From an uncultured Rhodospirillales bacterium (GTDB lineage Bacteria; Pseudomonadota; Alphaproteobacteria; Acetobacterales; Acetobacteraceae): a DNA stretch of 52,712 nt. Each line of letters opens with the position of its first letter. The stretch's first letter is position 1. A model generated the notes under the pieces. The model was not told where the DNA came from and ran no database searches. It saw nothing but the letters and a program-made list of their open reading frames with translations. The translations under genes were made by a program, and so were the position numbers. The DNA lies in NCBI GenBank assembly GCA_903893975.1, contig CAITOL010000089.1, forward strand, positions 1-52,712, given 5' to 3'. Below, one piece after another: positions 1-52,712 of this stretch.

Positions 1-272
1 AGCGTGCCGGCGCCGGCACCGCTGGGGCAATAATCCCCGGCGGGGCAGGCGGTGGGGGTGGTGCTGGCGGTGGGGCAGTAGCTGCCGGCGGGGCAGGCGG
101 TGGGGGTGGTGCTGGCGGTGGGGCAGTAGCTGCCGGCGGGGCAGGTGGTGCAGGTGGTGCCGTTGCCATAGGTGCCGGCGCTGCATTGCAGCGGGGCGGC
201 ATGGCTGGGGGCGGCGCTGAGCCAGAGCAACGCCACCAGCGCGAAAAGCAGAATCGAAATCAGCCGTGCCAT
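1..272 (-). CDS. Secreted Cys-rich repeat protein (N-terminal part, runs off left edge)
   Basis: An open frame starts at the ATG at 272 and has no stop before the window edge, giving 90 residues. The first 25 or so form a clear signal peptide: MARL, a long hydrophobic stretch, then an Ala-Pro-Ser-His-Ala cleavage region. The mature part is rich in Cys, Thr, Pro and Gly, and repeats a 16-residue unit containing CPAGSYCPT, which resembles the 'CPAGxYC' pattern of EGF/ephrin-receptor-like Cys-rich repeats in surface proteins. The protein is therefore probably exported and disulfide-bonded. Its function and true length cannot be seen. Frame, signal peptide and in-frame repeats make it a real gene. 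Confidence 0.75.
   Translation of the reverse strand, partial: MARLISILLFALVALLWLSAAPSHAAPLQCSAGTYGNGTTCTTCPAGSYCPTASTTPTACPAGSYCPTASTTPTACPAGDYCPSGAGAGT
27..140. repeat. 48-bp in-frame tandem repeat
   Basis: The GC-rich unit recurs at a 48-bp step (equivalent points at 27, 75 and 123). It encodes 16 residues (TACPAGSYCPTASTTP) of the Cys-rich secreted protein. The two inner copies are nearly identical in DNA, which suggests recent expansion. The copy nearest the left edge reads CPAGDYCPS instead. Confidence 0.85.
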
Positions 273-382
273 GCCGGGTGCCCCCAGTCAGCATCGCCGT
301 TTTGGCGGTGCAGGCGCATGTATTTAGAGCAGTTGCGCGGCGCTGGCTGGGCAAATTAGCGTAAAAACACCGTTACGTCTGG

Positions 383-1342
383 TTAATCTGGTGGGGCTTC
401 GGCCAGTTGGCCGGCGGGATACATGGTGGTGGTGATGTCTGCCGGGGTGAGCGGCCATTGCAGGGTACAGGGCCCGATTTTGCGCACCAGCACGGCGGAG
501 CTTTCGAAGCCGGCGGCGGCCTCCGCATCCAGCATGTTCGGGCGCAGGCGGAAGGGGAGGATGAATTGTTCGCCGTCCATCGCGCGCTCGATGATTTCGA
601 AGCCGGTGTGGCGGTTGAACAGCGCATCCCAGGCGGAATCGGAAAAGCGCCAGAAATCCCAGGGCATGTCGTGCATGCCCAAGGTCTGGTGCGAGGAAAT
701 CAGCGCGATGCCGCCGGGGCGGAGGACGTGGTTGAGCTGCGGCACCACGGCCCAGGGCATCATCAGATGTTCGAACACGCTGACGGAGAGCACGGCATCG
801 AAACTATCGGCGGGGAAATGCTGGGCCAGCGCGTGGGCGTCGCCGACGACATCGACATTGTCGCCGGGCAGAATGTCCAGCACCACACATTCGGCCTGGG
901 TGAAGGTGGCGCTGCGGTCGATCCGGCTGCGGGCGCGGCCGCCAATGTCGAGCACGCGGGCGCCGGGCAGGGCGTTGACACTGGCCATGAAGCGCTGGGC
1001 CATGGCGGGGGTGGGGTAGACGGCCATGCGGTCTTGCACGAGGTCTACCAAAGTTGCGCGCACGCAACGGCCGGTGTTGGTGGTGAAGGCGATGGCGCTG
1101 CCGGGCGCGAAGCCGTTTTGCGGGCGCAGCACTTGCAGCGCGAAGCCTCGGTTGGGGCCGAAGGCGGCTTCCACCCCGCCATGCGGCAGGCCGACTTCCA
1201 TGACGGAGGCGAGGAGCGTGTCGCCCTCGAGCGTGACCTGGGTGAGGGTTTCATCCGGGCAATGAAACCAGCCGGCGATGCGCAGGGTGTGGAAGAATTT
1301 AGTGACGCCATCGACCATGAAGGTGCAGGTGTCGCGCAGCAT
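383..1342 (-). CDS. Class I SAM-dependent methyltransferase domain protein
   Basis: The protein has 319 residues. The ATG at 1342 is chosen because AAAGGAC lies 9 bases upstream; the open frame extends further, but that part reads as non-coding. The N-terminal 120 residues are an unassigned beta-rich region. From about residue 135 there is a Methyltransf_11-like Rossmann core: VLDIGGR (motif I, the SAM loop), an acidic strand end VVLDI, then SFDAVLSVSVFEHL (post-I/motif II) and LRPGGIALIS (motif III). It probably methylates a small molecule or glycan; the substrate is unknown. It lies 110 bp upstream of the secreted Cys-rich gene on the same strand, so co-transcription is possible. Confidence 0.8.
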   Translation of the reverse strand: MLRDTCTFMVDGVTKFFHTLRIAGWFHCPDETLTQVTLEGDTLLASVMEVGLPHGGVEAAFGPNRGFALQVLRPQNGFAPGSAIAFTTNTGRCVRATLVDLVQDRMAVYPTPAMAQRFMASVNALPGARVLDIGGRARSRIDRSATFTQAECVVLDILPGDNVDVVGDAHALAQHFPADSFDAVLSVSVFEHLMMPWAVVPQLNHVLRPGGIALISSHQTLGMHDMPWDFWRFSDSAWDALFNRHTGFEIIERAMDGEQFILPFRLRPNMLDAEAAAGFESSAVLVRKIGPCTLQWPLTPADITTTMYPAGQLAEAPPD

Positions 1343-1380
1343 CGGCGGGTCCTTTATCCGGGGGAGCGGTGGCGAGGGTA

Positions 1381-1424
1381 GAGGTTCTTTTGGGGGACAA
1401 ACAGCACCAAAAGCGCTTTTCGAC
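1381..1424. repeat. Degenerate A/T hairpin repeat (class 1)
   Basis: The sequence GTTCTTTTGGGGGACAAA followed by ACCAAAAGCGCTTTT is a decayed relative of the GTTCTTTTTGT / ACAAAAAGAAC hairpin elements seen elsewhere in this window. It lies between the methyltransferase start and the helicase gene. Arm pairing is poor, so any terminator role is doubtful. Confidence 0.4.
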
Positions 1425-1551
1425 TCTTGGCCGCGTGCGGTTGGGTTTGGCGGATTGACGCAGTGCAGCATCGCTCGTAAAAGCCCGCCTCCCGTACCGG
1501 CAAAGCCCAACCAGGCGCAACTCTATTCAGCGCCGGAGGCGCCGTTTGACC

Positions 1552-2832
1552 ATGACCCTGACATTCACCGACCTCGCGCTGTCCGCCCCGCTGCTGCGTG
1601 CGCTGGACGACGCGGGCTATGTCACGCCGACCCCGATCCAGGCACAGGCGATCCCGCTGGTGCTGGCCGGGCGGGACGTGCTGGGGCTGGCGCAGACCGG
1701 CACCGGGAAGACCGCGGCCTTTGTGCTGCCGCTGCTGCATCGGCTGTTGGCGGCGGGACGCCCGGCGCCGAAGGGCGGGGCGCGGGTGCTGGTGCTGGCG
1801 CCGACGCGGGAGCTGGTGTCGCAGATCGCGGATGGGTTCGGGCAGTTCGGGCGGCATATGGCGTTGCGGGTGACGACGGTTTTTGGCGGGGTGAGCCCGC
1901 TGCATCAGGTGAACGCGCTGCGCGACGGGGTGGATGTGATTGTGGCGGCGCCGGGGCGGCTGCTGGATTTGATCGGGCAGAGGGTGTGCGACCTGTCGCA
2001 GCTTGAGGCGCTGGTGCTGGATGAAGCGGACCAGATGCTGGATATGGGCTTCGCCAAGCCGATTGAGCGCATCGTGGCGACGCTGCCAAAAGATCGGCAT
2101 ACGCTGCTGTTTTCGGCCACGATGCCGAAATCCATCACCGCGCTGGCGGAAAGCCTGCTGCGTGATCCGGCGAAGGTGGAAATCGCCCCGCCATCGACCA
2201 CCGTCGACCGGATTGAGCAGTCGGTCATGTTCATCGATGCCGCCGACAAGAAGGCGGCGCTGCTGGCGCAGTTGCAGGCGCCGGGGATTGGCCAGGCAGT
2301 GGTGTTCACCTTGCAGAAGACCATCGCCAACGAAGTGTGCGCCTTTATCACCGAAGCCGGGATGACCGCCGAGGCGCTGCACGGCAACAAATCCCAAGGG
2401 CAGCGGGAGCGGGCGCTGGAGGCGTTCCGCGCCGGGGAGGTGCAAGTGCTGGTGGCGACCGATATCGCGGCGCGCGGTATCGACGTGGATACGGTGACAC
2501 ATGTGTTCAACCACGACCTGCCGAGCCTGCCGGAAAGCTATGTCCATCGCATCGGCCGGACCGGGCGGGCGGGGCGCAGCGGGGTGGCGATTACGCTGTG
2601 CGATGCCGAGCAGCGGGCGTGGCTGCATGACGTGGAGCGGGAAATTGGCCGGGCGCTGAACGTGCACGCCGACCACGCATGGCATTCCGACGCGGCGCAA
2701 CATTCGACGAAGCGCCCGCCAGTGCTGGGCGGCGGGCCGGTGAAGGTGGCCAAGCCGGTGCAGCAGCGGGTGCGCAAGGTGTGGACCGAGGAAGAGAAGC
2801 TGGCGGCGCGGGCGGCGGCGAAGGCGGCGTAA
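1552..2832 (+). CDS. rhlE: DEAD-box ATP-dependent RNA helicase, RhlE-like
   Basis: The protein has 426 residues. All core motifs are present: Q motif TPIQAQAIP (27-35), Walker A AQTGTGKT (47-54), PTREL, DEAD (about 155), SAT after the second strand, ARGID, and [10 protein letters not shown] near the C-terminus. The short Lys/Arg/Ala tail lacks an extra RNA-binding domain, as in RhlE/RhlB-size helicases. It should unwind short RNA duplexes in ribosome assembly or mRNA decay. An in-frame TTG six bases upstream sits closer to GGAGG (1535-1539), so the start could be 1546. The family is certain; the RhlE subgroup is a best guess. Confidence 0.9.
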
Positions 2833-2921
2833 GGCGGCGTAAGGCAGGGTGCCGCCAAAACGAGGATTTTTTTAATAAATACCCCGCATTCTGCCCGCAT
2901 CTAGAGCGAGGAGTGCGGACG

Positions 2922-4913
2922 ATGCGGGTGTTCAGTCAGCTTCAATTGACGACGAGGCTGGTGTTGTTGGCGGTGCTGAGCACCATGTTTTGCGCGGTGA
3001 TCGTTTGCGTGATCACCTTGGCAACGCTAACCGACACCGCGCATCGCGATGAGCATAACAAGCTGGAAACCAATCTGCGGGTTGCCTGGCAGTTGGTGGG
3101 CCGCCCTGGGGCGCAGGTCGCGGTGGTGCAAGGAAAATTGCAGGCCGGGGATGTGCTGCTGGAGGATAACAGCGCCCTGGTTGACCGGGTGCATGAATTG
3201 GTCGGCGGTGTGGCGACGCTGTTCAAAGGCACCCGACGTGTTGCCACCAATGTGCTGACCCCGGATGGCAAACGCGCGACGGGGACGGAGCTGGCGCCCG
3301 GCCCAGCCTATGACGCGGTGGTGCGCCAGCATGTGCGCTATGAAGGCCAGGCAACCATTCAGGGCAAGGATTATATCACCGCCTACGATCCGATTTTATC
3401 GCCCGGGGGCGAGCTGATTGGCATCGTATTTGTGGGCGAGGAGGTGGCGGCGTTTGATGCCGCGTTAGCATTCACCCGGAACCGCATCATCATCGGTTCC
3501 GCCGTGGCGGTGCTGTTGGTGGCATTGGTTTCCGCCGCGGTGGCACGGCGGATGTCGCGGCCGTTGCGTGCGCTGACGCAGGTGATGCAAAGCCTGACGC
3601 AGCGCGAATTCGGTGTGGCCGTGATCGGCACCGAGCGTGGCGACGAGATTGGCGCCATGGCGCGGGCGATTGCGGTTTTCAAAGACAGTATGATGACGGC
3701 GCTGCGGCTGAGTGCGGAGCAGGACGCCGCGCGCGCCGCGCGGGCACGGCGGCAAGATGCGATGGACGTGAGTATGCAGCAGTTCGGCAATTCCGTGGCC
3801 GGGGTGATGGCGGCGTTGGATGCATCGTCCGACAAGATGCGGGACGCGGCGAAGGTGATGGCAGGGTCTTCCACCGCCGTGCATCAGCAGGCATCGGAGA
3901 CGGCGGTGGGGGCGCAGCAATCGTCGCTCGATCTGGTGGCGGTGGCGGCGGCGGTGGAGGAATTTAGTTCCAGCGCGACCGAAATTGCCCGGCAGGTGAC
4001 GATTTCGGCCGAGGTGGCCGGTGAGGCGATGCAGATTGCCCAGGGCAGCCGGAGCAGCTTCGATGAACTCTCGGCGTCCGCCACACGGATTGGGGATGTG
4101 GCGCAACTCATCGACCGGATTGCCGGGCAGACCAATATGCTGGCCTTGAACGCGACCATCGAGGCGGCGCGGGCGGGGGAGGCCGGCAAAGGGTTCGCCG
4201 TTGTGGCCGGCGAGGTGAAGGCGCTGGCAGCGCAAACGGCCAAGGCAACGGCCGAGATTAATGCGCATATCGACAATCTGCGCGGCGCGACGGCCCAGAC
4301 CATTGGGGTCATGGGCCAGGTGACCGAGATTGTCGGGCGGATGGACAAGGTCTCGACCGCGATCTCGGCGGCGGTGGAGGAGCAAAGCATTACGGTGCGG
4401 GAAATCGCGGCCAGCGTGCAAGGGGTTTCCGGGTCTACCACGCAGGCGGCGTCAGCCATGGAAAACGTGGTGGCGGTGGCCGACGAGGCCGGCCAGGCGA
4501 GCGGCAATATTCTGGCGGTGGCGGCGGATATCGGCCGCGCGGCAGGGCGGCTGCGGGGCGAGGTTGAACAGTTTCTGCAATCCGTGCAGGCGGATTCGAG
4601 CGAACGCCGACGGTCTGAACGGTTGCTGGGCGGCGGGGTGACCGCGACGTTCGGGCCACTGAACGGTGCGGTGACAACGGTTGTGGTCCGCGACCTGTCG
4701 CGCAACGGGGTGGCGGTGCATTGCGCGGACACGCTGGCGATGGGCAGTGAAGTGCAGGTGCAACTGATGGGCGCCACCGGGATGATCCGGGGCCAAGTCG
4801 TGCGCTGCGAGGGCGGCGTTGTGGGCGTAGACCTGCAGCAAGATCCGGGCACGCTGGCGCTGATCGACCGTGCGCTGGCGCAGCTTGCGGAACAGGACCG
4901 GGTGGCGGCTTGA
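2922..4913 (+). CDS. Methyl-accepting chemotaxis protein with C-terminal PilZ domain
   Basis: The protein has 663 residues, and the ATG at 2922 begins a TM-ready sequence. Order of parts: TM1 (about 12-37), periplasmic Cache-type sensor (about 40-175), TM2 (about 186-208), HAMP (about 208-260, with RPLRALTQ), then a long coiled-coil signalling domain with the conserved tip [19 protein letters not shown] that binds CheA/CheW. The last 90 residues are a PilZ domain: RRRSER followed by [11 protein letters not shown], matching the RxxxR and [D/N]xSxxG c-di-GMP-binding motifs. It should sense a small ligand and couple chemotaxis signalling to c-di-GMP. No che genes are nearby, so it is an orphan receptor. 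Confidence 0.92.
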
Positions 4914-4920
4914 GAGGTGG

Positions 4921-4966
4921 GAAGGTGTTCTTTTTGTGGACAAAAAAACCAAAAAAACTTTTTGAA
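4921..4966. repeat. A/T hairpin repeat (class 1), after the chemoreceptor stop
   Basis: GTTCTTTTTGT (4927-4937) faces ACAAAAAAACC (4940-4950), followed by an A-run and CTTTTT. It begins within 15 bases of the receptor stop codon. It matches the elements at 7733, 9548 and 27268, and probably acts as a transcription terminator. Confidence 0.7.
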
Positions 4967-5236
4967 AGTTTGGAGGGATTGGCCGTGATCTGACCCTACC
5001 GCTTGAATCTCCTCCATCCCAAATGCGAGTTTTTTTGCAGTATTTTTGGCCTGAACCGTCTGGAGGTTATCATGAGTGCCCTCCTCACACATCTCTGGGG
5101 CTTCGAACCCCGGCCGAGAGTGGCTTATAATTCCTTTGGGATGCTGCGGGAATGTGCATTTAGGGGTGCTTCCGCAGGTTTTCGATGGGGTCCGCCGAGA
5201 CAAGACTAAACGACATCTCACTGCCAGCACATCTCG
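4967..5236. other. Non-coding stretch at the edge of the lower-GC segment
   Basis: No convincing gene is seen. Small ORFs on both strands have poor codon use and no ribosome-binding sites. Base composition drops relative to the flanks, in line with the toxin-antitoxin region to the right. Confidence 0.5.
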
Positions 5237-5667
5237 CTATGAAGTTGCTTTTGCGCTTTCAAGCCACGCAGCCACGGGATTCTCGGGGATCGGGGGAATT
5301 GGAACGCCTTCTGGGCGGCGGCCGTTTCTTGCCCGGAACTGCGCTAAGCCGAGAGTCCATCTGTAAGCAAGGTCTTGAAGGCTCGCAGCAGTCGTGCGGA
5401 GGCACTCTGGCGTCAATGTCTCGATTTTCTCAAACGCCATCCGCTGAATGACGTTCAAGATATTTCCATGACAAACATCATGCCGTAGCTGAACCATAGC
5501 CACGTTTTTATTTGTATCGATTTGATTGAGGAAGCGTTCTCGCCAAAAATGACCAATAATTCCACAGGAAAGCCAGCAGAGCGTGTCTTGCTGAACATAA
5601 CGTTACTCAGGAGGTGGTAAGGTGAGAGGTTCAGCGTTCCATCGTATTCAGGATCTATCTGCGTCAT
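5237..5667 (-). pseudogene. Possible frameshifted small gene, unknown family
   Basis: Two overlapping minus-strand frames read like one protein. One begins at 5667 (MTQIDPEYDGTLNLSPYHLL). A different frame then carries protein-like sequence from about 5592 (YVQQDTLCWLSC..., FWRERFLNQID) into the ORF ending at 5237 (...PIPPIPENPVAAWLES). The second frame has a TAA directly upstream and no good start, so one base change around 5600 would join them. The family is not recognised. It sits just downstream of the toxin gene on the same strand and shares its lower GC. Confidence 0.4.
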
Positions 5668-5751
5668 CCTGCCATCAGGATTTTACTTTGATTATGACCC
5701 CGACGAGTTTGTAGAAGCCTGCCGGAATAGTGACCGTTATATGTAGAGACA

Positions 5752-6435
5752 TCACATGAAAATTCGTTTTTCATAAATGGTGGCAATCTCTTTTCCGTCC
5801 CAAACGTAACAAAGATGGCGCTCCTGGCGGCAATTGGCCAAGAGCCGCGGGAGGAACACCGCGGCGCACTCGCCACCTTCATAACGCACGCTCAGATATA
5901 GAATTCCGTTGGATCCATCGTCCCGAAGCTCAGCGGCGAGTGCCTGCGACATGCCGTAATTGCTGGGGTGGTAGTAACCGGGATGACTGGCACGCATTTG
6001 ACGGATGTCATGGAATTCGCCTTGTAGATCGACTGCATAGACACGCATGTCGAGTTCTTGCGCCGGTTCATCAGTTGCCTGCAGGAACCTGATGCGATGG
6101 TAGCAGGTCTCGGCAACGGCTGCTTCCACTGTCGAGCTAGCATAAAAAACGCCATAGCCGCCGTTTGTGAAGCGATCACCTTCAGGATTTAGGTGCGTAA
6201 ATGCAGCCATAATTGGCGTCGTGCCTGGGCCAGAGACCCGATCCTCGGGCGCAACCAGGGAGATGTCGCCAACCTCCTCCCGGAGCCGGTCGTTCGTCAT
6301 TGCTTCGAGCTGATAGACGGCTTCGAGATCTTGGGGGTCGGCGACATCCTCAAATAATCTGATAGGCGGGAACCTACTCGGTACGATCCGGAAGCAGGGG
6401 CGCCACTCGACCTGTGTTTTGGGGATGTCCGCCAC
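5752..6435 (-). CDS. RES-domain toxin of a type II toxin-antitoxin pair
   Basis: The protein has 227 residues and a GTG start at 6435. The RES fold is indicated by an early Arg (FRIVPSRFPP), the core GVFYASSTVEAAVAET with conserved Tyr, Ser and Glu, and a late SVRYEG segment. Characterised RES toxins (for example MbcT and ParT) degrade NAD+ or ADP-ribosylate targets, so a NAD-consuming toxin is inferred. Its GTG overlaps the antitoxin stop by one base (TAGTG), so translation is coupled behind the antitoxin. Length and partner fit the family. Base composition is lower in GC than the core genes, which suggests horizontal gain. Confidence 0.88.
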   Translation of the reverse strand: MADIPKTQVEWRPCFRIVPSRFPPIRLFEDVADPQDLEAVYQLEAMTNDRLREEVGDISLVAPEDRVSGPGTTPIMAAFTHLNPEGDRFTNGGYGVFYASSTVEAAVAETCYHRIRFLQATDEPAQELDMRVYAVDLQGEFHDIRQMRASHPGYYHPSNYGMSQALAAELRDDGSNGILYLSVRYEGGECAAVFLPRLLANCRQERHLCYVWDGKEIATIYEKRIFM

Positions 6436-6821
6436 TAGCCGCGCTGCGCATCAATATATTGGCGCACGACATAGAGATCGGCGACATTGCCGGAAGCCAT
6501 GCGTTCAATGGCTGAACGCCCGCCAAAGATCCCTGCCTTGTTAGGCTTGCGTACCCACTGATCTGCAGTCTTGGGCAGAAGGATTTGCAGCCCTTTGTAT
6601 ATGCCTAGGATGTAGGAGATGCGTTCCAAAGTGTCTTTGGAAACGGCTGCGACAGCCCCGCGCTTCCAGGATTGGAATGTTGACCTGCTTTCAAGTCCAA
6701 GCAGGCGCATCTGTTCCTGTTCGTTCAGGTTCCAAGCCTCTGCAATACGGGAAAAGGTCCGCAAGGCAGGCCCAGTTAGGTCCTTTCGATGAAGCGCCTT
6801 GGCAGCGGGGGCCTCTGACAT
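6435..6821 (-). CDS. Xre/MbcA/ParS-type antitoxin with HTH
   Basis: The protein has 128 residues. The ATG at 6821 is chosen because AGGAG lies 9 bases upstream; an in-frame ATG at 6842 has none. Residues 20-75 form an Xre-like helix-turn-helix (EQEQMRLLGLESRSTFQSW). The C-terminal half matches the toxin-binding ParS/MbcA domain (DTLERISYILGIYKGLQ..., then ...RSAIERMASGN). It should block the RES toxin and repress the operon. The 8-bp inverted repeat just upstream (6850-6899) is a candidate binding site. Confidence 0.88.
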   Translation of the reverse strand: MSEAPAAKALHRKDLTGPALRTFSRIAEAWNLNEQEQMRLLGLESRSTFQSWKRGAVAAVSKDTLERISYILGIYKGLQILLPKTADQWVRKPNKAGIFGGRSAIERMASGNVADLYVVRQYIDAQRG

Positions 6822-6849
6822 GAAAATTTTCTCCTGATCCAATCCAAAT

Positions 6850-6899
6850 GATGTTCATTTTCACCCGAAAAATCAAGAAAAATACGTAATCTGAACATC
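6850..6899. promoter_or_regulatory. Inverted repeat upstream of the toxin-antitoxin operon
   Basis: GATGTTCA (6850-6857) is mirrored exactly by TGAACATC (6892-6899). The half-site centres are 42 bp apart, about four helical turns, with A/T-rich DNA between. The position, 29-78 bases before the antitoxin start, suits autoregulation by the HTH antitoxin. Function is inferred. Confidence 0.5.
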
Positions 6900-7019
6900 G
6901 AGAGGAGGCGCAAAGCACCGGAGCCTTGGTGCACAGCCAAGCGAGCCATCAAGTGGGGAGAGGCGACCGTGACTGACGCGCGCGAGACCAGCGTTACACG
7001 GCTGTCGCTTCAAAAGGTC

Positions 7020-7049
7020 TTGACTTTTAGATAAAAATGTTAATAATAA
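7020..7049 (+). promoter_or_regulatory. Candidate sigma-70-like promoter
   Basis: TTGACT (7020-7025) is followed after 15-18 bases by overlapping TAATAA boxes (7041-7046 and 7044-7049) in a short A/T-rich patch. Transcription would begin near the ATG at 7055, which has no ribosome-binding site, so a leaderless message is possible. Confidence 0.4.
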
Positions 7050-7054
7050 AAACA

Positions 7055-7603
7055 ATGCAAACTTTCTCCACCATCCTGAGCGACCTCCGCGCTGCGATTG
7101 CGGCGCGGGCTTCGCGTGTTCGGGGGTTGGAGGGGTTGTTGGTTTTGGTTTGGGGGCGGATTTCTCGGGCGTCGCAGCGGTTGGAGCGGTTGATTGCGCG
7201 GTGGCGGGCGGGGTGTTTGCCGGGGCGGCGGGTTCGTGGGGCTCGGCGGGCGGTTGTGGTGGCTGGGGAGGGTGTGGCGGTGGTGCCGGTTCGGGTGCCG
7301 CGGGGGCGTGGGTGGTTGGTGGCGGCGGTGCCGGAGGCTGGGTCATTTGGATTGCAGTTGCAGCATGCGTTGACGGGGCCGGAGTGGGCGGAGTTTTTGG
7401 CGGCGGCGCCGCAGGCGGGGCGGATATTGCGGCCGTTGTGTCGGATGTTGGGGGTTGTGGTGGTGCCGGAGGCGCTGCGCGAGGTGGCGCGGGTTCGGGT
7501 GGCTCGGGTTCGGGTGCCGAGGGTTCGGCGGGAGCGGGTGAAGGCGTGGTCGCCGGGGAAAATTCCGGAGGCGTGGTGGCCGATGCGGGGGGGACATCGG
7601 TAG
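7055..7603 (+). CDS. Uncharacterised basic protein, paralogue of the gene at 39048-39590
   Basis: The protein has 182 residues from the ATG at 7055; an in-frame ATG at 7037 would add six. No known domain is recognised. It is very rich in Arg, Val, Ala and Gly, with a hydrophobic stretch near residue 30 (LLVLVW), a central block RGWLV...ILRPLCRMLGV, and a strongly basic C-terminus (VRVARVRVPRVRRERVKAW). The protein at 39048-39590 shares the RGWLV block, ILRP[LV]CRMLG and the basic tail in the same order. Conservation between two distant loci shows that this frame is coding. The basic tail suggests nucleic-acid or membrane-surface binding, but function is unknown. Confidence 0.65.
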   Translation: MQTFSTILSDLRAAIAARASRVRGLEGLLVLVWGRISRASQRLERLIARWRAGCLPGRRVRGARRAVVVAGEGVAVVPVRVPRGRGWLVAAVPEAGSFGLQLQHALTGPEWAEFLAAAPQAGRILRPLCRMLGVVVVPEALREVARVRVARVRVPRVRRERVKAWSPGKIPEAWWPMRGGHR

Positions 7604-7679
7604 GTGGGGTAGGGTGTAGGTTTGTTGTTTTTGTTGCGATATCGGACTTATTTAAGGGCTCAAGAGGCCCTCACCCCGG

Positions 7680-7705
7680 CCCTCTCCCGTAAGGACGGGA
7701 GAGGG
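7680..7705. repeat. Perfect 11-bp hairpin, REP-like element
   Basis: CCCTCTCCCGT (7680-7690) and ACGGGAGAGGG (7695-7705) pair perfectly around an AAGG loop. CCCTCACCCCGGC lies just before. Sequences of this type are dispersed extragenic palindromes in many proteobacteria. It lies between the 7-kb basic protein gene and ettA and could also end upstream transcription. Confidence 0.7.
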
Positions 7706-7721
7706 GGAAGAAAAGGATCGG

Positions 7722-7766
7722 AAGTTTTTTTGCTTCTTTTTGTTCACAAAAAGAAGACCTTAGCTT
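7722..7766. repeat. A/T hairpin repeat (class 1, reversed)
   Basis: CTTCTTTTTGT (7733-7743), TC, ACAAAAAGAAG (7746-7756): perfect 11-bp arms. A T-run precedes it, so the orientation is opposite to the copy at 9548. It lies 90 bases before the ettA start. Confidence 0.75.
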
Positions 7767-7854
7767 CCTTGGCCTTGCCTGAATTTGCCTCAACCGTCGC
7801 TGCCGCTTAAAAGGGCGCGCCGCCGCAGTATTACCCGTTTGAAGGAGCAGGGCC

Positions 7855-9534
7855 ATGGCCAGCTATCAGTATGTCTATGTCATGAAGGACCTGACCAAGA
7901 ATTTTCCGGGTGGGCGGGAGGTGTTCAAGGGCATCACGCTCTCCTTCCTGCCGGGGGTGAAGATTGGTGTGCTGGGCGTGAACGGCGCGGGTAAGTCCAC
8001 CTTGTTGAAGATTATGGCCGGGGTGGAGAAGGATTACGGCGGCGAGGCTTGGGCGGCGGAGGGGGTGCGGATTGGCTACCTCGAGCAGGAGCCGAAGTTG
8101 GACGAGAGCAAGACGGTCTCGGAAAACGTGCAGATGGCGTTCGGCAAGTTGAAGGCGGCGTTGGATCGGTTCAACGAGATTTCCAACCTGTTCGCCGAGC
8201 CGATGGACGACGCGACGATGGACAAGTTGCTGGCCGAGCAGGGCGACTTGCAGGAGTTGATCGACGCGGAAGAGGGTTGGGAGCTGGAGCGGCGGATTGA
8301 GATTGCGTTGGATGCGCTGCGCTGCCCGCCGCCGGACAGCATGATCACGCATTTGTCGGGTGGGGAGCGGCGGCGGGTGGCGTTGTGCCGGCTGTTGCTA
8401 GAGAAGCCGGACATTCTGCTGCTGGACGAACCGACCAACCATTTGGACGCCGAGAGTGTGGCCTGGCTGGAGAAGACGCTGCGCGAGTTTGCCGGCACGG
8501 TGTTGGTGATTACCCATGACCGGTACTTCCTGGAAAACGTGACCAACTGGATTTTGGAGATCGAGCGCGGGCGGGGCTATCCGTTCGAGGGCAATTACTC
8601 GTCTTGGCTGGACCAGAAGCGCAAGCGGCTGGCGCAGGAGGAGAAGGAAGAGACCTCGCGGATGCGGGCGTTGGATGCGGAGGCGGAGTGGATTAGCAGC
8701 TCGGCCCGGGCGCGGCAGACCAAGAGCCGGGCGCGTATTCAGCGGTATGAGGAGATGTTGCAGAAGAGCCAGGAGCAGCAATCGGGCGTGGCGGAGATTG
8801 TGATCCCGCCGGGGCCGCGCCTGGGTGGCACGGTGATCGAGGCTGAGGGGCTGGGCAAGAGCTTTGGCGACCGGCTGTTGATTGAGAACCTGAACTTCAA
8901 GCTGCCGCCGGGCGGGATTGTCGGCGTGATCGGGCCGAACGGGGCGGGCAAGTCCACATTGTTCAAGATGATCACCGGGCTGGAGCAGCCGGACGAGGGC
9001 AAGCTGAAGATCGGTGAGACGGTGAAGCTCGGCTATGTCGATCAGAGCCGCGACACGCTGGACCCGAACAAGTCGGTTTGGGAAGAGGTGAGTGGCGGGA
9101 CGGATGTGCTGTATATCGGCAAGCGGGCGGTGCCGTCGCGGGCGTATGTGGGGGCGTTCAACTTCAAGGGCTCTGACCAGCAGAAGAAGGTGGGCATTCT
9201 GTCCGGCGGTGAGCGTAACCGAGTGCATCTGGCGAAGATGTTGAAGACGGAGGCGAACGTTATCCTGCTCGACGAACCGACGAACGATTTGGACGTGGAT
9301 ACGTTGCGGGCGTTGGAGGAGGCGTTGGAGGAGTTCGCGGGCTGTGCGGTGGTGATCAGCCATGATCGCTGGTTCCTGGACCGGTTGGCGACGCATATTC
9401 TGGCGTTTGAGGGCGACAGCCACGTGGAGTGGTTTGAGGGTAACTTTCAGGCCTATGAAGAGGATAAGCGACGTCGACTTGGTGCGGATGCGACGGAGCC
9501 GCATCGGATTAAGTATCGGCCGCTGGTTCGGTAG
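7855..9534 (+). CDS. ettA: Energy-dependent translational throttle protein EttA (ABC-F ATPase)
   Basis: The protein has 559 residues, the usual EttA length, with GAAGGAG 9 bases before the ATG. Two ABC ATPase domains lack membrane segments: Walker [10 protein letters not shown] (about 40) and GPNGAGKST (about 360), signatures LSGGERRR and LSGGERNR, and Walker B ...[11 protein letters not shown] and ...[10 protein letters not shown]. The linker between them (P-site tRNA interaction motif region) is charged and helical. EttA binds the ribosomal E site and gates the first peptide bond according to ATP/ADP level. It has its own transcription unit, flanked by hairpin repeats on both sides. Confidence 0.96.
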
Positions 9535-9540
9535 GGGGGA

Positions 9541-9690
9541 GGAGGGTGTTCTTTTTGTGAACAAAAAGAACCAAAAAAACTTTATCGATTTCTGGGCGAT
9601 GCCGTACATCCCCCGGTGGGCGGGTGTTCGTGGAGCCAATGTTGGAAAAGTTTTTTGCTCCTTTTTTTCAAAAAAGGAGTGCTTGCCTTC
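9541..9690 (+). repeat. Composite hairpin repeat, about 150 bp (copy 1)
   Basis: A class 1 hairpin (GTTCTTTTTGT 9548-9558, ACAAAAAGAAC 9561-9571) is joined by about 85 bp to a class 2 hairpin (CTCCTTTTTT from 9658, AAAAAAGGAG 9670-9679). The whole unit recurs inverted at 27150-27305 with most bases conserved, including the spacer. It starts within 10 bases of the ettA stop codon, the same position the other copy takes after its own gene. Confidence 0.85.
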
Positions 9691-9708
9691 TTCTGATCGG
9701 CCAAAGCC

Positions 9709-10218
9709 ATGAACCCAAGTTGGGTAATTCGCACCGGGCGGCTGATGATGCGCCCGGTGGCGTATGGCGATCTGGCGGATTTGCGCGCGTTGAAGGCGGA
9801 CCCGCAGGTGTTTGCGGTGATGCTGGGTGGGGTGCGCGGGTCGGTGCAGGTGGCGGAGGAGCTGGCGGAGGATATCCAGTTCTGGGGCGCGCATGGCGTG
9901 GGCATGTGGGCGGTGCGCGATCTGGCCGGGGTGTTTGTCGGCCTGGTTGGGTTGCACGGGCGGCCGGATGGGCGCGGCATGGCGTTGCGGTTTGCGATGA
10001 CGCTGGCGGCGCAAGGGCGTGGCTATGCCAGCGAAGCGGCCGGGGCGGCGTTACGGTTTGCGCATGATCAGGCCGGGCTGCGTCGGGTGGTGGCGGTGGC
10101 GCGGTTCAGCAACGTGGCGTCACGCCAGGTGCTGGGGGGCATTGGCATGACGCTGTGCGAGACGTGGCTGCGCGATGGCGAGGCGACGGTGATGTATGAG
10201 AGCGTGCGGCGGGATTAG
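9709..10218 (+). CDS. GNAT N-acetyltransferase, RimJ/RimL-like
   Basis: The protein has 169 residues. It opens with IRTGRLMMRPVAYGDLADL, typical of Acetyltransf_3 proteins that acetylate ribosomal or other N-termini and antibiotics. The acetyl-CoA-binding motif region reads AAQGRGYASEAAGAAL (the Q/RxxGxG/A loop), and ARFSNVASRQVLGGIGM matches the usual 'NxxSxxvleklGF' ending. The substrate is unknown. Its stop overlaps the stop of convergent aliA. Confidence 0.85.
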   Translation: MNPSWVIRTGRLMMRPVAYGDLADLRALKADPQVFAVMLGGVRGSVQVAEELAEDIQFWGAHGVGMWAVRDLAGVFVGLVGLHGRPDGRGMALRFAMTLAAQGRGYASEAAGAALRFAHDQAGLRRVVAVARFSNVASRQVLGGIGMTLCETWLRDGEATVMYESVRRD

Positions 10219-11807
10219 GTTTTGGCGATTTCGCGCAGGCGGAATTTCTGGATTTTGCCGCTGGGGGTGCGCGGCATTTCGGTGACGATTTCCAAACGTT
10301 CCGGGATGTATTGGCGGGCCATGCGCTGGTCGGCGAGGTAGGCGGTCATATCCGCGAAGGAGAGGCTGGCGCCGTCGCGCAGTTTGACGAAGGCGCAGGC
10401 GCGTTCCCCCAGGCGTGGGTCCGGCGTGCCGACGATGGCGATTTCGGCGATGGCGGGGTGGCGGAAGAGCAGGTTTTCGACCTCCACGACCGGAATGTTT
10501 TCGCCGCCGCGGATGATGATGTCTTTCGAGCGGCCGGCGATGCGGATGTAGCCTTCCGGGTCCATGCGGGCGAGGTCACCGGTATCGAACCAGCCGTCGG
10601 GGTCGGTGTTGTCCAGTTCCGGGCGCTTGAGGTAGCCGAGAAAGTTGGAGCAGCCGCGCACTTGCAGGCGGCCTTCGGTGCCGGGCGGGAGTGGGGTGCC
10701 CTCGGCGTCGATGACGCGGACCTGCATGCCCGGGAGGGCGCGGCCGTCAGTGGTGGTGGCCTTGTCTTCCGGGTCGTCCGGCAGGGTGGTGGTGACGGCG
10801 CCGTTTTCCGACATGCCCCAGGCGGAGATGATGGCGGCACCGAGGGCGGGGCGGGCGCGGGTGACGAGGGCGCGGGGGATGGGGGCGCCGGCGGAGACGA
10901 AGACGCGCAGGCTGGGGGTGGTGAGGCCGGTGGCTTCGACGTGTTCGGTGAGGTCGTTGAGGAAGGGGGTGGCGCCCATGGTGAAGCTGGCGCGGTAGTG
11001 CGTGATCTGGCGGGCCATTTCGGGGGCGGTGAACTGGTCTTGCAGCACGGCGGTGGCGCCGAGCATGACGGGCAGCACGAGGCCGTACATGAAGCCGAGC
11101 TGGTGGGCCATGGGGGAGGGCATGTGGATGACGTCGTCCGCGCCGAGGCCGAGGCGGGCGGCGAAGGGGACGAGGTTGGAGAGCATGGTGTTGGAGCTGT
11201 GCAGCACGCCCTTTGGCTCTCCGGTGGTGCCGCTGGTGTAGAGGAGCTGGATGACCGCGTCCGGGGTGGGCGGCGACAAAGCGGGGGGAGCGTCGGCGAG
11301 CAGGGCGTCAAACGGTTCGGCGTGGGTGGTGGCGTCGCCGATAGCGAAGACGTGGCGCAAGGCGGGGAGTTGGTCGCGGACATTGGCGACCATGGCCGGG
11401 TAGTCGAAGCCACGGAAGCTGGTGGGGACGACGAGGATTTTGGTTTCGGCCAGAGCGAGCATGAAGGCGAGTTCGCGTTCGCGGAAAATCACCATCAGCG
11501 GGTTGCTGACCGCGCCGGCTTTGAGGCAGGCGAGGTGGAGGACACTGAACTCCCACCAGTTGGGGAGCTGGAACGAAACCGTGTCGCCGGGTTGGACGCC
11601 GCGGGCGCGGAGGTTGGCGGCGAGGCGGTCGGACAGGTGATCGAGGGTGCGGTAGTCGAGCTGCTGTTCGTGGCCGTTGCGGATGGCGATGATGGCGGGC
11701 TTGAGCGGGGTGGCGGCGACGGCGTGGCGGAGGTGATCCAGCAGGGTACGGTCTTGCCAGTCACCGCGTGCGATCATCGCGGCGCGACGGGTTTCGATAT
11801 TTTGCAT
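10215..11807 (-). CDS. aliA: Cyclohexanecarboxylate-CoA ligase-like AMP-dependent acyl-CoA synthetase
   Basis: The protein has 530 residues, and GGGAGG precedes the ATG at 11807. It has the adenylate-forming motifs LLYTSGTTGEPKGV (P-loop A3), SAWGMSENG (A5), GWFDTGDLARMDPEGYI (A7/A8), GRSKDIIIRGGENI and a C-terminal PRTPSGKIQK with the catalytic Lys. It should activate an alicyclic or aromatic acid to its CoA thioester. The assignment to AliA rests mostly on neighbours: aliB is 24 bp upstream, with badI and badH beyond, as in the Rhodopseudomonas cyclohexanecarboxylate pathway. Substrate range could be broader. Confidence 0.85.
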   Translation of the reverse strand: MQNIETRRAAMIARGDWQDRTLLDHLRHAVAATPLKPAIIAIRNGHEQQLDYRTLDHLSDRLAANLRARGVQPGDTVSFQLPNWWEFSVLHLACLKAGAVSNPLMVIFRERELAFMLALAETKILVVPTSFRGFDYPAMVANVRDQLPALRHVFAIGDATTHAEPFDALLADAPPALSPPTPDAVIQLLYTSGTTGEPKGVLHSSNTMLSNLVPFAARLGLGADDVIHMPSPMAHQLGFMYGLVLPVMLGATAVLQDQFTAPEMARQITHYRASFTMGATPFLNDLTEHVEATGLTTPSLRVFVSAGAPIPRALVTRARPALGAAIISAWGMSENGAVTTTLPDDPEDKATTTDGRALPGMQVRVIDAEGTPLPPGTEGRLQVRGCSNFLGYLKRPELDNTDPDGWFDTGDLARMDPEGYIRIAGRSKDIIIRGGENIPVVEVENLLFRHPAIAEIAIVGTPDPRLGERACAFVKLRDGASLSFADMTAYLADQRMARQYIPERLEIVTEMPRTPSGKIQKFRLREIAKT

Positions 11808-11831
11808 GTTTGCCTCCCGCTGGTTTTTGTT

Positions 11832-12992
11832 TCAGCTTCGATTGAGGTGTTGGACGGAGAGCCGGCCGGCGCGCTCGCGGGCGACGATCATTTTCATGAT
11901 CTGTGCGGTGCCGTCGCCGATCTCCAGGCCCATGACGTCACGCAGGCGCTGCTGGTGCGGCAGGTCCAGCGACCAGCCGTAATGGCCGTGGGTGAGCAGG
12001 CATTGGTGGATGACGTCGACGGCGGTTTTCGGGCCGAGCCATTTGCACATCGCGGCTTCGGCGGTGTGGGCGGCGTCGGCGTCGCGCAGGCGGAGGGTGT
12101 GGTAGCAGAGCTGGCGCACGGCGGCGATCAGGCCTTCCCCTTCGGCGAGGGGGAAGGTGACGCCCTGGTATTGGGCGATGGGGGCGCCGAAGGCCTGGCG
12201 TTCGGTGATGTAGGCCCAGCTTTCGTCGAGCGAGGCCTGGGCGATGGCGCAGCATTGCAGGCCGATCAGCGCGCGGCTGTAGTCGAAGCCCTGCATGACC
12301 TGGACGAAGCCCATGCCTTCGTCGGCGAGACGGTGGCTGACGGGAACGCGGACGTCGTCAAAGAAGATCGAGCCGCGGCCGACGGCTTTGCTGCCGAGGT
12401 CGTTGAAGCGGGTGCGGCTGATGCCGGGCAGGTCCATGGGCACCAGCAGGGCGGTGACGCCCTTGGCGCCAGGACCGCCGGTGCGGGCGAAGACGACGGC
12501 GACATCAGCCTGGTCGGCCATGCTGATGGAGGATTTTTCGCCGCGCAGGACGTAGTGGTCGCCATCGCGTTTGGCGGACAGAGCGAGGTTGGCGGCATCC
12601 GAGCCGCCGCGTGGTTCAGTGAGGGCCAGCGCGATCAGGGCTTCGCCGGAGATGATGCGCGGGAGCCAGTAGCCGGCGAGGTCGGGGCTGGCGTGGCGGG
12701 CGACGATCTGGCCGTTGAGGGAGGCGAGCAATGGCACGTAGGAGACGTTGAAATCCCCGTAGGCGACGGCTTCGATGATGATGCCGGTGGTTGCGCTGGG
12801 GGCGCCCAGGCCGCCGTATCGCTCCGGCAGATCGGCGCCGATCAGGCCGAGTTCCCCCATTTCCCGCACCAGGGCGCGGGAAATGGTGGCTTCGGTTTCG
12901 CGGCGCATATAGGCGGGGGCGAGCCGTTCGCGGGCGAAACGTTGGGCGACGTCCTGATAGGCGCGCTGCTCGTCGGTGAGGAGGGCGGACAT
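11832..12992 (-). CDS. aliB: Acyl-CoA dehydrogenase, AliB-like (cyclohexanecarboxyl-CoA dehydrogenase)
   Basis: The protein has 386 residues, full length for the family. The N-terminal helical domain begins LLTDEQRAYQDVAQRFARE. The central FAD-binding beta domain has IALALTEPRGGSDAANL and GEKSSISMADQAD. The C-terminal domain has the FAD contact QCLLTHGHYGWS. It would introduce a double bond into the ring of cyclohexanecarboxyl-CoA, passing electrons to ETF. It starts 2 bp after the badI stop, so the operon is tight. The family is certain; the substrate comes from context. Confidence 0.85.
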   Translation of the reverse strand: MSALLTDEQRAYQDVAQRFARERLAPAYMRRETEATISRALVREMGELGLIGADLPERYGGLGAPSATTGIIIEAVAYGDFNVSYVPLLASLNGQIVARHASPDLAGYWLPRIISGEALIALALTEPRGGSDAANLALSAKRDGDHYVLRGEKSSISMADQADVAVVFARTGGPGAKGVTALLVPMDLPGISRTRFNDLGSKAVGRGSIFFDDVRVPVSHRLADEGMGFVQVMQGFDYSRALIGLQCCAIAQASLDESWAYITERQAFGAPIAQYQGVTFPLAEGEGLIAAVRQLCYHTLRLRDADAAHTAEAAMCKWLGPKTAVDVIHQCLLTHGHYGWSLDLPHQQRLRDVMGLEIGDGTAQIMKMIVARERAGRLSVQHLNRS

Positions 12993-12994
12993 GG

Positions 12995-13780
12995 TTAGAT
13001 CTGATGCTTGCGGAAGTCGGGCTTGCGCTTTTCGTTGAAGGCGCGGACGCCTTCTTTCGATTCGTCGCTGGCGTAGTACATCGTCAGCGCCTGCATCCCC
13101 ATGCCGGAGATGCCTTTGATGTTGTCGCTATCGGCGTTGAAGGAACGTTTGGCGATGGCGATGGCGGTGGGGCTGCGCTCGACGATTTCAGCGCACCAGG
13201 CGGCGATTTCCTGGTCGAGGTCTTCGTGCGGCACGACCTTGTTGACGAGCCCCATGGCGAGCGCCTCGGCGGCGGTGTAGCGGCGGCAGAGATACCAGAT
13301 CTCCCGCGCCTTCTTTTCGCCGACGACACGGGCGAGATAGGCGGTGCCGAAGCCGGGATCGACCGAGCCCATTTTCGGGCCGACCTGGCCGAAGATGGCT
13401 TTTTCCGAGGCGATGGTCAGATCGCAGATCGTGGCCAGCACGTTGCCGCCGCCGATGGCGTAGCCTTGCACGCGGGCGATGACGGGCTTCGGCACTTCGC
13501 GGATGATACCTTGCAGTTCTTCGACCGGCAGGCCGATGATGCCGCGCCCGTCATATTGGCCGTCATGCGCGGATTGATCGCCGCCGGTGCAGAAGGCGCG
13601 GTCGCCCGCGCCGCCGAAGACGATGACGCCCACCGATTTGTCCCAGCCGGCGCGGTTGAAGGCGTGGATCAACTCTTCGCAGGTCTGGCCGCGGAAGGCG
13701 TTCATCACCTTCGGGCGGTTGATGGTGATGTGGGCAACGTTATCGTTGACGCGAAACAAAATATCTTGATAATCCATCAT
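12995..13780 (-). CDS. badI: 2-ketocyclohexanecarboxyl-CoA hydrolase (crotonase family)
   Basis: The protein has 261 residues, with GGAGCGAG before an ATGATG start. It is a crotonase fold, but with features I recognise from BadI rather than ordinary enoyl-CoA hydratases: MNAFRGQTCEELI, GDRAFCTGGDQSAHDGQYDG, VQGYAIGGGNVLATICDLT and GQVGPKMGSVDPGFGTAYLA. BadI cleaves the ring of 2-ketocyclohexanecarboxyl-CoA to pimelyl-CoA. The remaining close alternative is a MenB-type naphthoate synthase, which shares these motifs, but the genomic partners favour BadI. Confidence 0.9.
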   Translation of the reverse strand: MMDYQDILFRVNDNVAHITINRPKVMNAFRGQTCEELIHAFNRAGWDKSVGVIVFGGAGDRAFCTGGDQSAHDGQYDGRGIIGLPVEELQGIIREVPKPVIARVQGYAIGGGNVLATICDLTIASEKAIFGQVGPKMGSVDPGFGTAYLARVVGEKKAREIWYLCRRYTAAEALAMGLVNKVVPHEDLDQEIAAWCAEIVERSPTAIAIAKRSFNADSDNIKGISGMGMQALTMYYASDESKEGVRAFNEKRKPDFRKHQI

Positions 13781-13836
13781 CTCGCTCCAGAAATGGGTCC
13801 AAAACAGGCGTGCGGGTGTGGCCTGGCCGGCCGTTG

Positions 13837-14604
13837 TTAGCCCGCCATGGTCAGGCCGCCGGAGACGCTGATCACCTGCCCGGTGATGAAGGCGGCATCG
13901 TCGCTGGCAAAGAACAGCACCGCACCTGGCAGATCTTCCGGTTCACCGATGCGACCGAGCGGGACGGAGCGGCGGAAGGCTTCTTCCAGCTTCTCCGGAT
14001 TGCCGGCGCCCTGCTTGTAGCCTTCGAACAGCGCGGAATGGGTCGGGCCGGGGCAGACGACGTTGACGGTGATCTGATTGCGGGCGTGTTCGCGGGCGAT
14101 GGTTTTGGAAAAGCCGAGCAGGCCGGATTTGCAGGCGGCGTACACCGCTTCACCGGATGAGCCGACGCGGGCGGCGTCGGAGGCGATGTTGACGATCCGG
14201 CCGCCGCCTTGCGCGATCATGGTCGGCAGGACGGCGTGGTGCAGGTTGAGCGCGCCGACGAGGTTGATGCTGATCAGTTTGTGCCATTCCTCGGGCGTGC
14301 TGTCCTTGAACAGGCGGAAGACGTCCCAGCCGGCGTTGTTGACCAGTACGTCGATGCGCCCGTGCCGGGCGAGCACGTCGTCAGTGGCGGCTTTGACCGC
14401 GGCGTAGTCGGTAATGTCGCAGCCAAAGCCGCGGGCCAGGCCGCCGGCGGCGGTGATGGCGGCGGCGGTTGCTTCGGCCGCCGCGAGATTGATGTCGAAC
14501 ACCGCGACTTTGGCGCCGGCTGCGGCGAAGCGTTTGCAGGTGGCGCCACCGATGGCGCCGCCGCCGCCGGTCACGATGACGATTTTATCTTTCAGGCCGC
14601 GCAT
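13837..14604 (-). CDS. badH: 2-hydroxycyclohexanecarboxyl-CoA dehydrogenase (SDR)
   Basis: The protein has 255 residues, with GGAGG 6 bases before the ATG at 14604. It has classical short-chain dehydrogenase motifs: TGGGGAIGGATC (dinucleotide loop), FDIN (Asp after strand 2, so NAD rather than NADP), NNAGWD, the catalytic Ser in NIASDAA, and YAACK. It would oxidise the 2-hydroxy to the 2-keto ring thioester, the step before BadI. It is the first gene of the badH-badI-aliB-aliA run and faces badR across 90 bp. Confidence 0.87.
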   Translation of the reverse strand: MRGLKDKIVIVTGGGGAIGGATCKRFAAAGAKVAVFDINLAAAEATAAAITAAGGLARGFGCDITDYAAVKAATDDVLARHGRIDVLVNNAGWDVFRLFKDSTPEEWHKLISINLVGALNLHHAVLPTMIAQGGGRIVNIASDAARVGSSGEAVYAACKSGLLGFSKTIAREHARNQITVNVVCPGPTHSALFEGYKQGAGNPEKLEEAFRRSVPLGRIGEPEDLPGAVLFFASDDAAFITGQVISVSGGLTMAG

Positions 14605-14632
14605 GTCGCCTCCGTTCTTTGCTGGCTAACCA

Positions 14633-14693
14633 GATATAGCAATGGTATGACATAAACTCCGAAGCGCTCGCAAGCGATATATAGCAAGGTATT
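14633..14693. promoter_or_regulatory. Two related candidate BadR operator sites
   Basis: ATATAGCAATGGTAT (14634-14648) and ATATAGCAAGGTAT (14679-14692) are near-direct repeats in the badH/badR intergenic space. The first contains an imperfect palindrome, ATAgCA-a-TGgTAT. The second overlaps the badR ribosome-binding site, so one protein could control both directions. The MarR-type regulator next door is the obvious candidate. This is inference. Confidence 0.5.
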
Positions 14694-14694
14694 G

Positions 14695-15183
14695 ATGGAT
14701 ACGCCCGAACATAGCCAAACTGCCCGGTTCGATGTGGCCAATCGCTTGTTTCTGCGCTTGTACCAAGCGTCGAACCTGCTGCATAAAACCGGCACCAAGG
14801 CGGTGGCGCGGTTTGGCGCGACCACGCAGCAATGGGCGGTGCTGGGGGCGCTGTCGCGGCCGGCGGAGCGGGCGCAGGGGATGACGGTGAAGCAGTTGGT
14901 CGGCTTCCTGATGGTCAGCCGGCAGAACCTGACCGCGGTGCTGGACCGGCTGGAGCGGGCGGGGCTGGTGGAGCGCAGCCGGATTGCCGGCGATGGGCGG
15001 TTGCGCCATGTCCGGCTGACGGCGCAGGGCGCACAAATGTGGGCGGATATGCAGCCGGCTATTCGTGATTACTACGCCGATGCTCTTGATGGGTTTTCGA
15101 CCGACGAGGCGGTCATGCTATTTCGCCTGCTCGACCGGTTGCGCGATCGCTTGGCGGACATCGTGGAACCCGAACTGGGCTGA
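14695..15183 (+). CDS. badR: MarR-family transcriptional regulator, BadR-like
   Basis: The protein has 162 residues. The ATG at 14695 is used, with AAGG 5 bases upstream; a TTG one codon earlier is the alternative. The winged-helix core is plain: GATTQQWAVLGAL, MTVKQLVGFLMVSRQNLTAV (recognition helix), LDRLERAGLVERSR, then the wing GDGRLRHVRLTAQG. In Rhodopseudomonas, BadR represses the cyclohexanecarboxylate genes and is released by a pathway CoA intermediate. The same role is likely here, as the gene diverges from badH. Confidence 0.85.
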   Translation: MDTPEHSQTARFDVANRLFLRLYQASNLLHKTGTKAVARFGATTQQWAVLGALSRPAERAQGMTVKQLVGFLMVSRQNLTAVLDRLERAGLVERSRIAGDGRLRHVRLTAQGAQMWADMQPAIRDYYADALDGFSTDEAVMLFRLLDRLRDRLADIVEPELG

Positions 15184-15186
15184 GCG

Positions 15187-15576
15187 TTATTGCAACGGTA
15201 CGCGAACGGTGAGGCTGGGAACCAGTGTGGTGCCGATGGCGCCGCCGGGGTTGCCGACCTGTCGGGTGCGACGTTCAAGCTGTGATGAGTAGCCGGAGCC
15301 GGGCGCATAGCCGTTGGCCAAGGCCGGCTGGCCGGTGCGATCGGCCATCGTCGGCTCAACCCGCGGGTGCTTATCGATCGGCGGAAGCGGCGGGTCGATG
15401 TCGAAATTGGGCACCGGGGCGGGGTCCAAGCTTTTCGGTGGTGTCTCGCTTTCCAGCTTGGGCATCGGGCCCTTGATCAGCAGGTCGGGCTTGGCGGGCG
15501 GGACGGCGGCGGCGCCTGGGGGCGGCATGGCCACAGCCAGCAGCGCCGGCAACAGCAGGGTGGCGGTGCGGCGCAT
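15187..15576 (-). CDS. Small exported Pro-rich protein, unknown function
   Basis: The protein has 129 residues, starting at the ATG at 15576, which overlaps the Nudix stop (TAATG). The first 23 or so residues form a signal peptide (MRRTATLLLPALLAVAMPPP...AAA). The mature part is rich in Pro, Asp and Lys with PPLPPIDKHP, then a Gly/Gln-rich end closing in TVRVPLQ. No domain is recognised. Translational coupling to the Nudix gene supports it as real, although the two jobs look unrelated. Confidence 0.6.
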   Translation of the reverse strand: MRRTATLLLPALLAVAMPPPGAAAVPPAKPDLLIKGPMPKLESETPPKSLDPAPVPNFDIDPPLPPIDKHPRVEPTMADRTGQPALANGYAPGSGYSSQLERRTRQVGNPGGAIGTTLVPSLTVRVPLQ

Positions 15577-16118
15577 TACCCGCGCCCGGCGCGCCCGACA
15601 CCGCGAGGATCGGTTGGCGGGTTGCCGGCCGGGGCGCCGAGCGGGCCGGTCTGGTTGGCGTGCCATGCTTGCAGCGCCCAGTGCACGGTGGGGAAGGCCA
15701 GTTGGTCCCAGGGGATATCGTCCCAGGCGAACAGCGCGACTTCCAGGCTTTCGGTGCCAGCGCCGAAGGAGGGCTGATCGGCAAAGCGGGCGCGGAACAT
15801 GATATGGACCTGGCCGATGCGGCTGATCGAGTAGATCGCCAGGATGCCGTCCAGGGTAATATCGGCTTCGGCTTCTTCCAGCGCTTCTCGCCTGGCGCCG
15901 TCCTCGACGGTTTCGCCGAGTTCCATGTAGCCGGCGGGGAGGGTCCAGAAGCCGTGGCGCGGTTCGATCGCGCGGCGGCAGAGCAGGATTTTACCGTCAT
16001 GCGCCACGACGGCGCCGGCGACGATTTTGGGGTTTTGATAGTCGATATGGCCGCAGTCGCGGCACACCATGCGCTCGCGGTTATCGCCGTCCGGGACTTC
16101 GAGTGCAAAATCGACCAT
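15576..16118 (-). CDS. Nudix hydrolase with N-terminal zinc-ribbon-like region
   Basis: The protein has 180 residues, starting at the ATG at 16118 (a TTG lies two codons upstream). A CxxC pair (MVCRDCGH) near residue 20 precedes the domain; only one pair is present, so metal binding may be incomplete. The Nudix box GYMELGETVEDGARREALEE follows the pattern Gx5Ex7REUxEE around residues 70-90. It should hydrolyse a nucleoside diphosphate derivative such as ADP-ribose or an NADH-type dinucleotide; the substrate is not predictable. The C-terminus beyond the domain is Gly/Pro-rich and probably disordered. Confidence 0.88.
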   Translation of the reverse strand: MVDFALEVPDGDNRERMVCRDCGHIDYQNPKIVAGAVVAHDGKILLCRRAIEPRHGFWTLPAGYMELGETVEDGARREALEEAEADITLDGILAIYSISRIGQVHIMFRARFADQPSFGAGTESLEVALFAWDDIPWDQLAFPTVHWALQAWHANQTGPLGAPAGNPPTDPRGVGRAGRG

Positions 16119-16176
16119 AGGCAAGATGTGGCATGCTCAGGGGCTGGGTTTCAACCCCGCTGCGCGCAGATCCGGC

Positions 16177-16398
16177 CTAGACGGAGAGATTGAGCAGCGA
16201 CCCGCGCGGCGGCGGCTGAGAGGGCGGGCTGCTGGGCAGGGCCTGCAGCGGCGTTTGCGTGTTGGCCCGCGCCTGCTGCACCCCGGCGACGGCGCCGGGA
16301 ATGTCAGTTACGGTGGGCCGTTGGGTCGGCGCGCTGGGACGCGGACCGGACGGGATATTGTTTGCGGAGAAGGCCGCAAGGGATGATGTTGAAATCAT
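16177..16398 (-). CDS. Small proline-rich hypothetical protein
   Basis: The protein has 73 residues from the ATG at 16398; several in-frame ATGs upstream (16407, 16434) make the start uncertain. The sequence is low complexity, with SGPRPSAPTQRPTVTDIPGA followed by a Gln/Ala helix and a Pro-rich end PPRGSLLNLSV. No domain or signal is seen. I keep it because codon use is core-like and the ending looks like a conserved short motif. A spurious call is possible. Confidence 0.4.
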   Translation of the reverse strand: MISTSSLAAFSANNIPSGPRPSAPTQRPTVTDIPGAVAGVQQARANTQTPLQALPSSPPSQPPPRGSLLNLSV

Positions 16399-16573
16399 AG
16401 CTCGCATGGTAAGTCGCATTGGTGAAGACTTCATTAATGAGACACGGTTTGCCTCATGCACCTTCGCCAGGCGGGAGTCGAGGATTTTCGCCACATCGCT
16501 TGACGTCAGACGTTGCTGTACCCCCAAGCTTTCACCTCACGCGCCCGAGTGGCGCCATGCAGGAGCTTTGCCC

Positions 16574-16981
16574 ATGAACGCGCTATCGCATTATCTGGAT
16601 ACCACGCTGGTGACGCTGCTGGCGTTGGCGGTTTACTTCTATGCCGGCATTCGCGCCGGCCGGGCCCGGCAGACCTATGGCATCAAGGCGCCGGCAACCA
16701 CGGGACATCCGACGTTTGAGCGGGCGTTCCGGGCGCAGATGAACACGTTGGAATGGATGCCGCTGTTCCTGCCGGCGTTGTGGCTGTTTGCCCTGACGGT
16801 GGGGGATGTGCCGGCGGCGGTGCTGGGCGTGGTCTGGGTGGTTGGCCGGGTGCTCTACATTACGTCCTACATCGCGGCGGCGGAAAAGCGTGGCCCGGGC
16901 TTTGGGGTGCAGGCGATTGCGACCCTGGTGCTGTGGCTGGGCGCGTTGGTGCGCGTTGCGATGGCCCTGATCAGCGGTTAA
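16574..16981 (+). CDS. MAPEG-family integral membrane protein
   Basis: The protein has 135 residues, with AGGAG 8 bases before the ATG. Four transmembrane helices are visible. The MAPEG hallmarks are an N-terminal helix ending in Arg/Tyr, the loop FERAFRAQMNTLEWMPLFLP, which contains the conserved 'RxQxNxxE' glutathione-site signature, and a final hydrophobic helix. The family includes membrane glutathione transferases. The gene ends 34 bp before soxB, so it may share its transcript, but no functional link to sarcosine oxidation is known. Confidence 0.85.
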   Translation: MNALSHYLDTTLVTLLALAVYFYAGIRAGRARQTYGIKAPATTGHPTFERAFRAQMNTLEWMPLFLPALWLFALTVGDVPAAVLGVVWVVGRVLYITSYIAAAEKRGPGFGVQAIATLVLWLGALVRVAMALISG

Positions 16982-17015
16982 ACCCCGGCTGCGTTTGCCT
17001 GTGCGGGAGCCGTTG

Positions 17016-18266
17016 ATGCGTCATTCCATCTTTAACCTGGTACGGCAGGCCTTTGCCGGCAACCAGGGCTGGCCGCGGCAATGGCGCTCGCCGGCTCCCA
17101 AGCGTGCCTATGACATGATTGTGGTGGGGGCGGGCGGGCATGGGCTCGCCACCGCGTATTATCTGGCGGCCGAGCATGGGCTGCGCAACATCGCGGTGCT
17201 GGAGAAAGGGTGGCTGGGCGGCGGCAATACCGGGCGCAACACCACCATCATCCGCTCCAACTATCTGTGGGAGGAGAGCCAGAAGCTCTACGAACACGCG
17301 GTGCAGCTTTGGGAGGATCTGTCCCAGACGTTGAACTACAATGTGATGTATTCCCCGCGCGGGGTGATGATGCTGGCCCATACCCAGCATGATGTGCAGT
17401 CGTTCCAGCGGCATATCCACGCCAATCGGCTCGGCGGCATCGACAATGAGTGGCTAACCGCCGAGCAGGCGCAGGCGTTCTGCCCGATCCTGAATATCGA
17501 CCCGTCGCTGCGCTATCCGGTGATCGGCGCGGCCCTACAACGCCGGGGCGGCACGGCGCGGCATGATGCGGTGGCCTGGGGCTATGCTCGGGCGGCGGAT
17601 GCGCTGGGAGTGGATATTATCGAGAATTGCACGGTCACCGGCATCGACCGTGATGCGTCCGGCGCGGTCAGTGGCGTGCAAACCAGTCGTGGCGCCATCC
17701 GGGCGGCACGGGTGGGGGTGGTGGCGGCAGGGCATAGCTCGGTGCTGATGGGGATGGCCGGGGTGCGGATGCCGCTCGAATCCTATCCCTTGCAGGCGCT
17801 GGTGTCCGAACCGGTGAAGCCGGTGATGCCGTGCGTCGTGATGTCTAACACGGTGCATGCCTATATGTCGCAATCCGACAAAGGGGAGTTGGTGATTGGC
17901 GCCGGCACGGATGCCTATACGTCCTACTCCCAGACCGGGGGGCTGCACATCGCGATGCATACGCTGGATGCGATTTGCGAGTTGTTCCCAGTGGTGCGGC
18001 GGATGCGCATGCTGCGTAACTGGGGCGGGATTGTGGATGTGACGCCGGATCGGTCGCCGATTATTGGCAAAACCCCGGTGCCCGGCCTGTTCGTGAATTG
18101 CGGCTGGGGCACGGGCGGGTTCAAGGCCACGCCGGGTTCGGGGCATGTGTTCGCGCATACGCTGGCAACGGGCGAACCGCATCCGATCAACGCGCCGTTC
18201 AGCCTGGACCGGTTCCGCACCGGGCGGCTGATCGACGAGGCGGCTGCGGCCGCGGTGGCGCACTGA
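17016..18266 (+). CDS. soxB: Sarcosine oxidase, beta subunit
   Basis: The protein has 416 residues, the usual length for heterotetrameric sarcosine oxidase beta. The ATG at 17016 has GGGAG upstream. It has a DAO/FAD fold: IVVGAGGHGLATAYYL, LEKGWLGGGNTGRNTTIIRS, a central SYPLQALVSEP, and a C-terminal NCGWGTGGFKATPGSGH. The subunit holds FAD and covalent FMN and oxidises the N-methyl group of sarcosine, with tetrahydrofolate capturing the formaldehyde unit on the alpha subunit. First of the soxBDAG set; soxD starts 1 bp after its stop. Confidence 0.95.
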   Translation: MRHSIFNLVRQAFAGNQGWPRQWRSPAPKRAYDMIVVGAGGHGLATAYYLAAEHGLRNIAVLEKGWLGGGNTGRNTTIIRSNYLWEESQKLYEHAVQLWEDLSQTLNYNVMYSPRGVMMLAHTQHDVQSFQRHIHANRLGGIDNEWLTAEQAQAFCPILNIDPSLRYPVIGAALQRRGGTARHDAVAWGYARAADALGVDIIENCTVTGIDRDASGAVSGVQTSRGAIRAARVGVVAAGHSSVLMGMAGVRMPLESYPLQALVSEPVKPVMPCVVMSNTVHAYMSQSDKGELVIGAGTDAYTSYSQTGGLHIAMHTLDAICELFPVVRRMRMLRNWGGIVDVTPDRSPIIGKTPVPGLFVNCGWGTGGFKATPGSGHVFAHTLATGEPHPINAPFSLDRFRTGRLIDEAAAAAVAH

Positions 18267-18267
18267 G

Positions 18268-18537
18268 ATGCTGTTGATCCCCTGTCCGTATTGCGGCCCC
18301 CGGCCGGAACTGGAATTTCGCCATGCCGGGGAGGCGCATATCGCCCGCCCGGCTAACCCCGATGCGACCGCAGCGGGTGCGTGGTCCGAGTATTTATATG
18401 TGCGCAGCAACCCGAAAGGCCGCCACATCGAGCGTTGGCGGCATGCCTCGGGCTGCAACCGGTTTTTCAACTGCGTGCGCGATACGGTGACCGATGTGAT
18501 CGAGGCGACCTATCCGGCTGGGGAGGCGCGGCGATGA
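18268..18537 (+). CDS. soxD: Sarcosine oxidase, delta subunit
   Basis: The protein has 89 residues. CPYCGPR at residues 6-12 and a later HASGCNRFFNC supply the Cys/His ligands of the zinc site that characterises this subunit. The body (RSNPKGRHIERW) matches the family. It has a structural role in the heterotetramer. The stop overlaps the soxA start (ATGA), so the two are translationally coupled. Confidence 0.93.
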   Translation: MLLIPCPYCGPRPELEFRHAGEAHIARPANPDATAAGAWSEYLYVRSNPKGRHIERWRHASGCNRFFNCVRDTVTDVIEATYPAGEARR

Positions 18538-21398
18538 TCGTGCGCCAACGGTCCGGCACCCGGCTGCGCTTCAGCTTCGACGGCAAGGACTATACCGGGG
18601 TCGCCGGCGATACCTTGGCGTCGGCCCTGCTGGCCAATGGCGTGCACCTGATGGGGCGGTCGTTCAAATACCATCGCCCGCGCGGGGTGTTAGGGGCGGG
18701 GGCGGAGGAGCCGAACGCGCTGGTGGATGTGGCCGGCCCCGATGGGCGCAGCACACCCAATCTGCGGGCGACGACGGTGGAGCTATATGACGGGCTGCGG
18801 GCGACCAGCCAGAACCGTTACCCGTCGCTGCGGTTCGATCTGGGCGCGGTGAACGGGCTGCTGTCGCCGCTGCTGGGGGCTGGGTTTTACTATAAAACCT
18901 TCATGCACCCGCGCGCGGCCTGGGCGACGCTGTATGAACCGCTGATCCGCCGCGCGGCCGGGCTGGGTGAAGCGCCGAGGCGGCCGGACCCGGATCACTA
19001 CGCGCAACGCTACGCCCATTGCGAAACATTGGTGGTGGGCGCGGGGCCGGCGGGGTTGCTGGCGGCGCTGACGGCGGCGCAATCCGGCGAGCGGGTGATG
19101 GTGGTTGACGAGCAGGCGGTGCTGGGCGGCAGCCTGCTGGCGGAACGGCGCGCGACCATTGCGGGCCAACCGGCGGCGGACTGGCTGGCGGCGACGCTGG
19201 CCACCTTGGCCGCCATGCCGAATGTGCAGTTGCTGCCGCGCACCACCGCCTTCGGCTACTACCAGCAAAACCTGCTGGGGTTGGTGGAGCGGGTGACCGA
19301 CCATCTGGCAGCGCCGGACCCGGCTTTGCCGCGCGAGCGGCTGTGGCAGGTGCGGGCGCGCGACGTGGTGCTGGCGACCGGCGCGATCGAGCGGCCGCTG
19401 GTGTTTGCCGGTAATGATCGGCCGGGGGTGATGCTGGCCTCCGCCGCCCGAACCTATTGCAACCGATATGGCGTGGCGGTGGGCCGGCGGGTGGTGGTGT
19501 TCACTGCCGATGACAGCGCGTATGCCGCCGCGTTGGATTTGCAGGCGGCCGGCGTTGCGGTGGTGGCGATTGTGGATTTGCGGCCCGACCCGTCCGGCCC
19601 TGGGGTGGTGGCGGCGCGGGCGGCGGGGTTGACGGTGATGCCAGGCACGGCGGTGATTGCCACCACCGGGCATTGGCGGGTGACCGGGGCGCGGCTGTCT
19701 AGCAACACCACCCTGGCGTGCGACGCGCTGTTGATGGGCGGCGGCTGGACGCCGTCGGTGCATTTGTTTTCCCAGTCGCGCGGCACGCTGCGGTTTGATG
19801 CGGCGCGGCAGATCTACCTGCCCGGCACCCCGGCGCAGCGGCAAAGCTCGGTCGGCGGCGCCAATGGGGTGTTCGACCTGGCCAGTATTCTGGCGCCGCT
19901 GGCGGTGGCCGGGGATATCCCGGCGCAAGGCGGCTTTCTCGGCCTGGTGCCCGGCAGCCGCGCAACCGGCTTTGTGGACTACCAGAACGACGTGAAGGCC
20001 GCCGATATCCTGCAGGCGACGCAAGAGGGGTTTCGCTCGATCGAGCATGTGAAGCGCTACACCACGACGGGGATGGCCACCGATCAGGGCAAGACGTCCA
20101 ACATGAACGCGCTGGCCATTGCCGCCGCGGCGCTGGACCTGCCATTGCCGGAGGTGGGGCTGACCAGCTTCCGCACCCCCTACACCCCGGTGACCTTTGG
20201 CAGCATTGCCGGGGCTGCGCGCGGCGCGCTGTTCGACCCGGTGCGCAAGACGCCGATCCATCCCTGGGCGGAGGCGCAGGGTGCGGCGTTTGAGGATGTG
20301 GGGCAGTGGAAGCGCGCCTGGTATTTCCAGCATATCGGCGAGAGCATGCACGAGGCGGTGAAGCGCGAATGCCTGACGGTGCGGCGCGCGGTGGGGCTGT
20401 TCGATGCCTCCACCCTGGGCAAGATCGAAGTGGTCGGGCCGGATGCCGCGGAATTTTTGAACCGGCTCTATACCAATAGCTGGAGCAAGCTGGCGGTGGG
20501 CCGGTGCCGCTACGGGCTGATGCTGACCGAGGCCGGCTTCGTGCTGGATGATGGCGTCGTTGGCCGGCTGGCTGCCGACCGGTTTCATGTCACCACCACA
20601 TCGGGCGGGGCTGGGCGGGTGCTGGCGCATATGGAGGATTACCTGCAAACCGAGTTTACCGATTTGCAGGTCTGGCTGACCTCCACCACCGAGCAATGGG
20701 CGGTGATTGCGGTGCAAGGCCCGCGCGCCCGCGACCTGCTGGCGCCGCTGGTGGAAGGGATCGACCTGGCAGCGATGCCGCATATGTCGGTGCGGGAGGG
20801 GCGGATTGCCGGTGTCCCAACCCGGCTGTTCCAGGTGAGTTTCACCGGCGAACTGGGCTATGAGGTGAACGTGCCGGCTGGCCATGCGCTGGCGGTGTGG
20901 GAGGCGCTGTGGGCGGCGGGTGCGCCCTATGACGCCTGCGCCTATGGCACGGAGGCGATGCATGTGCTGCGCGCCGAGAAGGGCTACATCGTGGTCGGCC
21001 AGGAAACCGATGGCACGGTAACGCCGGAGGATCTCGGGCTCGGCTGGGCGGTGGGTAAAGCCAAGGCGGATTTCGTCGGCAAACGGTCGCTGGCGATGAT
21101 GGATTTGCAGGCGACAGATCGCCCGCAACTCGTCGGGCTGCTGCCGGCGCACCTGCCGCAGGAAGGGGCGCAGATTGTGGATCGGGCCGACCCGCCAATT
21201 GGTAGCGCGGCGTTGGGCCATGTGACCTCGGCCTATGACAGCGCCACGTTGGGGCGGCCGATGGCGCTGGCGTTGCTGGCGGGGGGGCGGCGGCGCATGG
21301 GGCAGACGGTCCATATCACCACCGCCACCGGCACGATGCCGGCGACCATTGTGGCGCCGGTGTTCTACGACCAGGAAGGCGCGCGGCTCGATGCTTGA
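18534..21398 (+). CDS. soxA: Sarcosine oxidase, alpha subunit
   Basis: The protein has 954 residues, close to known alpha subunits. Domains in order: N-terminal ferredoxin-like fold (about 1-95, with FKYHRPRGVLGAGAEEPNAL), an NAD-binding Rossmann region (VVGAGPAGLLAALTAAQSG, about 165), an FAD-dependent reductase body (VVLATGAIERPLVFAGNDRPG), then from about residue 600 a folate-binding aminomethyltransferase (GcvT-like) domain with GLFDASTLGKIEVVGPDA and FTGELGYEVNVPAGHA. It transfers the oxidised methyl to tetrahydrofolate. Overlaps soxD by 4 bases and soxG by 8. Confidence 0.95.
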   Translation: MIVRQRSGTRLRFSFDGKDYTGVAGDTLASALLANGVHLMGRSFKYHRPRGVLGAGAEEPNALVDVAGPDGRSTPNLRATTVELYDGLRATSQNRYPSLRFDLGAVNGLLSPLLGAGFYYKTFMHPRAAWATLYEPLIRRAAGLGEAPRRPDPDHYAQRYAHCETLVVGAGPAGLLAALTAAQSGERVMVVDEQAVLGGSLLAERRATIAGQPAADWLAATLATLAAMPNVQLLPRTTAFGYYQQNLLGLVERVTDHLAAPDPALPRERLWQVRARDVVLATGAIERPLVFAGNDRPGVMLASAARTYCNRYGVAVGRRVVVFTADDSAYAAALDLQAAGVAVVAIVDLRPDPSGPGVVAARAAGLTVMPGTAVIATTGHWRVTGARLSSNTTLACDALLMGGGWTPSVHLFSQSRGTLRFDAARQIYLPGTPAQRQSSVGGANGVFDLASILAPLAVAGDIPAQGGFLGLVPGSRATGFVDYQNDVKAADILQATQEGFRSIEHVKRYTTTGMATDQGKTSNMNALAIAAAALDLPLPEVGLTSFRTPYTPVTFGSIAGAARGALFDPVRKTPIHPWAEAQGAAFEDVGQWKRAWYFQHIGESMHEAVKRECLTVRRAVGLFDASTLGKIEVVGPDAAEFLNRLYTNSWSKLAVGRCRYGLMLTEAGFVLDDGVVGRLAADRFHVTTTSGGAGRVLAHMEDYLQTEFTDLQVWLTSTTEQWAVIAVQGPRARDLLAPLVEGIDLAAMPHMSVREGRIAGVPTRLFQVSFTGELGYEVNVPAGHALAVWEALWAAGAPYDACAYGTEAMHVLRAEKGYIVVGQETDGTVTPEDLGLGWAVGKAKADFVGKRSLAMMDLQATDRPQLVGLLPAHLPQEGAQIVDRADPPIGSAALGHVTSAYDSATLGRPMALALLAGGRRRMGQTVHITTATGTMPATIVAPVFYDQEGARLDA

Positions 21399-21819
21399 AG
21401 CTTTACCGCCACTGGCGCGTTTCGTGTTTCGCGGCAATCCCGCGACGCTCGGCCTGCCGGCAACCCCGCTGCGCGCCACCCGGCAGGGGGAGCGTGTGGC
21501 GCTGTGGCAAGGGCCGGATGAGTGGTTGCTGCTGCAACCGGAAGGCCAACCGGCGCCGCAGGTGGCCGCCGGCGCGCTGGTTGACGTGTCGCATCGGCAG
21601 ATCGCCTTCGCCCTGCACGGGGCGGACGCGGCGGCGCGGCTGAACATCGGCTGCCCGCTGGACCTGTCGGCAGCGGCATTCCCGGTGGATATGACGACAC
21701 GGACGATGTTCGCCAAAGCGGATATTACGCTGTGGCGCACCGGGCCGGATCGGTTCCATATTGAAGTCGCGCGCTCCTTCGCCGACTACGTGACCGGCAT
21801 GCTGCGGCTGGCGCTGTAG
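21391..21819 (+). CDS. soxG: Sarcosine oxidase, gamma subunit
   Basis: The protein has 142 residues, short compared with the usual 180-200 but with the conserved GPDEWLLL, DVSHRQIAFALHG and FHIEVARSFADYV blocks. The start overlaps the soxA end (ATGCTTGA). It completes the BDAG heterotetramer. The stop codon lies inside a 15-bp perfect inverted repeat, so the last codons also form the transcript-end hairpin. Confidence 0.9.
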   Translation: MLEALPPLARFVFRGNPATLGLPATPLRATRQGERVALWQGPDEWLLLQPEGQPAPQVAAGALVDVSHRQIAFALHGADAAARLNIGCPLDLSAAAFPVDMTTRTMFAKADITLWRTGPDRFHIEVARSFADYVTGMLRLAL

Positions 21820-21832
21820 CGCCAGCCGCAGC
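21801..21832. terminator. 15-bp perfect hairpin over the soxG stop codon
   Basis: GCTGCGGCTGGCGCT (21801-21815), GT, AGCGCCAGCCGCAGC (21818-21832) pair without a mismatch. The element lies between the convergent soxG and VOC genes and includes the soxG stop TAG (21817-21819). There is no U-run on either side, so it would stall or protect transcripts rather than act as a classic intrinsic terminator. Confidence 0.65.
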
Positions 21833-21836
21833 CATA

Positions 21837-22616
21837 CTAGGCGACGATGGAGAACATCGCGCCTTGCGGGTCCTGGCAATGCGCCACCCACTGCCCGCCC
21901 GGCACTTGCATCGGCCCGTGCATGACCTGGCCGCCACCCGCCTGCACGCGCGCGACGGCGGCGTTGATCTCGGCCACGTTGAACACGAAATTCCAATGCG
22001 GCATCCGCACCTGCGGCGGTTTGGTCATGATGCCGCCGACCGGTGGCCCGCCGGCGGCGAACAGCTGGTAGACGCCCATCTCTCCCATGTCGATCGCCTC
22101 CGCCTTGGTCCAGCCGAACAGGGCGCTGTAGAAGGCAAAGGCCTCCGGGCCGTTGCCGGCATAGAGTTCGTGCCAGCCGATATGGCCGGGCGTGCCATGC
22201 GCAATGGCCGGGCGTGGCGGCGTGTCGAACGGGCTGAACAGGATAAACACCGCGCCTTGCGGGTCTGCCACCACGGCGAAGCGGCCGACGCTGGGAATGT
22301 CCTCAACCGGGCGGCGCACGCTGCCCCCGGCGGCGAGCAGGGCAGCCAGCTTGGCCTCGAGATCGGCAACGCCAATATAGCCGGACCAGCAGGGCGGAAT
22401 GCCCATGGCCCGGACCTCCTCCGGGGTTTCCATCAGCCCGGCCACCATGATGTCGTTGGCGGAGAGCAGGGTGTACGGCTTGCCGCTAGTGGTTGAGACC
22501 TCAGCCGTCCAGCCGATGACATCGCGGTAGAACGCGGTGGCGGCCTGAGGATCGGGGGTCATCAGATCGTACCAGACGAAGGCGCCCGAGGGTGTAGGCC
22601 CGGTTGAATTGGACAT
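21837..22616 (-). CDS. VOC (glyoxalase/bleomycin-resistance) family protein, two domains
   Basis: The protein has 259 residues; the ATG at 22616 has GGAGAG 6 bases upstream. Two tandem VOC modules are seen: FVWYDLMTPDPQAATAFYRD...GWTAE (about 12-125) and GWHELYAGNGPEAFAFYSALFGW (about 140-255). Each ends in the strand PQGAVFILF or PQGAMFSIV. His and Glu metal ligands are partly kept, but the reaction cannot be named. It resembles the 'hydroxylase-like VOC' proteins of actinobacteria and proteobacteria. It faces soxG tail to tail. Confidence 0.85.
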   Translation of the reverse strand: MSNSTGPTPSGAFVWYDLMTPDPQAATAFYRDVIGWTAEVSTTSGKPYTLLSANDIMVAGLMETPEEVRAMGIPPCWSGYIGVADLEAKLAALLAAGGSVRRPVEDIPSVGRFAVVADPQGAVFILFSPFDTPPRPAIAHGTPGHIGWHELYAGNGPEAFAFYSALFGWTKAEAIDMGEMGVYQLFAAGGPPVGGIMTKPPQVRMPHWNFVFNVAEINAAVARVQAGGGQVMHGPMQVPGGQWVAHCQDPQGAMFSIVA

Positions 22617-22742
22617 GTGCGTCTCTCCTTGCGCGGCGACGGTCAGCATAGCGGCGGCGCTGCGGTGCGTCAGCCAAATTTGCGCCTGCGCCGGGATGGG
22701 CTTTACGGTTCGGTCTCTGAACTGCCGCAGGAAAGTTCGCCG

Positions 22743-24353
22743 ATGACCCAGGCGCGTCCGAATATCGTGCTGATTCTGGTCGATGACATGGGCTTTGCGG
22801 ATTTAGGGCTGATGGGGTCCGAAATCCGCACGCCGCATATCGATGGCATCGCCAGGCGTGGGGCGGTGCTGACGGCGATGTATAATTGCGCCCGCTGCTG
22901 CCCGACCCGCGCGGCGCTGCTGACCGGGCTGTATCCGCATCGCGCCGGGATTGGCCATATGGGGGCCAATTTAGGAACGCCGGCTTATCAGGGGTTTCTG
23001 CGCAACGATGCGGCGACGATAGCCGAGGTGCTGCGCCCGGCCGGCTACCGGACCTATATGGCCGGCAAGTGGCATGTGGGCGGGGATTTTTGGGCGCGTC
23101 TGGTGGATAGCTGGCGGGTGGGGGATGTGGAGCACCCAACGCCGTTGCAACGCGGGTTCGATCGCTTTTACGGCATTGTGGACGGGGTGACGCATTTCTT
23201 CTCGCCGCATTTCATCATGGAGGATCAGCGCCGGGTCGAGGTTTCACCGTCGAACTATTATTTTACCGACGCGATCACCGACAAGGCGATCGGTATGATC
23301 GAGGAAGGGGCGGCCTCCGGCGATCCGTTCTTTCTGTATCTGGCCCATGCCGCGCCGCATTGGCCGCTGCATGCGCACGAGCAAGATATTGCCAAGTATG
23401 ACGGGGTCTACGCGCGCGGCTGGGACGCGGTGCGGACCGCCCGGCACGAGGAAATGCGGGCACGGCAGATCTTGCAGCACGACTGGCGGATTTCGCCGCG
23501 CGACCAGGCGGCGCCGGCCTGGGGCGATGTGAAGCACCAGGACTGGGAAGCCAGCCGGATGGCGGTGTATGCGGCGATGATCGACCGGCTGGACCAGTCG
23601 ATCGGGCGGGTGCTGGCCACGCTGCGGCGCTTGGGGCAGGAGGAGAATACGCTGATCCTGTTTCTGTCGGATAACGGTGGCTGTGCCGAGTTCATGGCAG
23701 AGGATGGCTGGGCCAAGTTTATGCCGGATGTGCATAATGATGGGCGCAAGATCAGCATGGGCAACCGGCCGAACCTGCGGCCGGGCGGGCCGTTGACCTA
23801 TATGAGCTATGATCTGCCGTGGGCCAATGTGTCGAACGCACCGTTCCGGCTGTTTAAGCATTGGGTGCATGAAGGCGGTATTTCCACCCCGTTGATCGCG
23901 CAATGGCCGGCGCGGTTCCGCAATACCGGCGTCGCCCATTCGGCCTGTCATGTGGTGGATGTTTTGCCGACCATTCTGGAGGCCGCGCAGGTGCGCTATC
24001 CCGATGAACTCGGCGGGCAGGCCATCCAGCGGCCGGATGGCGAAAGCCTGTTGCCAGTGCTGTCCGGCCGCGACTGGACCCGGGTGCAGCCGATTTATTG
24101 GGAGCATGAGGGCAACGCCGCCGTGCGGGTTGGCGATTTCAAGCTGGTGCGCAAGTTCAATCAGGACTGGGAACTGTATCATATGGAACAGGACCGCACC
24201 GAGTTGCACGACCTGGCGGCGCGGGAAAGGCCGCGGGTGCAGGCGCTGGCACGGTCGTATGAGGGCTGGGCGCAGGCGGCGGGCGTGGTGGACTGGAACC
24301 TGCAACTGCCGAAACTGCTGGCCGCGTGGCAGATGGATGACCCGCACGGCTAG
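22743..24353 (+). CDS. Arylsulfatase, formylglycine (Cys-type)
   Basis: The protein has 536 residues, with CAGGAAAG upstream of the ATG at 22743. The active-site signature CCPTRAALLTG (C-x-P-x-R) starts near residue 58, and its first Cys would become formylglycine. Other metal and sulfate ligands are visible: VDDMGFAD near residue 15, GKWHVGG, HAAPHWPLHA and FLSDNGG. No signal peptide is seen, so it is cytoplasmic. It hydrolyses organic sulfate esters for sulfur scavenging. No formylglycine-generating enzyme gene is in the window; it must lie elsewhere. Confidence 0.93.
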   Translation: MTQARPNIVLILVDDMGFADLGLMGSEIRTPHIDGIARRGAVLTAMYNCARCCPTRAALLTGLYPHRAGIGHMGANLGTPAYQGFLRNDAATIAEVLRPAGYRTYMAGKWHVGGDFWARLVDSWRVGDVEHPTPLQRGFDRFYGIVDGVTHFFSPHFIMEDQRRVEVSPSNYYFTDAITDKAIGMIEEGAASGDPFFLYLAHAAPHWPLHAHEQDIAKYDGVYARGWDAVRTARHEEMRARQILQHDWRISPRDQAAPAWGDVKHQDWEASRMAVYAAMIDRLDQSIGRVLATLRRLGQEENTLILFLSDNGGCAEFMAEDGWAKFMPDVHNDGRKISMGNRPNLRPGGPLTYMSYDLPWANVSNAPFRLFKHWVHEGGISTPLIAQWPARFRNTGVAHSACHVVDVLPTILEAAQVRYPDELGGQAIQRPDGESLLPVLSGRDWTRVQPIYWEHEGNAAVRVGDFKLVRKFNQDWELYHMEQDRTELHDLAARERPRVQALARSYEGWAQAAGVVDWNLQLPKLLAAWQMDDPHG

Positions 24354-24430
24354 CCGGTCTGCCATCGCTGGCGGTAGGCAGGTGCGGCGGTAGGGCTTAT
24401 CTGTGCGGCACGTTCACAGGAGCCGCCCCG

Positions 24431-25300
24431 ATGTCCTACCCCGCGCAATCCGGCCAGTTCACCCTGGGCCACCGCAGCGTTCACCGGCTTGGTTATGGCG
24501 CGATGCAACTGGCCGGTCCCGGCGTGTTTGGCCCGCCCAAGGATCGGGCGGCGGCGGTTGCGGTGCTGCGGGCGGCGGTGGCGCAGGGGGTGAACCATAT
24601 CGACACTTCCGACTTCTATGGCCCGCATGTCACCAACCAGATCATTCGCGAGGCGCTGCATCCGTATGCCGAGGATCTGGTGATCGTGACCAAGATCAGC
24701 GCCCGGCGGGGGCCGGACGGGGCGTGGCTGCCAGCGTTCTCCCGCGCGGAACTGACCCAGGCGGTCGAGGATAATTTGCGCAATCTCGGGCTGGACGTGC
24801 TGGAGGTGGTGAACCTGCGGGCAATGTTCAACGCGCATCACCCGGTTGAAGGCTCCCTGGAAGCACCGCTGGCGGTGCTGGCGGATTTGCAGCGCCAGGG
24901 CAAGGTGCGACATATCGGGCTGAGCAACGTAACCCCGACGCAAATCGCCGATGCACGGCGCATGTGCGACATCGTCTGTGTGCAGAATTACTACAATCTG
25001 GCGCATCGCGACGACGATGCGATGATTGATGGGCTGGCACGCGACGGCATTCCCTATGTGCCGTTCTTTCCGCTCGGCGGATTCAGCCCGTTGCAGTCGT
25101 CGATCCTGTCCGAGGTGGCGGCGGCGTTAGGGGCGACGCCAATGCAGGTGGCGCTGGCGTGGCTGTTGCGGCGGGCGGCGAATATTCTGCTGATCCCCGG
25201 CACCTCGTCGCTGGCGCATTTGCAGGAGAACCTGGCGGCGGTGGCGTTGGTGTTGCCGTATACCGCGATGGCGGCGCTCGAAGGCGTCGCGGCGGGTTAA
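24431..25300 (+). CDS. Aldo/keto reductase family oxidoreductase
   Basis: The protein has 289 residues, with AGGAG before the ATG. A TIM-barrel aldo/keto reductase pattern is clear: VHRLGYGAMQL, the catalytic Asp/Tyr segment INHIDTSDFYGP-like (HIDTSDFYG), Lys in VIVTKIS, IGLSNVTPTQI, and the C-terminal NADPH site IPGTSSLAHLQEN. The usual catalytic His strand reads EVVNLRAM, so Asn stands at the His position. Its substrate is unknown. The stop shares TTAA with the stop of the convergent kinase gene. Confidence 0.88.
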   Translation: MSYPAQSGQFTLGHRSVHRLGYGAMQLAGPGVFGPPKDRAAAVAVLRAAVAQGVNHIDTSDFYGPHVTNQIIREALHPYAEDLVIVTKISARRGPDGAWLPAFSRAELTQAVEDNLRNLGLDVLEVVNLRAMFNAHHPVEGSLEAPLAVLADLQRQGKVRHIGLSNVTPTQIADARRMCDIVCVQNYYNLAHRDDDAMIDGLARDGIPYVPFFPLGGFSPLQSSILSEVAAALGATPMQVALAWLLRRAANILLIPGTSSLAHLQENLAAVALVLPYTAMAALEGVAAG

Positions 25301-25761
25301 AGCCGGGCGATTTGCAACGCGGTGCGCCGGGGCGGGTGCTGCGCGTTCGGCAGCGTCGCGCTGGCAAAGCGGCGGCGGTGATAGGCCTGGGAGCGCATCT
25401 GCCGGGCGCGCCGGCATTCCGCCTCCGTGAGCCGGCGGGGCCCTCGGCCGCGCACCACCAGGGGCAGCGGCGTGGCAAGGTTGATCACAATCAGCCGCTG
25501 CCGGCATGCGGCGCGCAGCCGGGCGAAGTCGGCGGCGGTGAGCGGATATGCGATGACCTGGACCTTGGCGCGGCCGGGTCGCCGGACCCGCCGCAGCAAA
25601 GCGGTGACGGCAGCCCGCCAACGCGCTGCGGGTAGGCCGGCGCCCTGCGCGGCGAAATCATCGCCATCCAGGAAATGTGCGTCGGGCAGTAAGGCGACCA
25701 AGGCGCGCCCAACGGCCGTCTTACCGCAGCCGACCGTGCCGTTAAGCCATATGACGGGCAC
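25297..25761 (-). CDS. P-loop kinase/ATPase-like small protein
   Basis: The protein has 154 residues and a GTG start at 25761. Walker A GTVGCGKT sits at residues 8-15, followed by LDGDDF, the spacing seen in small-molecule kinases such as gluconate, shikimate or adenylylsulfate kinases. An Arg-rich middle replaces the usual lid region, and the last 50 residues (RQMRSQAYHRRRF) are very basic. No substrate can be proposed. It lies 13 bp downstream of the VWA gene on the same strand. Confidence 0.65.
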   Translation of the reverse strand: MPVIWLNGTVGCGKTAVGRALVALLPDAHFLDGDDFAAQGAGLPAARWRAAVTALLRRVRRPGRAKVQVIAYPLTAADFARLRAACRQRLIVINLATPLPLVVRGRGPRRLTEAECRRARQMRSQAYHRRRFASATLPNAQHPPRRTALQIARL

Positions 25762-25774
25762 GACGCCCCGAACG

Positions 25775-27115
25775 CTACTGCGCCGCCCGCAAAATATCGT
25801 CCACCACCCGCTCCAACGACGCCACTGTGTTGCAGGTCGTTACCAGATGGCAATACGGCATGTATTTGAAGATGTCGGAATCGCCGGTGCCCCAGAGCGG
25901 CTGCGGTTCCGGGTTTAGCCAGATGACCCGCGCCGACCGGTCGAACAACTGCTTCATCAAATCCGTGCGCGCCGGGTTACGATTGCCGCGGCCATCGCCG
26001 AGCACGATGATGGTGGTGCGCCGATCCACATGCTTCAGATGCGTATCGCAGAAAATCTCCAGGCAGCGGCCATAATTGGTCGAGCCAAACCCGACATCGT
26101 TCAGGATCTTGGTGATCGCCTCATCAATATCCTCCTCCTCCAGCGTGGCGCTGACATCAACCAGCTTCGAGGAGAACGCGAACGAGCGGATCCCCGCCAG
26201 CGTATCGGTCAACGCATAGAGGAACATCAGTAGAAACCGCGCCACCGAGGCGACCGAGCCGGACACGTCGCAGATCGCAACAATTTTCGGCTTTTCCACC
26301 TTCTTGCGCTTCCACACGGTGCGGAACGGAATGGCATCATGCGCCATGTTGCGGCGGAGCGTGCGGCGAATATCCAAATGCCCGCGCAGATCGACCTTCT
26401 TCGGCCGGCTGTAGCGGGACGCGATGCGCAACGCCATATCGCGGACCAGCCCGCGCATGCGCTGATAGTCCCGCCGATCCAACTGCGACAGCTTCACGTT
26501 GCGCAATACGTTTTCGCGCAATTCCTTGGCAGCGCCGGCGGCAAACAGCGTCAGTTGCCGCTCCATATACGCGCGCGCCTGGTCGCCCAGCGCTTTGCGG
26601 GCCGCTTCCAGCCGGGCGGCAAGTTCTTCGCGGCCGAGTTCGCGCAGCGCGGTAATCTCGCGCTCCAATTCCGGCAGCCCCATGCGGTCCAGCATGCGGC
26701 GCGCGAACAAATTGGTTTGGGTGAACAGCCGAATGTTGGAGGCTCCGGCCGCCTCGCCCGCCGCCTCCATCATCGCCGCCACGCCGGCCTGATCGTCAGA
26801 CAGCAGGCGCTGCGCCAGCGGGCTTTCCACCCCTTCCAGATCCGGGCTCTCTCCCGACGCGGCCCGGCCATCGGCGCCTGGCTGCGTCGCGCTGCCCAGG
26901 GCTTCGCGGCGGAAATAGGTATCGAACGTCGCCTCGAACGCCGCCCGTTCATCGACCGTCTTGGCCAGCGACAGCGTCAGCGCATCGCGCAGAGCCAACC
27001 GGTCCGAATAGCCAACCGCCTCCGCCGCCTGGAACGCGTCCAGCACCTCGCCGGTGGAAATCCGCACGCCGGCACCGCGCGCGGCCCGCAGCAGTCGTAG
27101 CAGGACGTCGTTCAT
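25775..27115 (-). CDS. VWA-domain protein, CoxE-like
   Basis: The protein has 446 residues, with the ATG at 27115 chosen over a longer frame that runs into a repeat. The N-terminal 200 residues are helical and charged. The C-terminal von Willebrand A domain has the MIDAS motif DVSGS (about 280), with the matching Thr (SSKLVDVSATLE region) and Asp (VLGDGRGN). Such proteins pair with MoxR ATPases as metal-dependent chaperones that insert cofactors or remodel enzymes. The MoxR gene is 200 bp upstream on the same strand, separated by a composite hairpin repeat. Confidence 0.87.
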   Translation of the reverse strand: MNDVLLRLLRAARGAGVRISTGEVLDAFQAAEAVGYSDRLALRDALTLSLAKTVDERAAFEATFDTYFRREALGSATQPGADGRAASGESPDLEGVESPLAQRLLSDDQAGVAAMMEAAGEAAGASNIRLFTQTNLFARRMLDRMGLPELEREITALRELGREELAARLEAARKALGDQARAYMERQLTLFAAGAAKELRENVLRNVKLSQLDRRDYQRMRGLVRDMALRIASRYSRPKKVDLRGHLDIRRTLRRNMAHDAIPFRTVWKRKKVEKPKIVAICDVSGSVASVARFLLMFLYALTDTLAGIRSFAFSSKLVDVSATLEEEDIDEAITKILNDVGFGSTNYGRCLEIFCDTHLKHVDRRTTIIVLGDGRGNRNPARTDLMKQLFDRSARVIWLNPEPQPLWGTGDSDIFKYMPYCHLVTTCNTVASLERVVDDILRAAQ

Positions 27116-27149
27116 GGCTGGACGCTTCCGGGTTGGAGGGGGGAAGGCA

Positions 27150-27305
27150 AGAGGAAGCACTCCTTTTTTGGAAAAAAGGAGCAAAAAACTTTTTCCACTT
27201 TGGTTCCATTCGCACGCGCCCACCCGGGAACGTACGGCGAAGCCCAGAAAGTGATGAAGTTTTTTTGGTTCTTTTTGTTCACAAAAAGAACACCTTCCCC
27301 CTTAT
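27150..27305 (-). repeat. Composite hairpin repeat, about 150 bp (copy 2, inverted)
   Basis: Reading the minus strand, a class 1 hairpin (27268-27291, perfect 11-bp arms) follows 10-25 bases after the MoxR stop. Then comes a spacer very like that at 9572-9657, then a class 2 hairpin CTCCTTTTTT / AAAAAAGGAG (27160-27181). This is the same unit as 9541-9690. It separates the MoxR and VWA genes. Confidence 0.85.
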
Positions 27306-27316
27306 CCTGCTCGCAC

Positions 27317-28267
27317 CTAAAGCGCCGCCTCAGCCTTGGCCTTCTCGACAAATTCGAGCACCTGCTTGCCCACCGCTTCCATATCCTGCTCGAACTTCAG
27401 CAGCACATTCAGCGTGTCGCGCACGATGTCGACATCGAGGTGGCTGGCGTGCAGCAGCAGCAGCGCCCGCGCCCAGTCCAGCGTTTCGCTGACGGACGGC
27501 AGCTTACGCAGATCCATCGACCGCAATTGCTGCACGAATGACACGATCTGGCGCAGCAACTGCGCCTCCACCTGCGGCAGGCGGGTATGGACGATCCGCT
27601 CTTCCAGCTTCGCCTCGGGGTAGCCGATATGCAGATGCAGGCAGCGGCGCTTCATCGCATCGCCCAGATCGCGACTGGCGTTCGACGTCAGCAGCACAAT
27701 CGGCGGCACGATGGCGGAAATCGTGCCGAGCTCAGGAATGGTCACCTGATAATCGGACAGAATTTCCAGCAAAAACGCTTCAAATTCCTCATCGGCCTTA
27801 TCGACCTCGTCCACCAGCAATACCGCGCCACCCGGCTGCTTCAGCGACTGCAACAGCGGCCGCGGCTCGAGGAAGCGTTCGGAGAAGAACAGGTCATCGA
27901 ATTCGTTCAGCTTATCCAGCGCGCCATCCAGCGAAGAAAACTCGCGCAGCTGCTCGCCCATCTTGTCCTTGAGGATTTGCGTGTAGAGCAGCTGCTTACC
28001 GTATTTCCATTCGTACAATGCCTTGGACTCATCCAGTCCATCGTAGCACTGCATGCGGATCAGCGGCAGGCCGAGATGCTGCGCCGTCGCCTTGGCGAGC
28101 TCCGTCTTGCCCACGCCGGCCGGGCCTTCCACCAGGATCGGTTTTTGCAGCCGCACCGCGAGAAACAGCGCAGTGGAGATTTGCCGTGATGGGATGTAGC
28201 CGACTGATGACAAGCCGGCGTCGACACTTTGAATGCTGGGTAACAGCAGTTCGAGGCTCTGTTTCAC
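27317..28267 (-). CDS. MoxR-family AAA+ ATPase
   Basis: The protein has 316 residues. Walker A GPAGVGKT is at about 48, Walker B LLVDEVDKAD at about 150, sensor 1 LTSNASRDLGDA, and the arginine-finger region MKRRCLHLHIGYP. The acidic/aromatic insert (ALYEWKYGKQ) is typical of the MoxR subgroup that includes CoxD. It probably uses ATP to remodel or load cofactor into a client enzyme together with the VWA protein encoded downstream. The client enzyme is not obvious nearby: no CO dehydrogenase genes are in the window. Confidence 0.92.
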   Translation of the reverse strand: MKQSLELLLPSIQSVDAGLSSVGYIPSRQISTALFLAVRLQKPILVEGPAGVGKTELAKATAQHLGLPLIRMQCYDGLDESKALYEWKYGKQLLYTQILKDKMGEQLREFSSLDGALDKLNEFDDLFFSERFLEPRPLLQSLKQPGGAVLLVDEVDKADEEFEAFLLEILSDYQVTIPELGTISAIVPPIVLLTSNASRDLGDAMKRRCLHLHIGYPEAKLEERIVHTRLPQVEAQLLRQIVSFVQQLRSMDLRKLPSVSETLDWARALLLLHASHLDVDIVRDTLNVLLKFEQDMEAVGKQVLEFVEKAKAEAAL

Positions 28268-28395
28268 GTTGCGTTCTGCCTTGCTTGGACCGTTGCTACT
28301 TGCCTAACCCGATTCCCCCCCCTGCACGAGATGCCGTGCCCATCATCTAACGCAAGGCTGCATTCGATGTTATGCAAGGCGCTGCCCCGTGGCGC

Positions 28396-29436
28396 TCAGG
28401 GCAGGTTGTCGCGCAGGAAGATATCAATACGTATGCGCTCTTGATCGGGGTGGATTGCCGCCCCGGTACAGCGGGCCAGCAACACCCGGGCGGCGGATCG
28501 CGCCTCGTGCCCGGCGTTCTGGTCAATCACCCCGTCCACCACATCGCAGCAGAGCAACCGCCGGGTCTCGGCGCTGAGCTCATGGGCAATCCATACCACG
28601 TCCCGCGCCCGGCCGGATGCGACCAATGCGTTGGCAATCCCTTCATTCCCGGCGCCGATATTATACAGCCCCACCAAATCCGGCATGGCCAGCAGCGCCT
28701 GGGCGTGGGCCGCGTTACGTGCCGGGTCGTCTCGCCCTTCCAGCACCGGCAGCACCGTGAAGCGCGAATATTCCGCACTCAGCACCTGGTTGAAGCCGAA
28801 ATACCGCTCCGCATGGTCGCGCAGCGCGAGCGAGCCGGCAATCACCCCAATTCGCCCCCTCGTGGCCCCGCCGAGAAATCGCCCCATCAACGCGCCGGCC
28901 GTTCGCCCGGCGGCGGGATTGTCGATGCCGACATAATGCGCCCGTTGCGAGGTCGGGGCGTCGGAGACCAACGTCACCACCTGTGTGCCGCGCGCCACCA
29001 GATCGTCGATCGCGGCCCGCACCCGTGGATGGTCCACCGCCACCACGGCCGCCCCATCATAATGTGTCGGCAAGGTTTCCAATGCGCTCGCCAATGCCAC
29101 CGGATCGAACACATCCACATGCCGGACGTCGATAAACACGCCCTGCAATCCCAGCGCATCCCCGGCATCGTGGATCTGCGCCTCCAGGTTGGCCATGAAG
29201 CTGTTGGTGTTGGCTGGCAGAATGAACACAAACCGAAAGCGCCGGTTCCGCGCCAACTGCGCTGCGGCCGGATTGGCGCGATAGCCCAACCGCGCCACCG
29301 CTGCCGCCACCCGCGCCCGCGTCGCCGTCCGCACGCCAGGCCGATCATTCAGCGCCCGGTCTGCGGTGGCCAGGGACACCCCAGCCTCCCGCGCCACGTC
29401 TTCCAACGTGGCGCGGCGTGGTTCGGCCTCGTGCAT
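28396..29436 (-). CDS. LacI-family transcriptional regulator
   Basis: The protein has 346 residues. The ATG at 29436 is preferred, with GGGAC 5 bases before it. The N-terminal HTH and hinge helix are clear: ATLEDVAREAGVSLATADRAL, then VAAAVARLGYRAN. The rest is a periplasmic-binding-like sugar sensor with VFILPANTNSFM and YVGIDNPAAGRTAG. It probably represses the sugar ABC operon of which it is the last gene, releasing on a sugar ligand. It lies 16 bp after the ThuA gene on the same strand. Confidence 0.9.
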   Translation of the reverse strand: MHEAEPRRATLEDVAREAGVSLATADRALNDRPGVRTATRARVAAAVARLGYRANPAAAQLARNRRFRFVFILPANTNSFMANLEAQIHDAGDALGLQGVFIDVRHVDVFDPVALASALETLPTHYDGAAVVAVDHPRVRAAIDDLVARGTQVVTLVSDAPTSQRAHYVGIDNPAAGRTAGALMGRFLGGATRGRIGVIAGSLALRDHAERYFGFNQVLSAEYSRFTVLPVLEGRDDPARNAAHAQALLAMPDLVGLYNIGAGNEGIANALVASGRARDVVWIAHELSAETRRLLCCDVVDGVIDQNAGHEARSAARVLLARCTGAAIHPDQERIRIDIFLRDNLP

Positions 29437-29452
29437 CACCGTCCCGTTTGGC

Positions 29453-30097
29453 TCAACGCGCCGCCCACAACATGCCGCGCGTCATCATGGTGCGCACTTC
29501 CGGCACGTCGAGTTCATAGGCGCGATGGCCGAGCGACGAGTAGAACACCCGCCCGGCGCCAAACCGCTTCTTCCACACCACCGGCATCACCACGCCCTTG
29601 GTCCAGGGCGCGTGCTCGCCGGAGAATGTCGTGGTGGCCAGCACCTCAATCGCCGGATCGACATGCATGTAATACTGCTCGGAGCGATATTCGAAGTCGC
29701 TGATCCCGGCCATCACCGGGTCATCCGGCTTGGTCACTTCAACGGTGTAGTCGATGATGTTGCCAGGATGCGCCACCCATTGGCCGCCGCACATAAACTG
29801 GTAATCCACCGCATCGCGGAACGCATCGCCCATCCCGCCATGGTGCCCAGCCAGGCCAACGCCGCTTTCCACCGCATCGCACAGCGCCTTGGCTTCCGCC
29901 TTTTCGATTTTGGCCATGGTGTAGATCGGAATGATCAGCGAATAATCCCGGATCGCCGGATCGAGGAAGCTGGCGGTCTCCGTCTCCACCCGCACCTCAA
30001 ACCCTTCCGCCTTCAGCCATTCGCGGATCATGGAGGCGCATAAATCCGGATCATGTCCGGCCCAGCCGCCCCAGACGATCATGGCAGTTCGTTTCAT
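29453..30097 (-). CDS. ThuA-domain protein
   Basis: The protein has 214 residues, with AGGAG 7 bases before the ATG. It has a class I glutamine-amidotransferase-like fold of the ThuA group: WGGWAGHDPDL at the start, a central GLAGHHGGMGDAF, and SSLGHRAYELDVPEV at the end. ThuA proteins act in trehalose/maltose-type disaccharide catabolism in rhizobia; their exact reaction is associated with 3-keto sugar handling. The Gfo/Idh/MocA neighbour fits that. Cytoplasmic. Confidence 0.88.
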   Translation of the reverse strand: MKRTAMIVWGGWAGHDPDLCASMIREWLKAEGFEVRVETETASFLDPAIRDYSLIIPIYTMAKIEKAEAKALCDAVESGVGLAGHHGGMGDAFRDAVDYQFMCGGQWVAHPGNIIDYTVEVTKPDDPVMAGISDFEYRSEQYYMHVDPAIEVLATTTFSGEHAPWTKGVVMPVVWKKRFGAGRVFYSSLGHRAYELDVPEVRTMMTRGMLWAAR

Positions 30098-30109
30098 GGT
30101 CGGTACTCC

Positions 30110-31207
30110 TTAATCGATCTGGCCGTCGGCGCGGCCGGCGGGCAGCATCGCCGGGCGTTCGACCGTGGTTTCAAGCATAATCCGGCGCCCCTGGTCGGAC
30201 GAAAGCTGGAACGCCTCCATCGCCTCCAGCACGTGCAGCGCCAATGCGCCGCTCGCGCGGTGCGGTCGGTTCGCATTGATCGCGGCAGCCATTTCCGCCA
30301 CCCCGATCGACCGGAACTCCCCGTCGGTATGTGCGTGGGTCAGGGGCTGGGCCGCCCATTCGCCGCCGGTTTTCGCCAGCATCACCTCGCCGCCAAACCG
30401 GTTCGGGTCCGGCACCAGCAGGCTGCCGGCCGTGCCATAAATCTCAATCGGCGTATGGTTGTGCTTGGGCACATCGAAGCTCATCAGCACCGAAATCACC
30501 GCGCCGGACACGAACTCCAGCATCCCCGCCACATGCGTGGACACTTCCACCGGAATTTTGCTGCCTTGCAGCGGGCCGGTGGCAATCGTGCGTTCCTGCC
30601 GCGGGCGGCTGGTGCTGCCCACGACGGAGGCGATCGGCCCGAGCAGCTGCACCAAATCGGTGATGTAGTACGGCCCCATATCCAGCATTGGTCCGCCGCC
30701 GCGCAGGTAGTAGAAGCCCGGCGCCGGGTGCCATAGCTCATGCCCCGGCCGGGCAAAAATCGCCGTGCCCGCCACCGGGCTGCCAATCGCGCCGTCATCG
30801 ATCAGCTTGCGCGCGGTCTGGTGGCCACCGCCCAGAAACGTATCCGGGGCGCAGCCGATGCGCAGGCCTTTCTGCTCCGCCAACTCCATCAGCTTGCGCG
30901 CCTCGGCCATATCCACGCCCAGCGGCTTTTCCGAATGCACATGTTTGCCCGCATTCAAAATCGCCCGGCTCACATCGGTATGCGCCAAGGGCACGGTCAG
31001 GTTGACGACGATCTCCACATCGTCCCGCTTCAGCAACTGGTCCACCCGCATCGCCGGCACGCCAAATTCCTTGCCACGCGCCTCCGCCGGTGCGGTGCGC
31101 ATATCCGCCACCGCCCGCAGCTCGATGTTGGGGAAGCGTTGCATCGCGGTCATATAGGCGCGCGAGATAACGCCGCAGCCGATAACGCCGACGCCAATCT
31201 TGGTCAT
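30110..31207 (-). CDS. Gfo/Idh/MocA-family NAD(P)-dependent oxidoreductase
   Basis: The protein has 365 residues. The N-terminal Rossmann fold begins GVGVIGCGVISRAYM, with VVNLTVPLAH and HVHSEKPLGVDM, the conserved EKP catalytic Lys motif. The C-terminal alpha/beta domain has FYYLRGGGPMLDMGPYYI (the conserved D/H catalytic pair region) and ends AMLPAGRADGQID. It oxidises or reduces a sugar or sugar acid at a hydroxyl. It lies between the permeases and ThuA, so the sugar brought in by the ABC system is its likely substrate. Confidence 0.9.
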   Translation of the reverse strand: MTKIGVGVIGCGVISRAYMTAMQRFPNIELRAVADMRTAPAEARGKEFGVPAMRVDQLLKRDDVEIVVNLTVPLAHTDVSRAILNAGKHVHSEKPLGVDMAEARKLMELAEQKGLRIGCAPDTFLGGGHQTARKLIDDGAIGSPVAGTAIFARPGHELWHPAPGFYYLRGGGPMLDMGPYYITDLVQLLGPIASVVGSTSRPRQERTIATGPLQGSKIPVEVSTHVAGMLEFVSGAVISVLMSFDVPKHNHTPIEIYGTAGSLLVPDPNRFGGEVMLAKTGGEWAAQPLTHAHTDGEFRSIGVAEMAAAINANRPHRASGALALHVLEAMEAFQLSSDQGRRIMLETTVERPAMLPAGRADGQID

Positions 31208-31243
31208 GAAGTGCTCCGTCGTGGGAAGAGAGGGGACAAGTGA

Positions 31244-32077
31244 TCAGCCTTTGACCGCACCGGCGGTCAGCCCGGCAACGATGTGTTTCTGTGCGAACAG
31301 GAACAGCAAAATCGTCGGCAGAATCGTCAAGGTGATGAACGCCAGAATCAGGTTCCATTCGGACGAATACTCACCCTGATACACCATGATCCCCAGCGGC
31401 CAGGGATACAGGCTGTCAGAATTCAGCATCACCAACGGCACCAGATAGGCGTTCCAGGAATGCACGAACACGATCGTACCCACCGTCGCCAGGATCGGCC
31501 GCGACAGTGGCAGCGTGATGTGCAGGAAGAAGCCGATATACGAACAGCCATCCACCAGCGCCGCCTCCAGCAGCTCGGGCGGCAGATCGCGGAAAAACCG
31601 CCGAAGCAGCAAAATGCTCATCGCCAGACCAAACGCCACCTGCGGCAGCACGATGCCGAAATAACTATCGAGCAACCCGAGGTCGCGCACCTTGATGAAC
31701 AGCGGCAAAATGGCCGTGGCCGCCGGAAACAACAGCCCGGTGGTGATGTAGGCGAACAGCATCTCGCGCCCGAAAAACTGCAAATGGGCAAACACAAACG
31801 CCGCCATCGCCGCCACCACCAGCGTCAGCACCACCGTCAGCAAGGCGATGGTCAGCGAATTGCCCAGCAACCCCCAGTAGCGTGAGGACAGGATGATATC
31901 GGCATAGTTCCGCCACTCCCACACGCTCGGCAGGCCGAACGGGTTGGTGCGCAACTCGCCCAGCGATTTGAACCCGCCCAACACGGTCGCCAGCAGCGGC
32001 GTCAGCACAAACAGCAGCGCGGCGGCAAGGAAAAATCCCTTGAACACCGCAATCCCATCCATCCCTGGCTTACTCAT
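31244..32077 (-). CDS. Carbohydrate ABC transporter permease, MalG type
   Basis: The protein has 277 residues and six membrane helices. The EAA loop reads LLEAALVDGCSYIGFFLHITLPLSRP, where ATPase coupling occurs, and the C-terminus is the typical GLTAGAVKG. Its ATG overlaps the stop of the MalF-type partner by 8 bases (ATGAGTAA), so the two are made together. It forms the inner-membrane pore for a sugar. Confidence 0.92.
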   Translation of the reverse strand: MSKPGMDGIAVFKGFFLAAALLFVLTPLLATVLGGFKSLGELRTNPFGLPSVWEWRNYADIILSSRYWGLLGNSLTIALLTVVLTLVVAAMAAFVFAHLQFFGREMLFAYITTGLLFPAATAILPLFIKVRDLGLLDSYFGIVLPQVAFGLAMSILLLRRFFRDLPPELLEAALVDGCSYIGFFLHITLPLSRPILATVGTIVFVHSWNAYLVPLVMLNSDSLYPWPLGIMVYQGEYSSEWNLILAFITLTILPTILLFLFAQKHIVAGLTAGAVKG

Positions 32078-32954
32078 CGCGCATGAACCAACGCTTATAG
32101 GTAAAGGCGAAGGTGGCGCAGATCACGAACAGGATGACCCCCACGGCCGAGCCAAACCCAACCCGCATCCGCATCACACCAAAGGTGTAAAGGAAGCTGA
32201 CAATGGTGTGGGACGCATCTGCCGGCCCGCCGCGTGTCAGCGGCATCACCAGATCGAACAACTGCAACGACCCGACAACGACGAAGAAGATCGACAGCCG
32301 AATGGTCGGATACAGCAACGGCAACACCACATGGCGCTGTAACTGCCACCCCGTCGCCCCATCGATGCGGGCGGCTTCGATCACGCCACGGTCCATCCCC
32401 TGCAAGGCGGCGATAAACAGCATCATGTGGAAGCCAAAATACTTCCACACAATCACCACCAAAATCGCCGGCATCGCCGTGGCCGGACTGGCCAGCAAAT
32501 GCGGCGCCTCCGCCCCGAACCAACCCCAAATCGCGGTCAGCAGGCCGTAATTGCCGTCATAGACAAAGCTGAAGATCATCCCGGTGGCAATTTCGGCCAG
32601 GATGTAGGGCAGAAAAAACACCAGCCGCAGCGCCACCGCGCCGCGAAACCGCTCCGCCAGGATCACTGCCAGGGTCAGCGCCAGCGGCAATTGCACCACC
32701 AGCGACACCGCAATCACCAGAACATTGTTCCAGAGCGCGATACCGAAGGCGCGGTTCTCAAACACGTAGCGGTAATTATCCAGGCCAATCCAGCGCGTCG
32801 GCCGCCCGAAGCCGTTCCAGTTAAAGGCTGAATACCAACCTGCCTCACCGGCTGGCATGACCACGAACAACGTGAACAACAGCACAGCCGGTGGCAGGAA
32901 CAGCAAAATCGCTGTCCATTTTCCAGTATCGAGGCGTCGGGCGGAGATCTGCAT
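32070..32954 (-). CDS. Carbohydrate ABC transporter permease, MalF type
   Basis: The protein has 294 residues and six membrane helices. It starts with a short cytoplasmic arm, then a hydrophobic helix PPAVLLFTLFVVMP. The EAA motif is EAARIDGATGWQLQRHVVLP. It pairs with the MalG-type permease whose start overlaps its end. It lies 35 bp after the binding-protein gene. Confidence 0.92.
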   Translation of the reverse strand: MQISARRLDTGKWTAILLFLPPAVLLFTLFVVMPAGEAGWYSAFNWNGFGRPTRWIGLDNYRYVFENRAFGIALWNNVLVIAVSLVVQLPLALTLAVILAERFRGAVALRLVFFLPYILAEIATGMIFSFVYDGNYGLLTAIWGWFGAEAPHLLASPATAMPAILVVIVWKYFGFHMMLFIAALQGMDRGVIEAARIDGATGWQLQRHVVLPLLYPTIRLSIFFVVVGSLQLFDLVMPLTRGGPADASHTIVSFLYTFGVMRMRVGFGSAVGVILFVICATFAFTYKRWFMRDE

Positions 32955-32989
32955 GCGCGGATACGGGCAGGATGACTGAGGGGCGAACC

Positions 32990-34249
32990 TCAGTTTCCTT
33001 GCACGTAGGCGTCCTGAATGGCCTTGGCCGCGGCTTTCGGCGTCATGGTGCCGCCCGCGATCTCAGCGGTGACGTCATTCACCACCCGCCCAACATTCGG
33101 CCCCAGATCCTGGTCATAGAAGTTCTGATGGTATTTCGACACGGCGATGTTATGCGCGATGTTGCGCATAAACGCGCTGCCCAGGCCGGATTCCGCGCCT
33201 TGGTAGGTCGGGATGATATAGTTCCCCGCCGCCAACCGCTTCTGCACCTCTTCCGAGGTGAAGAATTTAATAAACGCCACCGCTTCCTTCGGCGCGCCCT
33301 TCGTCACCAGCCAGCCATTCATCCCCCCCAGCGTATCCGCCGGGTCGCCCTTGCCGCCCGGCACGGTGGGGAAGTTGAACCAGCCCACCTTGTCGTCCGA
33401 CAGGCCCACCTTGTCCGCCGCCAACGCCCGCTGGGTGTGGTAGAAGCTGGAAATGGCCAGGATCATCGCCGCCTTGCCATCGCCAAAATACCCCACCGCC
33501 TGCGGATTTTTGAAGCCGAGGAAGCCGGTCTGGAACGGCTGCAAATCCACCAGTTGCTTGAACATCTCGCCCGAGCGCTGGAACACCGGCCCTTCAAATC
33601 CGCCATTCTCGCCCTTCAGCGCCGCCTGAAATCCGCCCTGGCCGCCAATCCGCACCGCCAGGTTGGTCCAGTAGAAATGCAGCGGCCATTTATCGGCCCC
33701 GCCCACCACAATCGGCGTCACATTGGCCGCTTTCAGCTTGCGCACCGCGTCCATCAAATCGTCCCAGGCGGCAATCTTGCTGCCATCCACGCCCGCTTTG
33801 GCGAACAATTCCTTGTTGTACATGAACCCAACCTGAGACACCGTATACGGCAGCCCATACAGCCGGCCATTCACCGTGAACGCATTCACCGCCGCCGGCG
33901 ACAAATGCGCTTTAAAGTCGCCAACCCCGGCGGTGATGTCTTCCAGCACGCCCGCCTCAACCTGCGACCGCAACACGCCGCCAGCCCAGGAATAAATGAT
34001 ATGCGGCCGCTCCTTGGATTGCAGCAAGGTCGGCGCCTTGGCCTTGTAGGCCTCGTTTTCCAGGAACGACATTTCGATTTTGACGCCCGGATTCTTGGCC
34101 TCGAAATCGTGCGCCACCTCCTCCCAGATTTTCACCTGCACCGGATTGGCTTCGATATGCAGCCACTTCACCACGGTTTCCGCCGCCGCGATGTGGGCCG
34201 GCAGCGCCAACGCCGCCGCCGCAAACAGGACACGCCTGGTGATGCTCAT
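32990..34249 (-). CDS. Extracellular sugar-binding protein of the ABC transporter
   Basis: The protein has 419 residues; GGAGG is 5 bases before the ATG at 34249. A signal peptide of about 24 residues (SITRRVLFAAAALALPAHIAAAE) directs it to the periplasm. It has an SBP_bac_1/MalE-type fold: VVKWLHIEANPVQVKIW, YGLPYTVSQVGFMYNKELF and GGMNGWLVTKG. The first gene of the operon, so transcription probably starts just upstream. No ATP-binding (MalK/UgpC) gene accompanies it. Confidence 0.92.
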   Translation of the reverse strand: MSITRRVLFAAAALALPAHIAAAETVVKWLHIEANPVQVKIWEEVAHDFEAKNPGVKIEMSFLENEAYKAKAPTLLQSKERPHIIYSWAGGVLRSQVEAGVLEDITAGVGDFKAHLSPAAVNAFTVNGRLYGLPYTVSQVGFMYNKELFAKAGVDGSKIAAWDDLMDAVRKLKAANVTPIVVGGADKWPLHFYWTNLAVRIGGQGGFQAALKGENGGFEGPVFQRSGEMFKQLVDLQPFQTGFLGFKNPQAVGYFGDGKAAMILAISSFYHTQRALAADKVGLSDDKVGWFNFPTVPGGKGDPADTLGGMNGWLVTKGAPKEAVAFIKFFTSEEVQKRLAAGNYIIPTYQGAESGLGSAFMRNIAHNIAVSKYHQNFYDQDLGPNVGRVVNDVTAEIAGGTMTPKAAAKAIQDAYVQGN

Positions 34250-34336
34250 GGTTTCCTCCGTTCCAAATTTATCGTTGGGACAAACTGTGGCGGAGAAATT
34301 TGAGGTGCGCAAGTCAAACCGTCAGGGCGCACACGC

Positions 34337-34379
34337 AAAAAGGGCTGGGGCATGCGGACACGCCGCACCCCCCAGCCCC
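34337..34379 (-). terminator. Intrinsic terminator after the thiolase gene
   Basis: On the minus strand, GGGCTGGGG (34378-34370) pairs with CCCCAGCCC (34350-34342) around a 19-base loop that itself contains a short GCGGCGTGTCCGC-like stem. It is followed by TTTTT (34341-34337). The location, 34-76 bases after the thiolase stop, is right for it. Confidence 0.85.
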
Positions 34380-34412
34380 TCGTTCGTCGCCCCGTCTAAG
34401 GAGCAAGCCGGC

Positions 34413-35615
34413 TTAGAAAATCTCGAACAACCCGGCAGCGCCCATGCCACCGCCGACGCACATCGTCACGATGCCATATTTCGCCCCACGGCGCTTGCCT
34501 TCGATCAGCACATGCCCAGTCATCCGCGCGCCGGACATCCCATACGGATGGCCAACCGAAATTGCCCCGCCCGACACGTTCAACCGATCATTCGGAATCC
34601 CCAGCCGGTCCCGGCAATACAGCACCTGGCTGGCGAACGCCTCGTTCAGTTCCCAGATCCCAATATCGTCAATCTTCAGCCCGTGCTGCGCCAGCAGTTT
34701 GGGCACGGCGAACACCGGGCCGATGCCCATCTCGCTCGGGTCGCAGCCCGCAACCGCCATGCCGCGATACGCGCCCAGCGGCGTCAGCCCACGGCGTGCC
34801 GCTTCCTTCGCCTCCATCAGCACCGCCACCGACGCACCATCCGACAGCTGCGACGCATTGCCCGCGGTGATGAACTGCCCCACCGGCACCCGCTGCCCGT
34901 CTTTGAACACCGGCTGCAATTTCTGCAGATCCGCCAGCACCGTCTGCGGCCGGTTGCCCTCGTCCTGGCTGACCGTCACCTGCCGGTCGGAAACCGTGTT
35001 GGTCGCCTTATCCACCACCTTCATGCTGGTGGTCATCGGCACGATTTCCGCATTGAACCGGCCTTCCGCCTGCGCCTGCGCCACACGCTGCTGCGATTGC
35101 AGCGCGTAGGCGTCCTGCGCCTCCCGGCTCACGCCGTATTTCGCCGCCACAATCTCCGCCGTCTCCAGCATCGACATATACAGCGCCGGATAATTCGCCA
35201 CCAATCCCGGGTCCTGCCGGCGGAAATGGTTCGCCTTCTCGTTCTGCACCAGAGAGATCGACTCCAACCCACCGCCAATGGCGATCGTCATCCCGTCATG
35301 CATAATCTGCTTGGCCGCGGTCGCGATCCCCATCAACCCGGATGCGCATTGCCGATCCATCGACATGCCAGACACCGTCTCCGGCAAGCCGCCGGCCAGC
35401 GCGCACTGCCGGGCAAAGTTGAACCCGGTTGAGCCCTGCTGCAGCGCCGCGCCCATCACCACGTCATCCACTTCCGCCGGATCAATCCCGGCGCGCTGCA
35501 CAGCGGCAGCAATCACATGCCCACCCAGCGCCTGCGCCTGAGTGTCATTAAACCCACCGCGATAGGCTTTGCCGATGGCGGTACGGGCAGTCGAAACGAT
35601 TACGGCTTCACGCAT
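34413..35615 (-). CDS. Acetyl-CoA C-acyltransferase (thiolase)
   Basis: The protein has 400 residues. The nucleophilic Cys is in [10 protein letters not shown] (about 90), NEAFASQ gives the Asn, the catalytic His is in [12 protein letters not shown] and the second Cys in [13 protein letters not shown]. It cleaves 3-ketoacyl-CoA or condenses two acetyl-CoA. The lack of a linked phaB argues for a degradative role. It sits near the FadJ-like gene (36.8 kb), and both could serve beta-oxidation of pimelyl-CoA from the bad/ali pathway, but this link is inference. Confidence 0.93.
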
Positions 35616-35710
35616 GATCTGGCTTCCTGGTTCGGTTTCCCCTTGGCCAGCATCGTATGGCAGGGCAGCCCGCAGGTCAAAGCGGCATCACACGCAGGGG
35701 AGGAGGGAAA

Positions 35711-35787
35711 TGGCGGACCCGATACGATTCGAACGTACGGCCTTTGCCTTCGGAGGGCAACGCTCTATCCAGCTGAGCTACGGGTCC
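35711..35787 (-). tRNA. tRNA-Arg (anticodon CCG)
   Basis: A full cloverleaf can be drawn on the minus strand. Acceptor GGACCCG pairs with CGGGTCC, the D-arm GCTC/GAGC and the anticodon stem TTGCC/GGCAA hold the loop CTCCGAA (anticodon CCG, reading CGG), and the T-arm has TTCGAAT. Discriminator G and an encoded CCA (35713-35711) follow. It lies between thiolase and pfkB-like genes. Confidence 0.96.
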
Positions 35788-35798
35788 ACAGCCGCCGT

Positions 35799-36743
35799 TT
35801 AGCGCGAATGCGCTTCGATGGAAAGGGCTTGCTGATACAACGTCTCCACCAATGCGCGGGGCGGGTGTGCGGTGCCGGAAGCCGTCACCGCCGCCGCCCC
35901 CGCCGCACTGCCCCACGCCAAAGCCTCACGCGGCGCCGCCCCGCGCGACAGCGCCAGCACCATCGCGGCGACAAAACTATCCCCCGCCCCCACCGCGCCA
36001 ATCGCCTTCACCGGCAGAACACCCATGCGCCAAACGCCGTCGGCGGTGGCCAGCATCGCGCCGTCCTCCCCCAGGCTCACCGCAATCCGCGCCGCCGCCC
36101 CTTGCCGCACCAACCCCAACGCCGCCGCATCCTGCGCCGCCGCATCCGGCAAGCGGCACCCCACCAGTTCCTCAAACTCCTCCAGGCTCGGCTTGATCAA
36201 CGCCAACCCCGTCCCCAACCCCGCCCGCAGCGCCGGCCCGGCCGCATCCAGCACCACCTGCTGCCCCCGCCTTGCTGCGTCCCGGCTAATCTCGGCATAG
36301 CCATCCACCGGCACCCCCGGCGGCAGGCTCCCGCTCAGCACCAGCCATGGGGAGGCTTCTGCCGCCACCGCCGCCCGGCACGCCGCGAACTCCGCCAGGC
36401 TCACCTGCGGCCCCGCCGGCAGAAACCGATATTCCTGCCCGCTCGACATATCCCGCACCGCCATGCTGATCCGGTTGGTGCCCGCAATCGGCACCCCGCA
36501 CACCGCAATCCCCTGCTGGCGCAGCAAATCCTCGATGTACGACCCGATCACCCCGCCCGACATCAGCACCGCCCGCACATCGCCGCCCAGCTCATGCAGC
36601 ACCCGGGCCACATTCACCCCGCCCCCCGCCGGGTCCAGCGTCGTATGACTGGTGCGGATTTTGCGCACCGGCACCAGTTCGGGGGCATCGCACGCCACAT
36701 CCAAAGCGGGGTTGAGAGTCAGCGTCGTAATCGCGTGAACCAT
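35799..36743 (-). CDS. PfkB-family sugar kinase (phosphofructokinase-like)
   Basis: The protein has 314 residues. It begins with ITTLTLNPALDVAC, the start shared by 1-phosphofructokinases and minor 6-phosphofructokinase (PfkB). It has the first signature GGGVNVARVLHELG and the second signature GAVGAGDSFVAAMVLAL with catalytic Asp. The anion-hole glycine region is complete. It probably phosphorylates fructose-6-P, fructose-1-P or tagatose-6-P. There is no PTS gene nearby, so fructose-6-phosphate kinase activity (PfkB) is more likely than FruK. Confidence 0.88.
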   Translation of the reverse strand: MVHAITTLTLNPALDVACDAPELVPVRKIRTSHTTLDPAGGGVNVARVLHELGGDVRAVLMSGGVIGSYIEDLLRQQGIAVCGVPIAGTNRISMAVRDMSSGQEYRFLPAGPQVSLAEFAACRAAVAAEASPWLVLSGSLPPGVPVDGYAEISRDAARRGQQVVLDAAGPALRAGLGTGLALIKPSLEEFEELVGCRLPDAAAQDAAALGLVRQGAAARIAVSLGEDGAMLATADGVWRMGVLPVKAIGAVGAGDSFVAAMVLALSRGAAPREALAWGSAAGAAAVTASGTAHPPRALVETLYQQALSIEAHSR

Positions 36744-36826
36744 GCCGCAACCTAGACCGAGCCCGGGCCATCGCCTAGCATTCGCGCCAACAAATCCACC
36801 TGCGTAAACACCCGGAGCGAAATGTG

Positions 36827-38926
<2,100 letters not shown>

Positions 38927-38966
38927 GAAGCGCTCCTTTTTTGGAAAAAAGGAGCAAAAAACTTTT
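38927..38966. repeat. A/T hairpin repeat (class 2)
   Basis: CTCCTTTTTT (38933-38942), GG, AAAAAAGGAG (38945-38954), then CAAAAAACTTTT. The arms are perfect. It begins 7 bases after the fadJ-like stop codon. It is inverted relative to copy 9658-9679. Confidence 0.8.
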
Positions 38967-39047
38967 CGACTTTTCCGGGGGGCGGCACGTAGGTGCCGTC
39001 CTCTTCAGTATAATACGATGCGATATCGTAACGATAACCGCACAATT

Positions 39048-39590
39048 CTACCCAGTCCACCAGCTGGATTTTCCTTGTTTTCGGGCGCGCTTGGCCGCCC
39101 GTAACGCGGCACGGCCGGGCTCCCAAACCTCGTCCCGCACCACACGCCGCCTTACGCGCGGCTGCCGCACCTTGGGCGCCTTCGCTGCCACTACCCTTGG
39201 GCGCTGCAACGCCGTCAGGCCGAGCATCCGGCACACCGGCCGCAAAATCCGGCTCGCCGCCGGCACCTGCTCCAACAGCGCCTGCATCCCCGGCTCGGCC
39301 AGCAGCGCCTCCAACTGGCTGCCATACCCCGCCACCTCCCAGCCCAGCGCCCGCACCAGCCACCCGCGCCGCGACGGCAACCGAACCCCGCCCGCCGCCC
39401 GCACCTGCTTGGCCCGCACCCGCACCACCGGCGCCACCGGCGGCCCCATCACCACCGGGCGCAGCACCGCCCGCTCAAACCGCCGCCCTGCCCGGCCCAA
39501 CCAGGTCCACAGCGGCACAATCATCGTGTGAAATTGCGGATCGCGCAGAAATCGCCGCGCCACCACCGCCCCAATAGCCGCCAAAATCAC
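39048..39590 (-). CDS. Uncharacterised basic protein, paralogue of the gene at 7055-7603
   Basis: The protein has 180 residues from a GTG at 39590; no ATG lies upstream in frame, so the start is uncertain. The order of parts mirrors the 7-kb protein: hydrophobic N-terminus (ILAAIGAVVARRF), WTWLGRAGRRFERAVLRP, RRGWLVRAL, then ASRILRPVCRMLGL, and a very basic tail (VRQPRVRRRVVRDEVWEPGR). The pattern does not match any domain I know. The stretch upstream is A/T-rich, as it is for the other copy. Function unknown. Confidence 0.65.
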   Translation of the reverse strand: MILAAIGAVVARRFLRDPQFHTMIVPLWTWLGRAGRRFERAVLRPVVMGPPVAPVVRVRAKQVRAAGGVRLPSRRGWLVRALGWEVAGYGSQLEALLAEPGMQALLEQVPAASRILRPVCRMLGLTALQRPRVVAAKAPKVRQPRVRRRVVRDEVWEPGRAALRAAKRARKQGKSSWWTG

Positions 39591-39698
39591 CGCCAGCCGC
39601 CGCGCCAGCTCCAGCGCGCTCGGCTGTGGGGTGAGAAAGGAAGGGGCGACGTGTATGTTAAAACAACTATCATTTTACTTGACGCAACGCAAGCAAAA

Positions 39699-40559
39699 TC
39701 AGCCGCCGCCCGCCACCACCGGCACCACCCGCCTTGCCCGATACCAGCGCCGCAGCCCAATCACGCCGCTCAACACCAGCCCGGTCACCAGCACCTGCGG
39801 CGCCGGGCGCAGGCTGTAGAACACGTCCAGATTGGCCGCCAGCACCCGCCACGGGTTGATCTTGGTCGCCAGCCCATACCAGGCGAACTCCGTCGCCGCC
39901 GTCGCCAGCCCGGCCAGCGCGGTGATCGGCAGCAGCGCCACCGCCTTGCTCTGCCAGCGCCGAGGCGCCAACCGCCACAGCACCAGCGCATAAAACAGCC
40001 CGGTATGAAACGCCGCGGCCGCCACGTTAGACTTGGCTTGCAGGAAATAATGGAACAGCCCCAGCACCCCAATCGGCCATACCAGCCGATGCAGCTGCTT
40101 CCACCGGTGCCGCAAGCGCCGCTGCCAGCCATCGGTGGAGGTCACCGCCAGCGCCCCCAGCGCCAGCAGCGCCACAAACCCGATCGTCAGGTAAAACCGC
40201 AGCACAATCTCACTGGCAATCGTCGCCAGATTCCACCCCTGATCGGCGCCGTACAGCAGCAAATGCAGCCCGGCGTAACAGGCCGTGGTCACGCCAAACA
40301 CCCGGCGCAACGGGATCAGCTTGGGCATATCCAGCCACGCCCGCGCCGGGGTCACCGTCAGGCTGAGCAGGAAAAACCGCACCGTCCAGTCGCCCACATC
40401 GTGGATCGCCTCGGTAATCGGCCGGCTGCCCAAATCCCCGGCCAGCGCGCGCAGCAGCAGCACGGCCGCCGGATACAGCGCCAGCGCCACCCCAGCCGCC
40501 TTCACCGGGGCAAAGCGCCCGGCGCGGTCCCGCCACAATCCGGCAATCGCAATCTGCAT
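39699..40559 (-). CDS. msrQ: MsrQ (YedZ-like) heme-binding membrane subunit
   Basis: The protein has 286 residues, a little longer than the usual 200-220, with six membrane helices of the ferric-reductase-like domain. Likely heme ligands lie in IHDVGDW, GLHLLLYG and HRLVWPIGVLGLFHYF. It passes electrons from the quinone pool to periplasmic MsrP, which repairs oxidised methionines. No msrP gene is adjacent, which is unusual because the two normally form an operon. The C-terminal 80 residues add further helices beyond the usual domain. Confidence 0.82.
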   Translation of the reverse strand: MQIAIAGLWRDRAGRFAPVKAAGVALALYPAAVLLLRALAGDLGSRPITEAIHDVGDWTVRFFLLSLTVTPARAWLDMPKLIPLRRVFGVTTACYAGLHLLLYGADQGWNLATIASEIVLRFYLTIGFVALLALGALAVTSTDGWQRRLRHRWKQLHRLVWPIGVLGLFHYFLQAKSNVAAAAFHTGLFYALVLWRLAPRRWQSKAVALLPITALAGLATAATEFAWYGLATKINPWRVLAANLDVFYSLRPAPQVLVTGLVLSGVIGLRRWYRARRVVPVVAGGG

Positions 40560-40616
40560 CCGCTTTGCCTCACTTCCCCATCGCTACCGGTCAGACCGCG
40601 CTGCGGCCCAAACATT

Positions 40617-41285
40617 TCACCCGCCGGGGCCGAACGCCTGGATCTCCGCCCGCAGCGCCGCCGGGTCCGGGTCATCCGGCCACGCCACCGGGGCGGCAAT
40701 CGCCTTGGCCAGCAACCGGCGATAGCGCGCGCGCGGAATCGCGGTGGCCCCGAACTGAGTCAGATGGGTGGTGACGAATTGTGTATCCAGCAAGGTGTAG
40801 CCCGCCAGCCGCAGCCGCGCGACCAGATGCACCAGCGCCACTTTGGAGGCATCAGTGCGGCGGCTGAACATGCTTTCGCCGAAAAACGCCGCCCCAATCG
40901 CCACCCCATACAGCCCGCCCACCAGCACCCCATCCTGCCAGCATTCCATCGAATGCACGTAGCCGCGCGCAAACAGCGCCGAATACAGCGTCACGATTTC
41001 CGGGTTGATCCAGGTGTCATCCGCCTCCGGCCGTGGCGCCGCGCATTGCGCGATCACCGCGGGGAAGGCCTGGTCGGTGGTCACCTGAAACCGGTCGCCC
41101 AGCACGGTGCGGCGCAGCCGGCGCGGCAGATGGAACCCGTCCAACGGCAAAATCCCGCGCTCCGGCGGGTCGAACCACAGCAATTCGTCGCTATCGCGCC
41201 GCTCCGCCATCGGGAACACCCCGAGGCAATAGCCACGCAGCAACATATCGGGCGTAATTGCCGGCGCCGCTTCGGGCACGGTCAT
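40617..41285 (-). CDS. aat: Leucyl/phenylalanyl-tRNA--protein transferase
   Basis: The protein has 222 residues, as expected. Conserved stretches: [55 protein letters not shown], and [20 protein letters not shown]. It adds Leu or Phe to proteins with N-terminal Lys or Arg, making them targets for ClpAP (N-degron pathway). Cytoplasmic. Its start lies 48 bp beyond the alpha/beta hydrolase stop, so the two could be co-transcribed. Confidence 0.95.
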
Positions 41286-41333
41286 CCGCAGCCGTGCCGG
41301 CCCCCCGCCAAACCTGGCAGGGGGCAGCCCGGA

Positions 41334-41999
41334 TCAGTCAGCGGCCAGCGCCATATTGCGGCGCGCCATCGTGGTGGACACATGGTCCTCGATGGCGAAG
41401 GCAATGCTGTCGGCATGGTTGGCGAACACATGGTCCGCGCCCGGCAGGATGCGATAATCCACCGTCACGTTTTTCTGCGTGTTCAGCTTATCCACCAGCT
41501 TCTTCACCGCCGGCTCCGGCACCAGCTCATCACTGTCGCCATGCAGCATCAGCCCGCCGCACGGACAGGGGGCCAGGAAGCCGAAATCATAATGGTTGGC
41601 CGGCGGCGCCACGCTCACCCAGCCAGAAACCTCCGGCCGGCGCATCAGCAACTGCATGCCGATGAACGCGCCGAAGGAGTAGCCGGAAATCCACAGCCCA
41701 CCATGGCCAGGGTTCACCGCCTGCATCCAGTCGAGCGCGGCAGCGGCATCGCCGATCTCGCCCACACCGCCATCATAGCGGCCCTGGCTGCGGCCCACGC
41801 CACGGAAGTTGAAGCGCATCACCGAGAAGCCCAGCTTTTGGAACGACTGGTACATCGTATAGGTAACGCGGTTGTTCATCGTACCACCATGCATCGGGTG
41901 CGGATGCATCAGCAGCGCAAGCGGTGCGCCAGCTTCTTTGGAATGGTGGTAACGTCCCTCCAACCGGCCGTCTGGGCCGGCGAACATGACTTCAGGCAT
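41334..41999 (-). CDS. Alpha/beta hydrolase (COG2945-like)
   Basis: The protein has 221 residues. It starts MPEVMFAGPDGRLEGRYH. The oxyanion-side motif is HPHPMHGGTM, followed by FNFRGVGRSQG and the nucleophile elbow GYSFGAFIG (Ser). The Asp and His of the triad are probably in GDSDELVP and GADHVFAN. It is cytoplasmic, with no signal peptide. The esterase substrate is unknown. It is divergent from the cysteine desulfurase genes. Confidence 0.87.
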   Translation of the reverse strand: MPEVMFAGPDGRLEGRYHHSKEAGAPLALLMHPHPMHGGTMNNRVTYTMYQSFQKLGFSVMRFNFRGVGRSQGRYDGGVGEIGDAAAALDWMQAVNPGHGGLWISGYSFGAFIGMQLLMRRPEVSGWVSVAPPANHYDFGFLAPCPCGGLMLHGDSDELVPEPAVKKLVDKLNTQKNVTVDYRILPGADHVFANHADSIAFAIEDHVSTTMARRNMALAAD

Positions 42000-42499
42000 G
42001 ATGTTCCGAAATCCGTTTGCTGTTTGCTCGCGACCGGGACTGGTCGGGCACTCGTTCAGGTATAGTCACACGTCAAGCAAGGCGCGGGGATTTTCCCCAC
42101 GCTGATCACCCCAGCCCTGGCCACCCCGATCGATCCGACCCGGATAGCCAAGCGGAGAAAGTTCAACCTTAAAGTGACGGCGGACGCTGCCCTAGACCAG
42201 CGCCGGAATCTCATGCCTCCCCTGTCATGCGTCGCGGCTCGGAAAACTTGACCAGGGCGCGACGGATTGCATAGCCTGATGGCAGCAGGTCTGGTCGCGT
42301 CAGGCCGCGTTCCAGCTCGCCAGGCACCAGGGTTTCCGGCGATCTGCCGGGGCAGTGCAGCGTAATTTTCGCGCCTGGGCAGGAAGCGGGTTCCGAACCG
42401 ATGTGCGTACCCCCATATAGCGCGTGGCCACCGTGAAATTCCATGGAAATGTCATATGTCGTGCAAGATTCTTCTGAATGCATCGGGGCGCGGCGCGGC
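42000..42499. other. 500-bp divergent intergenic region
   Basis: It lies between the hydrolase start and the first cysteine desulfurase. It must hold promoters for both directions, but I see no sharp -35/-10 pair, IscR-like site or hairpin. A minus-strand ORF (42211-42444) is weak; see the rejected list. Confidence 0.5.
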
Positions 42500-43579
42500 A
42501 TGATCTATATGGACGCCAACGCGACCGAGGCCCCTCGGCCCCAGGCCGCCGCCGCCATGCTCGCGGCGCTCGCGCTGCCCGGCAATCCCTCCTCCATCCA
42601 CGCCGCCGGCCGCGCCGCACGCAAACTGCTGGAAGATGCGCGGGAAGGTATTGCCACCCGCTTCGGCGCCCGCCCGGCGGACCTCGTTTTCACCTCCGGC
42701 GGCACTGAAGCCGATGCGCTCGCCGTCCACGCCCTCGGCCAGGGCCGACGGATCATCATCGGCGCGACTGAACACGACGCCATCCGCGCCGCCGCGCCGG
42801 ATGCGCTGCGTCTGCCGGTCGATGCCAACGGCGTGGCCGATCTGGACGCGCTGGCCGCACTGCTGGCCGCCGGCCCAGCCTTGGTCTGCCTGATGCTGGC
42901 CAATAACGACACCGGCGTGCTGCACCCCATCGCCGCCGCCGCCGCCTTGTGCCGGGCGCACGGCGCGCTGTTGCATGTCGATGCCATCCAGGCCGCCGGC
43001 CGGCTCGCGGTGGATCTGCCCAGCCTCGGCGCCACCAGCCTCGCGCTATCCGCGCATAAAATCGGCGGGCCGATGGGCGCCGGCGCCTTGCTGCTCGCCC
43101 CCGATGTGCCGGTGCGCGCGCACCTGCCCGGCGGCGGCCAGGAACGTGGCCGGCGCGGCGGCACCCCGGCGCTGCCGGCCATCGCCGGCTTCGCCGCCGC
43201 CGTGCAGGCCTGCACCCCGCGCGATCTGGCCCCGCTGCGCGACCGCATCGCCACAGCGGCGCGGGACTGTGGCGCGGTGGAAATCGCCGCCACCGCCCCG
43301 CGCCTCGGCAACACCCTCTGCCTCGGCCTGCCCGGCGTGCGCGCGGAAACCCAGGTGATCGCGCTGGATATGGCCGGGGTGCAGGTCTCCGCCGGGGCCG
43401 CCTGCTCCTCCGGCAAAGTCGGCCGCAGCCACGTGCTCGATGCGATGGGCCTCGGCCCGCTGGCGGCAGAGGCGATCCGCATCTCCCTGCCCTGGAACGT
43501 GACCGAGGACGACGTCGCCCACACCATCGCTGCCTATCGCAGCATGGCCACGCGGCTGCGGCGCGGGGCAGCGGCATGA
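42500..43579 (+). CDS. Cysteine desulfurase-like aminotransferase class V protein (first copy)
   Basis: The protein has 359 residues from the ATG at 42500, chosen because families of this type open 'MIYxDANATE'. Upstream in-frame ATGs at 42443 and 42449 exist, none with a clear ribosome-binding site. The PLP Lys is in LALSAHKIGGPMG, and the active Cys loop is SAGAACSSGKVGRS. The substrate-binding His is probably in TEHDAI. It transfers sulfur from cysteine as a persulfide. It overlaps the second desulfurase by 4 bases (ATGA), so both are made together. Confidence 0.85.
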   Translation: MIYMDANATEAPRPQAAAAMLAALALPGNPSSIHAAGRAARKLLEDAREGIATRFGARPADLVFTSGGTEADALAVHALGQGRRIIIGATEHDAIRAAAPDALRLPVDANGVADLDALAALLAAGPALVCLMLANNDTGVLHPIAAAAALCRAHGALLHVDAIQAAGRLAVDLPSLGATSLALSAHKIGGPMGAGALLLAPDVPVRAHLPGGGQERGRRGGTPALPAIAGFAAAVQACTPRDLAPLRDRIATAARDCGAVEIAATAPRLGNTLCLGLPGVRAETQVIALDMAGVQVSAGAACSSGKVGRSHVLDAMGLGPLAAEAIRISLPWNVTEDDVAHTIAAYRSMATRLRRGAAA

Positions 43580-44745
43580 AGACGCTGCCCAACCGCCCGA
43601 TCTATCTGGACAACCAGGCCACCACCGCCTGCGACCCGCGCGTGCTGGCCAAAATGCTGCCCTGGTTCACCGAACACTACGGCAACCCGCACAGCGCCGA
43701 ACACATCATGGGCCGGCAGGCGGAGGACGCGGTGGAAGCCGCGCGCGCCGAAGTCGCCGCCCTGATCGGCGCCGATGTGCGGGAAATCGTCTTCACCTCC
43801 GGCGCCACCGAAAGCAACAACATCGCCATCAAAGGCGCCGCCCGCTTCGCCGCCCGCGCCGGCGACCCGCGCAAACGCATCATCACCGTCGCCACCGAAC
43901 ATAAATGCGTGCTCGAAGCCGTCCGCGACCTGGCGGAGGAAGGGTTTGAGCCGATCATCCTGCCCGTGCAGCCCGATGGCCTGCTGGCCCCGAACACGCT
44001 TCGCGCCGCCCTCGCCATCCCCACTTTGCTGGTCAGCGTCATGGCGGTGAACAACGAAACCGGGGTCATCCAAGACATCGCCGCCCTCGCCGCCCTCACC
44101 CACGCCGCCGGCGCGATCTTCCATACCGACGCCGCCCAGGCCACCGGCAAAATCCCGCTCGACGTCGCCGCCATGCAGTTGGACCTGCTGTCGATCAGCG
44201 GCCACAAACTCTACGGCCCGAAGGGCGTCGGCGCGCTCTATGTCCGCCGCCGCCCCCGCATCCGCCTCGCCCCGCTCTTCTCCGGCGGCGGCCAGGAACG
44301 CGGCCTGCGCTCCGGCACCCTCCCAGCCCCGCTGCTCATCGCCCTCGGGGAAGCCTGCCGCCTCGCCGGGCAGGACATGGCCGCCGACGCCGCCCGCATC
44401 GCCACCCTGCGCGACCGCCTGCTGGCCGGCCTGCGCGCCGCCACTCCCGGCCTCACCCTCAACGGCAGTTGGGACCACCGCATCCCCGGCAACCTCAACC
44501 TCACCTTCCCCGCCGGCACCGCCGCCGCCCTGATGCAGGCCATGCCAGAGCTATGCGTCTCCACCGGATCGGCCTGTTCATCGGCGGCGGTCGAGCCATC
44601 CTACGTCTTGCGTGCGCTGGGCCTCAGCGATGAGGCCGCCGCCCGGACCTTGCGCGTCGGGATCGGACGCTTTACCTCCGCCGCGGAGATCGACGCCGCG
44701 TGCGCCCTGTTTGCCGCGGCCTACGCCAATTTGACCGAGGCCTGA
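43576..44745 (+). CDS. iscS: Cysteine desulfurase IscS
   Basis: The protein has 389 residues. It begins with the typical [20 protein letters not shown]. The PLP Lys is in [11 protein letters not shown], and the persulfide Cys is in [16 protein letters not shown]. The central [14 protein letters not shown] holds the cofactor phosphate. It supplies sulfur to Fe-S assembly and to tRNA thiolation. Downstream ferredoxin and MnmA genes fit both: the ferredoxin as electron donor and MnmA as acceptor of the sulfur relay. The two desulfurases differ enough to be separate subgroups rather than a recent duplication. Confidence 0.93.
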
Positions 44746-44752
44746 CCCATCC

Positions 44753-45085
44753 ATGCCCAAAATGACCTTCATCGAACGCGACGGCACACACCGCGAGGTT
44801 GACGCCCCGAACGGCCTGTCCGTGCTGGAAATCGCCCACAAGCATAATGTGGACATCGAAGGCGCCTGCGAAGGCTCGCTCGCCTGCTCCACCTGCCACG
44901 TCATCGTCGATCCCGCCTGGTTCGCCGGCCTGGAAGACCCGACCGAGGACGAGGAAGACATGCTCGACCTCGCCTTCGGCCTGGAGAAAACCTCCCGCCT
45001 CGGCTGCCAGATCGTGATGTCCGACGCGCTCGACGGCCTCGTCGTCCGCCTCCCCGCCGCCACCCGCAACGTCCAGGCAGGATAG
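44753..45085 (+). CDS. fdx: Adrenodoxin-type [2Fe-2S] ferredoxin
   Basis: The protein has 110 residues, the ISC ferredoxin type. Cluster ligands are visible in [14 protein letters not shown] (three of four Cys) and in RLGCQIVMS (the fourth). [18 protein letters not shown] between them is the usual acidic partner-docking helix. It donates electrons to the ISC system. Starts 7 bp after iscS. Confidence 0.93.
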
Positions 45086-45089
45086 CGCC

Positions 45090-46175
45090 ATGCGCATCGT
45101 CGTCGCGATGTCCGGCGGCGTCGACAGCAGCACCGTCGCCGGGCTGCTGGCCGAAGCCGGGCACGAGGTGATCGGCGTAACCCTGCAACTCTACGACCAC
45201 GGCGCCGCCGTCGGCCGCAAGGGCGCCTGCTGCGCCGGGCAGGACATCCACGACGCCAAGCGCGTCGCCGACCATCTCGGCATCCCCCATTACGTCATCG
45301 ACGCCGAAGCCCGCTTCCGCGACGCCGTGATGGCCGATTTCGCCGATAGCTACGCCGCCGGCGAAACCCCCGTGCCCTGCGTGCGCTGCAACCAGACGGT
45401 GAAATTCCACGACCTGCTCGGCCTCGCCCGCGACCTCGGCGCCGAACGCCTCGCCACCGGCCACTACGTCCAACGGCTCGACGGTCCGGATGGCCCGGAA
45501 CTGCACCGCGCGGTCGATCCGGCGCGCGACCAAAGCTGGTTCCTCTTCGCCACCACCCGCGACCAGCTCGCCCAATCCATGTTCCCGCTCGGCGCCATGC
45601 CGGATAAAAACGCCGTGCGCGCCGAAGCCCTGCGCCTCGGCATAGCCGTGGCCGACAAGCCCGACAGCCAGGACATCTGCTTCGTCCCCACCGGCAGCTA
45701 TGCCGACGCTGTGGGCAAACTCCGGCCCGACGCCCTCACCCCCGGCGACATCGTGCGCGAGGATGGCAGCGTCATCGGCCAGCATGACGGCATCGCCCGC
45801 TACACCATCGGCCAGGCCAAACGCCTCGGCAACGCCGCCCAGGACGGCGGCGCCCGCCGCGTGGTGGTCTCGCTAGACCCGGCCACCCGCCGCGTCGTCG
45901 TCGGCGCGCCCGACGCCGGCACCACCCTGGTGCGCCTGCGCGACGTGAACTGGCTGGTGCCGCCTGCAAGGCTGCGTTGCATGGTAAAATTGCGCGCCCG
46001 CGAAACCCCGCACGCCGCCGAAATCATCCCCACGGAAGACGGCGCCGAAGTCCGTCTAGACGCGCCCGCTCTGCCCGCCCCAGGCCAGGCCTGCGTTTTC
46101 TACGACGGCGAGCGCGTCCTCGGCGGCGGCTTCATCCGCCCCCCGTCCCGGCAGCCCCGCACAACCCCGACTTGA
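45090..46175 (+). CDS. mnmA: tRNA-specific 2-thiouridylase MnmA
   Basis: The protein has 361 residues. The N-terminal PP-loop is VAMSGGVDSST. The catalytic Cys pair is in VPCVRCNQTVKF and in KPDSQDICFVP, with YTIGQAKRLG between the domains. It makes the 2-thio group of U34 in tRNA-Lys, -Glu and -Gln using sulfur passed on from IscS. It starts 4 bp after fdx, making the last gene of a four-gene run. The tRNA-Met gene follows 70 bp on. Confidence 0.96.
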   Translation: MRIVVAMSGGVDSSTVAGLLAEAGHEVIGVTLQLYDHGAAVGRKGACCAGQDIHDAKRVADHLGIPHYVIDAEARFRDAVMADFADSYAAGETPVPCVRCNQTVKFHDLLGLARDLGAERLATGHYVQRLDGPDGPELHRAVDPARDQSWFLFATTRDQLAQSMFPLGAMPDKNAVRAEALRLGIAVADKPDSQDICFVPTGSYADAVGKLRPDALTPGDIVREDGSVIGQHDGIARYTIGQAKRLGNAAQDGGARRVVVSLDPATRRVVVGAPDAGTTLVRLRDVNWLVPPARLRCMVKLRARETPHAAEIIPTEDGAEVRLDAPALPAPGQACVFYDGERVLGGGFIRPPSRQPRTTPT

Positions 46176-46246
46176 CGGCAACCCCGCACTAGGGGTATCT
46201 CGCCCGCCTCGGCAGCCAGCGTATCCGGATGCCGTGCAGATGGTAT

Positions 46247-46321
46247 GGCGGTGTAGCTCAGCGGTAGAGCAGGGGAATCATAATCCCTTGGTCGGTGGTT
46301 CAAATCCGCCCACCGCTACCA
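46247..46321 (+). tRNA. tRNA-Met (anticodon CAT)
   Basis: Acceptor GGCGGTG pairs with CACCGCT (one G-T at position 1-72). The D-arm GCTC/GAGC, anticodon stem GGGGA/TCCCT with loop ATCATAA (CAT), T-arm GGTGG/CCGCC with loop TTCAAAT, and encoded CCA are all present. The position 1-72 base pair suggests elongator Met rather than initiator; a tRNA-Ile2 with lysidine is the other CAT reader. Integrase lies 267 bp downstream, so its 3' end is probably the att site. Confidence 0.92.
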
Positions 46322-46349
46322 TTTTTCCTCTGTGTTTCCAATAAGTTAG

Positions 46350-46444
46350 CGTTGCAGTCCGTTGCGTAAAAGCAGCGGAACCGCGTTGCGCACTCGTTGC
46401 GCACTTCTGGGCTGGTCGCAGTGCGATTTTGTGCAATTTTGCAC
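46350..46444. promoter_or_regulatory. Candidate integrase arm-type sites
   Basis: Four CGTTGC repeats start at 46350, 46360, 46384 and 46395, spaced 10, 24 and 11 bases, so largely on one helix face. GTGCAA-TT-TTGCAC (46431-46444) is a perfect palindrome. The cluster lies between the tRNA end and the integrase gene, where arm-type binding sites and a promoter would be expected. Function is inferred. Confidence 0.45.
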
Positions 46445-46488
46445 GGCATTTGCGCAGACTGGTTTATGTGATTTGGCGATCAAATGTC

Positions 46489-46511
46489 GTGTTATATTAG
46501 GCATATAACAC
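46489..46511. repeat. 9-bp perfect inverted repeat near the integrase start
   Basis: GTGTTATAT (46489-46497), TAGGC, ATATAACAC (46503-46511). The arms are perfect and A/T-rich in a GC-rich genome. It lies 78 bases before the integrase ATG. It could be an operator or a recombination-directionality-factor site. Confidence 0.55.
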
Positions 46512-46588
46512 CAAAAACTCTGTCTGCTTTTGATTGCGCACCACACATTCAGACACTACCCTGACAGCATGACGCAAGATGCTGTGAC

Positions 46589-47794
46589 ATGCCCCGACTA
46601 AACCCAGATACCATCAAGATCATGGATGGCGTTGCCGTGCTGTTTCGGCGCAATCGCAGCGCCGCATGGCAGGTGAGATATAAAGCCAACGGCAAATGGC
46701 TGCGCACCACGACCCAGCAAATGCTGTTGGCAGATGCCCGACGTGCGGCTGAAGATATTGTGCTGGAAGCCCGCTTTAAACAACGCCATGGCATGCCTGT
46801 TGTGACCCGACGCTTCGCCAGCGTGGCTGCCACTGCCATTGCACGCATGAACACCGCACTGACAGCTGGCGACGGCAAGACCGTCTACACCCACTACATC
46901 GGCGCCTTGCAAAACTATCTGGTGCCGTATTTGGGCAACCACGGCATCGCCAATGTGGACGCTGCGCTGTTGCGCAAGTTTGCCGTGTGGCGTGCTGAGC
47001 AGATGAAGCACGAACCTCGATCCAGCACCATCAACACCCACAACGCAGCTTTGTCGCGTGTGTTCGATGTGGCTTTGGAGCTGGGCTACATCAACAACAC
47101 ACAACTGCCTGTGTTGCAGAACAAGCCCCGCGACAGCGATCGACGCCCAGATTTCACCTTGATGGAATATCGCCAGCTCTATCGCGTGATGCGCAGCTGG
47201 GTGAAGCAGGGCAAATCAGGCAAAAGCCGCGACATGCGCATGTTGCTGCGCGACTACGTGTTGATCCTGGCAAACACAGGCATGCGGCATGGCACCGAGA
47301 GCCAGGGTTTGAAATGGAAACATGTCTCGGAGTTTGTGGATCACCAACGTCGCTATCTGGCGATGTGGGTGGATGGCAAGACGGGTGGACGCGAACTCAT
47401 CGCACGATACAACTGCGTGACCTATCTCAAGCGCATCCATGCCCGTGCGGATGATCTCAAGCACTTGACCTGGGATCAGTTGCTCACGGCTGGGCGCGAT
47501 GAGTTTGTGTTTCGCCTGCCCGATGGCACCCAGAGCAAGAGCCTGCATCAGACGTTCGAGGTGTTGCTCACAGATGCGGGGTTGCTGGTGGATCGCAGGA
47601 CCGAGCAAAACCGCACGCTGTATTCGCTGCGGCACACCTACGCCACCATGTCCTTGATCCATGCGCGTGTGGACATTCACACACTTGCCAAACAGATGGG
47701 AACCTCGATCTTGATGATCGAACGGCACTACAGCCATTTGAAGCCTCGTCAACGTGCGGAGCAACTGGCTGGTGGTTTGCAGGTTCGGGGGTAG
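46589..47794 (+). CDS. Tyrosine recombinase/integrase
   Basis: The protein has 401 residues. The N-terminal DNA-binding part begins MPRLNPDTIKIMDGVAVLFRR. The core-binding domain follows (about 85-165). The catalytic domain has the first Arg in NTGMRHGTES, a His-x-x-Arg equivalent SLRHTYAT, and Tyr in MIERHYSHLKP. These are the R...H-R...H...Y set. It should integrate and excise the element at the tRNA-Met gene next door. Confidence 0.93.
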   Translation: MPRLNPDTIKIMDGVAVLFRRNRSAAWQVRYKANGKWLRTTTQQMLLADARRAAEDIVLEARFKQRHGMPVVTRRFASVAATAIARMNTALTAGDGKTVYTHYIGALQNYLVPYLGNHGIANVDAALLRKFAVWRAEQMKHEPRSSTINTHNAALSRVFDVALELGYINNTQLPVLQNKPRDSDRRPDFTLMEYRQLYRVMRSWVKQGKSGKSRDMRMLLRDYVLILANTGMRHGTESQGLKWKHVSEFVDHQRRYLAMWVDGKTGGRELIARYNCVTYLKRIHARADDLKHLTWDQLLTAGRDEFVFRLPDGTQSKSLHQTFEVLLTDAGLLVDRRTEQNRTLYSLRHTYATMSLIHARVDIHTLAKQMGTSILMIERHYSHLKPRQRAEQLAGGLQVRG

Positions 47795-47833
47795 CTGGCA
47801 GCTGGCAGTTTGCAGCTGGCAGTTGATCTGAGG

Positions 47834-48394
47834 TCAGATCAGTTCCACGGCAGCACGCTGCATGACATCGTTGACGTCGATGTAGCGCTGGGTTGTGGAG
47901 ATCGACCGATGACCAGCCAGAGCAGCCAGAACACGCACGCCCACCCCCTTGTTTGCCAGCACAGTGATGAAGCTGCGTCGTCCCGAGTGCGATGACGCGC
48001 CATCGATGCCAGCACGCTGGTAGATGGCATTCAGCAACTGGCAGGCTGAGTTGGCGGAGAAAGCTGGCTGTTTCTGCGTGGCGAACAGATGGGTCTGGGC
48101 TTTATCAAGAGTCTTTATATAAGCGCCGATTTCCTTGCGCAGGCGTTCGCTCACGAACACTGTGCGGGCGTGCTTGCCTTTGGTTTGCTCGGGCGCCAGA
48201 CGGATTTCGGGTTTGGCTGTGCCATCCGTGCTGATGACATCCGTGACCCGCAGCGCAGCCACTTCGCCAATACGCATGCCAGCCCAGTGCGTCATCAACA
48301 CCATGAGCCTGTTGCGTGCAGCTTGGGGACGCGTTGCCACATGATCCAGCACACGACGCAGGTCCTTGGAGGTCAGTGTGCGAGCTTGGGACAT
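47834..48394 (-). CDS. Second, short tyrosine recombinase (convergent)
   Basis: The protein has 186 residues. The ATG at 48394 has AGGAG 9 bases upstream; the open frame extends further without a site. It is catalytic domain only: GMRIGEVAAL with Arg, SSHSGRRSF with the His/Arg pair, AGHRSISTTQRYI with His and Tyr. No core-binding domain precedes, apart from a short SKDLRRVLDHVA helix. Reduced recombinases of this kind act as DNA invertases, resolvases or accessory integrases. It faces the large integrase tail to tail with only 40 bp between. Confidence 0.88.
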   Translation of the reverse strand: MSQARTLTSKDLRRVLDHVATRPQAARNRLMVLMTHWAGMRIGEVAALRVTDVISTDGTAKPEIRLAPEQTKGKHARTVFVSERLRKEIGAYIKTLDKAQTHLFATQKQPAFSANSACQLLNAIYQRAGIDGASSHSGRRSFITVLANKGVGVRVLAALAGHRSISTTQRYIDVNDVMQRAAVELI

Positions 48395-48629
48395 CAGTTG
48401 GGCTCCTGCAGATAACGTTTCAGTTGTCGCGACATTATTTCCTGTCTTGTGGATGGTCGATGCCTGTGTGCTGTGGCTATGCATCATATATATCAATGGC
48501 TTGTGCGCCAGATAAGGTAATCGCTATTTCATTAGGTTCTTGATTGCTTGGCTTGCGCGCACCACCGACGGCGAACACCGCTCGGGACTGGGCCACGGTG
48601 GCCCATTCAACAAAGATGGAGATGATATC

Positions 48630-49433
48630 ATGGAAAACGTTGGCACCATCACTGTGTCCGCAGAGCAGAACGATGCCCTGAACGACGCGGTTGCCGCTGT
48701 GTGGCAGGAAGCCACGCCCACCGCCACCGACTACATCGACGCCCTGGTGCAGGCGCGCAAGGACTGGGAGGACACTCTGCTGCATGCCAGCAATCAGGGC
48801 CTCTACGGTCTGCTGGCCAAGTGCATGCGCGTCTACAATATCATGACGCAGGCGGACGAACAGGGCGCCAAGCTGCGCGACGACTTCGATGCCTACATCA
48901 AGAACGCCAAACTCAAGTTCGACGGCGCCACGCACACCGTGGTGAAGATCGCGCGTGTGGTGTTCGACAACGACCGCAAGAAGGCCAGCGCCTACGGCTA
49001 CGCCCTGCGGGCGGCAGTGCGCGACGGCATCGCACCCGAAGCACTTGCAGCCTACATCACCAACAAGGGTGGTGTGGAAAAGCTGCGCATGACCGACGAA
49101 GCCGTGCAGCACGAAACCATGCAGGACAAGGCAATCCGCGCCTGGAGCAGCCTGCAGCGCACGCGTCTGGCTGTGGCGCAGGGCACCGAGCTGAGCAAGG
49201 CGTGCGACATGGCGAACATCGGCAAGCGCGTGGTGCTGCTGGCGACGCAGCTGGCGAATGGCGAATTTGCCGTGCATGCGGTGGTGCAGGCGGACAGCGT
49301 GGTGAACCACGCCTATGCGGCACAGGCACCTGAAATGGCCAAGGCACAAGCCAATACCCAGGATGCCGCTGTGGCCAAACAAAACGACCTGGCCAAGGCG
49401 CGTGCGGAAGCCGTCAAGGCTGCGCTGGGCTGA
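48630..49433 (+). CDS. Element-borne hypothetical protein preceding the clamp-loader-like gene
   Basis: The protein has 267 residues. GGAGA precedes the ATG at 48630. It is predicted largely helical, with charged heptad-like stretches (KLRDDFDAYIKNAKLKFDG; QDAAVAKQNDLAKARAEAVKAAL) and no membrane segment. No family is recognised. A C-terminal Ala/Lys/Gln tail looks coiled coil. It lies 73 bp before the AAA+ gene on the same strand, so the two may form one machine. Codon use and moderate GC fit the element. Confidence 0.7.
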   Translation: MENVGTITVSAEQNDALNDAVAAVWQEATPTATDYIDALVQARKDWEDTLLHASNQGLYGLLAKCMRVYNIMTQADEQGAKLRDDFDAYIKNAKLKFDGATHTVVKIARVVFDNDRKKASAYGYALRAAVRDGIAPEALAAYITNKGGVEKLRMTDEAVQHETMQDKAIRAWSSLQRTRLAVAQGTELSKACDMANIGKRVVLLATQLANGEFAVHAVVQADSVVNHAYAAQAPEMAKAQANTQDAAVAKQNDLAKARAEAVKAALG

Positions 49434-49506
49434 ACCTGCGATTGGGGGCGGTGATCGGCATCGCCCCCGCGCCACCCAAAACATTTCACAAACCAGGAGA
49501 TCGACT

Positions 49507-50142
49507 ATGCCCAAGACCTATCAGGATATCGTCTACCCCAGCGCCGCAGCGGCCGCGCTGGTGCACAACCTCGTCACCAACCGCATGCCGTTCCCCGCGA
49601 ATGGCAAGAACGGCTTGCTGATCTACGGACCCAGCGGCACAGGCAAGAGCACGCTGGCGCAGTTGCTGGTCCAGGACATCCCCGCAGCGCGCGGTGGACG
49701 CCCCGTGTTCGCAGTGACGCACCCCATCATCACCACAGGCGGCAACAACGCGTCGCTACTCCAGTCCATGCGCAAAAAAGCCGAAACCCTGTTCGTGATG
49801 GAAGACCTCAACCTGTTCATCCTGCACGAGGTAGACCTGCTGGGCAACGCTGCCATGCGGTCGATGAAGTCAGTCATGGACATGCCCTGCACCATGTTCG
49901 TGATGACCACCAACGACATCAGCGCCGTGGAGAACGGGGTCAAAAGCCGCAGCCATCTGATCGACATGACGGCACCACCTGCCGCGCAATGGCTGAACCA
50001 GGCGCGGCAGCACCTTGCGACCCTGGGCGTGACCAAACCCGTTGCGGACCAGGAGCTGCTGCCTTTGATTGCGGGCTGCCATGGCGACGTGCGGGAGATC
50101 CTGACCCAGCTGCAAATGCTGGCTTTGGACCTGGCTGCCTGA
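49507..50142 (+). CDS. AAA+ ATPase resembling a clamp-loader small subunit (RFC/phage type)
   Basis: The protein has 211 residues; AGGAG is 7 bases before the ATG at 49507. Walker A GPSGTGKST is at about 43-51, and the Walker B position reads LFILHEVDLLG, with HEVD instead of DExx. FVMTTNDISAVENGVKSRSH matches sensor 1 and the 'SRC' finger of replication factor C/DnaX-type loaders, with SRS in place of SRC. The last 60 residues form a small helical lid. Phage clamp loaders have this small size. It could load a sliding clamp or act as a helicase loader. It is expressed after the 267-residue partner. Confidence 0.75.
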   Translation: MPKTYQDIVYPSAAAAALVHNLVTNRMPFPANGKNGLLIYGPSGTGKSTLAQLLVQDIPAARGGRPVFAVTHPIITTGGNNASLLQSMRKKAETLFVMEDLNLFILHEVDLLGNAAMRSMKSVMDMPCTMFVMTTNDISAVENGVKSRSHLIDMTAPPAAQWLNQARQHLATLGVTKPVADQELLPLIAGCHGDVREILTQLQMLALDLAA

Positions 50143-50198
50143 AGGGTCTCACGGCACAACACCCGCCTGGGCGCACTGCCCGAGGTGGACTACAAAAT

Positions 50199-50234
50199 GG
50201 CGGCGAGCAACATCCAGTTGCCGCCGCCTTTTTT
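50199..50234 (+). terminator. Intrinsic terminator after the AAA+ gene
   Basis: GGCGGC-GA-GCAAC, loop ATCCA, GTTGC-C-GCCGCC, then TTTTTT. It lies 57 bases after the stop codon at 50142. It is nearly the same hairpin as at 51032. Confidence 0.88.
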
Positions 50235-50266
50235 ACTTTTGCTGCCGCGCTGTCGGTATCACGAGA

Positions 50267-50300
50267 GCCAAGGTGCCACCGTCGTGTCTTTGGTGTTGTG
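50267..50300 (+). repeat. 34-bp repeat (copy 1) downstream of a terminator
   Basis: GCCAAGGTGCCACCGTCGTG and the 14 bases after it recur at 51111-51144 with five differences, all transitions. Each copy follows a like terminator by a similar distance. Non-coding. Confidence 0.7.
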
Positions 50301-50455
50301 TCGCCAGAACGCTGGGGCTGGTGCATGCTGCGTCACTGCCCCACCCCCAGTGATTGATTATCTCCGCAAGCCAGTATCCGTCAGAACTCCGTCACCAGCG
50401 CCGAACAGCGCTGCCCACTGGTCACAGTGATCAGTGTCAAAACGGATAATATCCA

Positions 50456-51004
50456 ATGTCTATCAACACGAACACCAAAAACAACAAACACGATCACAAG
50501 ACCGAAGAGTGCCACAACTTGATCGAATTTGCCGCTACGCAGGTTTACCATCTCATGATCGAGGCGACTGGTGGCAAAGGCACTACGGCGAATGACCGTG
50601 CTGACGACTTCGACTATGCAATCGACGTGATCTGGCACAACGCGCCTCTGACAACGCCGCTTGCGGCTGGCTATGAAGACGCAGGCGAGATCGCCAACCA
50701 TATCGCATCCCAGTGGAAGATCGACGAAATCCGTTGCGATGAAGTGATCCACACTGATCATACAATCTATGTCCACGGAGCCGTGTATGTGGATCGGGTG
50801 GTGCCCGCGAGCCGCGCATCTCTTGGCGATCATAACCACGGCATGATCAACATCACGTGGAGCATCTCGCCGTCAGGCGCGGTCAGCGCGAGCGCCGATC
50901 TGACGCATGTGAAAAACATGAGCGATGCTGACATCGTCTCTTTCCATGAACGCGTTTGTGATTTCTGGCAGACGCGGTGGGTGAGGCACACTTCTACGCG
51001 ATAA
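50456..51004 (+). CDS. Hypothetical element protein
   Basis: The protein has 182 residues. It starts MSINTNTKNNKHDHK; no strong ribosome-binding site is visible (GGATA nearby). It is acidic overall, with a His-rich N-terminal arm and a mixed alpha/beta body (EIRCDEVIHTDHTIYVHGAVYVDRV). No transmembrane or signal segment and no known domain are seen. A clean terminator follows its stop by 28 bases, which supports a real transcription unit. Confidence 0.6.
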   Translation: MSINTNTKNNKHDHKTEECHNLIEFAATQVYHLMIEATGGKGTTANDRADDFDYAIDVIWHNAPLTTPLAAGYEDAGEIANHIASQWKIDEIRCDEVIHTDHTIYVHGAVYVDRVVPASRASLGDHNHGMINITWSISPSGAVSASADLTHVKNMSDADIVSFHERVCDFWQTRWVRHTSTR

Positions 51005-51031
51005 GCATCGCCTTTATCTCGGCGGCAAAGC

Positions 51032-51067
51032 GGCGGCAGGCAACATCACGTTGCCGCCGCCTTTTTT
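51032..51067 (+). terminator. Intrinsic terminator after the 182-residue gene
   Basis: GGCGGC-A-GGCAAC, loop ATCAC, GTTGCC GCCGCC, then TTTTTT. Perfect stem apart from one bulged A. It ends the transcript of the gene stopping at 51004. The stem sequence is almost that of 50199-50234. Confidence 0.9.
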
Positions 51068-51110
51068 GTATCTGTGGCAGCGCAGTGGATTTTCATCGTC
51101 GATCACGGGT

Positions 51111-51144
51111 GCCAAGATGCCACTGTCGTGTTTTTAGTGTCGTG
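51111..51144 (+). repeat. 34-bp repeat (copy 2)
   Basis: It matches 50267-50300 at 29 of 34 positions. Its right end overlaps the first TGTCG palindrome (51138-51154). Confidence 0.7.
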
Positions 51145-51448
51145 CCTCACGACATTGCTGCCACCTCGGCTGTATGACCCAGACACCTCACATGTCGGGA
51201 GCCCGACATTCCATCTTGTGAGCGTCGAGGTGCCTGAGCACCTGAATGCACTCGGCTTCCCGATGCGACGGGTGGTGCTCATGACACGCCATTGATGCCC
51301 AATGGCTTTGTGACCTGATGTCGTGATCCCGACATTTGATCCTGGCAATTCCATCGCAGCAATGACGGGTTTGATGTGCATGATGTCGTTCGAACCGAAG
51401 ATGCCGATCTCGCTGGTGTTTGAGCCATGCGCTGTCGTGATCCCGACA
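51138..51448. repeat. Set of four TGTCG...CGACA palindromes in a non-coding region
   Basis: TGTCGTG-CCT-CACGACA (51138-51154), ATGTCGGG-AG-CCCGACAT (51192-51209), ATGTCG-6-CGACAT (51318-51335) and TGTCG-6-CGACA (51433-51448). The last two share TGTCGTGATCCCGACAT/G exactly over 16 bases. Spacing is 54, 126 and 113-115 bases, irregular. No gene of more than a hundred codons can be defended here. Candidate iterons or operators. Confidence 0.6.
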
Positions 51449-51454
51449 TGTGAT

Positions 51455-52142
51455 GCCTGTATCAAGCCCTTGCTACGCAAGTGCTGCTGGCTTCGGCGGC
51501 TCAGCACTGTCGTGCTCGCCCAGCCTCGCCAGCGGATAGCTACGCAACAGGTGTAGTGATCACAGCGTGATGGATTGTTCTGGCATTGGAGTAAGTTACC
51601 ATAACGAATGAAGAGACAGGCATTTCGCTAGATTTAGTGCTCAGACGACGACAGAAACTGTCATCGTCGAGGTCTTGATGGCTTTCGCTGAGTTGTCTGA
51701 CCCTGTTTGCCTGATCGCAACCCGTGATAAACGGGCAAGGCGCTGTCACGATTTCCTGCCTTTTACGCTGATTTTTGCTCATCCCTGTGTCGCGCAACCC
51801 GCAAACAGACCACCGCGCGACGGATGTGGGGTTACCGTGTGCATACCCCAAGTGCCCTTTCGGGCTTCGATATCAACCGCTGTTGCTGCCCCCGCAGCGC
51901 AAGCTGTGGGCAAATGCGCCAAAGGTTTTATTGGTATCGCGGAACCGCAGTGACGGACCTTTCGCATCCCACAACGTGGGGTAGTGCGCATTGGTGTTGC
52001 TGCCGCCCAACTTCGCGAGTTCCGTGATATTTCAACGTTCAACGGCTCTGTAAGTCTATACGCCCGAGCAGGGCTATCGGCAGTGTCAGCGCTGTTGAGC
52101 GCGTTGCATTCAGATGTATTTAGTGCCAAATGCGTGCGTCTG
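51455..52142. other. Long non-coding stretch of the element
   Basis: No ORF here has codon use, start site or composition that supports a gene. It is lower in GC than the core and holds no clear tRNA or CRISPR. Together with 51068-51454 it gives about 1.1 kb without a gene, unusual for a compact element and consistent with an origin or regulatory zone. Confidence 0.4.
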
Positions 52143-52148
52143 TATAAA
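52143..52148 (+). promoter_or_regulatory. Candidate -10 box TATAAA, no leader
   Basis: TATAAA ends 6 bases before the ATG at 52155. Transcription would start at or next to the start codon, which has no ribosome-binding site, so the mRNA may be leaderless. No good -35 box is at the usual spacing. Confidence 0.35.
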
Positions 52149-52154
52149 TAACAC

Positions 52155-52508
52155 ATGCAAGACACACAACCCAGACCCAGAATTCGTCTATCAGATCGCG
52201 ACATCCTCAACCTGTGCCGCGAGCACCATTATGCCTACACACAATACCAGCTGAGCCAGTGCTGTGGACGCAATCGCAGCTGGATCAGTTCCCTGGCAGC
52301 CAGCGGACGCCGCATGAGCGTGGATGGGCTGGAAACACTGATGCTGAACATCACGCGTTATGCCAATCAGCACCCCGATTGGCAGACCGAGTTCAAGCTA
52401 CTGGAGCTGCGACACTTGATTGCCAACGAGTGCATGACGCGCAGACACGAAGATGCCCTGGCTTGGATAGCTCGACGCAATCAAGGCATGTGCGATGCGC
52501 ATTCGTGA
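52155..52508 (+). CDS. Small HTH-like element protein
   Basis: The protein has 117 residues. The region SDRDILNLCREHHYAYTQYQ, then LSQCCGRNRSWISSLAASGR, looks like a helix-turn-helix, with the second helix placed to read DNA. It is rich in Arg, Cys and His. Its stop (52506-52508) overlaps the next ATG by 14 bases, so it opens a coupled operon. It may regulate the genes downstream or the palindromes upstream. Family not recognised with certainty. Confidence 0.65.
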   Translation: MQDTQPRPRIRLSDRDILNLCREHHYAYTQYQLSQCCGRNRSWISSLAASGRRMSVDGLETLMLNITRYANQHPDWQTEFKLLELRHLIANECMTRRHEDALAWIARRNQGMCDAHS

Positions 52509-52680
52509 GATTGTGGACGTCAAAAGCCAGCAACTGACGCAGCAGATCGACGGGCTCAAACGGCAAAAGCGTCAGCTGCGTGCCACCAAGGTGGTGTACC
52601 CTGACGTCTGGAAATTCAGTTTGCGGCCTGGGCGGTGTAGGCGTTCCAACGACCAAGAAGGAACCCCACACGATGCCTGA
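52495..52680 (+). CDS. Small coiled-coil-like hypothetical protein
   Basis: The protein has 61 residues. IVDVKSQQLTQQIDGLKRQ forms a likely short coiled coil, and the rest is basic (KRQKRQLR, RPGRCRRSND). It overlaps the gene before it by 14 bases and the next start by 8 (ATGCCTGA). That double overlap is the reason for calling it; the sequence alone would not be enough. Confidence 0.5.
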   Translation: MRIREIVDVKSQQLTQQIDGLKRQKRQLRATKVVYPDVWKFSLRPGRCRRSNDQEGTPHDA

Positions 52681-52712
52681 CACCCACGATAGGATCATCG
52701 ACGAGTTGATGG
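52673..52712 (+). CDS. Start of a third operon gene (cut by the window edge)
   Basis: The ATG at 52673 has AAGAAGGA 9-16 bases upstream. It encodes MPDTHDRIIDELM and continues off the end. Product unknown. The overlap with the preceding gene suggests coupled translation. Confidence 0.5.
   Translation, partial: MPDTHDRIIDELM

Follow-up and report, generated by a model that had tools for sequence, protein, structure and literature searches.

A rare but recurrent gene pair, encoding a helical protein and a putative collarless clamp-loader-type ATPase, in small tRNA-integrated elements

The DNA analyzed here, called the window, is a stretch of 52,712 nucleotides from an uncultured Rhodospirillales bacterium (contig CAITOL010000089.1). 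Its last part contains an element, which starts at a tRNA-Met (CAT) gene detected by ARAGORN (46247..46321, + strand), the probable integration site and left end, and continues beyond the contig end at 52712, with a visible part of 6.4 kb. A tyrosine integrase of 401 aa lies next to the tRNA gene (46589..47794, +; PHROG 1 integrase, E 8e-31) and starts 267 bp past it. The following gene, on the opposite strand, encodes a small second tyrosine recombinase, reduced to the catalytic domain (47834..48496, -; Pfam Phage_integrase, 1.2e-27), whose residues R40, K71, H135, R138, H161 and Y170 are invariant across 9 aligned rows. Divergent from it is the gene for P, a 267-aa helical protein without recognised family (48630..49433, ATG to stop, +), followed by that for A, a 211-aa AAA+ ATPase of clamp-loader type (49507..50142, ATG to stop, +). 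The P and A genes are intact and co-oriented, with 73 bp between them, and are located 2.3 kb inside the element. GC content is about 0.70 in the two preceding chromosomal genes and 0.54-0.63 in the six element genes.

The P-A operon ends at an intrinsic terminator (50199..50238, +), evaluated by comparing its folding with that of shuffled sequences. The hairpin at about 50199-50230, taken with the U-run, reaches -24.1 kcal/mol (z=-7.4), and none of 200 shuffles was as good. The ORF pair closed by a strong terminator, as described in the initial annotation, is therefore present, and since intact homologues were found in dozens of loci both ORFs are considered real genes. A second copy of the terminator region (50193-50253) is found 833 bp downstream, at 51026-51086 (77% over 61 nt), just past a 182-aa ORF regarded as element cargo (50456..51004, +). 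This ORF has no Pfam match and no relative among the ORFs of 72 scanned loci; its single weak PHROG match (7e-4) is to a PHROG without assigned function. Downstream of it lie four palindromes, discussed below, and the gene for a 117-aa DUF6626-related protein (52155..52508, +; iterated profile match, E 6e-6), which belongs to the backbone of this element family.

No second copy of the tRNA-Met 3' end was found in the window assembly. A search of the remaining assembly for the right end of the element and for its WWW and DUF6641 genes found none of them, an empty answer being weak evidence. Outside the element, the GC skew of the window flips from positive to negative at about 26000, as at a replication terminus or a rearrangement point, and a 316-aa ORF at 27317-28267 (-), probably a host AAA+ protein, weakly matches the A profile (9e-6).

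The A protein contains a Walker A motif GPSGTGKS (aa 41-48), the sequence HEVD at Walker B (107-110), a TTN sensor 1 (134-136), an SRS motif (147-149) and R196. It matches Pfam AAA (2.4e-8), and its best PHROG match is 168, clamp loader (6e-18). When a 32-row profile of A proteins (A9) was compared with PDB, the best match was the RFC small subunit (E 1.7e-40), and the first 42 of the 60 matches listed (386 passed) were RFC, gp44 or DnaX. The profile alignment covers the AAA+ and lid domains only, and ends before the collar (in gp44, it spans chain residues 11-215 of 319). The AlphaFold model of A (pLDDT 93.7, pTM 0.89) shows a RecA-like core and a three-helix lid, with no domain beyond; 49 of the 50 Foldseek matches listed were clamp-loader subunits, the remaining one being FtsH. 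According to profile and model, A is thus placed within the RFC/gp44/DnaX clamp-loader clade, and ends after the lid, without the C-terminal collar (domain III). The loader-type ATPase with Walker A, sensor and SRS motifs that had been proposed from the sequence is borne out by the motifs, PHROG 168, the A9 profile and Foldseek.

The HEVD sequence, singled out in the same proposal, is real in the window protein but is not a trait of the family. At the Walker-B Asp position, 28 of the 40 A ORFs collected have D, 7 have E and 4 have N, H being limited to the window, in a count where L089 was read by eye and three ORFs (L179, L215 and L223) are truncated downstream of the motif. The Asp is therefore missing in 12 of the 40, and the catalytic Glu is kept in all. 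Invariant residues in A9 are G41, G44, K47, E108 and R196, with P2, G46, T134, N136 and R148 conserved in at least 90% of the rows. The window protein is only about 18-40% identical to family members. ORF lengths, with starts uncorrected and the three truncated ORFs included, have a median of 226.5 aa and a range of 119-280. The 119-aa ORF (L090, 9408-9767, the same as L179) ends after a Walker B reading EEVD, near a contig end, and is apparently cut by other DNA.

The partner protein gave no match above cut-off in Pfam and none in PHROGs or NCBIfam; a Pfam match to GspL_C (E 0.006) was below cut-off and was taken as helical noise. Five P relatives (L088, L089, L035, L087 and L090) gave only AAA at E 0.098 (L035) and one PHROG without assigned function at E 0.0013 (L088). 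The P model (pLDDT 86.9, pTM 0.62, residues 1-9 below pLDDT 50) is mainly helical: a long helix at the N-terminus leads to a helical bundle, after which come a hairpin of two strands and another long helix at the C-terminus. Fold comparison with PDB and BFVD produced no match better than E 0.37, and VIA-align only coiled-coil-like matches with Z of 5.1 or less; a missing fold match does not prove a new fold. Identification as a coiled coil, an HTH protein or a terminase small subunit, suggested by such weak matches, was not believed. No sequence match linked P to gp62 or to a collar, and the fold scores just given are no better than that coiled-coil level. A helical partner without known family, located on an element, is what the initial annotation had described, and this description holds.

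The occurrence of P and A together was examined by searches of genome sets and by a scan of contigs. Matches to the P profile, the own genome included, were found in 3 of 385 genomes of the class (G000, G096 and G329), 4 of 395 of the order and 6 of 398 of the phylum, and the P family is therefore rare. With P0002 as query, the class genomes revealed, in G096, a P-like gene preceding a 212-aa A. An AAA match at E <= 0.001 was obtained in 102 of the 385 class genomes; most of the matches listed are partial, inside longer AAA+ proteins. Two of the genomes matched by the P profile, G659 and G012, contain only a weak P-like domain, with no A in the stretch examined.

The contigs were scanned by using the neighbouring WWW protein (A6), a selection on neither P nor A, which produced 60 named loci. 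These were joined to the window and eleven earlier loci and, after removal of five same-contig duplicates, 67 loci were obtained: P is found in 43 of them, A in 40, the small recombinase in 48 and WWW, by selection, in 64. WWW is divergent from P in 40 loci. The A gene lies directly downstream of P, on the same strand, for 35 of the 45 P genes or pieces in this non-redundant set, with gaps of -134 to 256 bp between ORFs as called. The initial annotation had made its proposal dependent on the pair being conserved in some other element, and this is what these counts show; the P-A pair is rare but not unique. Among the ten P genes lacking a downstream A, three (L188, L211 and L208) reach a contig end or come to within 240 bp of it, one (L220) is the initial fragment of a broken P, and one is a second, divergent P (P0005) in L089. 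The other five loci (L108, L109, L181, L214 and L219) have enough sequence and no A, so that P serves some purpose in its absence. According to the record titles, which are the depositors' own, the loci belong to alpha-, beta- and some gammaproteobacteria, many of them from water; the title 'Akkermansia' of L217 is doubtful, because its A nests in a Polynucleobacter clade.

Some single loci show further arrangements. The second P-like gene of L089 (8086-8778) faces the P-A operon, and a similar lone gene is found in L091 (8283-8969). In L112 (the same as L220, titled uncultured Roseicyclus), a stop splits P (9041-9895) and the integrase is found as two ORFs (11883-13297), the element being in decay.

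Query P0002 alone gave nothing in a close-relative scan of genome contigs, viral contigs and plasmids, and four Vibrio clamp loaders, at 28-29% identity, among phages. Nothing was found with P0001 in plasmids and phages, with P0003 and P0005 in plasmids, or with the Polynucleobacter P in plasmids and phages. P0004 matched 25 plasmid records, the 20 listed being mostly dnaX-like genes, and the one Acetobacter plasmid AAA gene examined has no P beside it. Viral contigs carry long gp44-like loaders and recombinases, and no P in the stretches examined.

The ends of the elements were analyzed in 24 loci, window included (8 + 16, L087 and L171 being the same contig), by searching for a repeat of the tRNA 3' half. 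A clean repeat of 44-49 nt was found in 11 of them; two (L210 and L213) were ambiguous, and 11, including the window, showed none in the stretch examined. The elements so delimited measure 11.1 kb (L089), 10.5 (L111), 10.9 (L112), 9.0 (L177), 10.3 (L178), 11.1 (L181, without A), 9.1 (L186, without P or A), 13.8 (L199), 19.0 (L201), 10.0 (L217) and 10.5 (L221). Relatives sit in elements of about 9-19 kb, integrated in tRNA genes. The elements L087 and L090 start, as that of the window, at tRNA-Met and have an integrase of the same family, the window integrase being 94% identical to that of L090 and 51% to that of L087. In the 72 loci scanned, DUF6641 gave 47 matches, a figure that counts duplicates as well as two matches that were weak or short. 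For DUF6626 there were 26, among them the window gene.

The relationship between P and A was further analyzed in 32 loci that have P and A of at least 170 aa. Their distance matrices correlate with r=0.85, the best of 999 permutations reaching 0.26. Either protein compared with WWW, the recombinase or DUF6641 gave 0.43-0.52, the recombinase giving 0.50 with P and 0.47 with A; WWW gave 0.34-0.40 with the recombinase or DUF6641. The value of 0.67 for recombinase and DUF6641 indicates that correlation also arises between genes for which no contact is expected.

A direct case of swap between related elements is provided by the window and L090. Their integrases are 94% and their recombinases 98% identical, and the DNA matches at 82.8% up to 48558; beyond this point, no DNA match exists for the P-A block, and the DUF6626 region aligns in inverted orientation, with 98.7% identity along 445 bp of DNA. 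With regard to a possible inversion by the small recombinase, the window was searched for a long inverted repeat in flanking position, and none was found. The nearest relatives of the window proteins are the P of L213 (35%) and the A of L201 (40%), both from records titled betaproteobacteria.

These data bear on the hypothesis that A is an ATP-driven regulator of the element recombinases, in the way that TnsC, IstB and MuB serve transposases, P being an adaptor to integration, excision or inversion. The small recombinase is present in 48 of the 67 loci, often close to the cassette, and the exchange just described, between elements with recombinases 94-98% identical, would be in line with it. 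We nevertheless consider it unlikely: A falls in the clamp-loader clade, with no IstB/TnsC-type protein among the 60 PDB or the 50 Foldseek matches listed and an IS21-helper match in NCBIfam at E 0.015 only; P and A diverge with the recombinase less closely than with each other; and the recombinase family is also found in viral contigs, where no P was found in the stretches examined.

The four palindromes of the window, TGTCG-N6/7-CGACA, are possible binding sites without assigned strand (51138..51448; starts at 51138, 51193, 51319 and 51433) and span 310 bp of element DNA with no recognised gene. Three have an N6 spacer, where 100 shuffles gave 0.08 such sites on average and never three; the single N7 site compares with a mean of 0.06, 6 of the 100 shuffles having at least one. 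The rest of the window contains no such palindrome and one N5 copy. Sites of the form TGTCG-N5-7-CGACA lying no more than 5 kb from P (the contig end being the limit in the window) number two or more in 8 of 32 P-A elements. Compared with the others, these elements resemble one another more closely in their A (p=0.0015), P (p=0.004), WWW (p=0.009) and recombinase (p=0.0175) proteins. Each of the six nearest P relatives of the window has at least one site, and the elements with the three nearest recombinases compared have none; L090/L179, nearer still by recombinase, was left out of this comparison because its A is truncated, and shows no TGTCG-type site beside the element genes. This one case hints, short of proof, that P or A, and not the recombinase, reads them.

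Dispersed palindromes with 6-base arms were also counted: in 11 of 35 elements they reach three or more copies, more than in any of six shuffles, with a maximum of eight in L217. In this test, no excess was seen for the window (2 against 2 in shuffles). Together with the greater similarity of P and A where TGTCG-type sites are repeated, this excess would suit a partition or copy-control system, P binding the dispersed palindromes and A acting as the motor. Such a system appears the least likely of the alternatives considered. Known partition motors are ParA, actin-like or tubulin-like ATPases and not clamp-loader AAA+ proteins; site counts also track the recombinase and WWW; 24 of the 32 elements have fewer than two sites; and the window adds nothing to the 6-base-arm excess.

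A tree of 48 A proteins, rooted at midpoint for drawing only, separates the 32 A found with P from the rest by one branch (97/95); inner nesting is supported by 83/57 to 91/89, and L180, L177, L224, L220 and L072 form long branches. Five short A proteins from loci without P group together (99/93); around them are eleven viral gp44-like proteins, whose length of about 310-350 aa would, taken by itself, leave room for a collar. The collar may therefore have been lost more than once. Upstream of the P-less A genes a protein of about 200 aa is found in three of five cases, and a 126-aa protein in the other two, which are near-identical; comparison of P with the upstream partner by profiles gave a probability of 0.5%, and no link.

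One of these P-less loci, L193 (Zwartia panacis), encodes in a run on one strand (7093-9826) a 213-aa protein, a 203-aa A, a 230-aa clamp and a 217-aa HxH protein; no phage structural gene was noted alongside. The clamp is of T4 type (Pfam gp45 C-terminal domain, 4e-6; PDB 1b77, 1.8e-15; PHROG 223, 3.8e-42) and is the only one recognised when the 67 loci were searched with it. The L193 A matches the RFC small subunit (1.7e-17) and gp44 (1.1e-12), and is 39% identical to the protein of Rhizobium phage RL2RES. The HxH motif of the 217-aa protein reads HHIHG, and relatives were found in L189, L192 and L202. A second Rep-like family has HLH or HYH in L219 and L195 and is degenerate in L111/L216, L221 and L213; it adjoins DUF6641 in L111/L216, L221, L213 and L219. 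Members of these two families that were tried gave no Pfam or PHROG match, and from the motif they may be read as HUH-type Rep proteins. A third type is represented by an L196 protein, matching REP_ORF2-G2P at the Pfam cut-off.

The kinship of the P-less A to phage gp44 may also suggest that A is a decoy subunit, poisoning the loader of T4-like or helper phages, for defence or satellite interference, with P as carrier or regulator. A collarless A could be dominant negative, and beside the P-A genes of L035 lie ORFs (region 8960-16757) resembling, by eye, type I restriction-modification genes, which may be cargo or part of a neighbouring island. This role is judged rather improbable, less so than partition and more so than recombinase regulation. 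The best PADLOC match of A is mad8 (E 6e-5, AAA core only), then TRIP13 (4e-4), which does not go past generic AAA+ similarity, and P has none; the A clade found with P is separate from the viral rows sampled; and the sister operon has its own clamp and Rep-like gene, needless for a decoy. The initial annotation had left the choice between replication and defence open: replication has the better support of the two, through the sister operon with a sliding clamp, which does not amount to proof.

The interpretation we prefer, to which we would give about an even chance, is that P and A form a two-gene, clamp-loader-type module of small tRNA-integrated elements, in which P would take the place of the collar, direct A to the DNA of the element, or both, and a clamp would be loaded for copying. 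The pair would then probably help the host elements to copy themselves. A would supply the AAA+ and lid domains of a clamp-loader subunit; P, helical and co-diverging with it, would probably stand in for the collar and/or bring A to the element, possibly at the palindromes. Once the element is excised and Rep-dependent copying has started, the P-A complex would spend ATP to load a sliding clamp, for which the candidates are the beta clamp of the host and, where an element encodes its own as at least one sister does, a T4-type clamp. A may work like a clamp loader, yet is not a standard member, its collar being missing. The pairing and its conservation, the clade of A, the missing collar and the co-divergence are observed; binding of P to A, clamp loading, the choice of clamp and the role of the palindromes are all proposed from sequence and models.

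The loader module is favoured by the 35 of 45 pairings, the r of 0.85, the clade assignment by profile and model, the clamp operon of L193 and the Rep-like genes of some sisters. It is weakened by the presence of a clamp in one locus of 67, by the five P loci without A and by the number of clamp-binding-like motifs in P, A and WWW, which stays below that of shuffled sequences; the Walker-B His and the lack of a recognised Rep in the visible part of the window element weigh in the same direction, as does the missing fold match of P, which leaves its collar role a conjecture. The 'self-contained' device suggested by the initial annotation finds no support, since A lacks a collar and since the 6.4 kb of the element that can be seen before the contig end contain no recognisable gene for a clamp, a polymerase or a Rep.

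Among known systems, T4 gp44/gp62 (PHROG 168; PDB 3u5z) shares with A the AAA+ core and lid, Walker A, catalytic Glu, TTN sensor 1, arginine finger and sensor-2 Arg, and with L193 a gp45-type clamp adjoining the loader gene. It differs in that A has no collar, that the partner is encoded upstream and was tied to gp62 by no search, and that the pair lies in a small integrative element rather than in a phage replication cluster. The archaeal/eukaryotic RFC small subunit and bacterial DnaX gamma/tau are the best structural and profile matches of A, which stops at the point where their collar would begin. Phage satellites and small islands such as PICI, PICMI and PLE are similar in size (about 10 kb), tRNA integration, integrase and replication-type genes; the P, DUF6641 and WWW backbone is not known to belong to those families. 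The small recombinase weakly matches GmtY of the Gamma-Mobile-Trio islands (NF040693, 2e-5), but P matches no NCBIfam model, and no Gmt model is among the 25 NCBIfam matches listed for A.

No paper on DUF6641 or DUF6626 was found in the PMC literature, where subscription papers are mostly outside. The titles and opening parts of abstracts listed on clamp loaders and their collar, on clamp loaders in mobile elements, islands and satellites, or on Polynucleobacter islands, contain no description of the P-A pair. Known clamp loaders are pentameric, as two of these abstracts also state, and are kept together by the collar that forms part of every subunit. A bolder form of the loader module, which we put forward as tentative, is a split clamp loader: A would have lost its collar, and a separate, co-evolved P of a new family would supply it and steer the loader to element DNA, as the private processivity machine of a 10-kb element, a similar collarless set-up, with an unrelated partner and its own gp45-type clamp, apparently having arisen separately in sister elements. 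If true, a family of loaders made by two genes, with no collar of their own, would reveal to what extent this machine can be dismantled, and would offer a minimal system; it would moreover assign the first role to a backbone not described so far (P, WWW, DUF6641 and DUF6626) of tRNA-integrated islands in alpha-, beta- and gammaproteobacteria.
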